Shown here: one piece after another, positions 1 through 64,000 of the stretch | Layout: each line of letters begins with the position of its first letter | Numbering within the stretch: the first letter of the stretch is position 1 | Assembly: GCF_016342405.1 (NCBI RefSeq) | Contig: NZ_JAEINN010000001.1 | Span: 62,001 to 126,000, forward strand | Reading direction: 5' to 3' | Length of the DNA: 64,000 nucleotides | DNA from: Maridesulfovibrio ferrireducens | GTDB taxonomy: Bacteria > Desulfobacterota > Desulfovibrionia > Desulfovibrionales > Desulfovibrionaceae | Position numbers and translations under genes: made by a program | The notes under the pieces: generated by a model | The model's input: only the letters and a program-made list of their open reading frames with translations | What the model was told of the DNA's origin: nothing | The model's database searches: none

Positions 1-269
1 CCGCTGAATGTTACAGCTTTAACACCCATTTCAATGATGTCCTCTACGATCTCAGCCATTTTTTTCGCAGGTATTTTATCCTTGATAACCATATCTTTTC
101 CAAGCTGCATGTCAGAAGCCCTATAGGCGCAGTAGGAACAGTTGTGATTACATATGTTGGTCGGTTTAATGCGTATGTGAATAGGAGCGGTTGATTGTTC
201 AGCTTCGCGGGGGAGAGAATCCAGCTTGTCCTGATAGTGAAATATCTTGAGGTTCGTGTAGAGCTGCAT
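1..269 (-). CDS. radical SAM protein, N-terminal part (cut by window edge)
   Basis: The first 89 codons of a radical SAM enzyme are visible; the rest lies left of the window. Reading from the ATG at 269, the protein has an N-terminal lead of about 35 residues and then the C-x3-C-x2-C motif (CNHNCSYC) that binds the [4Fe-4S] cluster which cleaves S-adenosylmethionine. The following segment ends in AVTFSG, matching the glycine-containing strand that contacts SAM in this superfamily. It is the last visible member of the long minus-strand glycan operon and lies 20 nt downstream of a methyltransferase. A second radical SAM gene sits at 5682-6752. The substrate cannot be told from this fragment; a SPASM-type sugar or cofactor modification is possible but unproven. 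Confidence 0.8.
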   Translation of the reverse strand, partial: MQLYTNLKIFHYQDKLDSLPREAEQSTAPIHIRIKPTNICNHNCSYCAYRASDMQLGKDMVIKDKIPAKKMAEIVEDIIEMGVKAVTFS

Positions 270-289
270 GAAATATCCTTGTATAAAAA

Positions 290-949
290 TTATTCAAAAT
301 ATATGAATTCGTAATCGCCTGTGTAATTAAATTCTTTAAAAAGCCATTCCCATTCCTGTTTGTTGAAAAAAGATTCACAGGTCAGAGCCCAGCATTGGAG
401 ATTGAATAGTTCCTGTTCATTTCTGTAACTTTCAACGCATACATACTTATTCTTTCCAACTCTCTCCATTTCTTTGAGTGCTTTTTTAAGATCAAAAATT
501 TGAAGATTATGTAATGAATTTATTGAAATAACCAGATCAAAATTATTGTCTTTAAATGGATAGGCAGATTCAGCTCTATGAGTGAAAAGTCTGCTTCTGA
601 TTTCTTTTGGAGCTCCGCTCAATCCATGTTGTGAAATATCAAAACCGTGCACGTCCATGCCTAGCTTATGTAATTCATAGAGCAGGAAGGCTTTGCCGCA
701 TCCCACGTCTAAAATTTTCGCTCCTTTTTTGAGCGAATAGGTATCAATTAGTCCCTGAGCCATTGGAGTCCAGCGCCCCTCCATATAACTGTAACCGCCG
801 TATCCGAAACGACGGCTGCCGTCCCAGTAGTCAATCTCATATTCTTTGGCTTTGAGCATGCAAGCGACTTTGTCGTCTATCATCCGCGGTAGATATTCAC
901 GGTGTGTGCCCGTGTGAATCGAAGTAATTAAATTTAGCAGCTTGCCCAT
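290..949 (-). CDS. class I SAM-dependent methyltransferase
   Basis: A class I methyltransferase of about 220 residues. Motif I is clear (KILDVGCGKAFLLYEL), followed by an acidic strand end (VHGFDIS) and the FDLVISINSLHNL segment typical of motif IV/post-I. The open frame reaches back to 1012 and overlaps the upstream gene, but the ATG at 949 has AGGA five bases upstream and is the more likely start (an ATG at 955 is the alternative). Its neighbours are another methyltransferase-like protein and a methyltransferase, so this end of the operon is a methylation block, probably acting on a sugar or nucleotide sugar. Substrate unknown. Confidence 0.75.
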   Translation of the reverse strand: MGKLLNLITSIHTGTHREYLPRMIDDKVACMLKAKEYEIDYWDGSRRFGYGGYSYMEGRWTPMAQGLIDTYSLKKGAKILDVGCGKAFLLYELHKLGMDVHGFDISQHGLSGAPKEIRSRLFTHRAESAYPFKDNNFDLVISINSLHNLQIFDLKKALKEMERVGKNKYVCVESYRNEQELFNLQCWALTCESFFNKQEWEWLFKEFNYTGDYEFIYFE

Positions 950-969
950 GCGCATCCTATTTTTTATAA

Positions 970-1584
970 CTAACAGGCCAAAACAATCACTGCATCGGCG
1001 GGAGAGATGCAAGGATGAGGCTGTCCCTGCCCGAACATGAATACATGCTTAAAATTAGCAGAAGCAGCTTTTTTCAGAACCTGTGCAAGTTCGTCGCCTC
1101 TTCCTCCAGCTATCACTATTCCACCGTCAACAACAATACGGGAACCGTCCTTAAAAAATGATTCCCACTCTGTCCTGCTTTTGTGTTCGCCAATGTCAAA
1201 GCAGACCACTCCGGCGAAAAGTTTGTCAGCGGAAAGCAGTCTCTCAGTATTTTTTTCAAAAAGAATGTTTTCGGCAGGCCATGCTGCACGTATTTTTTCG
1301 TATGAATCAATAATGGGAAGGGCCGCGATAACATCTTTAGTTTCGCAGGCAACAGTCCATGCTCCAAGTCCTTCAAGCGGATCGAAGACAAGTGTTTTAC
1401 CCTTGTCGCCAATCATTTTCCCTGCAAATTTGAACCATGAAACATGCCACATGAGAGAATATGAATCCTCAGTAAAAGCTTTGGAAAGTTTCGGACCGAG
1501 GGGAGAGTGATCGTTCCCGAATTCCTCAATCATTTCTTTCCAGCTTTCTTCAGGATTGTTTGTTTTTTGATCAGTCATACTCAT
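970..1584 (-). CDS. methyltransferase-like protein of unknown function
   Basis: A 204-residue protein I do not firmly recognise. A DPLEGLGAWTVACE segment near residue 70 resembles a degenerate methyltransferase motif I. GVVCFDIGEH and IVVDGGIVIAGG later in the chain fit the alternating strands of a Rossmann-like fold. No transmembrane segment or signal peptide is visible. The start codon at 1584 overlaps the upstream stop as ATGA; an ATG at 1578 with AAGGA at good spacing is equally possible. Being sandwiched between two recognisable methyltransferases suggests either a third one or a divergent partner subunit. Function is inference only. Confidence 0.6.
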   Translation of the reverse strand: MSMTDQKTNNPEESWKEMIEEFGNDHSPLGPKLSKAFTEDSYSLMWHVSWFKFAGKMIGDKGKTLVFDPLEGLGAWTVACETKDVIAALPIIDSYEKIRAAWPAENILFEKNTERLLSADKLFAGVVCFDIGEHKSRTEWESFFKDGSRIVVDGGIVIAGGRGDELAQVLKKAASANFKHVFMFGQGQPHPCISPADAVIVLAC

Positions 1585-2228
1585 CCTTGCTCTATCTTGT
1601 TACAGCCCACAGCAAAAAGATAATGGGACATAGGGTAGTAACCGGTGTGGACAATTTCATCGTTCATTGAAAAAATGAGCACTGTTTTGAAATATTTTTC
1701 AACTGTTGACTTGAGCCGATTGGCATCAAACATATTCACGTGCCCTTTTTGACTTTCAGGGGATGCGTAAGGCGTGCTTGTTGCGTTGGGAGTGCCTATC
1801 ACGCAAATACCGTCACTATGAATATTATCACTGATGGTTTTAAAGAATGCGTCTTCGTCTTTGCCGTGAAGAATGTGTTCTATTACATCCAGACTGACGA
1901 CCGCATCAAAAAAGCTTTCCTGAAGGCCCAGAAAATTTGTGTTTTCAAAGCGTACACTCTCCGTTGAAAAGTTCTTTTCAGCGGCTTCAATTGCAGGCGT
2001 ATCAAGATCCAATCCTAAATATTTTTTTGTCCCTTTATGAAGCATCGGTGCGCCGATTCCTTCACTGCAACCTAGTTCAAGAATGCTTTCGCAACTATCC
2101 GTCATTTGTGCGGCAAAGGCATAGCGAGCCAGTACAAAAGCCAGCCTTTTGGGATCTTTTTTCAGATTGTAGGCCATGTGCGGAGACAATCTGATCTGTT
2201 TGTCTGCCTGTTTGTTTTTGTTCTTCAT
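1581..2228 (-). CDS. class I SAM-dependent methyltransferase
   Basis: A 215-residue methyltransferase of the Methyltransf_11/25 type. SILELGCSEGIGAPML (about residues 48-63) is motif I, YLGLDLD supplies the acidic residue that binds the SAM ribose, and FFDAVVSLDVIEHI is the characteristic motif IV. GICVIGTPNATSTPYA resembles the post-motif loop of small-molecule O- or C-methyltransferases acting on sugars and quinones. It starts 28 nt after the upstream transketolase gene and overlaps the next gene by 4 nt, so translation is probably coupled. Likely acts on a nucleotide sugar or glycan; substrate not determinable. Confidence 0.75.
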   Translation of the reverse strand: MKNKNKQADKQIRLSPHMAYNLKKDPKRLAFVLARYAFAAQMTDSCESILELGCSEGIGAPMLHKGTKKYLGLDLDTPAIEAAEKNFSTESVRFENTNFLGLQESFFDAVVSLDVIEHILHGKDEDAFFKTISDNIHSDGICVIGTPNATSTPYASPESQKGHVNMFDANRLKSTVEKYFKTVLIFSMNDEIVHTGYYPMSHYLFAVGCNKIEQG

Positions 2229-2255
2229 TGTGGATTCTTTTTAGTTATGCTGATG

Positions 2256-3182
2256 TTATTTTCGGAGCAGTTTTTGCGCTTCGCATAAAATATTTTCCGC
2301 AGTGATTCCTACGTGAGCAAAATGTTCAAGCTGCGAACCATAATGAGCAGAAAAAGTGTCTGGCAACCCGATACGTTTAAACCGTAGAGGTTTATCAAGG
2401 CATGCTTCCGCAAGAATTTCAGCAACAGCACCCCCCAGTCCGCCGAGGATTGTATTTTCCTCCACACTTATGACACATGAAGTGTTGCGGGCTTTGGAAA
2501 TAATCATTTCAGCATCAAGGGGTTTAACTGTGGGCGTGTGAAGAATTGAGGCCGCAATACCTTCTTTTGCTAACAGCTCACTCGCCTTTTGCATCACTCC
2601 AAGCGTAACTCCGCAACCGACAAGCAATACATCTTTACCTTCCCCATAGCTGTAGGCTTTACCTATTTCAAAAGATTTTTCTTTAGTCACTATGGGGTCA
2701 TACCCTTTGCCGAGCCTGATAAAAATGGGGCCCTGATGGCTCAGAGTATGAGGCATGATTCTTACCATTTCCTCAGCGTCAGCCGGAGACAGGATCGTCA
2801 GATTGGGTATGACTCTTAAAATGGACAGATCTTCGGTGGCCCAGTGAGTTGGACCTAGCGGGGCGTAAACCAGCCCGCCGCCGTTACCGATAAATCTTAC
2901 GTTTAAGTTGTGCAGACAGGCATCAAGAACAATCTGTTCATAGCAGCGACGAGTCAGAAAGCTCTGGATTGTATTGATGTAAACAATCTTGCCTTCGTGA
3001 GCCATGCCGCTTGCCATGCCGACAGCGTGTCCTTCGGCTATGCCTTCCATAAAAAAGCGATCCGGCATTTCTTTTTGAAAATGACACAGGGTTCCCGCCC
3101 CGAGATCAGAGCCGATAAATACAACCCGGCTATCTTTTTTTGCAAGTTCGTAGACCTGCTCCAGACAAGCTTTACGCATCAT
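2256..3182 (-). CDS. transketolase-like C-terminal subunit (copy 1)
   Basis: A 308-residue protein with the pyrimidine-binding and C-terminal domains of a split transketolase/DXPS-type enzyme. FFMEGIAEGHAVGMASGMA carries the glutamate that activates the thiamine diphosphate aminopyrimidine ring. PLGPTHWATEDLSILRVIPN is the usual catalytic loop with its histidine. It overlaps the N-terminal subunit gene by 11 nt (two consecutive ATGs at 3182 and 3179; GAGG favours the second), so the pair should be co-translated. Two-subunit transketolases in sugar clusters are expected to transfer a two-carbon ketol unit. A second pair lies at 18770-20532. Substrates are unknown; supply of sedoheptulose 7-phosphate to the isomerase at 6767 is one hypothesis. 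Confidence 0.85.
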   Translation of the reverse strand: MMRKACLEQVYELAKKDSRVVFIGSDLGAGTLCHFQKEMPDRFFMEGIAEGHAVGMASGMAHEGKIVYINTIQSFLTRRCYEQIVLDACLHNLNVRFIGNGGGLVYAPLGPTHWATEDLSILRVIPNLTILSPADAEEMVRIMPHTLSHQGPIFIRLGKGYDPIVTKEKSFEIGKAYSYGEGKDVLLVGCGVTLGVMQKASELLAKEGIAASILHTPTVKPLDAEMIISKARNTSCVISVEENTILGGLGGAVAEILAEACLDKPLRFKRIGLPDTFSAHYGSQLEHFAHVGITAENILCEAQKLLRK

Positions 3183-3978
3183 AATCCTCGATACATTTAA
3201 TCATCTGCTCATGTTCTTCCGCAGACATTTTTGTTTTATGATGCCATGCAGGGTTTCCTTCAGCAAACGGAATTCCTTTACCCTTCACAGTGTGGCAAAT
3301 TATGGCTGACGGCTTGTCCTGTTGAAATGGAAGATCTGCAAATGCTTGCTCAAGTTCTTTCACGTTGTGCCCGTCCACTTCTTTTACCGCAAAGCCGAAA
3401 CTTTTCCATTTGTCCGCAAAAGGTTCCAATCCCGAAATTTGTTCAGTGCATCCATATGATTGCAGTTTGTTGTAATCAATAATGGCGGTCAGAGAGCTGA
3501 GCTTTTGTTTTCCTGCGCTCATTGCTGCTTCCCATACAGAACCTTCACCGCATTCGCCGTCACCGAGAACCGTGAAAACTCTGCTGCTTGATCCATTTAT
3601 TTTTAGCGCAGAAGCTATTCCCACGGCAAATGATAGACCATGCCCAAGACTTCCGGTAGCAAACTCAACTCCGGGGATTTTAGCTGTGGGATGTCCGCCC
3701 AGTAATCCGTCAAAGCGGCAGAAGCTGAACAATTCTTCCTCGGTAATGAATCCTTTTTCTTCCAGCATTACATATAGGGCAAGACAGCCGTGTCCTTTGC
3801 TGAGGATAAAGCGATCCCTGTCGTTTTGTTCAGGGGAGGCAGAGTTATATTTGAGTACGGAGTCGTAGAGAACCCGTACTATCTCAACTAAAGAAAGAGA
3901 CGGGCCGATATGACCTCGCCCTGCATTATGCAAAACATCTACAATTTTTTTTCTGAGCAACTTTGATCTGTGATCCAA
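3172..3978 (-). CDS. transketolase-like N-terminal subunit (copy 1)
   Basis: A 268-residue thiamine-diphosphate-binding subunit. The TPP/metal motif is clear: GDGECGEGSVWEA followed by IIDYNKLQ about 30 residues from the first glycine. GHIGPSLSLVEIVRVLY near the N-terminus and DRFILSKGHG are the other hallmark transketolase segments. Length equals the N-terminal half of a full transketolase. The start is a TTG at 3978 preceded by a perfect AGGAGG six bases away; no better ATG is present. A 42-nt gap separates it from the upstream kinase gene, one of the larger gaps in this operon. It pairs with the gene at 2256-3182. Confidence 0.85.
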   Translation of the reverse strand: MDHRSKLLRKKIVDVLHNAGRGHIGPSLSLVEIVRVLYDSVLKYNSASPEQNDRDRFILSKGHGCLALYVMLEEKGFITEEELFSFCRFDGLLGGHPTAKIPGVEFATGSLGHGLSFAVGIASALKINGSSSRVFTVLGDGECGEGSVWEAAMSAGKQKLSSLTAIIDYNKLQSYGCTEQISGLEPFADKWKSFGFAVKEVDGHNVKELEQAFADLPFQQDKPSAIICHTVKGKGIPFAEGNPAWHHKTKMSAEEHEQMIKCIEDYDA

Positions 3979-4020
3979 AGTCGACCTCCTGTATTATTAA
4001 AAATAAAATGTAATAATGGG

Positions 4021-5055
4021 TTAATAAGTCTCAAAAAGAGTATTAAGTATCTTTTTATCTTTAGCTAAAAAAAGTTTTGCTTTCTCAAGTTGAGCTTTTC
4101 TCAAATTTTGGACATTGTCCGGTGTTCCAGATGCGAAAGCTCGTCTTTTCAAGTTCTTATTAGAAAATTCGTTCAGCAGAATCAAACACCACTTTAAACG
4201 GAAAAGAGGTAAAAGTGATTTAAATCTAATTTCAAAGTTTTTGTCGTTCCTAAAAATTTCATTCATACCATAATAAAATATTTTTATATCTGTTTTCGTT
4301 AAGTTCATAGCAGGGTGAAGTAGGAAATCAGAAGCTGTTTTCACAGGATCATCCCATCCGAAATATTCAAAATCTACAAAATATAAGTTGTTATGACTGG
4401 TGCGTAACGCATTGTGAAATCCTAAGTCGGATGGACTTAATGTCCGTAATTTATCGGGCAGAGGGGAGTTCCAAGTTTCAATTCCGAGCTGGTTTTTTGC
4501 AAAAGTTGTGCTTTTTTCGAGTTCTTCTGAAAAATCTTTTTCCAAAAAAAGGCGCATTTCACGAAAAAGTTCATCCTCTTCGGGGATTGCCGTAAGAATA
4601 TTAAACCGTTTGTTGATATTCTCCACAACTTCCGCTGGAGAAAAACATGCTTCCGCCGCAGAAGATATGTTGAGCGCCTTCCCGGTTGTGGAACTGGTTT
4701 TTAATTCCTTAAGAAATGTCAAAACCTCATGAATATCATTATTTTTGATTTTATCAACAGGAGTCCCGTTTATAAACGAATAGATGGCGGCCTGTTTAGA
4801 AGAATCAATGGCAACCGGAACTGGAATATTTTTAATCCGGTTTTGTGTCATAAAAGATATCGCAGCCCACTCCTGATCAAGTCTGCTAAGCCCGTCAGCT
4901 GTAAGCTGGGTATAGAATTTGACGGCGTAAGTTTCTCCTGACTCACAAAGGATTTTATATACTTTGCTGTTCCGTCCGGCATAGATTCTTTTTGCCGAAA
5001 GGACCTTTTTTTCTAAAGAATTATGGACAAGCTGTTCAATTTCAGATTGTCCCAT
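4021..5055 (-). CDS. APH/choline-kinase-family phosphotransferase
   Basis: A 344-residue kinase of the aminoglycoside phosphotransferase/choline kinase fold. An N-terminal lobe with AVKFYT (nucleotide-anchoring lysine) leads to a C-terminal lobe with LSPSDLGFHNALR (catalytic-loop aspartate and asparagine) and LYFVDFEYFGWDDP (metal-binding aspartate). The family phosphorylates small hydroxyl substrates such as choline, aminoglycosides, hydroxylated sugars or homoserine. The gene overlaps the upstream HAD gene by 14 nt. In this context it probably phosphorylates a sugar or polyol precursor; an antibiotic-resistance role is unlikely inside a biosynthetic operon. The exact substrate is unknown. 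Confidence 0.7.
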   Translation of the reverse strand: MGQSEIEQLVHNSLEKKVLSAKRIYAGRNSKVYKILCESGETYAVKFYTQLTADGLSRLDQEWAAISFMTQNRIKNIPVPVAIDSSKQAAIYSFINGTPVDKIKNNDIHEVLTFLKELKTSSTTGKALNISSAAEACFSPAEVVENINKRFNILTAIPEEDELFREMRLFLEKDFSEELEKSTTFAKNQLGIETWNSPLPDKLRTLSPSDLGFHNALRTSHNNLYFVDFEYFGWDDPVKTASDFLLHPAMNLTKTDIKIFYYGMNEIFRNDKNFEIRFKSLLPLFRLKWCLILLNEFSNKNLKRRAFASGTPDNVQNLRKAQLEKAKLFLAKDKKILNTLFETY

Positions 5056-5671
5056 TGTCTGTCCTTTTTACAATAAAATTACTGATTTCTTCGAATGTTG
5101 AAAAAACAGAACAGCCGGGTAGTTTGTGCCCGTCTTTTTCAGGAGAAAAAAGAATCTTATGAACATTATCAGGGAAAAGCGGTTCAGTGAAAACTTCTTC
5201 AAGATCGTCAATAAAGTAATGGTGACCAAGTTCTGCTATTTTTCTTACTTTCTCTTCTCTTGTAGAAAGAAAAAACATGTCATTTACTGACATTGAAAGA
5301 GTATCATTTGAGAAAAAGTTTGCTTCCGTTAAAAAATTCAAAGCACACTTTCGCAGGTCAATTTTCAGTTGTCCGTAGTTGGGGTAACGGGTTTTGTGGC
5401 TGACAATCTGAAAGGAGTGTCCGGCTTGTTTTAAGGTGAGAAGGCAGTCCCATACTCCAGACATCAGCTCAGCCTTATCAATCTCAGTTCCATATATTGC
5501 TACTTGAAGCTTCTGCCACTCTTCATCACCATGCAGCCGCCTGACTTCATCGCGTATGGAACGCTTGAGCATCGGTACGTTTTTTTGAATAAGTCCCCGC
5601 TCAAGTGCAATTTTATGCAGAGACTTATCATAGCGTATGATGGTGTTATCCAGATCAAATCCGATTAGCAC
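5042..5671 (-). CDS. HAD-superfamily phosphatase
   Basis: A 209-residue haloacid-dehalogenase-superfamily hydrolase. GFDLDNTIIRYD at the N-terminus is motif I, where the first aspartate would form the phospho-enzyme intermediate. FQIVSHKTR supplies motif II, and HHYFIDDLEEVF carries the acidic pair of motif IV. The start is GTG at 5671 with AGGCGG upstream; it follows the radical SAM gene by 10 nt. Its position between a kinase and the isomerase/kinase block makes it a candidate phosphatase in nucleotide-sugar assembly, analogous in role to GmhB. However, it lacks the zinc-loop cysteines of GmhB, so that equivalence is not supported by sequence. Confidence 0.75.
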   Translation of the reverse strand: MLIGFDLDNTIIRYDKSLHKIALERGLIQKNVPMLKRSIRDEVRRLHGDEEWQKLQVAIYGTEIDKAELMSGVWDCLLTLKQAGHSFQIVSHKTRYPNYGQLKIDLRKCALNFLTEANFFSNDTLSMSVNDMFFLSTREEKVRKIAELGHHYFIDDLEEVFTEPLFPDNVHKILFSPEKDGHKLPGCSVFSTFEEISNFIVKRTDNGTI

Positions 5672-5681
5672 AATAGGCCGC

Positions 5682-6752
5682 CTAAATGAAGTTTACATGA
5701 GGTCCGGGGTGACATAATTCCCACAGATATATGTTCATTTTGTCCATGCGGCAGTTTACTCTGCATTTTTGCGGATCAAGGTTGTCATTACACCAGCTGA
5801 GTGACTGAGCACGCTTATCGCCGTCCCATATTTCTTTGAAATTCTGTTCCCGGAGATTGCCGTATAAAAATTTATTATCACCTATGAAAATTCCACATCC
5901 CCAGATATTTAAATCAACATCCATGTATGACCAGAAAGGGAGAGCAAGGCAGCGCTCATATCCTTTGTCCTGCTCTTGCAGTCTGTCCATGGTTTTTTCG
6001 CGATATATCACTTTGAATGAGTCTGTTTCCAGTGCCCTGAGTTCTTTTCCAAGATCTACAAATTCTTCGTAAGTAAGACCCTCAAATTCTTTTGTAATTC
6101 CTTGAGGGTGTTGAGAATAGGGTTTTATTACAATGTAATCTAAACCTATGTCCCGGCACATTTCGGCCAAATTTATCATCTCGGATGCGTTTTCAGGTAG
6201 CAGTAGACTTTGCAGCCCTAAAACACAGTCGGAACCGGTTCTTTTGCGGATGGCGACGGCTTCTTTAAGGTTGTTCATAACCTTTTGAAAGTCTCCATCA
6301 GGTGACCTGTGTACTTCTTGATAGCTTCCGGGAGTTATTCCATTGCAACTGACTTTTACCCATGACAAGCCGTGAATTATCTTTTCCAGCTTATCAGGAG
6401 TCATGAGCACTCCGTTGGTGGCTATTCCTATATCTATTCCGGCTTCGGTTGTAGCAATACATATATCGGTGAATTTCGTGTTCATGAACGGTTCACCTTC
6501 ACCCGAGAACACGATGCTTTTTAACCCTGTGTCAGCAATAGTGTTTATGCGCTTTTTGTAGATTTCATAATCAAGAAATTTTGGTACATATTCCATGAAA
6601 TCATAGCCGCAGAATCGGCAACGATGGTTGCAGCATCCGCTTGGACTGACTTCCATAAAAATGGGACCGATATTTTCTCCGGCGAGCCATTTTGCAACTC
6701 TTGCGGGGTGGAGATGGAGTTTGTGTGAATCAATTTTATATTTATCGCTCAT
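5682..6752 (-). CDS. radical SAM protein with SPASM-like C-terminus
   Basis: A 356-residue radical SAM enzyme. Cys41, Cys45 and Cys48 (CNHRCRFC) bind the catalytic [4Fe-4S] cluster; SIVFSGEGEPFMN is the GGE-like SAM-contact motif. The C-terminal region has further cysteines (CLALPF, WGCGIF, CRVNCRMDK) that suit a SPASM-type auxiliary iron-sulfur centre. Such proteins in glycan clusters dehydrate, epimerise or oxidise sugar nucleotides, but substrate cannot be read from sequence. It starts 14 nt after the SIS isomerase gene and precedes the HAD phosphatase. With the partial gene at 1-269 the operon encodes at least two radical SAM enzymes. Confidence 0.8.
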   Translation of the reverse strand: MSDKYKIDSHKLHLHPARVAKWLAGENIGPIFMEVSPSGCCNHRCRFCGYDFMEYVPKFLDYEIYKKRINTIADTGLKSIVFSGEGEPFMNTKFTDICIATTEAGIDIGIATNGVLMTPDKLEKIIHGLSWVKVSCNGITPGSYQEVHRSPDGDFQKVMNNLKEAVAIRKRTGSDCVLGLQSLLLPENASEMINLAEMCRDIGLDYIVIKPYSQHPQGITKEFEGLTYEEFVDLGKELRALETDSFKVIYREKTMDRLQEQDKGYERCLALPFWSYMDVDLNIWGCGIFIGDNKFLYGNLREQNFKEIWDGDKRAQSLSWCNDNLDPQKCRVNCRMDKMNIYLWELCHPGPHVNFI

Positions 6753-6766
6753 GAAATTTTCCTTTA

Positions 6767-7333
6767 TCAGATATTATTAACAGAAACTGAATCCATCCAG
6801 TAGTGCAGGATGCAGGCGTGTCCTGTTTCTGCCATGCCATATGTTTCGGCAGGTAGCCAAAAGTTGAGATCGCCGATCTGTCTCATCTTGTTCGTCGGAG
6901 CCATGGCTGTGAGAGTTACAACCGAAGCTCCCTGTTCAGACGCAAAGCGGCAGGCATTAACAACATTCGGCGAGTTGCCGGAACTGCTGATAGCTACAAG
7001 CATGTCAGATGGAGTCAGCCGTCGTCTCAGAGGTTCGACAAAAACCTGATCAAAGGAAATGTCGTTGGCAAGGGCTGTAATAAGTGCCAAATCGGTAAAG
7101 ACTTGCGTATGAACATGGGCATTTTTTGCAAGGTCGGCTGAAATGTGGCTTGCCATTGATGCGCTGGCGCCGTTGCCGACAAGATAGATAATATTTCCAT
7201 TACTGCGAATTTCAACCGTCTTTTCTTTCCAAAACTCAAAGGCTTGATCACAAGTGGTATTAAACTCAGGTTTACATTCCACTTCAAGAGAGTTCAAGCA
7301 ATTCTGTAATAAATCTGTATGTTTATTCCACAA
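6767..7333 (-). CDS. SIS-domain isomerase, GmhA-like (TTG start)
   Basis: A sugar isomerase (SIS) domain protein of about 188 residues resembling phosphoheptose isomerase GmhA. IYLVGNGASASMASHISADL is the phosphosugar-binding loop with a histidine in the place of a GmhA zinc ligand, and MLVAISSSGNSPNVV is the second SIS loop. AETGHACILHYW near the C-terminus fits the active-site helix. The frame stays open upstream to an ATG at 7435, which would overlap the previous gene by over 110 nt. The TTG at 7333 has AGGA six bases upstream, overlaps the neighbour by only 11 nt and gives the family's usual length, so I prefer it. Beside the kinase/nucleotidyltransferase fusion it suggests a heptose-phosphate-type step. 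Confidence 0.75.
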   Translation of the reverse strand: MWNKHTDLLQNCLNSLEVECKPEFNTTCDQAFEFWKEKTVEIRSNGNIIYLVGNGASASMASHISADLAKNAHVHTQVFTDLALITALANDISFDQVFVEPLRRRLTPSDMLVAISSSGNSPNVVNACRFASEQGASVVTLTAMAPTNKMRQIGDLNFWLPAETYGMAETGHACILHYWMDSVSVNNI

Positions 7334-8315
7334 AGTTTTGTCCTGCGGGTGATTTTTTTTTGATTGCTGTCCAGAGCTGCGGGATTGTATCGGCATGAAA
7401 TCCTCGGACATAGTAGCTCCTTCCGCCATCTGCAACAGTTCGTATCAGCATAGTCTTCCATGGTCTGAAATAGTATTCGGCATTTGTTTTGGAGGCTTCA
7501 ATATTTACCTTTTCAGGTAAATCATGCAAATCGCATACTAAGGTTGTAAAATGGCAAATGGCTTTTTCTTTGCCTGAAACTGTAGCTGCGTTGCGAACCA
7601 TTGATAAGGCTTTGAGGTAAATTTCAGGAGCCATAACCGCGCTTCCGAAATTCATAACAACACCGCCCTCAAGGGATTCAAGAGCCTCTGCAAAAATTAG
7701 AAAATCAGTATAACTTGCCTGTCCGACTGCCGCACCATTACAATTCGGATGCTCATGGACGATGTCATAGCCTATGCCGACATGAACCGTTATGGGAATA
7801 TTCAGCTCATAAGCTTTGGCAAAAAGGCTGATATCTGCATGGTCCAGTTTGTTCTTTACGATATACTCACCCACTGCCTCACCGAAACCCCGTCCGTCTT
7901 TAGCTGCTTCATTAATAATATCGTTCAGTATACCTGTTTCCTGCCATAATCCGAATTGTCCGTTTGATATGTAAGTTGCAACACTTTCAGTGGTTCTGCC
8001 GTGCAGCGCATATTCAAAATCATGAATTGCACACGCTCCGTTTACAGCAATACAGCTGATTAATCCTTTTTCCATTATATCGAACAGGTATTTTTGCATC
8101 CCCGAACGTAGAACATGAGCTCCGATCATGAGGATTCTGGAACTGCCGTTATCGCGTGCCGTGGCTAAGTTTTCAGCGATTATTTCCAGCGATGGATGGA
8201 CTTTTTCACAAGGCGTTGGAATGGCTATTATTGAAGTGTCGAGGAGGCTTTTCCTTTCAGAAATGGGAAGAACCCTCAGTTTTGAGCGATCGAATAATTG
8301 ATATTTGCTGGGCAT
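7323..8315 (-). CDS. deoxyhypusine-synthase-like protein of unknown function
   Basis: A 330-residue protein with no usual sugar-enzyme signature. Three stretches can be aligned by eye with deoxyhypusine synthase: ILMIGAHVLRSGMQKYLFDI, IPITVHVGIGYDIVH, and GGVVMNFGSAVMAPEIYL. These correspond to the NAD-binding fold of that family. The catalytic lysine context (W-G-K in the eukaryotic enzyme) is not clearly kept; RPWKTML is the nearest match. Bacterial relatives act on polyamines or are uncharacterised. Here it sits between the SIS isomerase and the nucleotidyltransferase-kinase, suggesting NAD-dependent chemistry on a glycan precursor. Homology is my reading, not confirmed. Confidence 0.55.
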   Translation of the reverse strand: MPSKYQLFDRSKLRVLPISERKSLLDTSIIAIPTPCEKVHPSLEIIAENLATARDNGSSRILMIGAHVLRSGMQKYLFDIMEKGLISCIAVNGACAIHDFEYALHGRTTESVATYISNGQFGLWQETGILNDIINEAAKDGRGFGEAVGEYIVKNKLDHADISLFAKAYELNIPITVHVGIGYDIVHEHPNCNGAAVGQASYTDFLIFAEALESLEGGVVMNFGSAVMAPEIYLKALSMVRNAATVSGKEKAICHFTTLVCDLHDLPEKVNIEASKTNAEYYFRPWKTMLIRTVADGGRSYYVRGFHADTIPQLWTAIKKKSPAGQNFVE

Positions 8316-8321
8316 AAAAAC

Positions 8322-9851
8322 CTACTTTAGCGTGGCTGTAATATATTTACGCATATCCTGCTTACTTATTGATTTATCATTCCCCATAATCTGAACAGCC
8401 AGAGAACCTGCGATGTTTCCGAAAAATCCTACAAGCTCTTCATGAAGTCCCATACAACCCGCCATTGCGGATATGGAGAACAGCGCATCTCCTGCTCCGA
8501 CTCTGTCTACTACATTAGAGTTGAAAGAGGGTATCCTGACAAATTCACTGACAGGATTCCATAGGGAACAGCCGCGTCCGCCTTGAGTCACCATCGCAAG
8601 CTTTGCGTTTAATTTTTCTCCGACTTCTATCAGTAGGGGCCTTAGTTCATTTACCTGATCACGGGATTCAAGCCTTAATTCATGCTCTGCCAGAGAGAAA
8701 AAGTCCAAGCTAGGGAATTTGCCGATAGTATTAAAACCTCTGTTCCCGGCGTTTGCCTGTGTGTTTACGGCAAGATACGGAGCTTTTTCAGAGAGCAGTT
8801 CGACCATTGCCGGAGTTATGAAACCATGTCCGAAATCCGCGACGATAACAATGTCATATCCGTCTAATAGTTGTTCAAGCTGGCTGCATATCTCTTGTTC
8901 AAGATCTTTGGCTAATGGATCATCATTCATTATGTAGATTTCCATGATCTTGCTCAGGGAATAAGCATCGATAAATCTTCTCTTTAGAGTCGTGGGAGCT
9001 TTGGAGCGGGTGAAAAAGTGCGGAACGACTTTGGGATTAAGTTTTTCTCTGATAAAATTTTCGTAACGGTCTGTATCCCCGAGCATGGACAGCAGGGTAA
9101 CTTCTCCCGCGAAATTTGCCACATGATTTGCAACTGCCAGAGCGCCCCCTGCGTACATTTCATGGGATTGATACTTGAGAGCAAGAATAGGGTCTTTGGA
9201 TGATTTACCCAGTGTTGAAGCAATCTGATATTCATCGAGAATAGTATCGCCGACGATCAGAACCTTTAAATTGTTCATATCATCAAGCATGGTCAGAAGA
9301 TCCTTCAACTCGTAGCGATTCCGAAACATTTTTAGATATTCGTCAAGTTCTTCGCTGTTTTTAGTCAGGTAGCGGTTAATCAGATTTGATGAACTGAAAA
9401 CAATATCCGAAGTAAATATAAGTTTTGCACCGATCTCTTTAACGACATCAGCCTCACCGCCGATTTTTCCGGCAGGATCACTATCAACATCTTTGAATTC
9501 ATCACCTTTAGCATACACATCAGGACGGATGAGCCGCAAAAGTTCTTCGGCTGTGGGCCATTCATTGATAGTTACATAGTCAGTCTCACCCAGTGATGCC
9601 AGCGCTTCTGCACGTAATATTTCAGTAAAAGCAGGACGGTCCGGTCCTTTATCTACATAGTGATCAGGCGTTAGGCTTACGATGAGAATATCGCCATGCT
9701 CTTTAGCCTGACTTAGGTAACGGATATGTCCTATATGGAGAAGGTCGAAGACCCCGTGGCAAAGAACTATCTTTTTGCCCTGACTTTTAAGCTCTGCCGC
9801 AATTTCAGAAAGCTCAGAGATGCTTTTTATTTTATTATCAATACTTGTCAT
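8322..9851 (-). CDS. nucleotidyltransferase-PfkB kinase fusion (HldE-like, reversed order)
   Basis: A bifunctional protein of about 509 residues. The N-terminal third is a cytidylyltransferase-fold nucleotidyltransferase: GVFDLLHIGHIRYL has the HxGH active-site motif. The C-terminal part is a ribokinase/PfkB sugar kinase, with VVDRVGAGDALFS (anion hole and catalytic aspartate) near the end. Heptose enzyme HldE has the same two modules but with the kinase first, so domain order is swapped here. The ATG at 9851 with AAGGA seven bases upstream is preferred over a TTG at 9875. Next to a GmhA-like isomerase, it probably phosphorylates and nucleotide-activates a sugar phosphate. Confidence 0.8.
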   Translation of the reverse strand: MTSIDNKIKSISELSEIAAELKSQGKKIVLCHGVFDLLHIGHIRYLSQAKEHGDILIVSLTPDHYVDKGPDRPAFTEILRAEALASLGETDYVTINEWPTAEELLRLIRPDVYAKGDEFKDVDSDPAGKIGGEADVVKEIGAKLIFTSDIVFSSSNLINRYLTKNSEELDEYLKMFRNRYELKDLLTMLDDMNNLKVLIVGDTILDEYQIASTLGKSSKDPILALKYQSHEMYAGGALAVANHVANFAGEVTLLSMLGDTDRYENFIREKLNPKVVPHFFTRSKAPTTLKRRFIDAYSLSKIMEIYIMNDDPLAKDLEQEICSQLEQLLDGYDIVIVADFGHGFITPAMVELLSEKAPYLAVNTQANAGNRGFNTIGKFPSLDFFSLAEHELRLESRDQVNELRPLLIEVGEKLNAKLAMVTQGGRGCSLWNPVSEFVRIPSFNSNVVDRVGAGDALFSISAMAGCMGLHEELVGFFGNIAGSLAVQIMGNDKSISKQDMRKYITATLK

Positions 9852-9896
9852 TTCTATATCCTTTTCCACGCTCAATTCAGAGCTCGCAATTTAAGT

Positions 9897-10772
9897 CTAA
9901 GCTTTCCAGTCTCTTCTGATCGATTTTATCGGCCGCAATCCGTCTTCGGGGTCCGCGCGCCATTTCCGGTCCGGCTGTTCCACAGGGGTAGGTGTTTTTA
10001 TTCCATCACCGTCTGCGTTAAAGCCTGTAAGTACATTTTTAATAAGTCTCTCTGCATCATCCGGTAGCCAGCAGTGTCCGGAAGAATATTCAGCGCCTGA
10101 CGTATCCAGGTCAAGGTGAAATTCAATCATTTCAGCATCATATTTATGTACAGCGCGTTGGATAACTCCTTCGCTTACTGTATGGTCAGACCAGCCTGTT
10201 TTGCAATGGAATTCATTTCTCAGCGTGTTTATTGCAGAAAGGTTTGCCTGTTCCGCAGGTGCCGGATAACCGGAAACGCAGTGCAGTAGTGTCAGATCTT
10301 TACAACCGGCTTTGCTAAGGGTGGAAACTGCTGTGGAGATTTCATTCATATCAGCCATTCCTGTTGAGATCACAACGGGTTTTTCTGTCCGCGCGCAAGC
10401 AATAAGCAGGTCACTCCAGAGCAGTTCGTATGAGGCAATTTTAAAGAAGTCTACATATGGAGTTAAAATTTCGACAGCACCCAGATAAAAGGGGGTGCAT
10501 GAAAAGGCTATTCCTGTTTCGTTGCACCGTGTTGCGATTGCAGGGATAAAAGATTCAGGAAGCTCCCACGCAGATCTGTTTCTGTGCTGTTCGCTTTTTG
10601 CTAAAATTTCAGGGGCAAAAAGCTCGTCTATTTTGAAGAGTTGAAATTTTACAGCATCGCATCCTATGCGGGCCGAGGTTTCTATAAATTTGAAACAACG
10701 GTTTATGTCGCAGGCATGGTTGCTTGAGACTTCAGAGACGAAGAGGGGGGGATTTGAGAGGATGTTCTTCAT
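9897..10772 (-). CDS. NeuB-family nonulosonic acid synthase lacking SAF domain
   Basis: A 291-residue NeuB-type aldolase that would condense phosphoenolpyruvate with an amino sugar to make a nine-carbon acid. Family hallmarks: GCDAVKFQLFKIDELFAP, AFSCTPFYLGAVEIL, FFKIASYELLWSDLL, PVVISTGMADMNEI, LLHCVSGYPAP and GWSDHT. NeuB, PseI and LegI proteins normally run to about 350 residues with a C-terminal SAF (antifreeze-like) domain; that domain is absent. No SAF-like reading frame follows before the next gene. The partner genes pseB, pseG and pseF are in the same operon. Product could be pseudaminic acid or a relative; missing SAF may mean an altered acceptor or a stand-alone SAF protein elsewhere. 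Confidence 0.85.
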   Translation of the reverse strand: MKNILSNPPLFVSEVSSNHACDINRCFKFIETSARIGCDAVKFQLFKIDELFAPEILAKSEQHRNRSAWELPESFIPAIATRCNETGIAFSCTPFYLGAVEILTPYVDFFKIASYELLWSDLLIACARTEKPVVISTGMADMNEISTAVSTLSKAGCKDLTLLHCVSGYPAPAEQANLSAINTLRNEFHCKTGWSDHTVSEGVIQRAVHKYDAEMIEFHLDLDTSGAEYSSGHCWLPDDAERLIKNVLTGFNADGDGIKTPTPVEQPDRKWRADPEDGLRPIKSIRRDWKA

Positions 10773-10780
10773 TTTTGTTT

Positions 10781-11800
10781 TTATTGATTAATCTCAATCA
10801 ACATCCGCTCAACTGTAGGAGCTTCATGTTTTCTTGATATATAATATACGGCAATAATTTGTCCTTTTGAATTCAGAGCAAGGTCCCCGTATCCTCCATG
10901 AAATCTGCCGCCTTTATACCATGCAAGGGTTTGCGGATGACTCCACGTTTCTCCCCCGTCTTTGGACAGAGAAAGGGCAACCCGGCATCTGCGGTTTTTA
11001 CGGATCATTCCCCGATAAATCATCAGAACGTTTCCATTCGGTAGCAGCAGGAGCGCAGGGGCTTCTCCGTATAGACCTATAGAGACAGGAGTGCTCCATG
11101 TCAGACCTTCATCATCAGAGTGAGATTTGAATAATCCCTCATAACAGGGTTGCTGCCTGATCAGGGCAAGGATTCTGCCTGATTTTAGACGAGTGATGGA
11201 TGTCTCATTCATTCTGAAGTTTTCGGTGTGTTTAAACATAAATGACTGATGAGATATTTCAAGCGTTTCAGGATTCAACTTGAATGTTCCGCATCCTGCA
11301 CCGTTATAGAATGTTCCGATGAAAATTGCTTTGTCCTGCGACGGGATGAAGTGTCCGAAGGATGCCCATTCTCCTCCGGGAGGATCAAGGGGACGTCTTT
11401 GCGGGAAACTTTTCCCTCCGTCGGTGCTCAGTGAAAAATAGTTTCGGCGCAGTTCAGCGGTGTGGGTGCGGGTGATCATTACCACTCGCTCTGTATCAAG
11501 AGCTGTGACCAGAGCGTCATGCTCATTGGTTTTATCCGTGGCATGACTGATTACAAGGTTCGGTTTTTTAAAAGTCAGACCGTCATCGGTTGATCTGGTT
11601 GTATAAATATCTCCGGCCATGCCGTGGTCCATGACCCCCCGTAAATCAGGGTGGATATTAACAGCTCTGCGGAACCCCACCAGAAAGTCTTCGTTAACTT
11701 TTGTGATAGTTGGAAAGGATTGATAGCCGTCCCATTCCGCCGGAGTGATGCGTTTTGTGTCGAGTATGGAAACAGAAAGTTTGGGTCGTGATGAGTTCAT
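10781..11800 (-). CDS. sialidase/BNR-repeat family protein, probably cytoplasmic
   Basis: A 339-residue six-bladed propeller protein of the sialidase superfamily. At least four Asp-box motifs of the S-x-D-x-G-x-(T/S)-(F/W) type are visible: STDDGLTF, STDGGKSF, SDDEGLTW and SKDGGETW. No signal peptide or transmembrane segment is seen at the N-terminus, so it should stay in the cytoplasm. It lies 8 nt upstream of the NeuB-type gene. Exported sialidases release host sialic acid; a cytosolic one inside a biosynthetic operon suggests trimming or editing of a nonulosonic acid intermediate, or a sugar-binding role without catalysis. The catalytic arginine triad cannot be assigned by eye. Confidence 0.75.
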   Translation of the reverse strand: MNSSRPKLSVSILDTKRITPAEWDGYQSFPTITKVNEDFLVGFRRAVNIHPDLRGVMDHGMAGDIYTTRSTDDGLTFKKPNLVISHATDKTNEHDALVTALDTERVVMITRTHTAELRRNYFSLSTDGGKSFPQRRPLDPPGGEWASFGHFIPSQDKAIFIGTFYNGAGCGTFKLNPETLEISHQSFMFKHTENFRMNETSITRLKSGRILALIRQQPCYEGLFKSHSDDEGLTWSTPVSIGLYGEAPALLLLPNGNVLMIYRGMIRKNRRCRVALSLSKDGGETWSHPQTLAWYKGGRFHGGYGDLALNSKGQIIAVYYISRKHEAPTVERMLIEINQ

Positions 11801-11820
11801 ATTTTTTACGCCGTGCTTTT

Positions 11821-12798
11821 TTATACTGAAACCATTTTAAGAAGGTCGCTTTTACTCAGCCACTGGGTATTGGTGTCGGAGCTGTATTCGAATTTTTGGG
11901 GAACTTTAACACCGTTGCAGGTTATTTTATCCCTTTCAAAGTAGCGGTAGGCCGGCTGGATCACATAGTAATTTTCAAACTCGTAAGTGTTTATGGCTTC
12001 ATTTGCGGGGATGATAAGTTCGTGCATTTTTTCGCCGGGGCGTATTCCGATTATTTCCATTTCACAGTCGGGGCAGAGGGCTTCCGCCATGTCGCCTATG
12101 CGCATGCTGGGGCTTTTAGGTATAAATATTTCACCACCCTGCATTACTTCCAGACTGTTGATAACAAAATCTATCGATTGTTCCATAGTAATCCAGAATC
12201 GTGTCATATCCGGATCAGTTATGGTAATCCGTCCTGTTTTTTTTAATTTTAAAAATCTGGGAACAATGCTTCCTCTGCTTCCGAGAACATTTCCATATCT
12301 GGCGACTGAAAACCTTGTCCCTTTGACTCCTGCATAGCTGTTGCCGTTGATAAATAATTTGTCAGAGCATAATTTTGTTGCTCCGTATAAATTCATCGGA
12401 TTTGAAGCCTTATCGGTGCTGAGGGCTATTACCCGTGAGACTTTTTCGTTTATCGCTGCTTCTATTATGTTTTGAGTCCCTAGAATATTAGTTTTCACAG
12501 CCTCATAGGGGTTGTATTCGCAGGAAGGAACAGCCTTCATCGCTGCCGCATGGATGACAAGGTCAATCCCGCAAAAGGCTCTGAGAAGCCGGTCTTTGTC
12601 GCGGATATCTCCGATAAAATAGCGAAGGCATGGGTAATCTTCGGGAGAAAACTTTTCCTGCATTTCCTGTTGTTTATGTTCGTCTCGGCTTAAGATGATA
12701 AGTCTTTGCGGTCTATATTGGGTGAGAGCTATTTCTACAAATTTTTGCCCGAAGGAACCTGTTCCACCGGTTATTAATACAGACTTGTTGTTAATCAT
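11821..12798 (-). CDS. pseB: UDP-GlcNAc 4,6-dehydratase (PseB-type)
   Basis: A 325-residue extended short-chain dehydrogenase closely matching PseB, which converts UDP-GlcNAc to a 4-keto-6-deoxy-L-altro sugar as the first pseudaminic acid step. VLITGGTGSFGQKFV is the NADP-binding loop; HAAAMKAVPSCEYNP, LSTDKASNPMNLYGATK (active-site threonine, aspartate, lysine plus Y-x3-K) and GIRPGEKMHE are family signatures. The length is normal. Its ATG overlaps the stop of the GH57-like gene as TAATG. PseC and PseH, which act next, are not encoded in the visible part of the operon. Confidence 0.88.
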   Translation of the reverse strand: MINNKSVLITGGTGSFGQKFVEIALTQYRPQRLIILSRDEHKQQEMQEKFSPEDYPCLRYFIGDIRDKDRLLRAFCGIDLVIHAAAMKAVPSCEYNPYEAVKTNILGTQNIIEAAINEKVSRVIALSTDKASNPMNLYGATKLCSDKLFINGNSYAGVKGTRFSVARYGNVLGSRGSIVPRFLKLKKTGRITITDPDMTRFWITMEQSIDFVINSLEVMQGGEIFIPKSPSMRIGDMAEALCPDCEMEIIGIRPGEKMHELIIPANEAINTYEFENYYVIQPAYRYFERDKITCNGVKVPQKFEYSSDTNTQWLSKSDLLKMVSV

Positions 12799-14747
12799 TA
12801 GAACTTATCCTCCATGTATGGCTTGATAGAAAAGCCGGTGGAAAAAATATAATTTGAACCTTCGCAGGAAGTTTGCAGGCTGGTTTCATCCATTTCCTGC
12901 ATAGAGAAAAAAACTCTGACAAAAGGAGAAGGGGTTGCCTGCTGGCATTTAATCATACCGATAAATGCATGCTCTTTAACCATAGGGGAAATTTCAAGAG
13001 CTCTTTCCTCTCCTCCCAAAATCACGGTTGAGTCGGTCATTCCTAGAGCTTGAGATGACGATACGAGAAAAGAAACATGGTCGCTATGATCGAAAGTACA
13101 ATCTTTCAGGAAATGTGTTTCCCGTTTTCCGCCGTTTGAAGTTGCGTAAAAAAGCTTATCCGGATTCATTGTTCCGGTGAGAAGAGTCACATGCCCCAGA
13201 CGCATAAAGCCTCGTGGCGGTTCGTTTAAAGAAAATTTGTACAGAACATCGATCTGCTGTTTGTCTCTGTAAATTCTGACAGCCTTATCAAGGGACCCTT
13301 GATATAGATTCATGGTGCAGGATATTGTTGTGAATTCAGAAGTCTTTTTTATTCTGGGGGTAATTTTAGCAAGATCTGTATCTTTTGGTATTCCGGGGCC
13401 TTCCATGATGATGTGACCTGAGAAAAAATCAGCTCCGAGATCTATATCTTTAAAGTAGCCGTGCCCGAGGGTTCCGAAAGAAGGATACCGGTTGTGTGAG
13501 GCAAAGGATGCTTTATGTATTGCCAGCCCTTTGGCAGTATTCAACGTTATTGAAACAGAGGGGGTTTCCACATTAAGCTTTCTTCCTCGCATGGCAACTG
13601 TGTCGCCCTCAACTTTGAAAAGTGGTTCTTCTACAATCGCACTTGATTCTTCTGCTATATTCGTAAGCTTTTGGATGGCTTCGGCATATCTTTCTTTTGT
13701 TATGTGGGTGCGAAAATCGCTGGACCAGCAGAAACACAATTCCCGCCATTTTTGTTCTGTCTCCGGGCAAGAGTCTATGATCTGGTCAAGTTTGGCGGCA
13801 ACAGCGCGGCATAATGAATTTATGTAGAAATCGTTTCGTCCGCTAACGGCCCAGCGGGTGATATTGTATTTACTCTGTTTTTTTACAGGGACGGGTTGTT
13901 GCGCCGAGCATAATGAAAGTTTGTTGCCCCCCAGCGGATGGTCGAGGTCGTTCAGAACTTTTGAGGGGAGGTGGAATGTATGCTTTCTGTTTTGAAGAGC
14001 CTTGAAGGCTAACAGAAGAAGGGACCATTCACTGTCTGCTTCCTGCACTGCTTCCGTTTTATATCTTTGCGGCCTGAAGTCGAATATTTCGGCATCGTTT
14101 CCATAAACAGGCAGCCAGCCGGATTCGGTTCCAAGGCTTTCAACGTATTCAATATATTCGGACAGTTCCAGTTCTTTGTGGGCAAATCGTTGCAGTTTCT
14201 GGAAGACCATGGAGCGACTCCAGAGTACAGGTATTGATTCATCGTCAATGCCTGAGACTCGTTGCGGGAAATGCTGAATATGGTCATCCCATCCGGAGAA
14301 TCTGGCAGGGTTGTCATAGTCCATAAAGACCCCTTCATAGCCAGCATTAATATAATGTTCCACAAGTCCTGCGGACCATGCTTGCTCATTAACAAGAGCT
14401 ATACGGGGTGTTGTTTCCAAAATTTCGTTGCATACGTTTTTACCGATGCGCAGGTTTGCTTTATTGACAGAGGCTGGAACCAGAGGCCCTATTATCTGGG
14501 CATATCCGCTGCCTATTAATTCGGCTTTATCGTTTTTGAGCAATTCTTTAAATTTTTCAATCCATTCCGGTGCAAGGTCTTTAATTATTTCAAGAGTTAT
14601 GCCCGAAGCTTCGATACCGAGCGGAAAATCGTGTTTTTCAATAAGATTAAGCAGCGGCCAATAGCAGCGTTCAATGACCTCCATGCGGCTTTCTTCCGGT
14701 ATGGAAGAGAACATGAGGTTGAGATGAAATATTGCAAACAGTTTCAT
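12798..14747 (-). CDS. GH57-like glycoside hydrolase family protein
   Basis: A 649-residue protein whose N-terminal region resembles family 57 glycoside hydrolases and the related polysaccharide-deacetylase barrel: IFHLNLMFSSIPEE at residues 5-18, PLGIEASGITLEII, and ELIGSGYAQIIGPLVPAS. The position corresponding to the GH57 nucleophile glutamate may be in RIALVNEQAWSAGLVEHYI. The C-terminal half is a beta-rich region without a recognisable motif. No signal peptide is visible, so a cytosolic role is likely. Flanked by an ATP-grasp gene 2 nt away and by pseB (1-4 nt overlap), it may remodel an activated or lipid-linked glycan. Specificity unknown. Confidence 0.7.
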   Translation of the reverse strand: MKLFAIFHLNLMFSSIPEESRMEVIERCYWPLLNLIEKHDFPLGIEASGITLEIIKDLAPEWIEKFKELLKNDKAELIGSGYAQIIGPLVPASVNKANLRIGKNVCNEILETTPRIALVNEQAWSAGLVEHYINAGYEGVFMDYDNPARFSGWDDHIQHFPQRVSGIDDESIPVLWSRSMVFQKLQRFAHKELELSEYIEYVESLGTESGWLPVYGNDAEIFDFRPQRYKTEAVQEADSEWSLLLLAFKALQNRKHTFHLPSKVLNDLDHPLGGNKLSLCSAQQPVPVKKQSKYNITRWAVSGRNDFYINSLCRAVAAKLDQIIDSCPETEQKWRELCFCWSSDFRTHITKERYAEAIQKLTNIAEESSAIVEEPLFKVEGDTVAMRGRKLNVETPSVSITLNTAKGLAIHKASFASHNRYPSFGTLGHGYFKDIDLGADFFSGHIIMEGPGIPKDTDLAKITPRIKKTSEFTTISCTMNLYQGSLDKAVRIYRDKQQIDVLYKFSLNEPPRGFMRLGHVTLLTGTMNPDKLFYATSNGGKRETHFLKDCTFDHSDHVSFLVSSSQALGMTDSTVILGGEERALEISPMVKEHAFIGMIKCQQATPSPFVRVFFSMQEMDETSLQTSCEGSNYIFSTGFSIKPYMEDKF

Positions 14748-14748
14748 A

Positions 14749-15984
14749 TCAACTTTTTTCGGTGATTATTTTTATGCAGTTAACAGCTTTATTCACGTTT
14801 TCGACAGCTTTTTCTCTCGTTTCAGCAACCCCCATCACAACTCCGGCTCGGGCAGGATGGTTTGTCGTCGGAGGAATAATAGAACCAGCCTGTGTGCGGA
14901 TTTCGACCATGCGGATTCCGTCAATAGCAAGAGCTTCTTCGATTCCTTCTATTCTGACAACTTTTCCTTGATCAGGGAAGAGGTAACGCTGTGCTACTCC
15001 TTCCTGAAATACAGGAATCATGTCCTTTGGTGCGGGAGTTTCTCCTATTGCAAGCCGGATGGCTGTTCCGATAAAGTCCACACCTGTATTCCACGGTATT
15101 TCATGTGTGCAGAAGTATCCTCCGGAAAGTCTCGCCGCTATTTCGATTACGTAAGGTTTGCCGTTATGAACAACCATGTCACCTTTGAATACCCCGTTAT
15201 TGATACCCAGAGCAATTGCCGCCATTCCGGTAAGTTCTTTCACTTCCTGTTGGGTTTCGTCTGATAGAAATGAGGGCAGTTGTCCTCCATTTTCAATTAT
15301 ATGCGGAGAAAATCTGTCAATATATTCATAATTTCTGTCTGAAAATCCGGGAGTGTATGTTTTCCCGTTTACCACAAAACCTTCGGTGCTGATTTGTGGA
15401 CCGTTCAGATAGCTTTCAATCATGACCCGCCCGGCAGGCGATTCATGTTGTGCATGTTCAAAAGCCCATTGCAAATCGGGGAGGGTGTCTGAACCGTATT
15501 CAAGGCGCAACACTCCGCGGGCACCCCGGCTATCCACCGGTTTGATGACGAGACTTTCTTTCCGTTTTGTAAAATTTTTTCTAAGTTCATCGGCATCAAA
15601 AAGTTCTTTATACCAAGGAATGGGTATGCCTGTTTCTTTGAAACGGTTTTTCATTGCCAACTTGTCGGTGGCGAGGGCTGCCGTTTCGTTGCTTACTGCT
15701 TGAATTCCAAAAAAATCAGCAACAGCAGCAACGGTATGCGGGGCATCAACAGCCGCACACATTATTCCATCAGGTTTTTTCCCTTTTGCCGCCCAAAGTT
15801 TGAGAGCTTCGACGCTTTTTTCAGGGGTGTAGACGCATCCGATCACAGTTTCATGGGCATATTTGAACCCCGGAGCTTCGGGATTGAGGTCGGTGGCGAC
15901 CACATGGAGTCCCATCTCAACAGCTTTTTGAATCACAGGGATTGTTTCCAACCCCGCGCCAATTATGATCAGAGTCTTTTTCAT
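14749..15984 (-). CDS. ATP-grasp ligase
   Basis: An ATP-grasp enzyme of about 411 residues. TLIIIGAGLETIPVIQKAV begins a Rossmann-like preATP domain. LVIKPVDSRGARGVLRL is the ATP-grasp lysine and glycine loop, and GVFKGDMVVHNGKPYVIEIA with AARLSGG gives the metal-binding glutamate and arginine region typical of PurK- or carbamoyl-phosphate-synthase-like ligases. The start ATG at 15984 lies 5 nt after the upstream stop with GGAA upstream; longer frames run into the neighbour. ATP-grasp enzymes join a carboxylate to an amine or thiol through an acyl phosphate, so this could amidate or aminoacylate a uronic or nonulosonic acid. Substrate unknown. Confidence 0.8.
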   Translation of the reverse strand: MKKTLIIIGAGLETIPVIQKAVEMGLHVVATDLNPEAPGFKYAHETVIGCVYTPEKSVEALKLWAAKGKKPDGIMCAAVDAPHTVAAVADFFGIQAVSNETAALATDKLAMKNRFKETGIPIPWYKELFDADELRKNFTKRKESLVIKPVDSRGARGVLRLEYGSDTLPDLQWAFEHAQHESPAGRVMIESYLNGPQISTEGFVVNGKTYTPGFSDRNYEYIDRFSPHIIENGGQLPSFLSDETQQEVKELTGMAAIALGINNGVFKGDMVVHNGKPYVIEIAARLSGGYFCTHEIPWNTGVDFIGTAIRLAIGETPAPKDMIPVFQEGVAQRYLFPDQGKVVRIEGIEEALAIDGIRMVEIRTQAGSIIPPTTNHPARAGVVMGVAETREKAVENVNKAVNCIKIITEKS

Positions 15985-15988
15985 AAGA

Positions 15989-17194
15989 TTATTCCGGTTT
16001 TTTGCAGACCATAAAAGTGTTCTGTCCCTTGTGATCATTAGGGAATACGACTCTTCCCTGTTTTATGCCTATAATCTTTTCTATTTCAAAATGTTCCGAG
16101 CATAGATTTGTAATTTCTTCGAGTGAAAATTCTCTCAGGTGCTGGGAGTTCACGGGGATATGCCCCAGACTGTTTTGGGGGGTGCTCAAAATAAGCCGTC
16201 CGCCGGGTTTGAGAATCCTGAACATTTCCTTGAAGTAAGGAGCAGGATCAACATGTTCAACTGTTTCAAAACTGGTGATTGCATCAAATGTTTGGTCTGC
16301 ACAATTAAAGGCGGTAGCATCACCAATTTTAAATGTCAGGTTTTTCTGTGTTGTTTCGGCGGCCGCATTGCTGACAGTTGTTTCATCAAGGTCGGCAGCA
16401 ATAACATGCGTAGCTTTTTCAGCAAGCATTCTTGCCCCGTAACCGGGTCCGCAGGCACAGTCGAGAACGGTCATTCCCGGATTGATGAAGTCAAGAGCCA
16501 GTTCATAGTGGAATCTGAGCTGGTCACCGGTTTTTATGTTTTTGTTGCTGACCTGCATTCGGCCTTCGACATAAACTCCATGCGCAATTTCTCGGCATTT
16601 TTTAAGCCATTCATCGCTGACAGGGGAATATGTTTTGAATCGTTCGCATTTGAAATCAGCGCTGTTGCTGAACATGAAAAATTTTGGATGAACTTTGAAG
16701 ACTCCTGCCTCCGGTAAATATTTGAGCATGGATATAACTTTTTTTAACCCGCTCAGCCTGTATATGTCCGCGGTAAGCTGAATGGGGAAGTCATCCTCCA
16801 TTTTTATACAGTCCAGATGATTCTGTTCCGCAATTTTCAACATTTCTGCTGCATGCTCAGGAAGCCAGCCGAAGTGAAGTCCGTCAACTCTCACGAATAG
16901 TGTTTCGTCCGGAACATGTTGAAGAGCATTGATCATGCGTTCCAGCGGGCTGTCATCAAATCCGTAAAAGACTTCAATTTTGTGTGCAGGAAACATCGAA
17001 GGCAGGTCGTCGAGCCGTCCTCCTTTGTCAAAGGCCGGTGCAACTATATAAATTTTAGCGTCGGGAAACTGATTGAGTGCGTTTTCAACTGTCAGGGCAA
17101 CAACAGGGCGGCCGTCTATTTCATTCATGCACCAGTCCGGCGCGCCGCTCCATGCTCGGGATGCGGCCTGTATCAGAATGATCGGTTTATCCAT
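15989..17194 (-). CDS. nucleotidyltransferase-like/methyltransferase fusion
   Basis: A 401-residue two-domain protein. Residues 1-210 resemble the NTP-transferase (GT-A-like) fold, with IILIQAASRAW at the N-terminus, RPVVALTVENAL and LFVRVDGLHFG; the canonical GGxGxR loop is not obvious, so activity is uncertain. The second half is a clear class I methyltransferase: TVLDCACGPGYGARML is motif I, VIAADLDE motif II and FDAITSFETVEHV motif IV, followed by ILKPGGRLILSTP. Fusion of an activation domain and a methyltransferase suggests a methylated nonulosonic acid or nucleotide sugar. It is 19 nt downstream of the glycosyltransferase gene and 4 nt upstream of the ATP-grasp gene. Confidence 0.75.
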   Translation of the reverse strand: MDKPIILIQAASRAWSGAPDWCMNEIDGRPVVALTVENALNQFPDAKIYIVAPAFDKGGRLDDLPSMFPAHKIEVFYGFDDSPLERMINALQHVPDETLFVRVDGLHFGWLPEHAAEMLKIAEQNHLDCIKMEDDFPIQLTADIYRLSGLKKVISMLKYLPEAGVFKVHPKFFMFSNSADFKCERFKTYSPVSDEWLKKCREIAHGVYVEGRMQVSNKNIKTGDQLRFHYELALDFINPGMTVLDCACGPGYGARMLAEKATHVIAADLDETTVSNAAAETTQKNLTFKIGDATAFNCADQTFDAITSFETVEHVDPAPYFKEMFRILKPGGRLILSTPQNSLGHIPVNSQHLREFSLEEITNLCSEHFEIEKIIGIKQGRVVFPNDHKGQNTFMVCKKPE

Positions 17195-17213
17195 TTAATT
17201 CCTCTTGTGCCTG

Positions 17214-18743
17214 TTAAAAAAGTTTTGCGGCATGTTTGCGCAAAAAGTATGAGCTGACAGGAGTGTCAAAGCGGCTGTTCAATTCAGAAACTTTGAAAAA
17301 CGATCTATATTTGTTCTGTAGTTCAATATCTTCGGGAGAGGTTTTCCACGTACCGTTAATTCTCCGGTGCATTTCAAGTATTGCTTCGCGAAGTTCATCC
17401 CCTGTGTTGTCTATAACCTCAATGTCGGAATTTATGAACTTTTCAATCGGCCAGCGGCTGATTCCTGATTCCAATTGTTCCGAAACTTTGAGAATTCTTT
17501 TTTCGCGTTTGGACCAGAGCAGTTTAAAAAGAATTAAATCTTCAGGATAGCAATATTCAATCATTTCTAGACGGGCAACGTTAACTCTCAGGCAGGGAAT
17601 CCTGAAAGCACTGGCGACATGTTGCAAGCCGCTTTGAATCCCCACAAAGAATGAACATTTAGAAGTGAGATAAATGTCCATGAAATCAGAACGAATTCCG
17701 CTTGTGGCGTAGTCGATGAAGCTCGGGTGATCGATTTGGAGCGGAGCTTTGACAACACTTCCCATCCTTAAAACATTGTAACCACGTTTGAGGAGTTCTT
17801 CCGTTCCTGACTTAAAAGTGTCTATGTCCATATTTCTAGGTCGCTGCATATCGCCATCATTAAAGACAGGAATAGCCCCTTGAAGGAATACGGAATCGCG
17901 ACCCAGCAAACACACATGCGGGAGGTTCGGATCAACACCCATTGCCTTCAGAGTGCTAGTCCCTTTGATTTCCTGAGCTTCGGTAAAAGCTATATGGCGG
18001 TCAGCTTGCTGTAGCATGCACTCGAAATCGCGGGAAAATGCAATAATACGGGTATTAAGAAGAAGTTCATGTTGCTCGGCCATATTGAAACGGCGGATTG
18101 CATCGAGCAGGTGCTTATTGAATCTGTGAATTTTCATTTTCCGGGCATAAAGTGAGGCAATCGTATTGTTGGCGACTTTGTCATCTTTAAAATAAAAGAG
18201 GTCTAAGTAACCATTATGCCTACCCAGATCTATCTCAGATAGATAAATTTCACATTCCAGAGTCAAGTGCCCAAGGCGGGTTGAATATATTTCACCGACT
18301 CTGATTTTTTTAAAAAGGGCTACAGCTTTTATCAACAGGGCGATTGTTCCTAACCCCGCCCACTTAGTTATTTCTTTTGCAGGTGACGGACGCAGGTTTA
18401 TATCGGCTGGTACATCAATGTTCCTGACTGAAATTTTGACTTTGAGATTTTTAAAGCATGAATAGAAACTGACCGCTTTGACCACATTGTCATGGTCATA
18501 AGTCATGCCGCAGACAATGACGGCTTCATCCGGTCTGAAAGAAAGCATCCTTTTTAAGAGTGGCAGAAAAAGAGGGTGAAAATTACCTTTGAAATAACTG
18601 ATATTGGGCAGGCTGTAAGTTTCCCTGTCACGTTCGGGGACAAGAAGGTGGACTTCCGTAGTGTTGTAGTCAATCTTTGCTAGATAGTCTTTGATATAGC
18701 TTTGTTTAGCTGTACCTATAATAAGCAAACGTTTTTTTTTCAT
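17214..18743 (-). CDS. TIGR04372-type glycosyltransferase
   Basis: A 509-residue protein that I match to the TIGR04372 glycosyltransferase family. Diagnostic stretches are VGEIYSTRLGHLTLECEIYL, HVCLLGRDSVFL, MDIDTFKSGTEELLKRGYN followed by VLRMGS, and FFVGIQSGLQHVASAFRIPC. The last is a GT-B-like sugar-nucleotide site with an S/G-rich turn. Members are found in surface polysaccharide and flagellin modification clusters. There is no signal peptide or transmembrane helix. It is one of only two transferase candidates in this operon, so it probably attaches the modified sugar made by the surrounding enzymes. Donor and acceptor are unknown. Confidence 0.7.
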   Translation of the reverse strand: MKKKRLLIIGTAKQSYIKDYLAKIDYNTTEVHLLVPERDRETYSLPNISYFKGNFHPLFLPLLKRMLSFRPDEAVIVCGMTYDHDNVVKAVSFYSCFKNLKVKISVRNIDVPADINLRPSPAKEITKWAGLGTIALLIKAVALFKKIRVGEIYSTRLGHLTLECEIYLSEIDLGRHNGYLDLFYFKDDKVANNTIASLYARKMKIHRFNKHLLDAIRRFNMAEQHELLLNTRIIAFSRDFECMLQQADRHIAFTEAQEIKGTSTLKAMGVDPNLPHVCLLGRDSVFLQGAIPVFNDGDMQRPRNMDIDTFKSGTEELLKRGYNVLRMGSVVKAPLQIDHPSFIDYATSGIRSDFMDIYLTSKCSFFVGIQSGLQHVASAFRIPCLRVNVARLEMIEYCYPEDLILFKLLWSKREKRILKVSEQLESGISRWPIEKFINSDIEVIDNTGDELREAILEMHRRINGTWKTSPEDIELQNKYRSFFKVSELNSRFDTPVSSYFLRKHAAKLF

Positions 18744-18769
18744 TGAAATCCGATTAATCCTGTTTTTGC

Positions 18770-19702
18770 TTATTTCTTGCGGGTCAAAGTCCTGTGAACA
18801 GCTTTAATAATATCTTCAGGCAGAAGGCCATATTCTTTAGCCAGATCTTCCGGCTCGCCAGATGCTCCGAAAATGTCATTCACAGCCACTCGTTCAACAG
18901 GAACCGGAACGTTTTCGCAAACTATTTCCATCACAGCTCCGCCGAGTCCGCCGTATTTGTTGTGATCTTCGCAGGTTATTATTGCGCCTGTTTCTTTTGC
19001 GGCTTTGATTACAGCCGATTCGTCCATAGGTTTAAGCCACGACATGTTCAATACACGGCAGGAGATACCTTCTTTCGCGAGATGGTCAGCGGCTTTCAGT
19101 GCGCGGTGAACCATGACTCCTACAGCCATTATTGTGGCATCGTTTCCTTCGCGGAGAACGTGGGCTTTGCCGTGTTCAAAAAATGTGTTTTCGTCAAAAA
19201 CATTAGGCAGCGGACTGCGCCCTGTTCGCAGGTATAACGGGCCTGTATTGTCGAGCAGATATGGCATTATCGCTTTAAGTTCTATAGGATCAGCAGGTGA
19301 GACAACGCTCATTCTGGGGATGCTGCGATATATGGCTATATCTTCAAGAGCCTGATGGGTCGCCCCGTCCGGGCCTACGTCCAATCCTAGATGGCTGGCG
19401 GCAATTTTTACATTGAATTCAGGGTAGGCGATTGAGTTCCTGGCTTGTTCCAGCGCCCGCATAGATGCAAAAACAGCGTAACAGGTAACAATGGGGATAA
19501 TCCCTGATTCCGCGAGTCCTGCGGCCATTGAAAACATATTTTGCTCGGCAATTCCGCACTGAATAAATCTGTCAGGATATGCTTCGCGAAAATGATAAGT
19601 TCCCGTTCCGCCTGCAACGTCAGCATCCAGAACAACGAAGTCCTCACGTTGTCCGGCAAGTTCTGTAAGTATTTTGCCGAATGCGTCTCTCATATTTTCC
19701 AT
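18770..19702 (-). CDS. transketolase-like C-terminal subunit (copy 2)
   Basis: A 311-residue second copy of the split-transketolase C-terminal subunit. RFIQCGIAEQNMFSMAAGLA contains the cofactor-activating glutamate; GPDGATHQALEDIAIYRSIP is the active-site loop; GGAVMEIV lies in the C-terminal domain. The open frame extends to 19780, but the ATG at 19702 shares one base with the stop of the N-terminal subunit gene (TAATG), which is the natural start. Compared with copy 1 the active-site loop differs (GPDGATHQA versus GPTHWATED), suggesting different substrates for the two transketolases. Confidence 0.87.
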   Translation of the reverse strand: MENMRDAFGKILTELAGQREDFVVLDADVAGGTGTYHFREAYPDRFIQCGIAEQNMFSMAAGLAESGIIPIVTCYAVFASMRALEQARNSIAYPEFNVKIAASHLGLDVGPDGATHQALEDIAIYRSIPRMSVVSPADPIELKAIMPYLLDNTGPLYLRTGRSPLPNVFDENTFFEHGKAHVLREGNDATIMAVGVMVHRALKAADHLAKEGISCRVLNMSWLKPMDESAVIKAAKETGAIITCEDHNKYGGLGGAVMEIVCENVPVPVERVAVNDIFGASGEPEDLAKEYGLLPEDIIKAVHRTLTRKK

Positions 19703-20532
19703 TATATCAGGTCCTCGCAGCCACATTCTCTCATGGCACATTCTCTTTCTTTTCCGGTGGGGCAGAGACTGCCGTGCCATTTCGGCACATTTTCCATGTA
19801 CGAAATTCCTTTTCCCTTAACTGTGTGGGCTATAATCATGGTCGGTTTTCCGGCCAAGGCTCTTGCCCGTCCGAATGCGTTCTCAATTTCGCGGAAATCG
19901 TGACCGTCAATTTCAATTACATGCCATCCGAACGCCTTGAATTTATCGTTCAAAGGTTCGAGGGCGGTAATGTTGGTGTTCAGGTCATCACTTTGAAATT
20001 TGTTGTAATCAACGATGGCAACCATGTTGTCCAGATTATGATGAGCAGCGAACATACAGCCTTCCCAGATCTGGCCTTCGTTTAATTCGCCGTCTCCGAG
20101 CAAAGTGTAAGTGCGGTTTTTTCTGCCTGCTCTTTTGGCTCCGAGGGCACATCCGATGGCAAAGGAAAATCCCTGACCAAGCGAGCCTGAGTTAAATTCT
20201 ACTCCGGGAGTTTTGATCCGGTCGGGATGGCCTTGCAGCATTCCTCCGGCATGGCGCAGAGTTTTGAATTCTTCTTTGGAGAAGAACCCTTTTTCCGCAA
20301 GAGCCGCATAAAGAGAAAGGCAGGAGTGTCCTTTGGATAGTATGAACCGGTCACGGGCAGGATCATTCATGTTTTCCGTGCAGTAGTTCATCTCGTTGCA
20401 ATAAAGCCAACTAATGATTTCAACACATGAAAGTGAACCGCCGGGATGGCCCGATCCTGCATGGCAATTCATTATGATGATTGACTTTCTCAGCTCGGCA
20501 GCAAAGTTTTTAAGTTCGTCATATTTGGACAC
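19702..20532 (-). CDS. transketolase-like N-terminal subunit (copy 2)
   Basis: A 276-residue TPP-binding subunit. HAGSGHPGGSLSCVEIISWL is the classical transketolase entry motif, and GDGELNEGQIWEG followed by IVDYNKFQ is the TPP-magnesium motif. DRFILSKGHSCLSLYAAL and GSLGQGFSFAIGCALGA are also standard. The start appears to be GTG at 20532, with AGGAG eleven bases upstream. It shares the stop/start overlap with the C-terminal subunit. Sitting next to an SDR oxidoreductase and away from copy 1, it seems to be a distinct functional pair and not simply a tandem duplicate. Confidence 0.87.
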   Translation of the reverse strand: MSKYDELKNFAAELRKSIIIMNCHAGSGHPGGSLSCVEIISWLYCNEMNYCTENMNDPARDRFILSKGHSCLSLYAALAEKGFFSKEEFKTLRHAGGMLQGHPDRIKTPGVEFNSGSLGQGFSFAIGCALGAKRAGRKNRTYTLLGDGELNEGQIWEGCMFAAHHNLDNMVAIVDYNKFQSDDLNTNITALEPLNDKFKAFGWHVIEIDGHDFREIENAFGRARALAGKPTMIIAHTVKGKGISYMENVPKWHGSLCPTGKERECAMRECGCEDLI

Positions 20533-20570
20533 GTTTATGGTTTCTCCTGTCGATATATATACTGCACCTG

Positions 20571-21320
20571 TTAAAAATAAAGGCCGCCGTTGACGTTAAT
20601 TGTCTGCGCTGTGATGTATGATGAATCATCGGAAGCCAGATATACTACGGTGTCGGCAACTTCAGAAGTTGCACCGAATCTTTTCATGAGCACATTTTCA
20701 GCCGCTTTTTGAACAGCCGGATCTTTAAGCCCTGCATCGGCCATTTCGGAAGCAATGAGACCCGCGGATATGGTGTTGCAGCGGATATTCCATTCTGCAC
20801 CGAATCTGGCGGCAACTTGTCCAAGTGATATAAGTCCTGCTTTGCTTGCTGCATAGTGGGCCGTCCGTGGACCGCCGTATTGACCGCTGACCGATCCTAT
20901 ATTGATTATGCTTCCGGCCTTACTTTTTTTGAGAAGCTCAAGGCAGCGTTGAGTGCAAAGGAATGGGCCTTTGAGGTTTACCCCTAAAATTTTATCCCAG
21001 TCATCAGAAGTTATCTTGTCAAAGTCGGTTGGGTTATTTATTCCGGCATTATTGACCAGAATATCCAGTCGTCCTTCTTTTTCAGTGATATCAGCAACAA
21101 CTGTGTCTATAGAACTTTCATCACTTACTTCAAGCTGGAGAGTGCGGGCTTTGCCGCCCTTTGTAATGATTGAATTGACGGTTTCATCTGCACTTTTGCG
21201 GTCTGACACCCATGTGAGAATTACTTCTGCTCCGTTTTCAGCCAGCTTAGAGCTGATGGCCTTACCTATTCCTCGTCCGCCGCCTGTGATCAAGGCTATT
21301 TTATTTTTCAATCTGTTCAT
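20571..21320 (-). CDS. short-chain dehydrogenase/reductase (FabG-like)
   Basis: A 249-residue classical SDR. ALITGGGRGIGKAIS is the nucleotide-binding glycine motif (TGxxxGxG), ILVNNAGINNPTDF is the NNAG motif, and IINIGSVSGQYGGPRTAHYA with S-K gives the catalytic serine, tyrosine and lysine. The C-terminal VNGGLYF resembles FabG ends. It follows the transketolase pair with 38 nt spacing and precedes a methyltransferase, so a ketone produced by transketolase chemistry could be its substrate. FabG itself is usually in a fatty-acid cluster; this copy is more likely a glycan enzyme. Confidence 0.82.
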   Translation of the reverse strand: MNRLKNKIALITGGGRGIGKAISSKLAENGAEVILTWVSDRKSADETVNSIITKGGKARTLQLEVSDESSIDTVVADITEKEGRLDILVNNAGINNPTDFDKITSDDWDKILGVNLKGPFLCTQRCLELLKKSKAGSIINIGSVSGQYGGPRTAHYAASKAGLISLGQVAARFGAEWNIRCNTISAGLIASEMADAGLKDPAVQKAAENVLMKRFGATSEVADTVVYLASDDSSYITAQTINVNGGLYF

Positions 21321-21326
21321 TGGAAA

Positions 21327-22250
21327 TTATTCCTGTTCGGTCTTTTTTTGTGCAATCACAAGTATGGTTCGGCCCATTTCAGCCTCGGCAAAGCAGCCGT
21401 ATATTTTGTCCAGAAAATCTCTGTTTCCGCTTTTAGTCAGATTTCGCTCAAGCTGTTTGCGCATGGCGTGGCATTCGCGTCCGAGTTTGGGGTCATCGAG
21501 ATAATTTTTACCCATGAGCAGAAAGAGTTCCATCGGAAATGAAACTTCTGAATGACAGGTAGTAAAACCGCAACGGGAGAGCAATCCTTCGAGTGATTTT
21601 TTATTAAAATAATTGATATGATGCGGAGGATTTATCCACCACGGACGTGTACTCATGTCTTCGCTTAAAATCTTTTGAACGGGAGTATAATCGTTTGGAA
21701 CACCTATAGCGATAAGTCCGCCCGGACGCAGAACCTGATTGCAGAGGTCCAGTATTGCGCGTGGATATGGAACATGCTCCAGAACATCCCCTAAGTGAAC
21801 CACATCGAATTGACTCAGACGGTCTGCACACTCCTGGTCAAAGACAGCGCATTCTACATCAAGTCCCTGCGAGCATGAGTACTGTGCGGCCTTATCGGAA
21901 GGCTCGATTCCTTTAACCGTCCAGCCCCGTTTTTTTGCCTGTCCGAGCAGGAATCCGTTGCCGGAACCTATGTCTAAAAAGCTGCCTGTTCCGTTTGAAA
22001 TTTTTTCGAGAGTTGCAAGCCGTGCATCATTAATGCTGTCCAACCATTCTTTGTCTTCAAGCTGATGTTCAAGCATGAGAGGTTTCTCTTTTACATGGTA
22101 ATCATGCTTGTAACTTTCACGAAGTTTATCCTCATCCGGGATAGGAATTATGTGGTTGAAACCGCAGAGTTCGCAGTCTATTACATCAAACCCGTCCACA
22201 CTGTGCAGGACTGTTCCTTCGTGTTCTTTCCAGCTTTTTTTGTCACTCAT
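21327..22250 (-). CDS. class I methyltransferase with N-terminal zinc-knuckle remnant
   Basis: A methyltransferase of about 307 residues. The N-terminus carries one cysteine pair (CELCGF), which resembles half of the zinc-binding domain of sugar C-methyltransferases. SFLDIGSGNGFLLGQAKKRG is motif I; FDVVHLGDVLEHV and LRPGGLIAIGVPND are the later motifs, and PPHHINYFNKKSLEGLL matches the downstream loop of this Methyltransf_23 type. GGAG is best spaced for the ATG at 22250; an ATG at 22256 is adjacent to it. The gene overlaps the PseG-like gene by 8 nt. Probably methylates a sugar or nucleotide sugar. Confidence 0.78.
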   Translation of the reverse strand: MSDKKSWKEHEGTVLHSVDGFDVIDCELCGFNHIIPIPDEDKLRESYKHDYHVKEKPLMLEHQLEDKEWLDSINDARLATLEKISNGTGSFLDIGSGNGFLLGQAKKRGWTVKGIEPSDKAAQYSCSQGLDVECAVFDQECADRLSQFDVVHLGDVLEHVPYPRAILDLCNQVLRPGGLIAIGVPNDYTPVQKILSEDMSTRPWWINPPHHINYFNKKSLEGLLSRCGFTTCHSEVSFPMELFLLMGKNYLDDPKLGRECHAMRKQLERNLTKSGNRDFLDKIYGCFAEAEMGRTILVIAQKKTEQE

Positions 22251-23283
22251 TTTCATCTCCGAGGTGTCTGGCTTTTAGTCGCTTGATTATGGACTTTGCA
22301 ATGTTTGACGGTCCGTTTTCTAGGTTTAATTTTTCGGCATTAGAAACCATTTCAGCCCGTAGTTTCGTATCGGAAATGATTTTTTGAAGGCTTTTTATCA
22401 GTTCTTGATCTGTCACAAGGTCATATCTGCCGAGGGATATAGCTGCTCCGGTTTCATGCAATGCTGATGCCGAGCGGGCGTGGTCATCAGTCAGGCACAA
22501 TAACAGTTGCGGAGTGCGGCAGGCTGCCAGTTCATAAGCTGTTATACCGAACGAGGCCACGGCCGCATCACATTGGACCATAAGCCGGGAAATGTTTTGA
22601 ACATTGTTAATAAGTTCAACCCTGTCGCCAAGCTCTACCGCTATCTTTTTGATTCTGTCCAGATTTTTGAACATGGGACCGAGGACAACTTTTGCATGCC
22701 ATGGTTCTTTTACGGAGGATAAACCTTGTAATATTTTTGCGGTCAGTTCTGCCGGATCGCTTCCGCCTGCCGTTATGAGCAGTTCAGGTATGGAATATTT
22801 TTCCTTTTGTTGCTCTATCCCGCTAATAGCGCTAAATTCTTTGCGTAAAGGGATGTATTGCCAGCCACAAAAAAGTTCTCCCGAAAAGTTATTCCAGCTC
22901 AGTTCTTGAACTTGCGGGACAGGAGGATAAAAAACCAGTTCGCTTTTTAACCTATTCGGTGTGGGGTCATCGATAGTGCATATGAGTACGTTTTTAGCAG
23001 ATGCGTTCGCGAAGAAAGCTTCATCTAAAGGAATGAGCAGGTCGAGAACAACGACAGCTTCGTCTGTAAACTTATACGAGTTGAAATTCGAGACTTCTAT
23101 GACTTCAAATCCTGCATCACATATTTTGTTCCGGGCGGCTTCATTGCCTTTGAATACAAACACACACTTGCTTTCGTGTTCATCTCTAAGCTCCGTGGCA
23201 AGAGCCAGGCATCTCCCAACATGTCCGAATCCTCTTTCGATTGAACCTTCGCAGAATAAAAGTATTTTAAACGGGTTACGCAT
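22243..23283 (-). CDS. pseG: PseG-like UDP-sugar hydrolase
   Basis: A protein of about 346 residues with the MurG/GT-B-like fold of PseG, which removes UDP from the 2,4-diacetamido sugar before the NeuB-type condensation. GFGHVGRCLALATEL is the N-terminal G-H-x-x-R signature, LLITAGGSDPAELTAKIL is the nucleotide-binding region, and DAAVASFGITAYELAACRTP the C-terminal uridine-site motif. The start at 23283 overlaps the cytidylyltransferase stop by 8 nt; longer reading frames overlap further. The coupling with pseF supports the assignment, though the protein is longer than Campylobacter PseG and substrate details could differ. Confidence 0.78.
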   Translation of the reverse strand: MRNPFKILLFCEGSIERGFGHVGRCLALATELRDEHESKCVFVFKGNEAARNKICDAGFEVIEVSNFNSYKFTDEAVVVLDLLIPLDEAFFANASAKNVLICTIDDPTPNRLKSELVFYPPVPQVQELSWNNFSGELFCGWQYIPLRKEFSAISGIEQQKEKYSIPELLITAGGSDPAELTAKILQGLSSVKEPWHAKVVLGPMFKNLDRIKKIAVELGDRVELINNVQNISRLMVQCDAAVASFGITAYELAACRTPQLLLCLTDDHARSASALHETGAAISLGRYDLVTDQELIKSLQKIISDTKLRAEMVSNAEKLNLENGPSNIAKSIIKRLKARHLGDENE

Positions 23284-23959
23284 CGAGGACGAAAGCCTTG
23301 TAAAGCCGCTCTGCAATTTCCCAATCTTCTATTGTGTCAATGTCCACAGCCATGTGGCGGGGGAGGAAGTAGGGCAGATTCAGAGCTTCAGTTCTGTCGG
23401 AAGGAAGGTCTGTTAATTCCTGCCAGTAGAATTGCGCCGCATCATGAAAGAATGTCGGTAAATCCTGAGATCTGCTTGATGCATATTCGGGGAATGCGTA
23501 TTGCACACCGCCTTGTTCGTTCAGCTTAAAAGCTCGAAGAATGGGGTATGCAAATTCTGTTACGCCCAGAACACAGTTCGCTTTTTTTTCGCGCATCAGT
23601 TTGTAACCTCCGCGCAGGGTTTCAGCAGTAATAAAGGGGTTTGCAAAAAATTGGCAGAATCTTTCGGGCTGGCCGAGGTTTTCTTTTACCCAGCCTAAAG
23701 CGTGTTCTATGACCGGAGCAGTTGCAACAAAATCTCCGGCAAGCTCTGCCGGGCGCATAAACGGAACTTCTGCGCCGTATTCTTTCACTACTTCGGCAAA
23801 CTCTTCACTGTCGGTGCTCACTATGATGTGATCAAAAAAACCGCTCTCGCGGGCGGCTTCAATGGCATAGGCAATGAGAGGTTTTCCCAGAAACGGGCGG
23901 ATCGATTTTTTAGGAATACGTTTGCTTCCGCCGCGAGCGGGAATGATTGCTACCTGCAT
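23276..23959 (-). CDS. pseF: CMP-nonulosonic acid cytidylyltransferase (PseF/NeuA type)
   Basis: A 227-residue cytidylyltransferase. VAIIPARGGSKRIPKKSIRP is the CTP-binding N-terminal signature; IIVSTDSEEFAEV, AELAGDFVATAPVIEHAL and AAQFYW match the PseF subgroup more closely than sialic acid NeuA. DIDTIEDWEIAERLY at the end is the metal-binding aspartate region. It should make the CMP-activated nonulosonic acid that a glycosyltransferase uses. It is 24 nt downstream of the LicC-like gene. Together with pseB, pseG and the NeuB-type gene it supplies four of the six usual pathway steps. Confidence 0.85.
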   Translation of the reverse strand: MQVAIIPARGGSKRIPKKSIRPFLGKPLIAYAIEAARESGFFDHIIVSTDSEEFAEVVKEYGAEVPFMRPAELAGDFVATAPVIEHALGWVKENLGQPERFCQFFANPFITAETLRGGYKLMREKKANCVLGVTEFAYPILRAFKLNEQGGVQYAFPEYASSRSQDLPTFFHDAAQFYWQELTDLPSDRTEALNLPYFLPRHMAVDIDTIEDWEIAERLYKAFVLDA

Positions 23960-23983
23960 ATTTTACTTGTCCGATGCTTAAAA

Positions 23984-24670
23984 TTATTTGTTATCGCGTG
24001 TTTGGAAAGATGCCTGCGCGGAAACCCAGTCTTCTTCGAAATCAACTTCAATACATTTGTAATCAGAGATGTCTACGGGTTTAATTTTAACACCGTCCTG
24101 AATGATCATTTCAATCCCTTTTTCAAAGTAGTCGTTGTCGTCACATTTGCGAAGTGCCTCGGCATAGGTCTCGAGATCTTTTTTGAGGATCATGTTTATA
24201 CCGACCGCTTCGCCTTCCGCGTTTACGACTTCTTTAGAAATTTCATTGATGTAGCCTTGATCGTCGCGAGTATATTTGACTTCTTCTTCGCCGCAGGATT
24301 TGCAGTCAACACAGACAAAGCTGTCATCTTTAATACTTAAAACTTTGCGAATAATTGCTTTGTCAAAAACAACATCTCCGTTCATCCAAAGGATATCATC
24401 ATCCAGATCTTCAATGGCACAAAGGAGGCTTTTGGAAGTGTTGGTGATGTAGTAGTTCGGATTGTATTTGTAGTAGACTTCGGGGAAATTTTCCATGATC
24501 AGAGTCATCTTAAAGCCTACGACAATGATGATTTCATTTACTCCCAGATCTTTGAGAATTCTGATCTGTCTACCGAGAATCGTTTCTCCGTAAGGCAGAA
24601 CTGAAAGAGATTTCGGAAAAGGTCTGCTGAGTCGACTGCCGATACCTGCCGCAAGGATGACTGCTTTCAT
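23984..24670 (-). CDS. LicC-like nucleotidyltransferase
   Basis: A 228-residue nucleotidyltransferase with the sugar-phosphate NTase signature MKAVILAAGIGSRLSRPFPK. ILWMNGDVVFDKAII carries the metal-binding aspartate, and GYINEISKEV and KCIEVDFEEDW resemble choline-phosphate cytidylyltransferase LicC and glycerol/ribitol cytidylyltransferases. It is 19 nt downstream of a CDP-glycerol glycerophosphotransferase-like gene, so a CDP-polyol product (CDP-glycerol or a relative) is the likely donor. The substrate cannot be decided between alditol phosphates and phosphocholine from sequence alone. Confidence 0.75.
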   Translation of the reverse strand: MKAVILAAGIGSRLSRPFPKSLSVLPYGETILGRQIRILKDLGVNEIIIVVGFKMTLIMENFPEVYYKYNPNYYITNTSKSLLCAIEDLDDDILWMNGDVVFDKAIIRKVLSIKDDSFVCVDCKSCGEEEVKYTRDDQGYINEISKEVVNAEGEAVGINMILKKDLETYAEALRKCDDNDYFEKGIEMIIQDGVKIKPVDISDYKCIEVDFEEDWVSAQASFQTRDNK

Positions 24671-24689
24671 GATATTTGCTCCCTGTTTG

Positions 24690-25865
24690 CTAGAGATAGT
24701 TAGAAACTACATGTTTACCAAGTCTTTCTGCCGCGAGGCCGTCCGCATTGCTAAAAGATAAGTCTCTAATTTTTTGCCTGACATCTACGAAATCATCAAT
24801 GTTATTTAGCATGATCTCTTCAAAAGCGGTATAGAGATCATTCTCATTCATAACTTTTTTGCCCGGTGTCATTGAGTCGTAATCGAAAAGGAGTTCTCTG
24901 TTTTTAGTGACATACTTTTCAAAGTCGTATGGATAGAAAACCATAGGGTTATCCACCAGCAGAAAATCGAAATAAACGGACGAATAATCTGTGAGCAGAA
25001 CATCGCAAAGAGGAAGGAGCGGGTATGCATCACTTTTTGAATCCATCAACCGGATGTTTTCTGGCAGGGTCACCTTGTTGATTGTCAGATATGGGTGAAA
25101 TTTGCAGATGAACATAAGATTATTCTTTTTGCAGAATTCTGACATGCGCATCAAGTCTATGGCTCCGTCTTCGAATGGGCTGCCGCCGGTGTCTCGAAAA
25201 GTGGGCATGAAAAATACAGTTTTGCCACCGAGCTTACGAAATTTTACAAGCTCTCCATAAAGATCGCGATCGGCATTGATCATGTCGTATTTTGTCGGGC
25301 GACGTTTGAGAACATCGTTGCGCGGGTAACCTGATTCGATAAATTCTTCGGCTCTAAATGCTTTTGCGAAAGCTTTTTCAGTGAAAAATGGAGAAGTTGA
25401 GACTACAGCATCATAGCCCGAGTATACGAAAGTTAAATGTTTCGCTTTTTCAGGATTCATGTTCACAGTGGAGTTTATTTCTGGAAAACCGATGGCTTTT
25501 AAGGGGATGCCATGCCAGAGTTGTATTGTTTTTGCGCCTGATAGTAAGGCCCACAGAAACTCTTGATCCTTCCAACTGAAATCGTCGGAAACAACAATAC
25601 CTGTTCTTGCCATAAGGTCAGCTGCATCAGGGTGGTTAACCCATGTTGCGGGAAGTCCCTGTTCTTTAAGAACATCTGCTTCTTTTTTGTCGAAGGCCAT
25701 AAAATGACATTCCAGTTCAGGCTGTTTTTTCACACAATGAAGGAAGAAATATTTAACATTATCCATGAAACGACTTCCCGCACGTCCAAAAAATATAGTA
25801 AGATTTTTTTGTTTAGGAATTGATGAAGCCAGTTCTTGAAGTTTTGTCATTTCATTTTGCGACAT
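24690..25865 (-). CDS. CDP-glycerol glycerophosphotransferase family protein
   Basis: A 391-residue protein of the TagB/TagF family, which transfers poly- or mono-alditol phosphate from a CDP-alditol. Recognisable stretches are TIQLWHGIPLKAIGFP (the first active-site histidine region), MFICKFHPYL, and LTDYSSVYFDFLLVDNPMVF (the serine-containing site near the C-terminus). No transmembrane helix is seen; the family is peripheral at the membrane. This is the first gene of the long minus-strand operon, with its ATG about 45 nt after a predicted transcription start. Teichoic-acid-like transferases occur in Gram-negative capsule clusters, so phosphoglycerol decoration of the glycan is plausible. 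Confidence 0.82.
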   Translation of the reverse strand: MSQNEMTKLQELASSIPKQKNLTIFFGRAGSRFMDNVKYFFLHCVKKQPELECHFMAFDKKEADVLKEQGLPATWVNHPDAADLMARTGIVVSDDFSWKDQEFLWALLSGAKTIQLWHGIPLKAIGFPEINSTVNMNPEKAKHLTFVYSGYDAVVSTSPFFTEKAFAKAFRAEEFIESGYPRNDVLKRRPTKYDMINADRDLYGELVKFRKLGGKTVFFMPTFRDTGGSPFEDGAIDLMRMSEFCKKNNLMFICKFHPYLTINKVTLPENIRLMDSKSDAYPLLPLCDVLLTDYSSVYFDFLLVDNPMVFYPYDFEKYVTKNRELLFDYDSMTPGKKVMNENDLYTAFEEIMLNNIDDFVDVRQKIRDLSFSNADGLAAERLGKHVVSNYL

Positions 25866-25916
25866 GAAAGCTCTCTACTAATGTTTTATTGGAAAGTATG
25901 ATTTTTTTGACGTTTA

Positions 25917-25944
25917 ATCATATCTTATTCAAATTAAATGCCAA
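25917..25944 (-). promoter_or_regulatory. sigma-70-like promoter of the glycan operon
   Basis: On the minus strand TTGGCA (25944-25939) is followed by 16 bases and TATGAT (25922-25917), each one mismatch from consensus. Transcription would start near 25910, leaving a leader of about 45 nt before the ATG at 25865. No other good promoter is apparent in the long gene array to the left, so this could drive the whole operon. Confidence 0.45.
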
Positions 25945-26059
25945 AAACAATGAAAAGTGAATAGTACATAATAATTCATTATTTTATTTACTATTTATAA
26001 TTATTAATTTTTATAAAAATGGCCTTGTTAATCGGATTATTGTACGATAGTTTCCGCCC

Positions 26060-26506
26060 ATGCGAAACACAGCTGATAGAATTAGACATACGTTACTTTT
26101 TGAAATAATTGGCATTTCTGCTTGCGTTCCCCTTGCGTCATGGATTCTTGGGAAAGGTCTTGCGCAGTTAGGAACAATGAGTTTGGCTATTTCATTTACC
26201 GCAATGTGTCTGAATTTTATCTTTAATTTGTTGTTTGATAAAGCGCTGATCAAGCTTGGAAGGCCGGTAAATATCAGGCCGACATGGATGAGAATATTTC
26301 ATGCTACGCTGTTTGAGGTGACCTTGCTTGCACTCACTCTTCCCGGTGTTGCATGGTGGCTGGATATGACTTTGTGGGATGCATTTGTTACGGATTTGGG
26401 TTTTGCTTTATTTTTTCTGGTTTATGCATTTTTCTTTAACTGGACGTACGATACGGTGTTTCCAATGCCTGCAACTCTTGTCCCTGCTACTGCTGAAAAT
26501 AATTAA
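26060..26506 (+). CDS. PACE-family efflux protein
   Basis: A 148-residue membrane protein with four predicted helices arranged as two repeats of the bacterial transmembrane pair (BTP) domain. RIRHTLLFEIIG and RIFHATLFEVTL are the two equivalent R-x2-H-x3-F-E motifs; the first glutamate corresponds to the functional glutamate of AceI. NFIFNLLFDKAL is the N-x2-F-x4-D motif. The family exports chlorhexidine, acriflavine and probably short-chain diamines using the proton gradient. It is monocistronic and converges with the DUF697-like gene 10 nt away. A TetR- or LysR-type neighbour regulator is not present. Confidence 0.85.
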   Translation: MRNTADRIRHTLLFEIIGISACVPLASWILGKGLAQLGTMSLAISFTAMCLNFIFNLLFDKALIKLGRPVNIRPTWMRIFHATLFEVTLLALTLPGVAWWLDMTLWDAFVTDLGFALFFLVYAFFFNWTYDTVFPMPATLVPATAENN

Positions 26507-26515
26507 CTCTATCGT

Positions 26516-27679
26516 TTATTTTCTTTTTCGAAATAACTTGCCGAGAACAGACTTCTTTTTGTTTCGTGCGCTTTCTTCGTTGTTATAATTTTCTTCCTGA
26601 GAGCTGTTCCCTTCCTGATAATCAGGTTCTGTTGCTTCTTCCTTATTCTTTCCTGAAAAACTTGCAAAATTTGCAACCTTCTGGGCTTGCCGGGCTGAAT
26701 AACGTGCGGCCTTTCCCGTCGCTTCGAATGCTTTATCTTTTGAATCCACAACCTTTCTTGCCGCGCTCATGGCCTTATCACCAGCTGAACGTGTAATTGT
26801 TTTCAAGTAGACTGAGGTGATCATCTTTGTAGAATTGACGGCAATGGAGAGCAGCAAGCCTGCGGCCTCTTTGAGTACTCCTCTGCGATATCCGGCGGTT
26901 TTTTTATCCGTTCTGTAACTGAAATGGCCACGTGTGATGATGCCGACTCTCAGTGCTAGAAACGCATTGGTGGAACCGTCCAGTATGGACGCGGTTATTA
27001 TAGAGGTCAGCCCGCCGGCTCCGGGAATCATGCCGAGAGCCGAACCTGCCAGAACGGGCGACATTATCGCTTCAATCTGCGATTGAATGTCCAGATCTTC
27101 CACTGCGCTTGCAAAAAAAGCCGTTACTGCTACATTTGAGTATACGGAAATCATATCCCGTAAGGACGGGCGCTGATTGTAAATTTTAGAGACATCCCAA
27201 ACCAGCTTGGTGAGCGACCCCAGCACGATAAATGAATCAAGCTTGCCGTTCTGCGAAATAGCAGTGCTTAGAAATATCCGCGAAGCTACGGATTTCATTT
27301 TTTCTGTGGAAATTTCGTCCAGACCGTTCAAAGCAAGATCGAGATCCTCATTTCTTGAAAGATTAAGTTTCATTTTGCGCACATGTTTATTACTGCGCAG
27401 TCTTTTACGCAGTTTGCGTATATATTTTTCTTGTTCGGCGGGAGTAGGGTTATCCGGCATGGTCAAGGGTCCGGGGCGGAAAATAAACATCACCAACGGG
27501 CTGATACATATGATCAAAAACAACCCGCTCAGTCCGAATAAAATGTAATCATATGACTGTGGAAAGTATGCGGCACAAAGCTGTGCCAGCGCTGAAATCT
27601 GATTCAGCATGAATATAATAAAACCCGCAAGCAGCAGAAACATTCCGGCAGATATTAATCTGGTCAGCGTTTTTGACAT
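26516..27679 (-). CDS. DUF697-like membrane protein
   Basis: A 387-residue protein with two transmembrane helices near residues 8-28 and 44-66, then a cytoplasmic region resembling the DUF697/YcjF family. LVWDVSKIYNQRPSLRDMIS and SPVLAGSALGMIPGAGGLTS are the characteristic stretches, with glycine-rich possibly membrane-associated helices. The last 80 residues are acidic and then lysine-rich (GKLFRKRK), a low-complexity tail. DUF697 partners are often GTPases, but none is adjacent here. Function unknown; an envelope-stress or membrane-organisation role is the usual guess. Confidence 0.7.
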   Translation of the reverse strand: MSKTLTRLISAGMFLLLAGFIIFMLNQISALAQLCAAYFPQSYDYILFGLSGLFLIICISPLVMFIFRPGPLTMPDNPTPAEQEKYIRKLRKRLRSNKHVRKMKLNLSRNEDLDLALNGLDEISTEKMKSVASRIFLSTAISQNGKLDSFIVLGSLTKLVWDVSKIYNQRPSLRDMISVYSNVAVTAFFASAVEDLDIQSQIEAIMSPVLAGSALGMIPGAGGLTSIITASILDGSTNAFLALRVGIITRGHFSYRTDKKTAGYRRGVLKEAAGLLLSIAVNSTKMITSVYLKTITRSAGDKAMSAARKVVDSKDKAFEATGKAARYSARQAQKVANFASFSGKNKEEATEPDYQEGNSSQEENYNNEESARNKKKSVLGKLFRKRK

Positions 27680-27876
27680 TATATACCTCGCCCGTTTCGG
27701 GCTTTTTAATCGGTCTTATCTCTTTCTATATAATTGCAGTCTCATACGTCAAACAGGGAAAAATAAAGAATATATTTTTTTACGCATAATTTCTCTTTTA
27801 ACTCTCAAGCAAATTCAATACCGTTAATTTTTAAAATTATTGTAGCACTTTGCGTAAATTCGCAATGGAGTAGTAA

Positions 27877-28803
27877 TTGTATAACGAAAGGTCAGCCGTA
27901 CGAGTCGGAATTGTACAAGTTCTTGCCGGATCTGCGCTAATTTCACTGGTGGGCATTTTTATAAAAATACTAGTTGTTGATTACGCCTTGCCCGTTCTTG
28001 TTATGGGATTTTGGCGTAATTTGTTCGTCTGCGGAATTTTGCTGGTGGCGCTGAAAATTAAGAGCCCCGCATTATTGCGGGCCGGACGTGAAAATATCTT
28101 TTTGCTGGGAAGCTACGGGCTGGTTCTGGCGCTGTTGAACGGAATATGGGGTGGGTCCGTGTTTTTCAACGGGGCCGGAGTGGCAACGGTTTTGGTGTAT
28201 GTTTCCGTGCCTATCACTGTTCTGGGTCAATGGTGGCTCGGAGGCGGAAAACCTTCGGCGCGGATTATTCCTTCCATCGTTTTTTGCATGGTCGGTTGTG
28301 CGCTTGTCTGCGGAGTGCAGGGAATTTCAGACTTTGCGTTGACACCTATAGGAATTTTTCTGGGATTATTTTCGGGTATTTTTTATGCGGCTTATGGTCT
28401 TATGGGCAGGGCGTGTGCCCTTCGGGGATTGAATCCATTTACCGTGCTTATGTATATTTTCGGCTTTGCCGCATTTTTTATGCTCATAGCAAATTTATTC
28501 TCGGGCGGAGTTATCCCCGGAGCCGCAAGCGAACCTGCACAGATTTTAATGCCGGATGTACCGCTGAAGGTGTGGGGTATCATTTTGACACTTGCCATCG
28601 GGCCGACCATGACCGGCTGGATGCTTATCAATATGAGTATGTCCCGTTTGTCTCCTTCGGTGGTGAATATTTTACTGACCACAGAACCCATGATGACAGC
28701 ACTGGTTGCCATACCTGTTCTGGGAGAATTTATGACCACGATGCAGTGGGCGGGGTGCTTTATGATTATCGGCGGGGTTGTTCTGCTTAAGAGGCGAAAT
28801 TAA
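27877..28803 (+). CDS. EamA/DMT-family transporter
   Basis: A 308-residue integral membrane protein with about ten hydrophobic helices in two EamA repeats. LAGSALISLVGIFIKILVV begins the first repeat; FLGLFSGIFYAAYGLMGRAC begins the second, and TTEPMMTALVAIPVLGEFMT is the typical repeat-end motif with its conserved glutamate. The start codon is TTG at 27877 with GGAG seven bases upstream; there is no nearby in-frame ATG. These drug/metabolite transporters export amino acids, nucleotide metabolites or similar compounds; substrate unknown. The gene ends before a bidirectional terminator shared with ychF. Confidence 0.83.
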   Translation: MYNERSAVRVGIVQVLAGSALISLVGIFIKILVVDYALPVLVMGFWRNLFVCGILLVALKIKSPALLRAGRENIFLLGSYGLVLALLNGIWGGSVFFNGAGVATVLVYVSVPITVLGQWWLGGGKPSARIIPSIVFCMVGCALVCGVQGISDFALTPIGIFLGLFSGIFYAAYGLMGRACALRGLNPFTVLMYIFGFAAFFMLIANLFSGGVIPGAASEPAQILMPDVPLKVWGIILTLAIGPTMTGWMLINMSMSRLSPSVVNILLTTEPMMTALVAIPVLGEFMTTMQWAGCFMIIGGVVLLKRRN

Positions 28804-28823
28804 AAGATACATTATTGATCACA

Positions 28824-28854
28824 AAAAAAGGGAGCCGCGAACGGCTCCCCTTTT
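28824..28854. terminator. bidirectional rho-independent terminator
   Basis: An eight-base-pair perfect stem (GGGAGCCG/CGGCTCCC, 28830-28849) with a four-base loop sits between the convergent EamA and ychF genes. A run of A's precedes it and T's follow it, so it can terminate from either side; the minus-strand run of seven T's after ychF is the stronger. Confidence 0.85.
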
Positions 28855-28875
28855 ACTTTGGTGCTTTTAAAATCT

Positions 28876-29976
28876 CTATACGTTGAAGAGGAAATGAACA
28901 ACGTCGCCATCTTTGAAGACGTATTCTTTACCTTCTGAACGCAGAACTCCGGCCGCGCGACAGGCTGCTTCTGTACCGTGCTTAACGTAGTCTTCGTAAC
29001 CGATAACTTCAGCGCGGATGAATCCTTTTTCAAAGTCCGTATGGATGGCGGCGGCGGCACGTGGTGCTTTATCCCCGTCATTAATGGTCCATGCGCGAAC
29101 TTCTTTTACTCCGGCAGTAAAGTAGCTGATCATGCCGAGGGTTTTGAACCCTGTGCGGATGATTTTAGCAAGGCCGGATTCGGTCACGCCGTAAGATTCA
29201 AGGAAATCCTGATATTCTTCATCTTCAAGACCGATCAGTTCTTCTTCCATCTTGGCGGAAATTTTTACGAACGCAGCGCCGCGTTCTTCTGCAAGTTTCA
29301 TTACGGATTTAACGTAATCATTATCTTCTGTCAGGCCGTCTTCATCAACGTTCGCGCAGTAGATAACTTTTTTAGCAGTGATTAAGCGCAGGTCTTTGAG
29401 CAGCTCATCCATGATGTCGGTGTCGAGTTTGTCATATGTGTTGGCTGGGTTGCCTTCGTTCATGTACTCAAGCAGTTTTCTGCCTTCCTCGACTTTAGGG
29501 CCGAAAGATTTGTCACCTTTGATCTGCTTAGCCATGCGTTCAACACGGTTTTCAAGAACCTGAACATCGGAAAGAATGAGTTCGGTTTCAATAATATCAA
29601 TATCGCGGATAGGGTCGACAGAGTTGGAAACATGGATAACATCGTCATTGTCGAAACAGCGGACAACATGAAGAATGGCCTGTGTTTCGCGGATGTTACC
29701 AAGAAATTTATTACCGAGTCCTTCACCTTTACTGGCTCCGGCAACAAGTCCGGCGATATCGATGAAGTCTACAGTGGAACTTTGAACCCGCTGAGGATTA
29801 ACAAGCTCGGAAAGCTTATCAAGGCGAACGTCCGGCACTGGGACAACAGCCTTATTAGGTTCAATGGTACAGAATGCGTAGTTTGCACTTTCTGCGTTCT
29901 GAGCTTTTGTGAGGGCATTAAAAAGTGTGGATTTGCCGACATTAGGCAAGCCCACGATTCCTATACTAAGGGCCAT
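28876..29976 (-). CDS. ychF: redox-regulated ATPase YchF
   Basis: A 366-residue Obg-related P-loop ATPase. IGIVGLPNVGKSTLFNAL is the Walker A region, FIDIAGLVAGASKGEGLGNK is the switch II/G3 motif, and the C-terminal TGS-like domain is seen in LGMISYFTAGVKEVRAW and VIGYEDYVKHG. NYAFCTIEPN lies just after the P-loop as in all YchF proteins. YchF binds ribosomes and prefers ATP to GTP; it is implicated in stress responses. It is a normal-length housekeeping copy transcribed alone. Confidence 0.95.
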   Translation of the reverse strand: MALSIGIVGLPNVGKSTLFNALTKAQNAESANYAFCTIEPNKAVVPVPDVRLDKLSELVNPQRVQSSTVDFIDIAGLVAGASKGEGLGNKFLGNIRETQAILHVVRCFDNDDVIHVSNSVDPIRDIDIIETELILSDVQVLENRVERMAKQIKGDKSFGPKVEEGRKLLEYMNEGNPANTYDKLDTDIMDELLKDLRLITAKKVIYCANVDEDGLTEDNDYVKSVMKLAEERGAAFVKISAKMEEELIGLEDEEYQDFLESYGVTESGLAKIIRTGFKTLGMISYFTAGVKEVRAWTINDGDKAPRAAAAIHTDFEKGFIRAEVIGYEDYVKHGTEAACRAAGVLRSEGKEYVFKDGDVVHFLFNV

Positions 29977-30097
29977 ATCGGTGGTACTCCTGAATTCTTT
30001 ATTGTGGGGGCAGGGTGTTTAAAACAGACCTACGCGGCCCTCAATACCTTGCTTCGCGGTGTTGGGCAAGGGAAGAATGGGGGGTGGAATTGGTGTG

Positions 30098-30125
30098 TTG
30101 ACAAATATTCATTGTAGGTTATATT
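30098..30125 (+). promoter_or_regulatory. promoter of the higBA-like pair, probably leaderless
   Basis: TTGACA (30098-30103), a 16-base spacer and TATATT (30120-30125) form a near-consensus sigma-70 promoter. The expected start point is about 30132, which is the A of the toxin ATG. No Shine-Dalgarno sequence precedes that ATG, so the toxin message may be leaderless. Confidence 0.65.
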
Positions 30126-30131
30126 TTGATT

Positions 30132-30482
30132 ATGGAATGGGAAATAATTTTATGTGACGAGTTCGAGCTTGAATTCGCAGACTTCAATGAAAAATTGCAA
30201 GACGAGCTTATGGCTCATCTTATAGTTCTTCGTAAGTTTGGACCTGCGTTAGGGCGTCCTTTGGTGGATAGTCTTAATCAGTCAAAAATAGGTAATATGA
30301 AAGAGTTGCGTTTCAGCTTTGATAAACAGCCGCATCGATATTTTTTTGCTTTTGATCCTGAGAGACGGGCAATTATTCTGGTGGGTGGAAGCAAAGCCAA
30401 TGACAAGAAATTTTATAAGAAACTAATTCCAATTGCGAATGAACGTTTTAAGAATCATTTGAAACATCAGGGGAGGAAATAA
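30132..30482 (+). CDS. HigB/RelE-type toxin (Gp49-like)
   Basis: A protein of about 116 residues of the phage-derived Gp49-like/HigB family. MKELRFSFDKQPHRYFFAFD is the central RelE-fold strand pair with the conserved arginine; RAIILVGGSKANDKKFYKKL is the hallmark C-terminal segment (the usual form being L-x-x-G-F-x-K). These toxins cleave mRNA on the ribosome. The antitoxin follows after a 2-nt gap, the toxin-first order typical of higBA. The ATG at 30132 is preferred over an in-frame TTG six bases earlier, because the promoter's expected start point coincides with it. Confidence 0.83.
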   Translation: MEWEIILCDEFELEFADFNEKLQDELMAHLIVLRKFGPALGRPLVDSLNQSKIGNMKELRFSFDKQPHRYFFAFDPERRAIILVGGSKANDKKFYKKLIPIANERFKNHLKHQGRK

Positions 30483-30484
30483 AC

Positions 30485-30802
30485 ATGGCACGTAATCTAA
30501 ATGATATGCTGAGGGAACTTCCCGAAGAGCGGCAAAGTCGAATTAAGGCTAGGGCAGATCAACTTTTCATGGAAGTTACTCTGCACGAACTTCGTAAGGA
30601 GCTTGGGCTTTCGCAGGTAGAACTTGCGGAAATTTTAAAGGTATCACAAGCTTCTGTTTCAAAACAGGAACGGCAAACAGACATGCAGATCAGCACTCTA
30701 TGTCAGATTATCCATGCGATGGGCGGCACTTTGAAGGTCACGGCTTCTATACCCGGCAAGGGGGAGTTTAAGTTGACTCAGTTTGAGGAGTGTGGGCAGT
30801 AA
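30485..30802 (+). CDS. HigA/XRE-type antitoxin
   Basis: A 105-residue DNA-binding protein. The helix-turn-helix is in LRKELGLSQVELAEILKVSQ and SVSKQER, with a short C-terminal dimerisation tail (GGTLKVTASIPGKGEF). It should neutralise the upstream toxin and, as in other higBA pairs, repress the shared promoter. AGGAAATAAAC supplies its ribosome-binding site inside the toxin end, so translation is coupled and made more efficient than that of the possibly leaderless toxin. This is the usual way to keep antitoxin in excess. Confidence 0.85.
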   Translation: MARNLNDMLRELPEERQSRIKARADQLFMEVTLHELRKELGLSQVELAEILKVSQASVSKQERQTDMQISTLCQIIHAMGGTLKVTASIPGKGEFKLTQFEECGQ

Positions 30803-30822
30803 AGTTGGATTAAAAATTACTT

Positions 30823-31557
30823 CTAAATAGAATCAATCATTGACTGAATTATATCTTCTTTGCGGTATCCATCAATGAAACTAAAGCCCGCGAAAACTTC
30901 ATATAGAAAGCGACCAAGAGATTTTATTTCATCATAATCATTGGTTGTATTTTTAAGTCTATAGACTTGTTGAGAAAGGGTTTTAAAAAATGTGAAGACT
31001 TTTTCATTTTCAATGTCAACATTGTTTAGTACTAAAGATATTTCTGTCATAAAAATTTCCATTTCAGTAAGTAGCGAGATTAAAATTTTCCCCTCTAGCC
31101 TATTCACGACTTGTTGCCATTTATTTTGTGAATCGCCATTTTTTTTATTGAAATGAAGCCTGAATTTATCTTGGTCCATTAGTTCTTCAATTATATCATC
31201 TGAATAGGGATATGTTTCTACACTGAGAAATAGTGTAAGTACATCCTTTTTAAAATATTTATATTGCAGATTTAGTCTTTTCTTTATTCTTTTTTTTCTT
31301 TGCCGTTCTGGTAAGTATACTAAAATTGTATAAAAGGTGATGCTCACAAGGAAACCGCTAGAAATATTAAATATAAGAGTATTACCGATCAAAAATTTTT
31401 CAAAAAGTATTTTAAAATAAGAAGATTTTAAAAATATAGGGATAGGTTCATTACAGCTTTTTAAGACTAAGAATAAACTTATGATAAATCCTAATGCAAT
31501 AGGTGAATAGATTGTTTTAACAATTAATTTTAGTTTGTTATCTTTTGAATTAGCCAT
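30823..31557 (-). CDS. membrane protein of unknown function
   Basis: A protein of about 244 residues that I do not recognise. Two hydrophobic segments lie near residues 18-34 (PIALGFIISLFLVLKSC) and 58-78 (NISSGFLVSITFYTILVYLP), followed by a basic patch (RKKRIKKR) and a soluble, helical C-terminal domain rich in acidic and leucine residues. The ATG at 31557 is chosen; the frame stays open further upstream but without a convincing start. Base composition is visibly more AT-rich than the flanking genes, which suggests recent acquisition together with the neighbouring toxin-antitoxin pair. Function unknown. Confidence 0.6.
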   Translation of the reverse strand: MANSKDNKLKLIVKTIYSPIALGFIISLFLVLKSCNEPIPIFLKSSYFKILFEKFLIGNTLIFNISSGFLVSITFYTILVYLPERQRKKRIKKRLNLQYKYFKKDVLTLFLSVETYPYSDDIIEELMDQDKFRLHFNKKNGDSQNKWQQVVNRLEGKILISLLTEMEIFMTEISLVLNNVDIENEKVFTFFKTLSQQVYRLKNTTNDYDEIKSLGRFLYEVFAGFSFIDGYRKEDIIQSMIDSI

Positions 31558-31675
31558 AATTATTAATACTTGAACCTCCGAAGTAGGTCCAGTTTTTCGA
31601 TATATGAAATAACAGTTTGTATTCTGCCTAAACAATCCTCTTTACGCATTCCCACAATAATTCTACAAAGCGCTG

Positions 31676-32863
31676 ATGAACAACTCCGATATTAACACTG
31701 ACTTCGACGTAATTATTTTAGGTGCGGGCGCATCCGGTCTTTACTGTGCCATGCACGCTGCCAAAAGGGGCAAACGTGTGCTGGTTCTGGACCATGCGGG
31801 CAAGGCTGCCCGTAAGCTCCGGGTTACCGGCGGCGGAAAATGTAACTTTACTAACATGAGTGTCGAGCCTGAGAACTACCTCGGTGCTAACCCTCATTTT
31901 TGTAAATCCGCACTGGCTCGTCATAACCAGTGGGACTTTATAGAATTTATTTCCGAAGCGGGTATTGCTTACGAAGATCGTAACGAAGGTGAGCTTTTCA
32001 CTTTGGATGGTGCCGGACAGATTGCCGGACTTCTCGTTTCCAAATGTCACCGCCTTGGTGTCGAAACTCTGCTCGACCGCAACATTGATTCCGTAGAAGG
32101 GCGTGGACCTTTCACCGTGACAACCGGCGTGGAGATTTTCGAAGCCCCATCACTTGTTGTGGCGCTCGGCTCCCCGACTTGGCCTTCTGTGGGCGCAACA
32201 GCTCTCGGTTATAACATTGCCGACCAGTACGCACACCGCATTGTTTATCCTCATCCCGGCCTTGTTCCGCTTATGATTGGCGGCCCGAATGGTAAAATAT
32301 GTGAAGAGCTCAGCGGCAACTCATTGCCTGTCCGCATCAGTTGCGACGGTGTGAGCTTTGAAGGTGATATGCTTTTCACTCACAAAGGTATTTCCGGACC
32401 TGCGGCATTACAGATTTCATCTTACTGGCGCAAAGGTTCCAGCATAGATATTGATCTGCTGCCCGGTCAGAACTTTGGTGATGTGCTTGAAGATTTTCGC
32501 ACGGAAAATATTGCTTTGCATTCTTTCATGGCTAGATATTTCTCCCGTAAACTCGTGGACGTACTGCTCACAGGTGAAGACGCAGAAACTCCCGTCAGCC
32601 AGCTTACTAAAGAGCGTCGTCTTGCATTGTCTGAACGTGTTCATTGCTGGACTCTTAAGCCAGAGGGGACAGAAGGGTACGCCAAGGCAGAAGTTGTTGT
32701 GGGCGGCGTGGATACTAATCAAGTGTCGTCTAAGACAATGGAATCTAAGAAGGTTCCCGGATTATACTTTATCGGCGAAGTTTTGGACGTAACAGGCTGG
32801 CTGGGCGGATATAATCTGCAATGGGCTTGGTCATCCGCTTTTGCTGCTGCTGAGTATGTATAA
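31676..32863 (+). CDS. HI0933-family flavoprotein (BaiN/YhiN-like)
   Basis: A 395-residue FAD-dependent oxidoreductase. VIILGAGASGLYCAMHAAKR is the N-terminal dinucleotide-binding motif; VTGGGKCNFTNM is the family signature; ALGSPTWPSVGATALGYNIA is the central motif, and LYFIGEVLDVTGWLGGYNLQ with WAWSSAFAAAEYV is the C-terminal FAD-contact region. BaiN-type enzymes reduce flavins or steroid enones; most homologues have no assigned substrate. It is monocistronic with a hairpin element just downstream. Confidence 0.87.
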   Translation: MNNSDINTDFDVIILGAGASGLYCAMHAAKRGKRVLVLDHAGKAARKLRVTGGGKCNFTNMSVEPENYLGANPHFCKSALARHNQWDFIEFISEAGIAYEDRNEGELFTLDGAGQIAGLLVSKCHRLGVETLLDRNIDSVEGRGPFTVTTGVEIFEAPSLVVALGSPTWPSVGATALGYNIADQYAHRIVYPHPGLVPLMIGGPNGKICEELSGNSLPVRISCDGVSFEGDMLFTHKGISGPAALQISSYWRKGSSIDIDLLPGQNFGDVLEDFRTENIALHSFMARYFSRKLVDVLLTGEDAETPVSQLTKERRLALSERVHCWTLKPEGTEGYAKAEVVVGGVDTNQVSSKTMESKKVPGLYFIGEVLDVTGWLGGYNLQWAWSSAFAAAEYV

Positions 32864-32878
32864 AGAATAGAAAAGAAT

Positions 32879-32950
32879 GGGTGATTTCGCCTTCGGCTGG
32901 ACCAGAAGGCCCGCGGCCCTCTGGACTCTCGTTTTGGGGGAAGGCTTTTA
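32879..32950. repeat. Desulfovibrio-type intergenic hairpin element
   Basis: An intergenic GC-rich element containing CGCCTTCGGC, then a near-perfect palindrome (32902-32924: CCAGAaGGCC-CGC-GGCCcTCTGG), and a CTGGACTCTCGTTTTGGGGG tail. The word order resembles intergenic repeats I recall from other Desulfovibrio genomes, with the CTGGACTC(C/T)C box. It is the only clear copy in this window. Role unknown; it may end transcription of the flavoprotein gene. Confidence 0.5.
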
Positions 32951-32981
32951 GCTGAAAATATAAATCGGCTTTCGGTAATTA

Positions 32982-33356
32982 TTAATTACTGGAAGTCGAT
33001 TTTTCTATGGTCTGAACTAAAATTTCGATATCAAACGGCTTGCTGACATAATATTTTATGTTTGCTTTTTCAAAATCGTCGTGAGTGTCTTGTAAGGAAT
33101 GTCCGGTCATGGCAATGATCGGAGTTTTGGATTTTTCTCCGAAAACGGAACTGTCTTGAATCCTTTTGGCGGCTTCAAGTCCACTCATTTCCGGCATTTC
33201 TATATCCATGAGGATGCAGTCAAAGTCGTTATTTTTTAGCAACTCAAGCACTTGCAAGCCGTTTACAGCCGTGGTCACCGTATATCCGCGTTTTTCCAGC
33301 AGTCTGGATGCGGAGAGCAGATTTATTTTTTCGTCGTCGGCTAAAAGTATTTTCAT
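32982..33356 (-). CDS. single-domain response regulator (CheY-like receiver)
   Basis: A 124-residue receiver domain with no output domain. ILLADDEKINLL holds the acidic pair, CILMDIEMPEMSGLEAAKRI the phospho-accepting aspartate, PIIAMTGHSL the conserved threonine and YYVSKPFDIEILV the lysine. No histidine kinase is adjacent. It may be a stand-alone signalling protein in a phosphorelay or a chemotaxis-type regulator; it lies downstream of the hdr-flx operon but is separated by a hairpin. Confidence 0.88.
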   Translation of the reverse strand: MKILLADDEKINLLSASRLLEKRGYTVTTAVNGLQVLELLKNNDFDCILMDIEMPEMSGLEAAKRIQDSSVFGEKSKTPIIAMTGHSLQDTHDDFEKANIKYYVSKPFDIEILVQTIEKSTSSN

Positions 33357-33381
33357 CCAGCTCGTGTGCTTGATTTTTTAA

Positions 33382-33412
33382 CAGCGCCCCGTTTTTTGGA
33401 AACAGGGCGCTG
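33382..33412 (-). terminator. hairpin after the hdr-flx operon
   Basis: A 13-base-pair stem with one wobble (CAGCGCCC.GTTT type) lies just after flxA on the minus strand. The following bases (TTAAAAAATC) give only a poor U-tract, so it may be a weak terminator allowing some read-through into the receiver gene. Confidence 0.55.
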
Positions 33413-33419
33413 AATTTAA

Positions 33420-34250
33420 TTACATTTCGTTAGGAAGTTTTTTCAGCTGTGCGTATGTGTAAACAGGGCCATCCTGACAAACATAGCTGGTTCCGATGTT
33501 ACAACGTCCGCATATGCCGATACCGCATTTCATGCGTTTTTCAAGGGTGGTATAAATCTGCTCATCCTCGAAGCCGAGTTTTGCGAGCGCCTGAACTGTG
33601 AACTTAATCATGATCGGCGGACCGCAAGTTATCGCTACGCAGTTTTTAGGAGAAGGATTAATATCCAGAAGTACATTCGGGATTAGACCCACGTTGTGCT
33701 CCCAGCCTTCAAAAGGTGCGTCGATGGTCAGATGCGTATCAAGATCATCTCTTTCCAGCCATTCGGGAAGTTCATAGCTGAACGCCATGTCTACCGGGCT
33801 TCTTGCTCCGTAGAGCAGAGTGATTTTGCCGTAATCTTTACGATTATCGAGCATGAAAAGCAGCAGTGTGCGAAGCGGTGCCATACCGATTCCGCCACCG
33901 ACGAAGACGATGTCTTTGCCTTTCATATCTTCGTAAGGGAACGCATTGCCGAGCGGAGCGCGAACCCCGATCTGATCTCCGGCGCTTAAGGTGTGAAGCA
34001 TTGAAGTTACTTCACCGGTCTTCATTACGCTGAATTGCAGGTAATCCATGCGGGTAGGGGAGGAATTGATTACAAAAGTGGCCTCTCCTATTCCGAATGC
34101 GGACAGCTGTCCGACCTGACCCGGACCGAAAGTGAAATCTTTTTTCAAGTTCGGGTTGTTCAGCGTAACGCGGAAGGTTTTGATAGTCGGAGTCTCTTCA
34201 ATCACTTCCTGAATAGTCGCCATTGCCGGCAGATAAGGATTACTATTCAT
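33420..34250 (-). CDS. flxA: FlxA: FAD/NAD(P)H-binding oxidoreductase subunit
   Basis: A 276-residue PyrK/ferredoxin-reductase-like subunit. FGPGQVGQLSAFGIGEATF is the flavin-binding motif; DIVFVGGGIGMAPLRTLLLF is the NAD(P) site; CGIGICGRCNIGTSYVC near the C-terminus (spacing C-x4-C-x2-C-x7-C) binds a [2Fe-2S] cluster. In sulfate reducers FlxA takes electrons from NADH for the Flx-Hdr complex, which bifurcates them to ferredoxin and a disulfide acceptor, thought to be DsrC. It is the last gene of the hdrCBA-flxDCBA operon. Confidence 0.88.
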   Translation of the reverse strand: MNSNPYLPAMATIQEVIEETPTIKTFRVTLNNPNLKKDFTFGPGQVGQLSAFGIGEATFVINSSPTRMDYLQFSVMKTGEVTSMLHTLSAGDQIGVRAPLGNAFPYEDMKGKDIVFVGGGIGMAPLRTLLLFMLDNRKDYGKITLLYGARSPVDMAFSYELPEWLERDDLDTHLTIDAPFEGWEHNVGLIPNVLLDINPSPKNCVAITCGPPIMIKFTVQALAKLGFEDEQIYTTLEKRMKCGIGICGRCNIGTSYVCQDGPVYTYAQLKKLPNEM

Positions 34251-34252
34251 TG

Positions 34253-35317
34253 TTAGGCCTCCTTCTTGGTTGCTGGCTTGTAGGCGATTGCACTCAGTAC
34301 TATCTGGCGGATATCAACGCCGACCGGGCAGCTCTTGATACAGCGTCCGCAACCGCAGCAGGAGATAACTCCGCCGTGCAGATCGGGATAGTAACTGAAT
34401 TTATGACCGACTCTATTCTTGAGCCTGTTGGCCTTGGCGGGACGCGGATTGTGTCCGCTTGCTTCAGATGTGAACTGGGCTGACATGCAGTTGTCCCATG
34501 ATCTGATGCGTGTTCCTTTCAGGCCGTTTGCTTCGTCTGTTATATTGAAGCAGTAGCATGTGGGGCACAGGTATGTGCAGGCTCCGCAGCTAATACATTT
34601 GTCTGACATTTCTTCCCAGAACGCACCGTTATCAAAAACAGCCAGAAGTTTTTCCGGGCTGCCTGTGAAATCAGGAGCTTTGTTCATGGAAGCATTGGCA
34701 GCTTTTTTATATTTATCAGCTTCGGCTTTCATTTTGGAGCCGTCAGTGAGCAGGGAACTCTTGAGAAGTTCTTCGCCTCGTTTGCTGACAGATTCGATAT
34801 AATAGCCGTCTTTTACAGGAGTCATGAGAAGGTCTGAGCCTGAAGGGTCAGACGGCCCGCTCCCCACTGCGTTGCAGAAACAGGTGGCTTCACCTTTTTC
34901 GCATGACAGAGTGATGAAGTAGGTGTTTTCTCTACGAGCTTTGTAATATACGTCGACTTTTTCCCCATTCAGATAAACACGGTCGAACATAGTAAAACCG
35001 CGAGCATCACAGGGACGGTTTCCAAAAACAACATAGGATGTGGTCGGAATAGTTTCCTTTACATCCATAGCGATCTTGGAAAGGTTTTCCATGTCTTTTA
35101 TCTGGCTGTATTCAAGAAGAGTTTCACTTTGCGGAAAGATTGCCTTTTTAGGTGGCGCAGTTGCTTCCCGGTCAATGAAGAAACCTTTCTCTGAATCATA
35201 GGGCCGGAAAATGATAGAGTCACCTTCGAACCGGGGGGCAAGCACTTCGTGATCTTGTCCCAGTTCTTCCAGCCATGCCGACAAACTTTCTTTTTTTATG
35301 AATTTAGTCTGCGCCAT
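34253..35317 (-). CDS. flxB: FlxB: 4Fe-4S dicluster subunit
   Basis: A protein of about 354 residues resembling the beta subunit of sulfhydrogenase and anaerobic sulfite reductase A. Two ferredoxin motifs near the C-terminus, CISCGACTYLCPTCYC and CCGCGRCIKSCPVGVD, bind [4Fe-4S] clusters. GSGPSDPSGSDLLMTP lies in the substrate-free central region. The ATG at 35317 shares its first base with the flxC stop (TAATG) and has AGGAA upstream; an ATG at 35323 is a weaker option. It passes electrons between FlxA and the rest of the complex. Confidence 0.85.
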   Translation of the reverse strand: MAQTKFIKKESLSAWLEELGQDHEVLAPRFEGDSIIFRPYDSEKGFFIDREATAPPKKAIFPQSETLLEYSQIKDMENLSKIAMDVKETIPTTSYVVFGNRPCDARGFTMFDRVYLNGEKVDVYYKARRENTYFITLSCEKGEATCFCNAVGSGPSDPSGSDLLMTPVKDGYYIESVSKRGEELLKSSLLTDGSKMKAEADKYKKAANASMNKAPDFTGSPEKLLAVFDNGAFWEEMSDKCISCGACTYLCPTCYCFNITDEANGLKGTRIRSWDNCMSAQFTSEASGHNPRPAKANRLKNRVGHKFSYYPDLHGGVISCCGCGRCIKSCPVGVDIRQIVLSAIAYKPATKKEA

Positions 35318-36276
35318 TACCATTTCCTCTCTCTGATCTTATCTTCTTCAGTTTTGAAGGTCATGAGCGGTGGTGTCGCTTCCGGATCTATTCCGGCTTC
35401 ATAGTCGAAGACTTCTTTGATCTCTTTGTTCATTTTTTTCTTGAACAGGAGGATGGGAATATCTACAGGACATGCCCGCTGACATTCTCCACACTCAGTG
35501 CAGCGTCCGGCAAGATGATAGGCGTGGATAACCTGAAACATCCATTTGTCACGAACATGGGCTTCCTGACTCAGCCAGTGAGGATCGCGGCTTTGAGCAA
35601 CACAGTGGTCGCGGCATACGCATAACGGGCATGCGTTGCGGCATGCGTAGCAGCGGATGCAACGGTCCATTTCTTTCAGCCAGAATCCGAACTTTTCTTC
35701 CACAGGTTTTTCTTCAAATTCGACTACATCTTTGTAGCCGTCTTCAAATGTTGCTGTGGTTGTTACTTCTTCTCCTGCAAAGTGATCGCTGAGCACTGCA
35801 TTAGGGTAGCGGCAGGTTGCGCATTTGTCGGCAAGAACATCTCCCAAGGGGAGTTTGTGTTCTGCGCCGGAAGCGCTGACCGTGACGTCTGATCCTGAGA
35901 TTTCACAGGAGTCGATGTTTCCGACGTCTCCTACGATTCTACGGATTTTGGTCTGATCTACGACGCCGTTACAACCGAACCCGAAGATGGTTACACCTGC
36001 GCGGTCGATAAGATTTTCCTGTAGCAATTCAACTACGGAGCGGCTGTCGCAACCTTTTACTACAATGCCGACCTTTTTGCCGCGCAGGGCGGGCAGGTAG
36101 GTGGCAAGGTTATGAACGCAAAGCGCATTCACTTGAAGTTTATCAATATCTTCATCCCTGCGAATGAAATGCGGAGTGGCGTGAAGCGGGTCATATCCAC
36201 CCGTCCATCCTATCACAACATCTAATTCCGGCAGGGCTTTCCTGATTTGTTCTTTCAGATCTTTCAGATTTTGCAC
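35317..36276 (-). CDS. flxC: FlxC: 4Fe-4S electron-transfer subunit
   Basis: A 319-residue iron-sulfur protein with three cysteine groups: DKCATCRYPNAVL, CIRCYACRNACPLCVCRDHC and CTECGECQRACPVDIP. The N-terminal region resembles F420-dehydrogenase beta-like proteins. The start is GTG at 36276 with AAGGAG seven bases upstream. Spacing to flxD is 29 nt, the second-largest gap in the operon. It forms part of the electron wire from NADH to HdrA together with FlxB. Confidence 0.83.
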   Translation of the reverse strand: MQNLKDLKEQIRKALPELDVVIGWTGGYDPLHATPHFIRRDEDIDKLQVNALCVHNLATYLPALRGKKVGIVVKGCDSRSVVELLQENLIDRAGVTIFGFGCNGVVDQTKIRRIVGDVGNIDSCEISGSDVTVSASGAEHKLPLGDVLADKCATCRYPNAVLSDHFAGEEVTTTATFEDGYKDVVEFEEKPVEEKFGFWLKEMDRCIRCYACRNACPLCVCRDHCVAQSRDPHWLSQEAHVRDKWMFQVIHAYHLAGRCTECGECQRACPVDIPILLFKKKMNKEIKEVFDYEAGIDPEATPPLMTFKTEEDKIRERKW

Positions 36277-36305
36277 CCTGTATCTCCTTGGTTGAAAACG
36301 GCAGC

Positions 36306-36770
36306 TTAAAGAGCCGCTTCCATCAATTTGAGAGTCTCTTCTGCATCCGCTCCAGCTATTTTAGGGGCGGGTCCAAGCTCATGGATTTGCTCGGTGAATT
36401 TCGTTACGACTTCCTGCCAGCGTTGCCCTTCAGAGGCTGAAACCCAAGTGTATTCAAAACGCTTGGCATCAATACCCATGATCGGAAGGAACCTTTTCAG
36501 CATTTCCAATCTGCGGCGGGCGTAGAAGTTGCCTTCGGTATAATGGCAGTCTCTAGGATGACAGCCGGAAACCAGCACTCCGTCAGCGCCGGACATGAGA
36601 GTCTTGACGATAAACAGGGGGTCAATTCTACCTGAACAGGGAACCTTTATAACTCGCAAATCTGTCGGTTGTTTGAATCTTCCTACTCCGGCGGTATCAG
36701 CACCGCCATAGGAACACCAGTTACAGAGAAAACCGACGATTCTAAGTTCTTTACCTTCTAGAATCGGCAT
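36306..36770 (-). CDS. flxD: FlxD: MvhD-like subunit
   Basis: A 154-residue methyl-viologen-reducing-hydrogenase delta (MvhD) domain. CNWCSYGGADTAG, VPCSGRIDP and GCHPRDCHY are the cysteine-containing [2Fe-2S]-binding motifs. It links HdrA to the Flx subunits. The position where some methanogen homologues have selenocysteine is an ordinary cysteine here. It overlaps hdrA by 13 nt, which supports obligatory co-translation. Confidence 0.88.
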   Translation of the reverse strand: MPILEGKELRIVGFLCNWCSYGGADTAGVGRFKQPTDLRVIKVPCSGRIDPLFIVKTLMSGADGVLVSGCHPRDCHYTEGNFYARRRLEMLKRFLPIMGIDAKRFEYTWVSASEGQRWQEVVTKFTEQIHELGPAPKIAGADAEETLKLMEAAL

Positions 36771-38716
36771 ACTGCGTTAACCTCCGCGAGAATCTGGTTA
36801 TCAGTGAAATGCTGGAGCTGAACTGCGCCCTGAGGGCAGGTGGCTGTACAGATTCCGCAACCCTGACAAATTGTTTCAATCACTTCGGCCTTCTTCATGC
36901 CGCGGAAATCAATTTCCTTGATGGCTCCGAAGGGGCATGTCTGGATACATTTTCCGCATCCGATACAGCGCTTGATATCAACTACTGAAACCTGCGGGTC
37001 GCTTGCAAGCATGTCTTGCGAGAACAATCCCAGAACTTTAGATGCTGCCGCGCTGCCCTGTGCTACTGAAGCAGGGATATCTTTCGGTCCCTGACAGGCT
37101 CCGGCGAGGTAAACCCCGGCAGTGTTTGTTTCAACAGGTTTAAGTTTAGGATGTCCTTCCATATAAAAGCCGTAATTATCGTATGAGATACGCAGTTTTT
37201 TAGCCAGATCGGTGGCTCCGACAGAGGATTCTACACCAACTGCTAGAACAACGAGATCTGCGTCAATTTCAACCTGAGCACCCATAAGAGTATCTGCACC
37301 GCGAACAACCAGTTTATCACCTTTAGGATAGATCATTGAAACGCGACCGCGGATGTAATTGGCTCCATACTCTTCCATAGCGCGACGGGTAAACTCGTCG
37401 TACATTTTACCTGGAGAGCGGATGTCCATATAGAATACATGTGACTGAGAATCGGGAAGGTGGTCTTTGGTCAGAATTGACTGCTTGGCTGTGTACATAC
37501 AGCAGAAGCCTGAACAATACGGACGGCCGACAGATTTATCTCTTGATCCTACACACTGGATGAAAACAACATTCTTTGGCTCTTTGCCGTCGGAAGGACG
37601 TTTGATGTGTCCTTCACTTGGCCCAGAAGCGGAAAGCATGCGTTCGTATTGCAGGGAGGTAATAACGTCGGGGTATTTTCCGCCGCCGTATTCTCCGTAT
37701 ACAGTCCAGTCGAAGAGATCATATCCTGTTGCCGCGACAACTGCGCCGACATTTTCAGTGATAATTTCATCTTGCTGAGTAAAATCGATTGCTTCCGAAG
37801 GACAGACCTTTGCACAGACGCCGCATTTGTCTTTCTGTATTTTCATACAGAATTCAGGGTCGATCTTTGCTTTTTTAGGAATGGCCTGCGGGAACGGGAT
37901 ATTGATAGCTTTTGTCGTTGCAAGTTTTTCGTTAAAGAAGTCAGTAGCTTTTCTGCTGGGACATTTTTCAATACATAGACCGCAGCCTGTGCAGAGATCC
38001 CAGTTAACGTAGCTGGCTTTCTTTTTAATTTGGATCTCAAAGTTTCCGACATAACCGTTAACTTCTTTGATTTCCGAATATGCGTGGAGAGTAATGTTCG
38101 GGTGCTGTGCAACATCAACCATGAGAGGTCCGAGGACACAACTGGAACAGTCCACAGTAGGGAATGTTTTATCCAGTTTAGCCATCTTGCCGCCGATGGT
38201 GGTTTCTTTTTCAACTAAGACTACTTTTAGTCCACCGTTGGCACAGTCCAAAGCTGCCTGAATACCGGCGACACCGCCACCGACTACCATGACACTTTTG
38301 TTTACAGGGAATTGTTTGGAGAACAGCGGACGGTTTTTGAGAAGTTTTGCAGCTGCCATCCGAACAAGATCAGATGCCTTGTTGGTATTGGCTTCTCTGT
38401 CCTTCCCTACCCATGAAACGTGTTCTCTTATGTTCGCCATTTCGAAAAGGTAGCGGTTCAGACCCGCTCTTTCCAGAGTACGGCGGAAAGTAGGTTCATG
38501 CATTCTGGGTGTGCAGGATGCAACAACCACACCGTCTAGACGGTGTTCTTTAATAGCTTCTATTATACCATCCTGTCCGGGTTCGGAGCAGGCGTACATT
38601 GTATCTGTTGCGAATACTACGCCGGGAAATTCCCGGGAAGCTTCAGCAACCGCGGCAGTATCCACGGTTCCTTCAATATTAGTTCCGCAGTGGCAGATAA
38701 AGACTCCTATTTTCAT
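36758..38716 (-). CDS. hdrA: HdrA: FAD electron-bifurcating subunit
   Basis: A 652-residue heterodisulfide reductase A homologue. GVFICHCGTNIEG starts the N-terminal domain; VMVVGGGVAGIQAALDCANG is the FAD Rossmann motif; the four-cluster wiring is visible in CTGCGLCIEKCPSRKA, CGVCAKVCPSEAI, CIGCGKCIQTCPFGAI and CQGCGICTATCPQGAV. CSSCVLGPLMVDV carries another cysteine pair near the flavin. HdrA's FAD is the bifurcation point between the exergonic and endergonic electron acceptors. Length and domain order match Desulfovibrio HdrA. Confidence 0.92.
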   Translation of the reverse strand: MKIGVFICHCGTNIEGTVDTAAVAEASREFPGVVFATDTMYACSEPGQDGIIEAIKEHRLDGVVVASCTPRMHEPTFRRTLERAGLNRYLFEMANIREHVSWVGKDREANTNKASDLVRMAAAKLLKNRPLFSKQFPVNKSVMVVGGGVAGIQAALDCANGGLKVVLVEKETTIGGKMAKLDKTFPTVDCSSCVLGPLMVDVAQHPNITLHAYSEIKEVNGYVGNFEIQIKKKASYVNWDLCTGCGLCIEKCPSRKATDFFNEKLATTKAINIPFPQAIPKKAKIDPEFCMKIQKDKCGVCAKVCPSEAIDFTQQDEIITENVGAVVAATGYDLFDWTVYGEYGGGKYPDVITSLQYERMLSASGPSEGHIKRPSDGKEPKNVVFIQCVGSRDKSVGRPYCSGFCCMYTAKQSILTKDHLPDSQSHVFYMDIRSPGKMYDEFTRRAMEEYGANYIRGRVSMIYPKGDKLVVRGADTLMGAQVEIDADLVVLAVGVESSVGATDLAKKLRISYDNYGFYMEGHPKLKPVETNTAGVYLAGACQGPKDIPASVAQGSAAASKVLGLFSQDMLASDPQVSVVDIKRCIGCGKCIQTCPFGAIKEIDFRGMKKAEVIETICQGCGICTATCPQGAVQLQHFTDNQILAEVNAVCRF

Positions 38717-38757
38717 TTAAGTCTTCTCCTTGACGTTCTTGACCGGGGTGGGAGCTC

Positions 38758-39648
38758 TTAGGAGGTCTCGTCCCTGCCGATGGCATTAATGACTTTGCGA
38801 GGGTCCACGCAGAGCTTGTCGATTCCGAGTTCCTTTTCGCTTAGTCCGAGAGCCAATCCGATAAGCTGGGTGTAATAAAACACCGGGATATGGTGATTGG
38901 TTCCGGCAGCAGAGTTTACCTGATCCTGTCGCAGATCAAGATTCATCTGGCACAAAGGGCAGGCCGTAACCAGCGCTTCAGCTCCGATGTCTTTTGCTGC
39001 GTCAAGCAGTTTGCCGGAGAGGCTCATAACAATATCCTTGCGGGGGATACCGAATGATGCTCCGCAGCACTCAACTTTAAGCGGGAAAGGAAGGACCGTT
39101 GCTCCCAGAGCTGTCATGATATTATCCATAGCCATGGGGTGCTCGGGGTCGTCAAAGTTCATGACTTCCGGCGGGCGGTTCATGATGCAACCGTAATATG
39201 CCGCGACTTTAAGTCCTTTAAGCGGTTTAACAGCCTTGTCTTTAAGAGCCTTGAGTCCCATGTCTTCAACAATAATCTGCAATACGGATTTCGTTGCGAC
39301 TCCGCCCTGATAGGGAGTGTCGAGCAGTTTGTTGACCTTGTCACGAAAGCCGTCTTTTTTCATTCTGTGAGTGGCTGTCTTGAGGTTGGTCAGGCAACTA
39401 GGACAAGGAGTGATCGCTGTGTCCAGATTCATTTTTTCGACCAGAGCAAGATTGCGGGCCGACAGAGCTGAGGACAAAGTATGATCGACTGTGTGTGCCG
39501 GGGTGGAACCGCAGCAACTCCAATCGGGGATTTCGGTCAGCGTTATGCCCAGCTCTGCACAGACTGCGCGGGTGGACATGTCATATTCAATAGAAGTTCC
39601 GGTGCCGGAGCAACCTGGATAATACGCATAAGTTAAGGAATCACTCAT
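38758..39648 (-). CDS. hdrB: HdrB: CCG-domain subunit
   Basis: A 296-residue subunit with two CCG motifs: SCCGSTPAHTVD in the N-terminal half and ECCGASFGIP with CPLCQMN in the C-terminal half, plus CPSCLTNL and YYPGCSGTG. In methanogens these bind noncubane [4Fe-4S] clusters that reduce the disulfide substrate. In sulfate reducers the substrate is thought to be DsrC trisulfide or disulfide. The start overlaps the hdrC stop as ATGA. Confidence 0.9.
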   Translation of the reverse strand: MSDSLTYAYYPGCSGTGTSIEYDMSTRAVCAELGITLTEIPDWSCCGSTPAHTVDHTLSSALSARNLALVEKMNLDTAITPCPSCLTNLKTATHRMKKDGFRDKVNKLLDTPYQGGVATKSVLQIIVEDMGLKALKDKAVKPLKGLKVAAYYGCIMNRPPEVMNFDDPEHPMAMDNIMTALGATVLPFPLKVECCGASFGIPRKDIVMSLSGKLLDAAKDIGAEALVTACPLCQMNLDLRQDQVNSAAGTNHHIPVFYYTQLIGLALGLSEKELGIDKLCVDPRKVINAIGRDETS

Positions 39649-40205
39649 TTACGAGACTCCTCTTTGAATCGGTTAAAGATCTTTTTGACTTCTTCTTTGC
39701 CCTGTATCTGGGGAGGCGTGAAGTGCATTTTCCCTTTGGGCAGAACTTTTGGTCCCAGATCGACGTCTGTCCAGAAGCGTCCGGTTTTAGTGATATAGGA
39801 TGCTAGAAGCCCTATTTCAAAGACTCGTCCGTTATTTTCAACTGATGACAGGAAACTGTCCCAGAAGGATTTAACAGTAGGCACTGGAGCATAGCCTTCA
39901 CGGCGGGCCATGTGGCGTAATACGTCCATTATGTGTGCTACATCAATGTTGTTTGGACATCTTGTTGTGCATGATTCACATGTTGCACATAGCCAAAGAG
40001 ATTTACATTTCAGAACAGTTTCTTTCTGCCCAGTTTGTACAAGGCGCATAATCTGATTCACAGGTATGTCATATACAAATGTATACGGGCACCCTGCGGT
40101 ACAGTTACCGCATTGATAGCAGAGGCTCATGTCCTGGCCGCTTTCTTCTTCGACTTGCCTTACAAAATTAGCGTCGTAAGTTTTGGTAATATTAACTATT
40201 TCCAT
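39645..40205 (-). CDS. hdrC: HdrC: ferredoxin-type subunit
   Basis: A 186-residue two-[4Fe-4S] ferredoxin subunit: CYQCGNCTAGCPYTF and CATCESCTTRCPNNID. It passes electrons from HdrA to HdrB. It is the first gene of the operon; the alcohol dehydrogenase gene that precedes hdrC in D. vulgaris is absent upstream, where a 525-bp intergenic region begins instead. Confidence 0.9.
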   Translation of the reverse strand: MEIVNITKTYDANFVRQVEEESGQDMSLCYQCGNCTAGCPYTFVYDIPVNQIMRLVQTGQKETVLKCKSLWLCATCESCTTRCPNNIDVAHIMDVLRHMARREGYAPVPTVKSFWDSFLSSVENNGRVFEIGLLASYITKTGRFWTDVDLGPKVLPKGKMHFTPPQIQGKEEVKKIFNRFKEESRK

Positions 40206-40286
40206 AAATGAGTAGCCGCCTTTACGCTTTGAAGTCCGGTGGAGCGAACTTGCTGTGTGTAGATTGGCTTAAAGATTCATAACAGA

Positions 40287-40329
40287 GGATGGATTCTTAA
40301 GATGAGGCATACTGCCAGAAGATCCATCC
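40287..40329. promoter_or_regulatory. inverted repeat upstream of hdrC
   Basis: GGATGGATtCTT and AAGATCCATCC form an 11-bp arm pair separated by about 20 bases, in the hdrC leader/upstream area. There is no T-run on either strand, so it is not an intrinsic terminator; it could be a binding site or a leader stem. Confidence 0.5.
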
Positions 40330-40380
40330 TTACCGCAAGTAGTATTCACAGACTTTGAACCTTTGTATAAAACTTTTTTT

Positions 40381-40409
40381 TTGTCAAAGCACTGGATTGA
40401 TTATATAAT
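40381..40409 (+). promoter_or_regulatory. strong sigma-70-like promoter toward the cytochrome/chemoreceptor genes
   Basis: TTGTCA (40381-40386), exactly 17 bases, then a perfect TATAAT (40404-40409). Transcription would begin near 40416, giving a leader of about 315 nt before the cytochrome gene, or a separate small RNA. The leader includes a stem-loop at 40517-40562. It is the best promoter-like sequence in the 525-bp divergent region. Confidence 0.6.
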
Positions 40410-40516
40410 CATGTGAAAATAGGTGTGCATAAAGAATATTTTAATGTATCTCCTTAAATTATATGAGAATTGATTTAGTGGCGTCGCTATTGTTTTTGTT
40501 ATTCCATAGAATATGG

Positions 40517-40562
40517 CTAGCTGTTATATTATATTTCTCTTCACATATAACCCTAAAGCTAG
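40517..40562 (+). other. leader stem-loop between promoter and cytochrome gene
   Basis: CTAGCTGTTATAT pairs with ATATAAC and, across a five-base bulge (CCTAA), AGCTAG. The 13 pairs enclose a 15-base loop. It lies in the long untranslated leader of the tetraheme cytochrome gene. No U-run follows, so it does not look like a terminator. The rest of 40563-40730 has no further clear structure; an RBS region (GGGG) precedes the ATG at 40731. Confidence 0.4.
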
Positions 40563-40730
40563 TAATGGAATGGTCGATATATCTTTGGCAAGACTGTGAA
40601 TTATTTATAGAGTAATAGGGTAATCTCTTTGAATTCATAGTAAAAGATTTTTAGGGACGTTGAGTAACGCGAGGTTGAGTTGGGTTAAGGGGAAGTGTAA
40701 TTTTTACATTTAAATTTGGGGTGAATCTTT

Positions 40731-41210
40731 ATGCGAGGAAAAAGCTATACCATACGAATCGGTGTTTTTTTAACGGTACTGACAGTGTTCGGGCTGTCGT
40801 TCGTTGGTTATGGTGTCACAAATTCGGCAACCTATGTTGGATCAGAAGCTTGTGCAGAGTGTCATGAGAAAGAATTTTCAAACTATAGCAAGTACTCCAA
40901 AAAAGCTCACTCCAGTGCAAGTATTAAAATTATGGCTTCTGATCTTGCTCAGGACGAACTTGAGGATTGTTATTCCTGTCATGCCACAGGATATGGCAAA
41001 CCCGGCGGTTTTGTTTCATTTGAAAAAACGCCTCAGTTAGCTGATGCCGGTTGTGAAGTTTGTCATGGACCGGGGTCGCTTCATGCTGAAGATGGCGATC
41101 CTGAGCTTATTAAAGCTAAGGTTGATATCAAGGACTGTGAAGTCTGTCATAATGCCGACAGAGTTGAGAACTTTAACTTTAAACCGCTGATTTATGGCGG
41201 CGCACACTAA
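40731..41210 (+). CDS. tetraheme c-type cytochrome (c-554-like)
   Basis: A 159-residue exported cytochrome with an N-terminal membrane/signal segment (residues 9-30) and four CxxCH heme-binding motifs at about residues 41-45 (CAECH), 80-84 (CYSCH), 108-112 (CEVCH) and 136-140 (CEVCH). Spacing resembles the cytochrome c-554/c3-like multiheme family. Likely periplasmic and possibly membrane-anchored by the uncleaved N-terminus. It precedes the heme chemoreceptor by 10 nt, so the pair may be a redox-sensing unit: the cytochrome relays electrons or signals to the sensor domain. No other cytochrome or oxidoreductase partner is adjacent. Confidence 0.87.
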
Positions 41211-41220
41211 GGGAGGGATT

Positions 41221-43224
41221 ATGAATTTTATCAAAGACTCCCTTGGAAACAAAGTTCTGGTCTTGACGTCTTTGTTGACAGCGACAGTTTTTATTTGCTT
41301 GTTTGCAGCAAATTCTTACTGGCAGAAAAATTCAATGTTGCACGAGATTGAAGGTGCAGCTGTTAGAACTGCTGATTTGTTACAGCTTGCGATTAGAGAA
41401 CCTATGGCCAAAGGTAACAATAAAGCAACTACTGAAAAGTTCGCCACAGTTGCAGAAAATTATAATGACGTAAGCGTATATCTTACTAATTATAAAGGTA
41501 ATATTACTTATTCAACTTCTAAGAAAGATTTGCGCTCTGAGCTAGCTCCTAAATTTGATAATCCCGAAATTAAAGCACTCTACGCAAAGAGCCTTAAGTC
41601 CGTAATAAAGGAAGGAATGCTTTCGGAGATCGGCGGTAAGGATGTTTTTGTTGAAGTAGAATCAATAAAAAATGAAAAACGCTGTTATCATTGCCACGGT
41701 AGCAGACAACCCATTCTTGGTTCATTAGTAATGGTTCAGGATGTGTCCAGTCAGTTCGGCTCCTTGGTAGATTCCCAAATTAAGGGGGCAATGCTTTCTT
41801 TTACCGGGTTTGTCGTTTTGCTTGGAGCCTTACTGTTCTTTATGCGCAAATCAATTGTTAATCGGATTGAGGTTATCACTGGAGCAACCGATGAGTTCAC
41901 AAGTGGAAATCTTGATGCTCATTTTGAAGTGGCCGGAAGCGATGAACTTAGTTTGCTCGGAAATAATCTCGGCGAAATGGCCAGACAGATTAAAGACCAG
42001 CTACAATATAATAAGGGTGTGTTGAATGGAATAACCGTGCCTTTGTTCGTAGCTGATGAAAATAATAATATCGGGTTCGTAAATGGGCCTATGCTTAAGA
42101 TTTTGCAAAAAACAGAATCAGCAATAATCGGCTCTCCGGTCGATAGTCTCTTTATGAAAGACGGCAAAGCTATTACTGCTGATGCCCTTCAAAACAATGG
42201 ATGCCCTCAAGACTTGCTTCGTTATATGAGGGAAGACGGAGTTGAATTCCCGCTTAGGTACCAGGTTTGTGCTCTTTTAAATGCTGAAGATGAAATTGTC
42301 GGCGCTATTGCCGTTATGATTGATCTTACTGAAGAAGAAGAAAGCCGGATGCATATTGAGAAGCAGCAGGAAGCTCTTCTTGAGGTTGCCAACGAAGTTA
42401 CCGAAGTTTCAACGAAACTGCTTTCATATTCTGAAGAACTATCGCAGCAGATGAATGAACTCACTATCGGTGTTGATACCACTGCGATGCAGACCGGACA
42501 GGTTGCAACGGCTATGGAGCAGATGAATGCAACTGTTCTTGAGGTTGCGCAGAATACAGGTGAAACAGCTGAGGCTTCTGAAAGAGCTAACACTGTTGCC
42601 CGTGATGGCGGTGAAGTTGTCAGGAATACCGTTCAAGAAATTCACATGGTTACCAAGACCACTGATAGGCTTGCGGAACTTTTGAATGATCTCTCTGTTC
42701 GTGCTGAGAATATCGGTGCCGTTATGTCGGTAATTAATGATATAGCAGACCAGACTAATCTTCTGGCTCTTAACGCAGCTATTGAAGCAGCCCGTGCCGG
42801 TGAAGCCGGACGAGGATTTGCGGTTGTTGCAGATGAAGTCCGTAAACTTGCAGAAAAGACGATGTCCGCAACCAATGAGGTTGAGGGCGCTATCGACTTG
42901 ATTCAGCAGAGTACTAAAAAAGTCGTAACGGAAATGTCTGATGCCCGTGAGCGTGTCGGCAGAACCGTCACGATGGCTGAAGGTGCTGGTGGAGTTCTTG
43001 AGGCTATCGTCAAGGAATCTGAAAATATTGCCGACATGGTAAGGGCAATTGCCACTGCGGCCGAAGAACAGTCTGCAACCAGTGACGAGGTTAACAACAG
43101 CGTTACTGAGATTAACGGTCTCTCACAGACTTTGTCACAGGGGATCATGAATGCTAATGAGGGAATTCAGGAAGTCTCTGAAATGGCTCAACACTTAAGT
43201 GAGCTTGTCTCCCGCTTTAAATAG
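41221..43224 (+). CDS. DcrA-like chemoreceptor with c-type heme motif
   Basis: A methyl-accepting chemotaxis protein of about 667 residues. A first transmembrane helix spans about 12-33; the periplasmic domain (34-188) contains CYHCH at 155-159, a c-type heme-binding motif, as in DcrA of Desulfovibrio vulgaris, a redox/oxygen sensor. The second helix is about 190-208; then come HAMP, a PAS-like domain (about 275-390) and the signalling domain with the invariant tip [20 protein letters not shown]. The ATG at 41221 with AGGGAGG upstream is preferred to an in-frame ATG at 41194 inside the cytochrome end. Methylation-site helices are present near the C-terminus. It ends at a clear terminator. Confidence 0.9.
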
Positions 43225-43249
43225 ATTCTGAATAAAGAGTAAAAAATTA

Positions 43250-43286
43250 CCGCCCCGCTGAAACATTTCAGCGGGGCGGTTTTTTT
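43250..43286 (+). terminator. rho-independent terminator of the chemoreceptor gene
   Basis: A 13-bp GC-rich stem (CCGCCCCGCTGAA/TTCAGCGGGGCGG) with a tight loop is followed by seven T's. It closes the cytochrome/chemoreceptor transcript. Confidence 0.92.
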
Positions 43287-43318
43287 GTGAGCAGTAAAAA
43301 GGTATGAAGCGCTGGATC

Positions 43319-43738
43319 TTAACGCCAGCCCTTGCCGGTATTACTGAAAATTTCTGTGATGCGGGTTCTCTTTGTTGCCGTGAAGTGGTTATTACGAGCT
43401 ATCTCAGGCGTTTTACCGGTACTTTCATATACGGTCTCTATATATTTAAGAAGACCTATAAGACCTTTTTTCTTTGAGCTTGTTCTTTTGACAATGCACT
43501 TAATGCTGCCCGGGTCTATGGCATGATATCTGGCGAGGTAAGCTCCGTTCTCTCGCGGAAGGATCTCCATTCGCTGTATGCCTTTTATATGGCTTCGGTT
43601 GAGCTTGGTTACCCAGCTCTGAGAGAAGACTTGGAAGTGGTTCAGTTCGGTCTGTCCGGCTAGTTCACTGGCGAGTGCATTTGTAGAAAGTAGTAGGCAA
43701 AGTATAATTGCAAACGTTTTTATTTTGGTAAGGTTCAT
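43319..43738 (-). CDS. secreted protein of unknown function
   Basis: A protein of about 139 residues with a clear N-terminal signal peptide (IKTFAIILCLLLSTNALASE, likely cleaved after ALA). The mature part is basic with KGIQRMEILPREN and ARYHAIDPGSIKCIVKRTSS; I do not recognise a domain. One cysteine remains in the mature protein. The ATG at 43738 is preferred to 43750 because it directly begins the signal peptide. It is transcribed alone, convergent with the chemoreceptor gene. Function unknown; periplasmic. Confidence 0.65.
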   Translation of the reverse strand: MNLTKIKTFAIILCLLLSTNALASELAGQTELNHFQVFSQSWVTKLNRSHIKGIQRMEILPRENGAYLARYHAIDPGSIKCIVKRTSSKKKGLIGLLKYIETVYESTGKTPEIARNNHFTATKRTRITEIFSNTGKGWR

Positions 43739-43752
43739 TTGGTTCTCCAACT

Positions 43753-43788
43753 AAAAAAAGGGTGGAAAGAGCAATGCCCTTTCCACCC
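43753..43788 (-). terminator. rho-independent terminator of the VWA-OmpA gene
   Basis: On the minus strand a 10-bp stem (GGGTGGAAAG/CTTTCCACCC) is followed by seven T's, ending the transcript of the OmpA-domain gene. It sits just upstream of the secreted-protein start. Confidence 0.9.
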
Positions 43789-43855
43789 TATTGTTACTCT
43801 AAATCGAATTTGAAAACAAGAACCCGACAAGAGGTCTTAATCTTTAATTTTTATA

Positions 43856-44920
43856 CTACTCTTCTACGTCGATTTCAACACGACGGTTAAGCTTACGCCC
43901 TTCCTTCGTGGTGTTTTCGTACTTAGGATTCATTTCGCCGTATCCGGTAGCAACAATACGATCTGATGCTATTCCGTTGGCCGCCATCCAGTCTGCTACA
44001 GATTTTGCTCTGCGCTCGGAAAGGCCCTGATTGTATGCTTCCGGGCCGGTGCTGTCAGTGTGTCCGCCTACCATAACTTTCAGGTTAGGATATGCTTCGA
44101 GCATGGCAGCAGCTTCAACGAGGGAAGGTTCCATTTCTTCGGTGATCTGGAATTTGTCGAAGCCGAAGTTCAGGTTACGGAAAACAATTTTTTCCTGAAC
44201 AGGAGGAACAACTACAACTGGAACGATTTCAACGATAAGTTCTTCTTCCTGAGTGTAGAAAACATCCTGAGCAAACTTATCAAGTACTGCTTTGTTGGAA
44301 AGGTCGGATGCTTCAACAAATACTCCGCAAGGAGTGAGGGAAGCAAGACGTTTCATCATTGCGAGTCCCTTTGGAGTGTCAGCAACACTGACGGTGTGTA
44401 GGCAGAAACGGTCACCGTATTTTTTGGACATATTGGAAATAATCGCTGCAGGGTTTCTGCCGGTGTTGGAAAGGCCGTCAGAAACAAATATTACAGCTAA
44501 TTTCCCTTTCCATGTGGAAAGTATGCCGTCTAGATCGTTAAAGCCTTTGCCCATTGGTGTAGACTGGAAAAAAGGCAAGTCAGTAGGAGTGGAGGCCAAT
44601 CCTTTTGCAAGTGCACTTTTGTTGTAAGTAGCCTTTGGGGAATAAGTAACAAAATCAGGCATTGCGTAAAGCGCTGACTGGTAGCCAAGGTTAGGAATAA
44701 CTCCGTTCAAATGCTTCAATGCATTGAGCCCGGCAACTATTTTAGAGTTACCGGTAGCTTTGTATGCTTCATTCATTGAAGGTGAAGTATCTACAAACAA
44801 TGCAAAGGCATCAACTTTAGGTTTAAGCACAATTTTGGTTTCGGCTGAAGCCATTGAACCAAGGGCCATGAAGGCAATCAGTGTAAGAGTCAGAAGTGAA
44901 ATTAATTTTTTGTTTTTCAT
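43856..44920 (-). CDS. VWA-OmpA domain periplasmic protein
   Basis: A 354-residue exported protein. The signal peptide is LISLLTLTLIAFMALGSMAS. Residues about 35-215 form a von Willebrand factor A domain: ALFVDTSPSMNEAY is the MIDAS D-x-S-x-S motif, and KLAVIFVSDGLSNTGRN the following strand. The C-terminal 120 residues are an OmpA/peptidoglycan-binding domain: VMVGGHTDSTGPEAYNQGLS and RRAKSVADWMAANGI. It likely anchors to the cell wall from the periplasm and uses the VWA domain for protein contact. It has its own terminator; the partner is unknown. Confidence 0.88.
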   Translation of the reverse strand: MKNKKLISLLTLTLIAFMALGSMASAETKIVLKPKVDAFALFVDTSPSMNEAYKATGNSKIVAGLNALKHLNGVIPNLGYQSALYAMPDFVTYSPKATYNKSALAKGLASTPTDLPFFQSTPMGKGFNDLDGILSTWKGKLAVIFVSDGLSNTGRNPAAIISNMSKKYGDRFCLHTVSVADTPKGLAMMKRLASLTPCGVFVEASDLSNKAVLDKFAQDVFYTQEEELIVEIVPVVVVPPVQEKIVFRNLNFGFDKFQITEEMEPSLVEAAAMLEAYPNLKVMVGGHTDSTGPEAYNQGLSERRAKSVADWMAANGIASDRIVATGYGEMNPKYENTTKEGRKLNRRVEIDVEE

Positions 44921-45033
44921 TATTACATTCCTCCGATCGGTAGGGTAATAGGTTTTAAATGTATATTTAGACCTTAATTATTAAGGCATTATTTTTTCTT
45001 AAGCAATAATTATTGTGTTATTTTATTTAGTTC

Positions 45034-46353
45034 TTAAATATTTGTAGTCGCAAAGTGTTTTTCGAGCATTATTTTAAGGATTGTTCTGTCTGTGTCTATC
45101 ATTCCCTGCGTGCTGAGGGTTCCTATGTTCTGCATTGTTTGTTCGGGGGATGTCCCGATAATACCATCAGTCGAATGGACATTTACACCGTGAATTGCAA
45201 ACAATGCAGCTTGAACAGCAGTTCCGGCAGCTGTTGCGAGTTTTAAAGCGCAACCTGATTTTGCTCCGTCACAAATTATGCCTGCCAGATCTTCAGTGAG
45301 GTTAGTAATGGCTCCGGCCATCTGACTTGAAGTTCCTCCCATTAAATAGGTAGTACCTGCAGTAGCTCCTGCGCCTGCTGCAACGGAACATCCGCAGACA
45401 GCTGACAGTCTGCCTGTCTGGGCTTTAACGTAAGCAGTCACAAGGTGGCTGAGTGCGATTGCTTCGAGTAAGGTCTTTTCATCACAGTCGACAAACTTGC
45501 TGACCGCATAAATCGGCAAAATAGCAGTTAAACCGTGATTTCCAGATCCTCCGGAGCTCATGGCGGGGAGTTTAATTCCACCCATTCTTGCATCTGCCGC
45601 CGCGGAGGTGATAATCCGGGCAGAAAGAATCATATCGCGAGTCAGGAGTTTCAAGCGGGCAAGTCTTTCAAGGGCAAGACCTACACCAAGTCCCGAACCG
45701 TGTTTGAGGCCGTAGTCGGCGAGCCTCATATTATATGTGATACCTTCTTTGAGAAAAGTAAAATCATCTTTATCAAGGTCGTTGATCATATCGATCAAGT
45801 CATCCAAAGAAAGTTTTTTAATGAAATCTTCAAGCTTGAACACGTCAGCTTTTTCAGCTTGTGTTTTTTTTACCAGCGGAGAATCTGTAATCGGAAGAGA
45901 ATCCATCGTGAGGCTGGTGATATTGTCGTGAACTCCTTCGATGATCGCTTCTGTTACGTGGTCTTTATAGGTCAATAAGGCTCTGACATAGATTCCTTTT
46001 TGATCTTGAAGCAGGTTAACTGCAACATTGTTTTCATCTTTAAATTTGTAGGCTGCGTTGACACCTTCATCAGTGACGGGTTCCAGAACTTCAAGTCCAA
46101 GAGCCGGATCGCCGCATAAAGCTCCTAAAGCCGCCGCAGTATCAAGTCCGTTAAGTCCACCCGTTCCGGGAATAATAACAGCCAGTCCATTTTTATAAAT
46201 GTTTGGATCAACCCATATTTCTATATGTTCCGGGCGTTCATTTTTAATAACTGAAGCGGCCGCCGCTGTAGCAAGGGCAATTGCTACAGGTTCAGTACAC
46301 CCAAGTGCCGGAGCCACCTCAAGGTGGAGTATTTCTTTTACGGTATAATTCAT
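45034..46353 (-). CDS. L-cysteine desulfidase-like protein (CyuA/UPF0597)
   Basis: A 439-residue protein of the UPF0597/CyuA family, which splits cysteine to sulfide, ammonia and pyruvate with a [4Fe-4S] cluster. LGCTEPVAIALATAAAA holds the first cysteine; SAVCGCSVAAGAGATAG and IICDGAKSGCALKLATAAG supply the others; SGGSGNHGLTAILP is the substrate loop. Full length. It would supply sulfide or detoxify cysteine in an anaerobe. No cysteine transporter is adjacent. It is followed upstream by a 634-bp AT-rich intergenic region. Confidence 0.85.
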   Translation of the reverse strand: MNYTVKEILHLEVAPALGCTEPVAIALATAAAASVIKNERPEHIEIWVDPNIYKNGLAVIIPGTGGLNGLDTAAALGALCGDPALGLEVLEPVTDEGVNAAYKFKDENNVAVNLLQDQKGIYVRALLTYKDHVTEAIIEGVHDNITSLTMDSLPITDSPLVKKTQAEKADVFKLEDFIKKLSLDDLIDMINDLDKDDFTFLKEGITYNMRLADYGLKHGSGLGVGLALERLARLKLLTRDMILSARIITSAAADARMGGIKLPAMSSGGSGNHGLTAILPIYAVSKFVDCDEKTLLEAIALSHLVTAYVKAQTGRLSAVCGCSVAAGAGATAGTTYLMGGTSSQMAGAITNLTEDLAGIICDGAKSGCALKLATAAGTAVQAALFAIHGVNVHSTDGIIGTSPEQTMQNIGTLSTQGMIDTDRTILKIMLEKHFATTNI

Positions 46354-46987
46354 ATTCGTTCTCGTTTGGTGCTGAGTTCTATAAATGTTTAAAACAATCC
46401 TTTTGTGTTAAGAATCTATACCGTTACTATCAAGAAAGTCTAGAAAAAATCATGATAAAAGTAAGTATTTCTTTGATTATAGCATGGTATGAAAAGCAAT
46501 CAAGCATTAATTTAATTTTTTTTGACCTGTGATTCCCTGTTGAACGGGTGCTATTAAGGTTAATAATGTTGTAAATTTATTTTAATATGTATGAAATGTT
46601 CGTCATATGTAAATCAATAGTATGGATAATGCGTTATACAATAAAAAATAATGTATGATATAACTGGTGTATATTAATGTGTTGCAGTGTTTACAAGATT
46701 TTATAGGTGTAAGCTATAAAAATGTTTCGGGTAAAATTGCAAAGTGTGAAGAGTTTTCTGGATTTTAGTTAGTTTTTACAGGGTTATAATTTCTAATTTA
46801 AAATTTCATAGCATTGTATCCGGGCTATTATATTTATGTCTGGAGTAGCAAGTATCAGTTAATCTTTGTTTAAGTGTCGAAATGTAGTTGAAAAAAGATA
46901 GAAAAATAAGTAACATCCGTCATCTTGAACTGTGAGATTACTTAGATAAATAGTCATATCTGCTTAAAAAAGCTGGAGAATTGATAT
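46354..46987. other. AT-rich intergenic region with a candidate hldD promoter
   Basis: This 634-bp stretch has no supported gene: short open frames lack homology-like composition and start signals. The one feature I can support is a promoter-like site near its right end (listed separately). Another TTGAAC-AATAAT-like pair sits near 46540. The rest is AT-rich without clear inverted repeats. Confidence 0.4.
46925..46952 (+). promoter_or_regulatory. candidate sigma-70 promoter of hldD
   Basis: TTGAAC (46925-46930), 16 bases, TAAATA (46947-46952). The start point would be near 46959, about 29 nt upstream of the ATG at 46988, which has GGAG at correct spacing. Confidence 0.4.
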
Positions 46988-47965
46988 ATGTATATTGTTA
47001 CCGGCGGTGCCGGTTTCATCGGCAGTGCCATGGTTTGGAAGCTCAATCAGATGGGAATTGACGATATTTTGATCGTTGATAACCTTGCAAAGAGCGATAA
47101 ATGGAAAAATTTAGTAAATCTTCGTTACGAAGATTATGTTCATAGAGATCAGTTTTATAAGATTCTTCTCGAAGGGGAAGATCCTTTTCAAACTGACGCA
47201 GTCATTCATATGGGAGCTTGTTCTTCCACCACAGAACTGGACGCAGATTTTCTGATGGAGAATAACTATCGTTATACCCAGATGATTTGTCGTTTCTGTA
47301 TCCAGCACGATGTTCGTTTTATCAACGCATCCAGTGCTGCAACATATGGTGACGGCAGATTCGGGTTTGATGATGACCATGCTGGGATTCAGCAGCTTAA
47401 ACCCATGAATATGTATGGTTATTCCAAACAGCTTTTTGATTTATGGGCTCTTCGCGGCGGAATTCTGGATAAGCTTGTATGTCTCAAATTTTTTAATGTA
47501 TTCGGACCGAATGAGTACCATAAAGATGATATGAAAAGTGTCATCTGCAAAGCTCACCGTCAGATCAGTGAAACCGGTGAGATGAAGCTTTTTAAATCCT
47601 ACAAACCTGAATATTCCAATGGCGGACAGAAGCGCGATTTTGTTTATATCAAAGATTGCGTGGATGTTATGTGGTGGTTTCTTCAGAACAAGGATAAGAA
47701 CGGCATCTTCAATATCGGAACCGGGCAGGCTCGTCAGTGGAATGAACTTGCTAATTCTGTTTTTGCTGCCATGGATGTTAAGCCGGATATCAGCTACATC
47801 GAAATGCCTGAGTCAATCAGGGATAAATATCAGTACCTTACTCAAGCGAATATGAGTAAGCTGGTTGCTGCAGGGTATGAAAAGCCGTTCACTTCACTTG
47901 AAGATGCGGCTAAAGATTATGTGCAGAACTATCTCGCTCAAGAAGATCCGTATCTAAAAAGCTAA
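46988..47965 (+). CDS. hldD: ADP-glyceromanno-heptose 6-epimerase
   Basis: A 325-residue extended SDR matching HldD/RfaD, which epimerises ADP-D-glycero-D-manno-heptose for the LPS inner core. YIVTGGAGFIGSAMVWKLNQ is the NADP site; HMGACSSTTELDADFLMENN and NVFGPNEYHKDDMKSV are strongly HldD-specific, and MYGYSKQLFD is the Y-x3-K active site. It heads a plus-strand block with lptD, placing LPS assembly genes together. Its presence shows the cell makes heptose LPS, which bears on the heptose-like enzymes in the left-hand cluster. Confidence 0.95.
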   Translation: MYIVTGGAGFIGSAMVWKLNQMGIDDILIVDNLAKSDKWKNLVNLRYEDYVHRDQFYKILLEGEDPFQTDAVIHMGACSSTTELDADFLMENNYRYTQMICRFCIQHDVRFINASSAATYGDGRFGFDDDHAGIQQLKPMNMYGYSKQLFDLWALRGGILDKLVCLKFFNVFGPNEYHKDDMKSVICKAHRQISETGEMKLFKSYKPEYSNGGQKRDFVYIKDCVDVMWWFLQNKDKNGIFNIGTGQARQWNELANSVFAAMDVKPDISYIEMPESIRDKYQYLTQANMSKLVAAGYEKPFTSLEDAAKDYVQNYLAQEDPYLKS

Positions 47966-48001
47966 CAGTTTAAATTTGTTGAATATCAGGGGTAGGTCGT
48001 T

Positions 48002-50314
48002 TTGAAATTAAGGTTTATCATACTCATATTTTGCCTTCTTTTGTGCACTTCGGGATATGCCTTTGCCCAAGAGCAGGTGATAATATCTGCGCCTGACGGT
48101 AACGGTACAGCTCAGGCGCAACAGGAGTGGCAGTTCTCTGCGGATAAAGTTGTCGCTGAGAACGACAGTGAGTATGTGCAAGCCTATGGTAATGTAACAG
48201 TCCGAAGTGGGACAAGTTACATCAAAGCTGACTTTGCACGCTTTTATCAGGCTACCAAATGGATTTACCTGAAAGGCAATGTTAAAGCTCAGTGGAAAGG
48301 TGATTTCTACGATGCTGCTGAAGCTGAGTTCGATCTGAATAACATGGTCGGATGGCTGAAAAAAGGGCGTGTTTTTGTTGCAAAGCCGCATGTCTATTTT
48401 GAAAGTGAATTTATAGAAAAACATAACGGCGCCACTTACAGCTTTAAAGATGCAAAAGTGACAGCCTGTGACGGAGAGAATCCCGCCTGGTCTTTTGAGG
48501 CCGGAGAAGGTGATATTACTCTCAATGGATATGCAAGACTTTGGCATTCCAAGTTTAAAATTAAAGGCGTGCCGGTTGCGTATACTCCTTATATGAGTCT
48601 TCCGCTTGATCAAAAGCGTCAATCCGGTTTTCTAACTCCTGAAGTCGGCTCTTCTAAAAAGATGGGCACAAAGATTAATATTCCCTATTACTGGGCAATT
48701 AACGAAGAAACAGATCTTACTGTTTACGGTGAATATCTGGCTAAACGCGGTTTTAGGCCCGGCGTAGATTTCCGCCACACAGAAGATGTGAACTCAAAAG
48801 GGCAATGGCGTGCCGATTGGTTGTATGACGGTAAAACATATGACAACGCCGCCGATTCTGAGAGTGTATTTAAAGACGAAGGTATGATCAGACCCAACAA
48901 TAACAGATGGTGGATCAGATCAAAATATAACGGCTACGTAGGATCACCTGATTGGCAGACAATCGTTGACCTTGATTTGGTTTCTGATCAGGATTATCTG
49001 CGTGAATTCAGATCCGGTGCAAACGGCTACGAAGCAAGTAGGGAAGGTTTCCTTGAGGAATTCGGTCGTGATATTAACCCGATGGATTCCGATCATAGAG
49101 TCAGTACCGCATTAGTCGCTAAAAGCTGGGACCAATTCGCGGTTTCTGGACTTGTCCAATATGATGAAGATTTGCGCTACCGTAACGGTAATAATCCCGG
49201 TGATAAAAATCCTGCTCTGCAAAAGCTGCCTCAGTTAGATGCTTTCGCTTTCAAAGAAAACCTGATGGGAACTCCTCTCGAGTGGGAAGCTGAAGTCAGC
49301 GCCAATTATTTCTGGCGTGAATTCGGTATGACCGGTGCTCGCTTTGATGTTCATCCTACACTCAGCATGCCGGTTACAGCCGGAGGCGTTACTTTCATTC
49401 CTCGTGCAGGAGTAAGAGCAACTTCGTATCTGATGGATTCTTATCAGAACGCAAGCTCAGATATCAAAAGAGATTCAACTCAAGGCCGTTTGATTGCTGA
49501 TGCCGGTATCACCGCGTTTTCCGAATTTTTCAGAGTTTTTGATGTAGGTTCAGATCTGGTTGCTTCCAAAGATAATATCGGGAAAAGCAGCTGGACCAAA
49601 ATGAAACATAATATTGTTCCACGTCTCGAATATAACTGGGTACAGGATGATCCTAACCAGAAAGAACTTCCTTACTTCGATTCCAGAGACCGCATTACAA
49701 AGTCTAATGATATCACTTTCTCGCTGACAAATGTTTTGGACCGTAGTCAGTCCACGGTTGTGGCTGGCAAAGACGGCGAGGCTGTTTTGGAAAGTGAATA
49801 TCTCGAATTTTTCAGATTCCGTTTAGAACAAGGTTATGACATTGACGAAGCTGGGCGTTCCGCAGACCTCGGTCAGTATGAACGCCGTCCGTTCTCGGAT
49901 GTCATGGGTGAAATTATTCTGACCCCGTATAATTACGTTAATTTGACCTCCCGTACTTGGGTTTCCCCTTATCTCGGCGATGTTACAGAGCATGAAAATA
50001 TTTTGAAAATTTTCAATGACTCATATGGTGAAATTCTGTTTGGATATGACTACCTGCGTAAGATTGATGAATATAAGCGTAAACAGGAATCAGACATGCA
50101 GATTGTCAGGTACGCGGCTAAAGCTTACCTGCCTTGGGGATTGGTTGTCGGTGGTGAATATCGCGCTGATATTAATAATAGTAAAGACCTCGAAAAGACA
50201 GTTTCACTCGGTTGGAACCATCAATGTTTCTTCGTTGAATTTCTTGCTTCAAAAACGACAATTGACGAACGATACGCTGTGAACTTCAATCTTGTTGATT
50301 TCGGAGTGTTCTAG
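48002..50314 (+). CDS. lptD: LPS-assembly protein LptD
   Basis: A 770-residue outer-membrane LPS translocon. The signal peptide (FIILIFCLLLCTSGYAFAQE) is followed by an OstA/LptA-like N-terminal jellyroll (WQFSADKVVAEND, YVQAYGNVTVRSGTSYIKAD) and a long beta-barrel from about residue 210. The barrel motif GFLTPEVGSSKKMGTKINIP is characteristic. The mature chain has only two cysteines, VTACDGEN and NHQCFFVEF near the C-terminus, enough for one disulfide between the domains. The start is TTG at 48002 with GGGG/TAGG upstream. It is followed by a terminator. Confidence 0.9.
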   Translation: MKLRFIILIFCLLLCTSGYAFAQEQVIISAPDGNGTAQAQQEWQFSADKVVAENDSEYVQAYGNVTVRSGTSYIKADFARFYQATKWIYLKGNVKAQWKGDFYDAAEAEFDLNNMVGWLKKGRVFVAKPHVYFESEFIEKHNGATYSFKDAKVTACDGENPAWSFEAGEGDITLNGYARLWHSKFKIKGVPVAYTPYMSLPLDQKRQSGFLTPEVGSSKKMGTKINIPYYWAINEETDLTVYGEYLAKRGFRPGVDFRHTEDVNSKGQWRADWLYDGKTYDNAADSESVFKDEGMIRPNNNRWWIRSKYNGYVGSPDWQTIVDLDLVSDQDYLREFRSGANGYEASREGFLEEFGRDINPMDSDHRVSTALVAKSWDQFAVSGLVQYDEDLRYRNGNNPGDKNPALQKLPQLDAFAFKENLMGTPLEWEAEVSANYFWREFGMTGARFDVHPTLSMPVTAGGVTFIPRAGVRATSYLMDSYQNASSDIKRDSTQGRLIADAGITAFSEFFRVFDVGSDLVASKDNIGKSSWTKMKHNIVPRLEYNWVQDDPNQKELPYFDSRDRITKSNDITFSLTNVLDRSQSTVVAGKDGEAVLESEYLEFFRFRLEQGYDIDEAGRSADLGQYERRPFSDVMGEIILTPYNYVNLTSRTWVSPYLGDVTEHENILKIFNDSYGEILFGYDYLRKIDEYKRKQESDMQIVRYAAKAYLPWGLVVGGEYRADINNSKDLEKTVSLGWNHQCFFVEFLASKTTIDERYAVNFNLVDFGVF

Positions 50315-50342
50315 TTCATTAAAAATTTGTTTGAAAATTTTA

Positions 50343-50381
50343 GGCCCCCCGTTCATATGATGGACGGGGGGCCTTCCTTCT
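50343..50381 (+). terminator. rho-independent terminator after lptD
   Basis: A long GC-rich stem (GGCCCCCCGT.../ACGGGGGGCC, 50343-50373) followed by TTCCTTCTT. A strong hairpin with an interrupted U-tract. Confidence 0.8.
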
Positions 50382-50460
50382 TGTAGGTTCTTTTCAGTGC
50401 CAGTAATGAAAATGAGCTGTAATTTTAATAATCCAACATCAAGGATTTGAGTATCTGGAT

Positions 50461-52344
50461 ATGACTAGAAGTAAAATTCATGTTCTTCCCGCTGCGCTTA
50501 GAAATCAGATTGCTGCCGGTGAAGTTGTAGAACGTCCTTCCAGCGTGGTTAAAGAGCTGGTTGAGAATTCCATAGATGCAGGAAGTTCTCAGGTTGATGT
50601 TACCGTCGAGCGCGGTGGACAGGGGCTTCTTGTTGTGCGCGATAACGGTTTTGGAATTTCTTCGGACGAGCTTAATCTTGCGGTAACAAGGCATGCCACA
50701 AGTAAAATATCGGATGTAGAAGATCTTTCCGCCATTACAAGTTTTGGTTTCAGAGGCGAAGCTTTGCCAAGTATCGCTTCTGTTTCAAGATTTAAAATGG
50801 CTTCCTGCACTGCGTATGCACAGGAAGGATGGTTCATAAATGTTGAAGGCGGAGAAGTTGTAGATGAAGGTCCAGCCGTTATGCCCGCGGGAACATCGGT
50901 TGAGGTTAAGGATCTGTTTTATAATGTGCCTGCCAGACTTAAATTTCTAAAAACTGAATCAACCGAAGCCCGTCGTTGTAATCAGGTTTTGTTTAAGATC
51001 AGTCTTGCGAACCTTGAAACAGGTTTTTCTTTTATTTCAAACGGCAGGGAACAATTCAGACTTCCTCCTAATCAAACGCTTCCTGATAGGCTTGCCATAT
51101 TCTGGCCGCGTAATATTTGTGAATCTTTGCTGACATTTTCGCATGAAGCCGGAGAAATGAAAGTGTCCGGTTGTGCAGGAATTCCCTCGCTGGCACAGGG
51201 ACGCGGCGATAGAATTTTAATGTTTGTGAATGGGCGGCCTGTTCAGGATAAGCTTCTGCTCAGTGCTATCAGGGGCGCCTACAAAGGTAGGTTGATTTCC
51301 CGTGAATACCCTCAAGCTGTGATTTTTCTGGAGCTTCCGCCGGATTTGGTTGATGTGAATGTTCATCCCGCAAAAATGGAAGTTCGTTTTCAGGACGAAC
51401 GTTCAATCTACAGCATCATTCATAATGGTATTTCTCAGGCACTTTCTCGTTACGAGCTTGGAGTTGTTGAAGGGTTGGATACTCCTGTCCAAAAGATACC
51501 TGCGGCTTCACGTGCAAGTTTGCCCATTGAACCTCGTGCAAAATTTGCCAGTTGGAATGAGTTCAAGAATACTGATTATTCTGATGAGAAACTCGACTTT
51601 ACGGCTCCGTCACCTTCCTCTGGCGAGGCAAATGATGTTTCGCGGGAGTTTGTTCATGAGCAACCTGTCGGTTATCAAATTCATAATGAGACGGTCACTT
51701 CGTCCAATCTTTCAGGTGAATCTGAATATAAATTACCTGTATTTTCAACAGAGAATCAAACCTCTTCTGAAGCTGGACGAAGTAAATTTGTGCCCGGAAC
51801 ATCAATCGAATATCTGGGGCAGGTAGCTGATACTTATCTTGTTCTTAAGCTTGTAAATGGATCACTCGGGCTTCTTGATCAGCATGCGGCTCATGAACGG
51901 GTAATCTACTATCATATGCGTGCTGAGCGGACTAAGGGCGATTCGAGGCCCCTTGCCATCCCCATAGAACTGACGCTCCATCCAAGTGAAGTGGCCCGAG
52001 TTCAGGATATGTGGGAAGAGTTGCGTCAGGCCGGCTTTATGCTCGAACTTGAAAACGGCTCAAATCTTTTTATGCGCGGAATACCGCCAAGTCTTGAAAC
52101 CGGAGAAGCTAAAGGGTATTTGAAAGCAGCGGTTGACGGGCAGGCTAAAAATCTTGACGATCTCTGGATTATGCTTTCCTGTAAGTCGGCTATTAAGGCA
52201 AATCAGTCTCTTGCTTTGGATGAAGCTCTGGCATTGCTTGAGGCATGGGCAAAATGCCCACAGCGGGAATATTGTCCTCACGGCAGACCTGTAATAATAA
52301 GCTGGTCTTTTTCTGAAATGGAAAAATTATTTAAACGTAAATAG
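50461..52344 (+). CDS. mutL: DNA mismatch repair protein MutL
   Basis: A 627-residue MutL. The N-terminal GHKL ATPase is typical: RNQIAAGEVVERPSSVVKEL, DAGSSQVDVTVERGG, VVRDNGFGISSDEL and FGFRGEALPSIASVSRF. The C-terminal domain holds DQHAAHERVIYYHMR at 473-487, the metal-binding motif region of endonuclease-type MutL, but the final glutamate of DQHA-x2-E-x4-E is tyrosine here. CKSAIKANQ and CPHGRP, the other endonuclease motifs, are present. It starts at ATG 50461. The next gene alr follows after 33 nt. Confidence 0.95.
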   Translation: MTRSKIHVLPAALRNQIAAGEVVERPSSVVKELVENSIDAGSSQVDVTVERGGQGLLVVRDNGFGISSDELNLAVTRHATSKISDVEDLSAITSFGFRGEALPSIASVSRFKMASCTAYAQEGWFINVEGGEVVDEGPAVMPAGTSVEVKDLFYNVPARLKFLKTESTEARRCNQVLFKISLANLETGFSFISNGREQFRLPPNQTLPDRLAIFWPRNICESLLTFSHEAGEMKVSGCAGIPSLAQGRGDRILMFVNGRPVQDKLLLSAIRGAYKGRLISREYPQAVIFLELPPDLVDVNVHPAKMEVRFQDERSIYSIIHNGISQALSRYELGVVEGLDTPVQKIPAASRASLPIEPRAKFASWNEFKNTDYSDEKLDFTAPSPSSGEANDVSREFVHEQPVGYQIHNETVTSSNLSGESEYKLPVFSTENQTSSEAGRSKFVPGTSIEYLGQVADTYLVLKLVNGSLGLLDQHAAHERVIYYHMRAERTKGDSRPLAIPIELTLHPSEVARVQDMWEELRQAGFMLELENGSNLFMRGIPPSLETGEAKGYLKAAVDGQAKNLDDLWIMLSCKSAIKANQSLALDEALALLEAWAKCPQREYCPHGRPVIISWSFSEMEKLFKRK

Positions 52345-52377
52345 AATATGTTTTAGACAGGCATACGGTAAATAAAA

Positions 52378-53502
52378 ATGGCAATTCGATATAATACTTT
52401 TGAAGTCGGTGTTGATTTAAGAGCTATACGGCATAATTACAAAATCCTTTGCGAGAAAGGATCTAATGTTTACGGAGTGATTAAAGCTGACGCATACGGT
52501 CACGGGATGATTGAGGTTGCGCGTGCCCTTGAAAGCGAAGGCGCTGACACTTTTGCTGTGGGAACTGTCGGCGAAGCTGTTCAGTTGCGGCGCAGTGGAT
52601 GCGAAAAGAGAATTATTTCTTTGCTCGGTCCGCTTAATGAGGCTGATTGTTTAGCTATTGCTGAAGATACTATTATTCCGTTTGTAGGTTGTTTTGATCA
52701 ACTCAATATGCTTGTTTCTGTAGCTGAAAAGCATCAGCTTGAGATTGAAATCAGTCTTAAATTTGAGACAGGAATGTCTCGTTTGGGTTTCAGTGTTGAT
52801 GAGCTTGCTGAATTGATTGCGACTCTTAAAGCCGGTCCGCAGATTCGACCTGTAATGGCCAGTTCACATCTTGCAACCTCTGATGATCCGGCTTACGAAG
52901 GTTATGTGGGCTCGCAGGCTGAGAAGTTCATATTTATTTTGAAGACTCTTGAGTCCGCGGGATTTAAGGTTGAAGCTAGTCTTGCGAATTCAGCGGGAAT
53001 TTTAAAACATGATAATGTTCATTTTACGGCTCAGCGGGGTGGGATTGCTCTGTATGGAGCCAATCCACTCAGCGGCACATCATGGGAAGATCTTGGTTCC
53101 CGTTTGAAGCCGGCAATGCAGGTCCGTACAAAGATTGCTGCTGTGCGTGAACTGAAAAAAGGGCAATCAATCAGTTACGGTTGCACTTATACCGCACAGA
53201 AAGATATGAAAGTTGCGATTGTCTGTGCCGGATATGCCGACGGGTACAGCCGGGGGCTTTCCAGTAAAGGTTCAATGTGCATAAACGGCCGGCGGGCTCC
53301 GATTGTCGGGCGTGTGTGTATGCAGCTTACCGCAGTGGATGTTAGTTCTATTCCTGACGTAAAATTCGGTGATATAGCTTATTTGCTTGGCGGAGAAGGT
53401 GAAGGTGCTATTTCTCCTGATGATTTGGCTTCCTGGTGGGGCACAATTACTTATGAAGTTTTCTGTCTTCTGGGGCTTAACCCGAAGAGTTATGTTGAAT
53501 AA
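52378..53502 (+). CDS. alr: alanine racemase
   Basis: A 374-residue PLP-dependent alanine racemase, which makes D-alanine for peptidoglycan. YGVIKADAYGHGMIEVA contains the PLP lysine (Lys36); GMSRLGFSV and LANSAGILKHDNVHFTAQRG are fold motifs; KKGQSISYGCTYTAQKDMKV carries the catalytic tyrosine region. RAPIVGRVCMQLTAVDVS is the C-terminal beta-domain signature. The length is normal. It may be co-transcribed with mutL, given the short spacing. Confidence 0.95.
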   Translation: MAIRYNTFEVGVDLRAIRHNYKILCEKGSNVYGVIKADAYGHGMIEVARALESEGADTFAVGTVGEAVQLRRSGCEKRIISLLGPLNEADCLAIAEDTIIPFVGCFDQLNMLVSVAEKHQLEIEISLKFETGMSRLGFSVDELAELIATLKAGPQIRPVMASSHLATSDDPAYEGYVGSQAEKFIFILKTLESAGFKVEASLANSAGILKHDNVHFTAQRGGIALYGANPLSGTSWEDLGSRLKPAMQVRTKIAAVRELKKGQSISYGCTYTAQKDMKVAIVCAGYADGYSRGLSSKGSMCINGRRAPIVGRVCMQLTAVDVSSIPDVKFGDIAYLLGGEGEGAISPDDLASWWGTITYEVFCLLGLNPKSYVE

Positions 53503-53560
53503 ATGGTGCATTGAATACGCTTCAAACTGAAGTTAAAACTGTTTTTTGGAGGATGTTGAT

Positions 53561-53749
53561 ATGAGTTGGAAAGTAGCTGAAAGTTATCCCCTTAAGGATG
53601 TAGATCCTGCGGAACTTAGATACAAATGGGAAGAAATTGCAATTGATATGGCTTTAATTCCTGAACTGAATGTTCGTGTGTACATCGAAGACGGTATTGT
53701 GCGTATCGAAGTCAGTGAAGAATTATGGGATTGTATGGCTGGAATTTAG
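53561..53749 (+). CDS. small acidic protein of unknown function
   Basis: A 62-residue acidic protein starting at the ATG at 53561, which has GGAGG eight bases upstream (an in-frame TTG at 53546 is weaker). KVAESYPLKDVDPAELRYKW and VRVYIEDGIVRIEVSEELWD suggest a compact alpha-beta fold. No domain is recognised. It is followed directly by a terminator and lies after alr; the strong SD and clean codon structure support a real gene. Confidence 0.65.
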   Translation: MSWKVAESYPLKDVDPAELRYKWEEIAIDMALIPELNVRVYIEDGIVRIEVSEELWDCMAGI

Positions 53750-53754
53750 TTATT

Positions 53755-53790
53755 AAGGGGTGGTTTTTTGGGAACCGCCCCTTATGTTTT
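53755..53790 (+). terminator. rho-independent terminator
   Basis: AAGGGGtGGTT pairs with AACCgCCCCTT (one mismatch), followed by ATGTTTTACT. It ends the alr/small-protein transcript. Confidence 0.75.
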
Positions 53791-53838
53791 ACTACTGTAT
53801 AGATTCTTTTAAAATTCTCACCGGAGGTCATTCTGCAC

Positions 53839-55023
53839 ATGATTATTAAAAAAGCAGCGATGATTTCGTGCCCCAATATTATATGTCTGGCATTTTTATG
53901 TCTGACAATTCTGATGGTTTCTTTTTTGGGGGGCTGTTCCAGTGACAAAGCTAAAGAAGTTTCTGAGTTCAAGGTGGGCGTCATTGCTGTTACCAGCGGT
54001 GAGTTGTTCAGAAGAGGCACCTATATAGTAACGGCTGTTCGTTATGCTACTGATATTGTTAATGCCGAAGGTGGGGTAGATGTATCCGGTGTTAAGCATA
54101 AGGTTATTCTCTATCCTGTTGATAGCGGAGGATCTCCCGAAATTGCGACTCGGATGGCACTTCGTTTGATTGAGAAGGATAAAGTTTCAGTTATTATCGG
54201 TGGAGCAAGCAGTTCCGTTGCTCTGGCTGTCGCTGAAGTCTGCGAAAAAAAGAAAGTACCCTTTATTACTCCGGTCGCCAGTACCAATAAGCTAACTGCG
54301 TTTAAATATTCGTTCAGAGTTTCATATACAAATTCAGTACAGGCGGCGGCGATTGCAACGTTTGTGAGTGAATCTTTAAATCGTGAATCGGTTGCTGTTT
54401 TATATGGAGCTGATAATCCTTACAGTGTTGAATTAGCGACTTTATTCAAAAAGAATTATGAAAAGAATGGCGGCATTATTGCTGCTTTTGAAAATTATCC
54501 TGAAGGCGCGCGCGAGTATGCGGAGCAGCTCAAGAAAATTATTGCAACTCATCCTAAAATTTTATTTTTTCCCAATAATACGAAGAAAGTACAGCTACAG
54601 GCGCGTCAAGCCAGAAAGCTAGGCTTCAAAGGAATTTTCTTGGGCAGTGATTCATGGGACTCTGTTGATTTGTTGAGAAATGATGCTTTCAAAAATAGCT
54701 ATTTTACAGATCACTGGTTTTCCGGACTTCCTATTCCCGGAGATGCAGAGTTTGAAGCTGATTTTAAGAAAAAGAACGGAGTTGAAGCTACAGAGCTTGA
54801 GGCTCTAACTTATGATGCTGCAATGAGTCTTTTCGCAGCAATTAACCATGTTCATTCTGCAAATCCTGAAACAATACACGACGGTCTTGTTGATATGCCG
54901 CCATATGCAGGAGTGACTGGTACTTTCGATTATAATAATAATGGCGATCCTGATAAAGATGTATTTATTTCGCAGATCAGGAACGGGCGCGTTGTTTTGA
55001 GAGATACTATTTTTGTGAAATGA
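53839..55023 (+). CDS. lipoprotein periplasmic ligand-binding protein (BCAA type)
   Basis: A 394-residue type I periplasmic binding protein of the branched-chain amino acid receptor family. The signal with lipobox (LTILMVSFLGGCSS) predicts acylation at the cysteine near residue 33. VGVIAVTSGELFRRGTYIVT begins the first lobe; VSVIIGGASSSVALAVAEVC and FLGSDSWDSVDLLRND are hinge/ligand regions. No permease or ATPase genes are adjacent, so it may work with a transporter encoded elsewhere or act as a sensor. The SD (GGAGG) is 11 bases upstream of the ATG, slightly long. Confidence 0.85.
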   Translation: MIIKKAAMISCPNIICLAFLCLTILMVSFLGGCSSDKAKEVSEFKVGVIAVTSGELFRRGTYIVTAVRYATDIVNAEGGVDVSGVKHKVILYPVDSGGSPEIATRMALRLIEKDKVSVIIGGASSSVALAVAEVCEKKKVPFITPVASTNKLTAFKYSFRVSYTNSVQAAAIATFVSESLNRESVAVLYGADNPYSVELATLFKKNYEKNGGIIAAFENYPEGAREYAEQLKKIIATHPKILFFPNNTKKVQLQARQARKLGFKGIFLGSDSWDSVDLLRNDAFKNSYFTDHWFSGLPIPGDAEFEADFKKKNGVEATELEALTYDAAMSLFAAINHVHSANPETIHDGLVDMPPYAGVTGTFDYNNNGDPDKDVFISQIRNGRVVLRDTIFVK

Positions 55024-55049
55024 TCATCAACTAAATTTTTTAGAGTTAC

Positions 55050-55089
55050 AAAAAAAACAGCCCGTCATTTTAAATGTCGGGCTGTTTTT
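55050..55089. terminator. bidirectional rho-independent terminator
   Basis: An ACAGCCCG/CGGGCTGT stem (55058-55085) with an internal mismatch is flanked by A's on the left and T's on the right, between the convergent binding-protein and SDR genes. Confidence 0.85.
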
Positions 55090-55131
55090 ATATTCTGTAT
55101 ATTACACAGTAAGTGGTTTGTTTTGCCGAAA

Positions 55132-55854
55132 TTATTGAGGTTGTCCTGTGGGGGCAATAACTATTTCGCGCACGCATACATTTTGGGGTTGCTGGTAGGC
55201 AAACATAATTGCTCCGGCAATATCCTGTGGAATTAGAACCGATCCCATTGATTTTTTAAATTCGTTGTATCCGCTGATGATTTCGTCAGAGGTTGTGTGG
55301 CTTAGAAGTTCTGTTTCAACTACTCCGGGGGCAATGGTAACGAGTCTGACATTTGAACCGCAGACTTCTTCGCGAATGTTTTCGGTCATTGCGTGGACCG
55401 CGAATTTGGTGCCGCAGTATGCTGCATGTTCGGGGAATGTTTTTCGGCCTGCAACGGAACTTATGTTCACAATTGTGCCGCCTTTACGAGCTTTCATCTC
55501 AGAAATTACTGATTTTACTCCGTTCAAAACTCCCATGACATTTACATCAAACATGGCTTTCCATTCTGCTGGAGACTGGGTGTCGATGTTACCGAGGAGC
55601 ATAAGACCTGCGCAGTTAACAAGGCAGTCTACCTGTCCGTATTTAGCTTCGGCGTTTTTAACTGCTGATTTAAAAGACTCAAGGTCGGTTACATCTACTT
55701 TTTCACACATGGTGTTTGGCAGTTCTAATACTTCCAGTCTTTCAACTCTGCGCGCAAGCAAAAGCAAAGGGTGTCCTGCAAGCGAGAATGCTCTGGCTGT
55801 CGCCTCTCCTATTCCTGAACTTGCTCCTGTGATAACTACGAGTTCCTTGCTCAT
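55132..55854 (-). CDS. short-chain dehydrogenase (YdfG-like)
   Basis: A 240-residue classical SDR. VVITGASSGIGEATARAFSL is the cofactor loop, CLVNCAGLMLLGNID the NAG-like motif, and IVNISSVAGRKTFPEHAAYC with GTK the catalytic S-Y-K segment. The family includes YdfG serine/3-hydroxy-acid dehydrogenases. The lysine is in CGTKFAVHAMTENIR. Monocistronic; substrate unknown. Confidence 0.82.
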   Translation of the reverse strand: MSKELVVITGASSGIGEATARAFSLAGHPLLLLARRVERLEVLELPNTMCEKVDVTDLESFKSAVKNAEAKYGQVDCLVNCAGLMLLGNIDTQSPAEWKAMFDVNVMGVLNGVKSVISEMKARKGGTIVNISSVAGRKTFPEHAAYCGTKFAVHAMTENIREEVCGSNVRLVTIAPGVVETELLSHTTSDEIISGYNEFKKSMGSVLIPQDIAGAIMFAYQQPQNVCVREIVIAPTGQPQ

Positions 55855-55949
55855 GTAATATGTCCTTTTCGGTTTAAGTTGACTTTGAGACAGTTTGAAC
55901 TGTTATCATAAAGTAATTCAGACTTAAAGTTTGGAAGGCTAAAACCTAA

Positions 55950-55990
55950 AAAGCCCAATGGCCCACAAGAAGATGAGTTCTGCGGGCCAT
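55950..55990 (-). terminator. putative terminator of the mrpORP gene
   Basis: ATGGCCC (55958-55964) pairs with GGGCCAT (55984-55990), followed on the minus strand after a short gap by GGGCTTTTT. The U-tract is set back from the stem, so it is only a moderate candidate. Confidence 0.4.
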
Positions 55991-56040
55991 CGGTACTTAA
56001 GGAGTAGGAATAGCGATATACTTTGTACTGGAAAAGTATC

Positions 56041-57294
56041 TTAGTGATCGCAGGTATTTTGTCCGGTGACAAGAGTTCCTGCAAGATAGCTTGCAACTAC
56101 ATTTTCAGGAGATTCTGCGGGAGCGCCTACAACGACTCTGACACCTGCATCAGTGAACAGAGACTGAGCTTTTGCGCCCATTCCGCCTGCAAGTACGAGC
56201 TGAACGCCCTGATCTGCAATCCACTTAGGCAAAATACCTGGCTCATGAGGTGGAGGTGTTTCCATGTTGGTGGCGACAACTCCTTTAGTCATAGTGTCAA
56301 CATCCATCAATGCAAACTGTTCGCAATGTCCGAAGTGCATGCAGAGTTTTCCGCCTGCAACAGGGATAGCGATCCTGATCATGCCGTTTTTAGCTTTTAG
56401 ATCATTAACGGAAGGCATTTTTAAATTCTCCTGCAATGTTTCGGAAATGTTTAGTATAGGCTTAATTATTGCGTTTAATGCCTTGCCGGTGATTCCTTCG
56501 TGATCAACTCGGACAATTGGGTAGCCTTCATCTCCGGAGCGTCCTACTTCTGGATCGAGAGGAATTTTTCCGAGGAATTTAACACCCGTTTCTTTTGCAA
56601 GAGCTTCGCCGCCGCCGGTGTTGAAAATATTATGAATGCTGCCGCAATCAGGGCAGACAAAACCACTCATGTTTTCAATGAGTCCAAGGATGGGGTTACC
56701 GACCTGTTTACAAAAGTTAACTGAGCGGCGGACATCATCAACTGCAATGCCTTGTGGAGTTGTAACGATTATGGCCTGAGCATCAGATCCGAGGGTCTGG
56801 AGTGTGGAAAGAGGTTCATCGCCTGTTCCAGGGGGGCAGTCTACGATAAGGAAATCAAGATCTCCCCATGCTACGTCCTGAACAAACTGTTTTATTAAAC
56901 CGATTTTTACAGGTCCACGCCAGATGACAGGATCTTCTTTACTTGGAAGCATGAATCCGAGAGACATGACCCAAAGATTCTTACTGTATGAAATAGGTTC
57001 GATGATTTCATGACCGATATGAGGTTTCTGGTCTTCAAGGCAAAGCAATCTAGGGACACTTGGTCCGTGAACATCAACATCAAGTAAACCGACTTGTTTT
57101 CCGGCAAGAGAAAGAGCTACAGCAATATTTGTTGCAACAGTACTTTTGCCGACTCCGCCTTTGCCTGAAATGACAACTATTTTATGTTTAATTTTGGAAA
57201 GAGTCTTTTTTAGTTTCATATCTTCAGGACTGCAATCCTGAGATGTACATCCTGAACCGGAGGAAGAACAACTTCCGCAAGCATGATCGCTCAT
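56041..57294 (-). CDS. MrpORP: Mrp ATPase fused to an orange-protein domain
   Basis: A 417-residue fusion. The N-terminus is cysteine-rich (CGSCSSSGSGCTSQDC) and is followed by a Mrp/NBP35 iron-sulfur ATPase: VVISGKGGVGKSTVATNIAV is the deviant Walker A, DLDFLIVDCPPGTGDEPLST the switch region, and FVCPDCGS a CxxC cluster ligand. From about residue 305 a NifX/NifB-like ORP domain follows (IAIPVAGGKLCMHFGHCEQF). This fusion is characteristic of Desulfovibrio (DVU2109), where it belongs to the ORP complex linked to cell division. It is part of the minus-strand group with the genes to its right. Confidence 0.9.
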   Translation of the reverse strand: MSDHACGSCSSSGSGCTSQDCSPEDMKLKKTLSKIKHKIVVISGKGGVGKSTVATNIAVALSLAGKQVGLLDVDVHGPSVPRLLCLEDQKPHIGHEIIEPISYSKNLWVMSLGFMLPSKEDPVIWRGPVKIGLIKQFVQDVAWGDLDFLIVDCPPGTGDEPLSTLQTLGSDAQAIIVTTPQGIAVDDVRRSVNFCKQVGNPILGLIENMSGFVCPDCGSIHNIFNTGGGEALAKETGVKFLGKIPLDPEVGRSGDEGYPIVRVDHEGITGKALNAIIKPILNISETLQENLKMPSVNDLKAKNGMIRIAIPVAGGKLCMHFGHCEQFALMDVDTMTKGVVATNMETPPPHEPGILPKWIADQGVQLVLAGGMGAKAQSLFTDAGVRVVVGAPAESPENVVASYLAGTLVTGQNTCDH

Positions 57295-57334
57295 ATATAA
57301 TCTCCTGCCCCTTAGTATTAGGGGTAATGTTTTT

Positions 57335-57367
57335 CTTAGGTCGTTTAAGAATTAAGAACGGCCTAAG
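57335..57367. promoter_or_regulatory. dyad in the mrpORP leader
   Basis: CTTAGG-x-CGTT and AACG-x-CCTAAG form two 11-bp arms (one wobble) around an 11-base centre, about 40 nt upstream of the mrpORP start. A TTGACA-TATTTT-like promoter for mrpORP lies further upstream (near 57420-57390, minus strand). No T-run follows on either strand, so an operator or leader structure is more likely than a terminator. Confidence 0.5.
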
Positions 57368-57462
57368 TCTGAATGATAATAAATATTAGTATAAAATAAG
57401 ACCTGTTACCGCGTTGTCAATGTACGGATGTAACGAGTCTTATTATGCTTTGTCTTTTCTTT

Positions 57463-57822
57463 TTACCAGTGGCCTGGTTTGTCTGCGCCGGAAGCTTCTT
57501 CCAGATTGCCATTTTTATAGGCAGAAAAAGCATCTTCAACAGTGCCGCTTTCAGTTAAGAAAATCTTAATTGCACCTTTCTCCAGAGCCGTGAAAGCTTT
57601 TGGGCCTACATGTCCGGTAATAATAACCTTTGCTCCTGTCGCTGCAACATTCTGCGCTGACTGGATTCCGGCTCCCTGCGGAGCATTTAAGTTCTGAGTA
57701 TTATCTACAAATTCATAAGAGTCATTGTCGGTGTCTAAAATAGCAAAACCTTTAGCACGACCGAAACGGGGGTCTATTGAATCATTCAGATTTGGACCTT
57801 GGCAGCTAATTGCAATTTTCAT
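57463..57822 (-). CDS. ORP-type NifX/NifB-domain protein (orange protein)
   Basis: A 119-residue single-domain protein of the dinitrogenase iron-molybdenum cofactor-binding fold, like Orp (DVU2108) of D. vulgaris, which binds a molybdenum-copper-sulfur cluster. IDPRFGRAKGFAILDTD and VIITGHVGPKAFTALEKGAI are the characteristic segments. No histidine-rich or cysteine motif for a classical iron-sulfur cluster is seen. It overlaps the next gene by 4 nt and precedes mrpORP by 168 nt. Confidence 0.82.
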   Translation of the reverse strand: MKIAISCQGPNLNDSIDPRFGRAKGFAILDTDNDSYEFVDNTQNLNAPQGAGIQSAQNVAATGAKVIITGHVGPKAFTALEKGAIKIFLTESGTVEDAFSAYKNGNLEEASGADKPGHW

Positions 57823-58268
57823 TTTATTTTCTCCTTGAACCTATGGTTGGGATTAATTTCTTTGCCTTGTCTTTGTCTGCATCTGCCTTTTTTTCCTAAC
57901 CTGCCCGAACAACCGGGCATGATAAAGTTTTCAAGTAGATTCAGCCTGTAGGCCTCGAGGATTTCATCGACTGTTCCCCGTACCCATGGAATAACTTTAA
58001 TTCCGGCCTGCTCCAGGGCGTTTCGTGTGCAGCCGCAAATAGCGCCGCATATGAGAAATGTTGCCCCGCAGGTCAAAGTGGCGGATGTCCTGTCCTTTGG
58101 GTCTTTTGAGGGAAGGGATAGGAGACCTGCGGGGCAAATTTTATTGTCGATTAACTGGAACATTTTAAGTTCCGTTGCGTTGTCAAATACAGAGGCCAGC
58201 CTGTTTTCAAAACAAGCTAAACAAAGTGTTGTCGCCGAATTAATAGTGCGTTCTTTGTGTCCTCTCAT
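57819..58268 (-). CDS. NifX-like cysteine-rich protein of the ORP operon
   Basis: A 149-residue protein of the same NifX-like fold, matching DVU2107 in position. LCLACFENRLASVFDNATEL begins the domain; TLTCGATFLICGAICGCTRN is cysteine-rich; KVIPWVRGTVDEILEAYRLN is the C-terminal helix region. The tail is basic. The ATG at 58268 lacks a good Shine-Dalgarno sequence and coincides with the start point predicted by the sigma-54 site upstream, so the true start or promoter may differ. Confidence 0.75.
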   Translation of the reverse strand: MRGHKERTINSATTLCLACFENRLASVFDNATELKMFQLIDNKICPAGLLSLPSKDPKDRTSATLTCGATFLICGAICGCTRNALEQAGIKVIPWVRGTVDEILEAYRLNLLENFIMPGCSGRLGKKGRCRQRQGKEINPNHRFKEKIK

Positions 58269-58280
58269 GACAACGACAAA

Positions 58281-58295
58281 GCACTGGACGTGCCT
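58281..58295 (-). promoter_or_regulatory. sigma-54 promoter of the ORP operon
   Basis: On the minus strand AGGCACG-TCCA-GTGC keeps the invariant GG and GC doublets at 12-base spacing, close to the TGGCACG-N4-TTGC consensus. The start point would be about 58269, one base before the annotated ATG. The adjacent gene encodes a sigma-54 activator. A perfect palindrome AATATCGATATT lies at 58305-58316. Confidence 0.5.
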
Positions 58296-58398
58296 GTTTA
58301 AAATAATATCGATATTCTGGATACTTGGTTGGATATAGAGGTGTGAAGAGAGAGTGTCTAAGGCTTTTTTTGCGTCTGTAAAATAAGATTAGGGCTTG

Positions 58399-59733
58399 TT
58401 ATGCGTCCATCTCTTCACAGCGGGAGATAGATCTGCGCAGGGTGTCCTTGGAAATGCCAAGCTCTCGGCAAGTGGCCATTTTTTTGCCGTTATTTCTTTC
58501 AAGGGCGCGACTGATGGCGAGGCATTTAACTTCTTCCAGCGTCATTGGTTGATTGCCGGGAGAAAGTGTGCACTTTAGTTGCGGCTGCAAATATTCGGGT
58601 AGATGCTCAATTTGAATGAAGCCTGACGGGCAGAGGATAAAGGCAAATTCAAGGATATTCTCAAGCTCACGAACATTGCCGGGATAGGGGTGGCGCATGA
58701 GTATCTGCAGAGAATCTTCTGAAAGACCGTCGATGTTTTTACCTTGAAGTACATTGAGCCTGTTTATGAAGTGGTTGATTAACAGGGGAATATCTTCGGT
58801 CCGTTGTTTAAGAGATGGAAGATTGAGGGTAACAACGTTGAGTCTGTAAAAGAGATCCTGACGGAAGGTTCCATTTTCTACAAGTTCTGCAAGATTACGA
58901 TTTGTTGCTGCTACAATTCTAACGTTGGCATTAACGCTGGAGACAGCGCCCAACGGTTCGAATGTTTTTTCCTGAAGGACTCTAAGTAGTTTTACCTGAA
59001 GTTTTGGCGGCATATCTCCAATTTCATCAAGAAAAATAGTACCACCGGCCGCAAGTTCAAACCGTCCGGGTTTATCTTTACGGGCATCAGTAAATGCTCC
59101 GGCCTTATATCCGAAAAGTTCAGATTCGAGCAGATTGTCAGGTAAAGCTCCGCAGTTTACTGCAACGAACGGGCCGTGTTTACGGTCGCTGAGATTATGA
59201 ATGGCTCTGGCAAAGAGCTCTTTTCCTGTGCCGGATTCGCCTAAAAGCAAAACGGTAGCTTCGCTTTTACTTACCTGCGGCATTATTGAAAAAACTTTGG
59301 CAAGGAGTTTGCTTTTACCGATAATGTCTTCAAATCTCCACGAGTCCTGAACTTCGCGGCGCATAATTTGAATGTCAGTGAGATCTCGAAAGCTTTCTAC
59401 TCCGCCGATAATCTTGCCCGCGGAATCAACAAGCGGGGCCGCACTTATGGATACAGGTACTTTTTTACCGTCAGCGTGGATAAAGAAGATAGATTTGTTA
59501 CTGATTCGTCCGTTGTGCTTCATGCAGGAGCGCAGTGCACAATTCCCGTCGCACAGGCTGGAGTGGAATACTTCCCAACATTTGTAGCCGACAGCTTCTT
59601 CACAGTGGATTCCTGTGATTCGGCTGGCGGCTTCATTGAAGAACGTTATGTTCCATTCTTTGTCTACAGTGAAGACTCCGTCTGCGAGGGAATCGAGCAC
59701 TGCGGAACAAGGAAGGTTGCTGGGGAATCTCAT
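58399..59733 (-). CDS. sigma-54-dependent transcriptional activator
   Basis: A 444-residue bacterial enhancer-binding protein. A PAS domain (about 8-115) contains five cysteines (44, 52, 61, 65 and 70), a possible redox or metal site. Then an AAA+ domain: [17 protein letters not shown] (Walker A), [18 protein letters not shown] with GAFTDA in place of the usual GAFTGA, and [20 protein letters not shown] (Walker B). A Fis-type helix-turn-helix ends it ([20 protein letters not shown]). By position it is the equivalent of DVU2106 and should drive the ORP genes from the sigma-54 site at 58281-58295. Confidence 0.9.
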
Positions 59734-59774
59734 TTTCCGCTCCGCACTATTCCGGTTGTTCTTATCTAATTAAT

Positions 59775-59808
59775 GCGCCCCTATCGATTTGTCATCTTCA
59801 AGGGGCGC
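59775..59808. terminator. hairpin between hypB and the activator gene
   Basis: GCGCCCCT and AGGGGCGC form a perfect 8-bp stem around an 18-base loop, but without a U-tract on the minus strand. It may weakly separate hypB from the activator gene. Confidence 0.4.
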
Positions 59809-59847
59809 GTTCAGCTATTTTAACAGCGGATAAAACGTTTTACGGTT

Positions 59848-60504
59848 TTATGCCTTTGTTGCTCTGGTTTCTCTGAGCCATTGGTACCAATCTTCAAGTC
59901 CTTCACGTGAGCGACAGGAAAGAGGGAAGATAGAAATGTCTTTGTTTAGCTTGCGGGCATGTTTCTTTGCATTTTCAAGGTCAAAATCAACGTAAGGAAG
60001 CAAGTCAATTTTGTTGAGGATCATGACAGAAGAAATATGAAACATGAGAGGATATTTCTCAGGTTTATCATCACCTTCAGTTACGGTCAGCAGGGTAACT
60101 TTGTGGTGTTCACCTACATTGAATTCTGCGGGGCATACGAGGTTTCCGACGTTTTCTACAAAAAGGATATCGAGTCCTTCGGTATCGATATGAGAAAGAG
60201 CTTCTTTTACCTGACTTGAATTAAGATGACAGCCGCCTTCGGTATTGATCTGTACAGCTTGCGCACCGGTTGCTGCTACGCGACGGGCATCGTTGTCTGT
60301 TTGAAGATCGCCTTCGATAACCGCCATTTTGAATTCACCCTTGAGGTCTGCGAGGGTTTTTTCCAGAAGGCTTGTTTTACCTGATCCAGGGGAACTCATG
60401 AGATTTAGACACAGGATCTTTTTCTCAGTAAAAAAAGTATTCAGTTCCGCTGCGATTTTATCGTTGGCTTCTAAAATATTTCGTACAATAGGTATTTCAC
60501 TCAT
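59848..60504 (-). CDS. hypB: hydrogenase nickel incorporation GTPase HypB
   Basis: A 218-residue GTPase that delivers nickel to [NiFe] hydrogenases. LNLMSSPGSGKTSLLEKTLA is the P-loop; VENVGNLVCPAEFNVGEHHK is the characteristic metal/nucleotide motif; MILNKIDLLPYVDFD is the guanine-specificity motif. The N-terminal histidine-rich nickel-storage tail of some HypB proteins is absent. It overlaps no gene; hypA is 21 nt upstream. No hydrogenase structural genes are in the window. Confidence 0.93.
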   Translation of the reverse strand: MSEIPIVRNILEANDKIAAELNTFFTEKKILCLNLMSSPGSGKTSLLEKTLADLKGEFKMAVIEGDLQTDNDARRVAATGAQAVQINTEGGCHLNSSQVKEALSHIDTEGLDILFVENVGNLVCPAEFNVGEHHKVTLLTVTEGDDKPEKYPLMFHISSVMILNKIDLLPYVDFDLENAKKHARKLNKDISIFPLSCRSREGLEDWYQWLRETRATKA

Positions 60505-60525
60505 CCGAGTCTCCTTAATTAAATC

Positions 60526-60873
60526 TTATTCAATCTCGATACCTTCGATCTGTAATTCTTTTCCTTGAAGAACTTTATGTCCGATTTCGAGACCGCAGTC
60601 AGGGCAGGGCATGTAAAGTCTATCATTAGGGGTAAACTCTTTTTGGCATGAGCCGCAACTGACTATTATTGGGATTTCGTTAACAACAAGAATCGAGCCT
60701 TGAAGCGGAGTATCCATAGTGATGGCTTCCCATCCAAAGGTCAGAGCTTCTGAGACGATTCCCGCGAGAGCTCCGTTGTTTACCAATACTTTTTTAAGTG
60801 TGGCATCCGGGTGCTTCTCTAATTCCTCTAGGACTATCGTATGTATGCTTTGAGCTATTGACATTTCATGCAT
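60526..60873 (-). CDS. hypA: hydrogenase nickel metallochaperone HypA
   Basis: A 115-residue HypA. The N-terminus MHEMSIAQSI supplies the nickel-binding M-H-E motif; the zinc site is CGSCQKEF with CPDCGLEI (two C-x2-C pairs). It passes nickel to hydrogenase with HypB. The first gene of the hypAB operon, with a 316-nt upstream region that also serves the CBS-ACT gene. Confidence 0.93.
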   Translation of the reverse strand: MHEMSIAQSIHTIVLEELEKHPDATLKKVLVNNGALAGIVSEALTFGWEAITMDTPLQGSILVVNEIPIIVSCGSCQKEFTPNDRLYMPCPDCGLEIGHKVLQGKELQIEGIEIE

Positions 60874-60993
60874 GAATTTGGACTACCCCAAAAAAGTATC
60901 AGGGGCAAGATACTTCAAAGTAGAAATTGAATGGAATTTTATTATTTCATGTCTAATGTGGTTTATTTTGAAAATACATAAGAGATCAATAGG

Positions 60994-61062
60994 ATTGATA
61001 TAATGTTCTTCAGGATTCTATTACACTCTCATAAACCTTGCGTAAGTGATGGGAGTGTTTTA
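60994..61062 (+). promoter_or_regulatory. extended -10 promoter and attenuator-like hairpin upstream of the CBS-ACT gene
   Basis: TGATATAAT (60996-61004) is an extended -10 site. Just downstream, ACACTCTCAT (61023-61032) pairs with ATGGGAGTGT (61049-61058), followed by TTTAT. The hairpin lies 130 nt before the coding start, so it could be a leader attenuator; evidence is sequence only. Confidence 0.35.
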
Positions 61063-61189
61063 TCGACCATTAATGCACTGCAAACGTTTGGGCTGTGCGT
61101 TTTTTTAGACACGTATTCAGATTTAATGTTAATGCTTGAAGCATAACTTTTTACGAACCCGGTGTTACCGGATTCTGGAGGACTTATAG

Positions 61190-61846
61190 ATGTATGTAGG
61201 ACTGAAAATGCTCAAGGATTTTGTTACGGTAACTCCTGAAACTTTAGTGAAGGATGCGGACAAACTTCTCGAAGATAATCAGTTGTGGATGCTTCTTGTC
61301 AAAGACGGTGAAGAACTTGTTGGTTATGTCACAAAAGAGGACGTCCGGGCCGCTCTACCCTCAGTAATAAGCTCTCTTGAAAAGCACGAGCTGAATTATC
61401 TGCTCAGTAAAATTACTGTCAGGGACGTAGTTCGTAAAAACATAACCACAATTCCGCCTGAAACTGACATCGAAGCTGCTGCAGATCTTATGTATGAGAT
61501 GAATCTCTCTGGTCTGGCCGTGGTGGATAAGGAAGGAAAGCTCATCGGCTATATTAACCGGAATAAGATGCTGGAAGTTCTTGTCGAAGAAATGGGACTA
61601 AAGCAAGGTGGTTCCCGTATTGTTGTTGAAGCGGAAGAAAGGACCGGGGTTCTTTATGAACTCGCTGGAATTATTTCAAACATGAAATACAACATTATCA
61701 GTACCGGATTATTTTATCATAAAAACCGCAGAATGGTTGTTGTTCGTGTGGATACTGAAGATCCTTCCCCTATAATAGAATCTTTAAGGGAACGCGGACA
61801 TAAAGTTGTCGGTCCCGATGACTTTAAACATGAATGGAAGTCATAG
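61190..61846 (+). CDS. CBS-pair and ACT-domain regulatory protein
   Basis: A 218-residue protein with two CBS motifs (residues about 8-60 and 75-135, ending in YINRNKMLEVLVEEM) and a C-terminal ACT domain (IVVEAEERTGVLYELAGIIS). This AcuB-like architecture senses adenine nucleotides and small metabolites. It begins with ATG at 61190 with GGAGG nine bases upstream. Effector unknown. It may control a nearby or distant enzyme; none is adjacent. Confidence 0.83.
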   Translation: MYVGLKMLKDFVTVTPETLVKDADKLLEDNQLWMLLVKDGEELVGYVTKEDVRAALPSVISSLEKHELNYLLSKITVRDVVRKNITTIPPETDIEAAADLMYEMNLSGLAVVDKEGKLIGYINRNKMLEVLVEEMGLKQGGSRIVVEAEERTGVLYELAGIISNMKYNIISTGLFYHKNRRMVVVRVDTEDPSPIIESLRERGHKVVGPDDFKHEWKS

Positions 61847-61869
61847 TTTTTTAGTCTTTTTTTTAAGAA

Positions 61870-61910
61870 AATAAAAAGGGCCGCATCTTTTATGATGCGG
61901 CCCTTTCCTA
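61870..61910. terminator. bidirectional rho-independent terminator
   Basis: AAGGGCCGCATC pairs with GATGCGGCCCTT (61876-61905) around a six-base loop, with A's on the left and T's after, between the convergent CBS-ACT and selenoprotein genes. Confidence 0.9.
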
Positions 61911-61954
61911 TTGGGTCTGCGACCCCGGAATTAAACGGTATAATTATCTGCTTA

Positions 61955-62266
61955 TTAACCGCAGCTTCCTGAACACGAACCACATTCTCCGCCGGCGCCC
62001 ATTTCCATAGCTGAAGTGATAACAAATCCGCTATAGCTAAGGTCGACTTTGAAAGGGCTTCCCTGTCCGTTAAGTTCTTTGTCTATCAGAAAGGTGAATC
62101 CCGCTGCATCAAGGTTCTCGTCAGTGTCTTTTGGCTCATCCAGAGCCAATGCCAATCTGGGGCCTGCTCAGCCACCTGTAGAGAGGTAGATGCGTATAGG
62201 GGTTCTTTCTTTATCTGCAAAGTAGCTTTCAAGCTGTTTAGAGGCAGCTTCTGTTATTTCAACCAT
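61955..62266 (-). CDS. IscA/HesB-like selenoprotein (in-frame TGA = Sec)
   Basis: A 103-residue protein if the TGA at 62170-62168 (codon 33) is read as selenocysteine. Before it: the start ATG at 62266 with GGAGGG upstream, then ITEAASKQLESYF and IRIYLSTGG, which match the beginning of IscA/HesB A-type carriers. After it: AGPRLALALDEP and FVITSAMEMGAGGECGSCSG, ending with cysteines. Normal IscA has Cys at this exact GG-C position. Immediately after the TGA, CCAGA and TCTGG form a stem around an 11-base G-containing loop, suitable as a bacterial SECIS. HesB-like selenoproteins are known in Desulfovibrio. A translation starting after the TGA would lose the domain's first half. Confidence 0.9.
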
Positions 62267-62460
62267 TATTCCCTCCTTATAGGACTTCTCGATACAAAAA
62301 TAAGTTTTCTATTTGGTTTTGTCAAATGCTCCATGTTGACCTTGATAGTCTCTTAAGGTAGGAAATATACTCCTGTTCAGTTTTACCAATATAATTATTT
62401 GTTTCAGATATTTCAACAAGACAAATTAAACGCTTCCGTCGTTTATAGGGAGTCATCATA

Positions 62461-63015
62461 ATGAAGACTAAAGATCTTATATTGGAAACAGCCAAAGAAA
62501 TAATTTCTCAGGTGGGTTTCCATAGAGCCACGACTTCTAATTTAGCTAAAGCTGCTAATATTTCGGAAGGTACCATATACAGGCACTTTGAGAGTAAGGA
62601 AGATATTCTTCTTCACATTCTTGCAGGGCTTGAAGAAAGTTTCTCATATTATATTGAAGGCGTTCGTCAGAAGCTTGATAAAGATGAGTGTTCGTTTGAT
62701 ATGATAATGGCTGATTATTTCACTTTTGTTGAAGATAATGAAGTTGACATGAAGATTATGCTTTCCACATACGGATTGCTTGATTCTTCTAAGCGCCTGA
62801 TGGCTGTTTTCCTTAAAAATCTAGAGCTTATCCTTGAAGATTGTATCAAGGTAGGGATCAGAAAAGGAATCCTCAGAGATGTTGCTGTTGAAGAAAATGC
62901 TACAATTATCATGACAATTATTTTCGGTCTGACCAGAATGCATCTGTACTGGCCTAACCAGAGAGATGTTCGTACAGAAGCTATTGATTTCTGTCGTCGC
63001 AGTCTTCTCAAATAG
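62461..63015 (+). CDS. TetR/AcrR-family transcriptional regulator
   Basis: A 184-residue repressor. The N-terminal helix-turn-helix (LILETAKEIISQVGFHRATT, SNLAKAANISEGTIYRHFES) is canonical. The C-terminal ligand domain is divergent, with FVEDNEVDMKIMLSTYGLLD and IFGLTRMHLYW. It is transcribed toward the copper ATPase gene, from which it is separated by a terminator. Target unknown; the adjacent selenoprotein gene upstream is transcribed divergently and is one candidate. Confidence 0.88.
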   Translation: MKTKDLILETAKEIISQVGFHRATTSNLAKAANISEGTIYRHFESKEDILLHILAGLEESFSYYIEGVRQKLDKDECSFDMIMADYFTFVEDNEVDMKIMLSTYGLLDSSKRLMAVFLKNLELILEDCIKVGIRKGILRDVAVEENATIIMTIIFGLTRMHLYWPNQRDVRTEAIDFCRRSLLK

Positions 63016-63035
63016 TTTTTTTTAAAGTTTTTTAT

Positions 63036-63070
63036 AAGGCCGCCCAGTAATTAGCGGCCTTTTTTTTATA
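63036..63070. terminator. bidirectional rho-independent terminator
   Basis: AAGGCCGC pairs with GCGGCCTT around a ten-base loop, followed by eight T's. It lies between the convergent TetR and P-ATPase genes. Confidence 0.9.
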
Positions 63071-63073
63071 TTT

Positions 63074-64000
63074 TTAATTTTCGATAGTGAAAAATTTCAG
63101 CCGCAGTGCGTTTGTCACCACTGTTACTGAACTGAGCGACATTGCCGCAGCGGCGAACATAGGTGAAAGAGTCGGGCCTCCGAAAATATAGAGTGCTCCG
63201 GCAGCAACAGGAATTCCCAGTACATTGAAAGCAAAAGCCCAGAAAAGGTTCTGTTTGATATTTCTAACTGTAGCCCGGCTTAGTGCCAGAGCTGTTAAAA
63301 CACCTGATAGATCCCCTTTCATAAGCACAATGTCGCCGGATTCAATTGCGACATCAATCCCGGTGCCCATGGCAATTCCAAGGTCTGCCGAGGCAAGAGC
63401 GGGCGCATCATTGATGCCGTCGCCTATCATAGCCACTTTCCGGCCCTGAGCCTTTTCTCTGTTTACAACTTCAGCTTTACGGTCCGGCATAACCTGCGCT
63501 ACCACTTCGTTGATTCCTGCGCTTTTTGCGATTGTGCGGGCTACTTTCTCGTTATCTCCGGTAAGCATGACAGTTTTTACGCCTAGAGCGTGAAGCTTTT
63601 TGATTGTCGCTGGGGCTTCTTTTTTTATTTTATCAGCGATGGCCATAATTCCGGCAAGTTTTCCGTTTTTAGCAATGTAGAGCGGGCTTTGGCCCGCAGA
63701 TTCGAAACTGGAGGCCGCATCTCTGGCTTTTTTCTCGTCAAGTCCGCCGACAAAATTGCGGTTCAGATATTCCTGATTGCCGAGCAGCATGGAATGACCA
63801 CCTGTTTTTGTGGCAATACCAAGACCTGCTACAGCATTAAATGATGTCGTTTCCGGTAACGATATGCCTGTCTTTTCGGCTGCGCGGAGTACTGCTCTTG
63901 CAAGGGGATGTTCGGATTGTTTTTCTGCCGAAGCGGCCAGTGCTAATAATTCTTCTCCGTTTTGACCTGAAGCGACAAAGGTGTCCACCAGCTCGGGTTG
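63074..64000 (-). CDS. copper-type P1B ATPase, C-terminal part (cut by window edge)
   Basis: About 309 C-terminal residues of a heavy-metal P-type ATPase; the N-terminus, including the phosphorylated DKTGT loop, lies right of the window. SEHPLARAVLRAAEK carries the SEHPL histidine-proline motif of P1B pumps; VMLTGDNEKVARTIAKSAGI and VAMIGDGINDAPALASADLG are the nucleotide-binding and hinge motifs. The C-terminal MSLSSVTVVTNALRL matches the M-x2-S-S motif of Cu+ exporters. Likely CopA-like. Nearby metal regulator not recognised. Confidence 0.88.
   Translation of the reverse strand, partial: QPELVDTFVASGQNGEELLALAASAEKQSEHPLARAVLRAAEKTGISLPETTSFNAVAGLGIATKTGGHSMLLGNQEYLNRNFVGGLDEKKARDAASSFESAGQSPLYIAKNGKLAGIMAIADKIKKEAPATIKKLHALGVKTVMLTGDNEKVARTIAKSAGINEVVAQVMPDRKAEVVNREKAQGRKVAMIGDGINDAPALASADLGIAMGTGIDVAIESGDIVLMKGDLSGVLTALALSRATVRNIKQNLFWAFAFNVLGIPVAAGALYIFGGPTLSPMFAAAAMSLSSVTVVTNALRLKFFTIEN

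Follow-up and report, generated by a model that had tools for sequence, protein, structure and literature searches.

A likely heptose-epimerase replacement family with a deoxyhypusine synthase-type fold, and its paralogue in a glycan cluster of Maridesulfovibrio ferrireducens

The window, a 64,000-nucleotide stretch of the Maridesulfovibrio ferrireducens genome (contig NZ_JAEINN010000001.1, positions 62,001 to 126,000), carries on its minus strand an open reading frame at 7323–8315, which encodes 330 amino acids from an ATG at 8315. The product matches NF052581, the “GSU2086 family protein” of NCBIfam, which lists the family without a function, at 382.1 bits (cut-off 250), with residues 8–316 aligned to positions 2–300 of the 301-position profile; this match and the fold described below led to the rejection of a spurious reading frame. 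On its 3′ side lies the gene for a GmhA-like SIS-domain isomerase (6767–7411, minus strand; SIS_2 1.2e-16, phosphoheptose isomerase model 8.1e-20, below cut-off), which starts at an ATG at 7411 preceded by an AAGGAG-like Shine-Dalgarno sequence, within a frame that reaches to a TTG at 7435, and overlaps the GSU2086-family gene by 89 bp. On the 5′ side, an HldE-like fusion of reversed order (8322–9875, minus strand), with a nucleotidyltransferase (HIGH motif) preceding a PfkB kinase (GAGD motif), ends six bases ahead of the GSU2086-family gene; it matches rfaE_dom_I (1.6e-35) and rfaE_dom_II (2e-28), both below cut-off. Given the overlap and the short gap, all three genes are probably translated together. 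An earlier note on this DNA had placed the frame and its isomerase, kinase and nucleotidyltransferase neighbours in the same way, and in both respects it was accurate.

Beyond the isomerase gene, the minus strand encodes a radical SAM/SPASM protein (5682–6752; Radical_SAM 3.2e-20), a HAD-superfamily phosphatase candidate (5042–5671; DLDNT motif, with weak HAD matches below cut-off) and an APH-like kinase candidate (4021–5055; APH E = 0.02, below cut-off), all of which recur in clusters of the B type defined below, followed by the N-terminal half (3172–3978; Transketolase_N 2.1e-44) and the C-terminal half (2256–3182; Transket_pyr 1.8e-29, Transketolase_C 3.9e-26) of a transketolase. The next gene 5′ of the HldE-like fusion (9897–10772, minus strand) encodes a NeuB-family synthase (NeuB 8.7e-60), which is also adjacent in a second locus, L032. 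With only 291 amino acids, and with matches to the PseI/NeuB models that extend just to about position 273 of 327–329, this synthase seems to lack the usual C-terminal part. Directly adjoining it is the gene for a BNR-repeat, sialidase-like protein (10781–11800, minus strand; BNR_2 3.9e-15).

The earlier note had described a likeness to deoxyhypusine synthase (DHS) in three separate segments, and had raised a spermidine-type or NAD-dependent transfer onto a sugar. The likeness itself is upheld, whereas the three segments are not, as sequence similarity to DHS is confined to a single stretch, residues 46–109 of the window protein. Scores of the window protein fall below the cut-offs of both DHS models (PF01916, E = 0.0083 and 15.9 bits against 27; TIGR00321, 12.1 bits against 304), and below those of the AgrE/ArgZ C-terminal domain (PF21570, 9.1e-6 and 25.9 bits against 27) and of TIGR00300 (17.3 bits against 410.8). 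Among 34 aligned relatives, 28 match PF01916 (best 9.4e-8) and 24 match PF21570 (best 4.7e-9), so the profile search did return the similarity to DHS that the note expected. The active-site motif of DHS near its C-terminus, WGK, carries the catalytic lysine; this tripeptide is absent from all 100 distinct relatives, the window protein included. The below-cut-off model scores and the missing WGK led to the rejection of membership among DHS or homospermidine synthases, and below-cut-off scores combined with gene context led to the rejection of membership among ornithine cyclodeaminases.

An AlphaFold2 model built from the 34-sequence alignment (pLDDT 91.3, pTM 0.90) revealed a DHS/AgrE-type fold, with VIA-align Z scores of 19.9 for AgrE, 19.8 for ArgZ, 18.5 for both MMP1218 and Trypanosoma brucei DHS, and 18.3 for human DHS. 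The overlay on human DHS (1dhs) extends over 251 residues with an rmsd of 3.5, confirming the shared fold, and Foldseek was consistent (3c2q, 1.4e-8; DHS 7cmc, 2.3e-6). Identity across the structural alignments is 7–17%: the DHS enzymes, alike in fold and weakly similar at residues 46–109, lie at 7–13%, whereas the ornithine cyclodeaminase domain of AgrE/ArgZ and MMP1218, at 15–17%, provide both the best structural and the best PDB profile matches and have an HD.E stretch in common with the window protein, which is nevertheless below their family cut-offs and linked to heptose genes. The relation to DHS is real at the level of the superfamily, and the window protein is not a DHS. Both DHS and AgrE are NAD-using enzymes whose mechanism involves transient oxidation, and the AgrE structure has been solved with ornithine and NAD+.

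When the window protein was compared by blast with 395 genomes of its own phylum, the identities were bimodal. In 17 genomes the copies are 54–60% identical over near-full length (the window's own being 100%) and are here called B, while the remaining genomes have lower-identity, partial matches, called A; the split rests on identity to the window protein and on a FastTree tree, and leaves one family-positive genome, G348, unclassified. In the tree, for which 100 distinct members were kept from 144 matches, each of at least 270 residues, 25 B sequences separate from 75 A sequences. The B sequences come from the window's phylum and from records titled Omnitrophota, Nitrospirae, Lentisphaerae, Planctomycetaceae, Armatimonadetes and Zipacnadia, and with this breadth of phyla the B subfamily looks mobile and laterally spread. 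The window copy is 37–42% identical to the A-type members in A1. Across A and B, 37 positions are conserved, including the polar residues R21, H98, D99, E101, H178, H187, D204, E231, K235, R241, D262, R284, R292 and H307.

Gene neighbourhoods tie the family to heptose metabolism. Neighbours were counted on stop-to-stop frames at loci that were either best-scoring (L002–L031, L108–L131) or chosen for spread (L044–L063, L132–L141), and the fractions that follow are thus not those of random samples. In the window's phylum, 26 of 30 short and 19 of 20 wide A-type loci have a GmhA-like SIS gene immediately upstream of the family gene, with ten genomes common to both sets; a representative SIS protein scored 193.6 bits against TIGR00441 (gmhA), for which the cut-off is 209. 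In the Omnitrophota it is an HldE kinase gene that lies directly downstream of the family gene (10/10 wide and 7/12 short loci), and in the phylum of the Nitrospirae-titled locus L038 the kinase is upstream (7/12 short loci). The order at one Omnitrophota locus, L140, is three heptosyltransferase-family genes, ychF, the family gene, the HldE kinase gene (402 bits, cut-off 345), kdsB, kdsA, kdsD and kdsC. A kinase gene adjoins the family gene in 16 of the 17 B-type loci, the window's own included, as does the nucleotidyltransferase–PfkB fusion in all 15 B-type loci L093–L107. At L041, which the tree places apart from the main B group, a HAD gene, the family gene, PfkB and SIS follow one another; L040 has HAD, the family gene and PfkB, L042 has the family gene and PfkB, and there is no nucleotidyltransferase among the scanned neighbours of these three loci. 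What stays constant across the family's loci is the sugar-phosphate stage.

Two variations were seen among the B-type loci. In six of them (L098, L100, L101, L103, L105 and L107) the family gene and the fusion are separated by a second, free-standing nucleotidyltransferase gene, which hints at two activated sugars or at divided roles. In five others (L036, L043, L096, L097 and L099) the family gene is followed, at the position of the window's SIS gene, by a stretch of about 90–130 residues that resembles the N-terminal region of PseB, an SDR protein, as encoded in the window.

This linkage bears on what the DHS-type fold is used for. The fold would suit a spermidine-type or other amine transfer onto a sugar, or indeed a true deoxyhypusine or homospermidine synthase, but with scores below the cut-offs of the DHS and homospermidine models, no WGK in 100 relatives, and linked genes that belong to heptose and Kdo synthesis, such a function is extremely improbable. 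No polyamine genes were present among the neighbours scanned. The spermidine-type transfer raised in the earlier note, against which the association with heptose genes and with HldD absence also tells, is unsupported; its other suggestion, NAD-dependent chemistry on a sugar, fares better and is the best guess for a DHS-superfamily protein tied to isomerase, kinase and nucleotidyltransferase genes. The close association with either GmhA or the HldE kinase might alternatively mean that the protein is a non-catalytic or regulatory NAD-binding partner of that enzyme. This is very unlikely, as the 37 positions conserved across A and B, many of them polar, have the look of an active site, and as such a role would leave unexplained the exchange with HldD described below.

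The same linkage is seen in Geobacter sulfurreducens, where the locus numbers of hldE, GSU2086 and gmhA run consecutively and the three genes show nearly equal defects (−3.1, −3.2 and −3.7, respectively) in Tn-seq of cells grown on electrodes (PMC5585712). A literature search for GSU2086 returned nothing beyond that paper, and one pairing deoxyhypusine with heptose gave no match.

The canonical ADP-glyceromanno-heptose 6-epimerase, HldD (TIGR02197), belongs to the SDR fold family, which is unrelated to the DHS fold, and its chemistry likewise proceeds by transient oxidation. It is not among the families matched by the window protein at E ≤ 0.1, and the GSU2086 family, for which an equivalent step is proposed here, rarely shares a genome with it. 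Of the 395 genomes sampled from the window's phylum, the family passes its cut-off in 242 and HldD in 87, with both in 19, the family only in 223, HldD only in 68 and neither in 85. HldD is thus found in 19/242 family-positive as against 68/153 family-negative genomes (Fisher p 2e-17), and, for A-type copies only, in 13/234 as against 74/161 other genomes (p 1e-21); as genomes of one lineage are not independent, these p values and those below are to be read accordingly. In a subset of 80 genomes, picked as 40 family-positive and 40 family-negative, HldD scores are at least 303 bits in 22 genomes and at most 155.5 in the rest, a clean split showing that the absence of HldD is not due to the threshold. 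In the same subset a GmhB-like protein is present in 39/40 family-positive and 30/40 family-negative genomes, and the HldE kinase in 38/40 of each. Replacement of GmhB was accordingly rejected, as was replacement of GmhA or HldE, both of which have the family gene beside them.

The exchange recurs within taxonomic families and in a second phylum. Five families of the window's phylum (f16, f26, f29, f59 and f91) contain between them 17 genomes with HldD only, 20 with the GSU2086 family only and one with both; the HldD-only and family-only counts are 1 and 9 in f16, 3 and 1 in f26 (plus the genome with both), 9 and 2 in f29, 3 and 4 in f59, and 1 and 4 in f91, where G296 and G371 share a genus. 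Two more, f15 and f18, combine genomes that have both proteins with genomes that have the GSU2086 family only, and include none with HldD only. In the Omnitrophota, the phylum to which L037 belongs, 71 of 193 genomes have the family and 108 have HldD at E ≤ 1e-60 (104 over cut-off), with both in 6, the family only in 65, HldD only in 102 and neither in 20. This places HldD in 6/71 family-positive and 102/122 family-negative genomes (p 3e-26), or, counting by hand the 65 genomes with HldD above 340 bits, in 6/71 and 59/122 (p 5e-9); this contrast, made without group labels, could have few events behind it. The phylum of L038, with the family over cut-off in 21/24 genomes and HldD in 0/24, agrees and cannot by itself show association.

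The retention of HldE and GmhB, the absence of HldD, and the presence of an isomerase- or kinase-linked protein of an NAD-using fold are most simply explained if a non-orthologous protein has taken over from the C6 epimerase. The GSU2086 family is likely an unrecognised heptose-epimerase replacement family. More specifically, it is proposed, with confidence evenly divided for and against, to be an NAD-dependent sugar epimerase standing in for HldD, more likely on heptose phosphate than on ADP-heptose, with the window copy being a B paralogue that catalyses a step of this kind in a distinct nucleotide-sugar pathway; here we infer NAD use, epimerisation, the substrate, and a chemistry common to A and B. 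NAD+ would be held in the DHS/AgrE-type site, the C6 hydroxyl of a D-glycero-D-manno-heptose intermediate would be transiently oxidised, and the hydride would be given back to the opposite face, yielding the L-glycero-D-manno-heptose of LPS.

A heptose-phosphate substrate is favoured because the conserved neighbours are an isomerase, a kinase and a phosphatase, and because some lineages have no nucleotidyltransferase nearby. Replacement at the nucleotide level, with ADP-D-glycero-D-manno-heptose epimerised exactly as by HldD, would fit the complementary distribution equally well, but is distinctly unlikely in view of these isomerase, kinase and HAD phosphatase neighbours and of the three loci (L040–L042) whose scanned neighbours include no nucleotidyltransferase. 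HldD might also simply be unneeded, if the family carried out some other NAD-dependent step (oxidoreduction, dehydration, or epimerisation at another carbon) and the heptose remained D,D or became another isomer. That neither protein occurs in 85/395 and 20/193 genomes indicates that absence of HldD alone need not require a replacement, and the B copy coexists with HldD in the window genome and in 6 of the 12 genomes of loci L032–L043. Such a step is unlikely all the same, given that in two phyla the family and HldD come close to excluding one another, and given the retention of a GmhB-like protein and HldE in the window's phylum. A literature search found no heptose stereochemistry for any family-positive, HldD-negative organism, nor for Geobacter LPS. 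Replacement of the C6 epimerase, in its fullest form, would mean that a DHS-superfamily enzyme was recruited as a second, unrelated route to L-glycero-D-manno-heptose, acting at C6 on the heptose phosphate before nucleotide activation, and that a laterally spread paralogue, the window gene, makes activated heptoses for surface glycans; this combined reading is offered tentatively.

Heptose synthesis is textbook LPS biochemistry. The combined reading would change the order of its steps in 242 of the 395 sampled genomes of the window's phylum and in 71 of the 193 sampled Omnitrophota. If the replacement is real, hundreds of Gram-negative genomes seemingly without the last heptose step would use a different enzyme for it. 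To our knowledge, the DHS superfamily is associated only with polyamine and amino-acid chemistry. The GSU2086-family finding is real, and yields a candidate function, open to testing, for a family that NCBI lists without one and that affects growth on electrodes in Geobacter (PMC5585712).

The window copy calls for a separate account, as its genome encodes its own HldE, a GmhB-like protein, and a canonical HldD, the last of these within the window itself (46988–47965, plus strand; TIGR02197, 400 bits, cut-off 274.6). With these present, the B copy would serve a second pathway; HldD complementarity gives it no direct support, and the window copy is not a core-heptose replacement in this genome. 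It shares with GSU2086 of Geobacter the linkage to hldE- and gmhA-type genes, and differs from A-type members in lying in a surface-glycan cluster rather than an LPS-core setting. The B copy may carry out a comparable step for a surface glycan, in a nucleotide-sugar pathway of its own formed by the SIS isomerase, the GSU2086-family protein, PfkB and the nucleotidyltransferase; taken with the HAD candidate and the transketolase pair, the cluster plausibly supplies the surrounding surface-glycan genes with an activated heptose or a sugar like it.

Other genes of the same glycan region are of interest in their own right. A 649-amino-acid protein resembling glycoside hydrolase family 57 (12798–14747, minus strand; 4e-19), for which an NCBIfam match is absent, is encoded amid the sugar-biosynthesis genes. 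A second split transketolase pair occupies 18770–20532 (minus strand; C-terminal half 18770–19780, N-terminal half 19702–20532), and two such pairs in 18 kb point to the production of two distinct ketoses or branched sugars. An ATP-grasp protein with an L-amino acid ligase C-terminal domain (14749–16038, minus strand; LAL_C2 2.8e-18) could attach an amino acid or like group to a sugar.

Follow-up and report, generated by a model that had tools for sequence, protein, structure and literature searches.

A HesB-like selenoprotein was reported from Desulfovibrio vulgaris and D. desulfuricans in a survey published in 2006 (PMC1794560), and proteins of this kind are also covered by a 2026 review, which describes the retrieval of HesB-like selenoproteins from RefSeq (PMC13188914). 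In Methanococcus maripaludis, a HesB-like selenoprotein was found by mutagenesis combined with 75Se labelling, and the corresponding mutant fixed nitrogen without defect (PMC11097638). The function of these proteins has been called unclear in both accounts (PMC13188914; PMC11097638). The gene considered here, from Maridesulfovibrio ferrireducens, is another member of this already known group; its novelty is low, because HesB-like selenoproteins, those of Desulfovibrio included, had been published by 2006. Here we compare it with the described families, with its homologues in the order Desulfovibrionales, and with the selenocysteine (Sec) machinery of its genome.

Structure of the gene

The gene occupies positions 61955-62266 on the minus strand of the window, that is, the whole 64,000-nucleotide (64 kb) stretch of DNA that was analysed. 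It runs from an ATG at 62264-62266 to a TAA at 61955-61957, the stop codon being counted in the coordinates, and its frame is interrupted only once, by a TGA at codon 33 (62168-62170, minus strand). Translation with TGA as Sec yields a protein of 103 residues, MVEITEAASKQLESYFADKERTPIRIYLSTGG-U-AGPRLALALDEP...GECGSCSGSCG. A preliminary description of the locus gave the correct coordinates and left out the strand, which is minus; the ATG and the ribosome-binding site that it pointed out are both present, the latter as AAGGAGGG at 62271-62278 on the minus strand, with AGGAG retained in an upstream alignment of 12 loci of the genus. The same description expected ordinary annotation to break the gene up. 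This holds for naive gene callers, and the mechanical list of open reading frames (ORFs) indeed contains just a 66-aa downstream ORF beginning at TTG, but NCBI has a dedicated model for such proteins, NF038090.

Family assignment and predicted fold

Once the TGA is read through, the translation forms one continuous HesB-like domain, as the preliminary description had proposed. The protein is a member of the NCBIfam family NF038090 (IscA_HesB_Se), with a score of 116.9 bits against a curated cut-off of 85 and residues 1-97 aligned to profile positions 1-101; the match is full-length, Sec stands at the GG-U/C position, and we see no difference of substance from the family. The Pfam model PF01521 was also matched above its gathering score (30.3 versus 26.3 bits). 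The relationship to TIGR01911 (HesB_rel_seleno) is more distant: the UxGP motif of that type is present as UAGP, but the score falls under the cut-off (34.6 versus 66.35 bits), so that by these models the two are sister subfamilies. Scores against the equivalog models of IscA, SufA and ErpA were far under their cut-offs. When the whole genome was scanned, PF01521 gave no match, though NF038090 gave two copies; the PF01521 negative was therefore taken as a missed detection. A divergent Cys paralogue is encoded elsewhere in the genome (L018, 1501-1815; G000 C10:22746-23039), and its NF038090 score of 76.2 is just short of the cut-off of 85.

A profile built from 21 homologues matches IscA-family proteins in the PDB, with Sec33 aligned to the cysteine of the GCSG motif; in Escherichia coli IscA (1s98) the equivalent residue is the Cys of TSGCSG. 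Codon 33 accordingly coincides with the first cluster-binding Cys of IscA, in line with the earlier placement of this codon at the cysteine position of A-type carriers. The AlphaFold model has a mean pLDDT of 80.7, and its best PDB matches in a Foldseek search are IscA and SufA, with TM scores of up to 0.75 (1s98). The likeness to IscA, SufA and ErpA comprises the predicted fold, the position of the first ligand and the PF01521 domain. The present protein differs from them at the first ligand, which is Sec rather than Cys, and in its C-terminus, where the canonical CxC is replaced by a Cys-rich tail, CGSCSGSCG, modelled at low confidence (pLDDT about 41).

Conservation of the Sec codon and of the SECIS element

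Homologues were found in 148 of 150 genomes of the order, and each of the 11 genomes sampled from the genus encodes one with exactly one in-frame TGA. Among the fetched loci, gathered by a pattern that admits either Cys or TGA at the site, TGA was seen in 75 distinct genes and a Cys codon in 27, and the site forms an invariant column of the family alignment. The 75 TGA genes span several families, and in each of them the frame is otherwise intact.

Sec and Cys genes are further separated by a bacterial SECIS (bSECIS) element. Its core, at 62133-62147 on the minus strand, consists of the stem GGCUC/GAGCC closing the loop UGGAU; it begins 20 nt past the UGA, with a gap of 26 nt from the TGA to the loop G, and in the present gene the stem reaches 7 bp (UUGGCUC/GAGCCAA, 62131-62149). 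All of the 69 distinct Sec sequences close a five-pair stem, either GGCUC/GAGCC itself or a compensated form of it, around a UGGAY loop; no Cys gene does so (0 of 27). Two of the pairs display compensatory changes (G-C to A-U, G-C to U-A and C-G to U-A), and RNAalifold assigned the alignment -8.6 kcal/mol, with a z-score of -8.5 relative to column shuffles. At the codon level, 73 of the 75 Sec genes read GCT-CTG-GAY-GAG here. The Cys genes never do, although 14 of them encode the same [AV]LDE peptide. In four Sec genes (L102, L106, L107 and L108), U-A replaces G-C as the outermost pair of the core, and LDE is followed by Gln (CAA) rather than Pro; since this CAA pairs with the changed upstream base, the stem evidently constrains the protein as well. 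The preliminary description was right in expecting a SECIS element after the TGA and mistaken about its identity: the CCAGA/TCTGG stem that it named is found in the sequence, but is intact in just 12 of the 69 distinct Sec sequences, and this poor conservation rules it out.

These data also bear on whether the TGA has any meaning at all. The 66-aa downstream ORF, which is all that a naive caller reports, would fit a decaying pseudogene in which a Cys codon has mutated to a stop, or else a sequencing error. This explanation is refuted by conservation, namely the single TGA in every sampled genome of the genus, the intact frames of 75 distinct genes and the SECIS stem paired in all 69 sequences, and we regard its probability as negligible. 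Chance occurrence was rejected on the same conservation of TGA and SECIS; moreover, although 21 TGA read-through frames (at least 25 codons before the TGA and at least 60 after it) can be drawn in the 64 kb window, a SECIS-like stem, defined by a simple rule as five perfect base pairs closing a small loop that opens with G, follows the TGA of the present gene only.

Selenium machinery

The complete set of selA, selB, selC and selD, the presence of which had been proposed as a check, is encoded in the genome. The genes selA, selB and selD were detected over the respective cut-offs (607.6, 374.2 and 330.7 bits), as was the tRNA-Sec encoded by selC (80.1 bits), for which ARAGORN reports the anticodon tca (UCA). 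The selD gene itself has one in-frame TGA, within SAG-U-AAK, and lies about 7.7 kb past the end of the window (L058, G000 C1:133687-134607); selD with an in-frame TGA is a known selenoprotein form. Three molybdopterin-family stretches of the genome also carry in-frame TGA codons, as is expected of formate dehydrogenases.

The TGA might conceivably be decoded in another way, such as near-cognate read-through with insertion of Trp or Cys, or programmed termination yielding a functional short peptide. Against these stand the homologues with Cys at the site, collected with the Cys-or-TGA pattern, in an invariant column, the downstream stem that tracks Sec versus Cys genes exactly, and the complete SelABCD set with its tRNA-Sec; decoding of this sort therefore appears highly improbable. 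Collectively, the family profile, the Sec/Cys exchange, the covarying SECIS element and selABCD strongly support the original proposal of a HesB/IscA-like selenoprotein, and UGA codon 33 is almost certainly read as Sec. The domain, the exchange, the SECIS conservation and the Sec machinery were established by sequence comparison and the fold was predicted; from these we infer the actual insertion of Sec in M. ferrireducens, the binding of a cluster and the physiological role. In annotation, a single selenoprotein of 103 residues should be entered for this gene.

Genomic neighbourhood

Flanked by a convergent CBS-ACT gene on one side and, on the other, by a divergent gene for a TetR-family regulator (62461-63015, plus strand; PF00440, 61.2 bits), the selenoprotein gene stands alone. 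A putative sigma-70-type promoter matching the consensus is located at 62297-62325 on the minus strand, with TTGACA (62320-62325) separated by 17 nt from TATTTT (62297-62302); across the 12 aligned upstream regions of the genus, TTGACA is invariant and the -10 region conserved. The TetR gene adjoins the Sec gene at every locus of the same genus, as well as at three loci of other genera (L084, L085 and L101), and its product is a possible regulator of the selenoprotein gene. At the opposite end, a strong inverted repeat at 61870-61907, in the gap that separates the HesB gene from its convergent CBS-ACT neighbour, is probably a bidirectional terminator serving both. An Rfam scan of 61500-62700 yielded no match above the gathering scores, and the many weak matches, mostly on this repeat, were taken as chance.

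Evolution of Sec and Cys copies

In a tree of 102 rows, which is built on few columns and has many weak forks, the Sec/Cys labels require 11 changes, at least 8 of which are forced by well-supported branches. Many Desulfovibrionales have HesB-like genes of the two types, Sec and Cys, arranged in tandem, the Cys copies being without SECIS. Tandem arrangement and interleaving were observed at loci L003, L034, L040, L041, L043-L046, L083-L087 and L091, and further at L094, L096, L097, L100 and L104. The combination of interleaved branches and tandem pairs suggests repeated local duplication accompanied by Sec/Cys switching, or gene conversion. The same two observations could be read functionally, with the Sec/Cys isoform pairs of Desulfovibrionales allowing a change, in response to selenium, between selenol- and thiol-ligated forms of an Fe-S carrier and with the neighbouring divergent TetR protein as candidate regulator, a speculative scheme to which we would give only a small chance.

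Proposed function

As currently envisaged, a single-gene transcription unit would give rise to a small A-type protein of the HesB/IscA fold. SelB carrying Sec-tRNA(UCA) would bind the GGCUC-UGGAU-GAGCC stem-loop inside the coding sequence, so that translation would not terminate at the UGA but incorporate Sec. Once the protein is folded, this residue, Sec33, would sit where IscA carries its first cluster-binding Cys and, together with the CGSCSGSC tail, would probably bind an Fe-S cluster or metal in a carrier or repair role. Homology and fold make an Fe-S carrier the function towards which we lean, with some reserve. A genuine selenoprotein might instead act in redox chemistry or metal handling, for example as a selenol/thiol metallochaperone: redox functions are favoured for uncharacterised selenoproteins (PMC13188914, PMC11097638), and hypA/hypB and a P-type ATPase are encoded near the selenoprotein gene in this genus. 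Both the predicted fold and the position of the first ligand, however, agree with IscA/SufA, and the C-terminus is Cys-rich where the other ligands of IscA stand, and we consider such a role rather unlikely, if well worth keeping in mind.

A read-through selenoprotein of this kind can thus be recognised from the raw sequence, and the call survives a strict test of the SECIS element in Sec versus Cys genes. Should the protein indeed be an Fe-S carrier, it would raise the question of why selenium is used as a cluster ligand.
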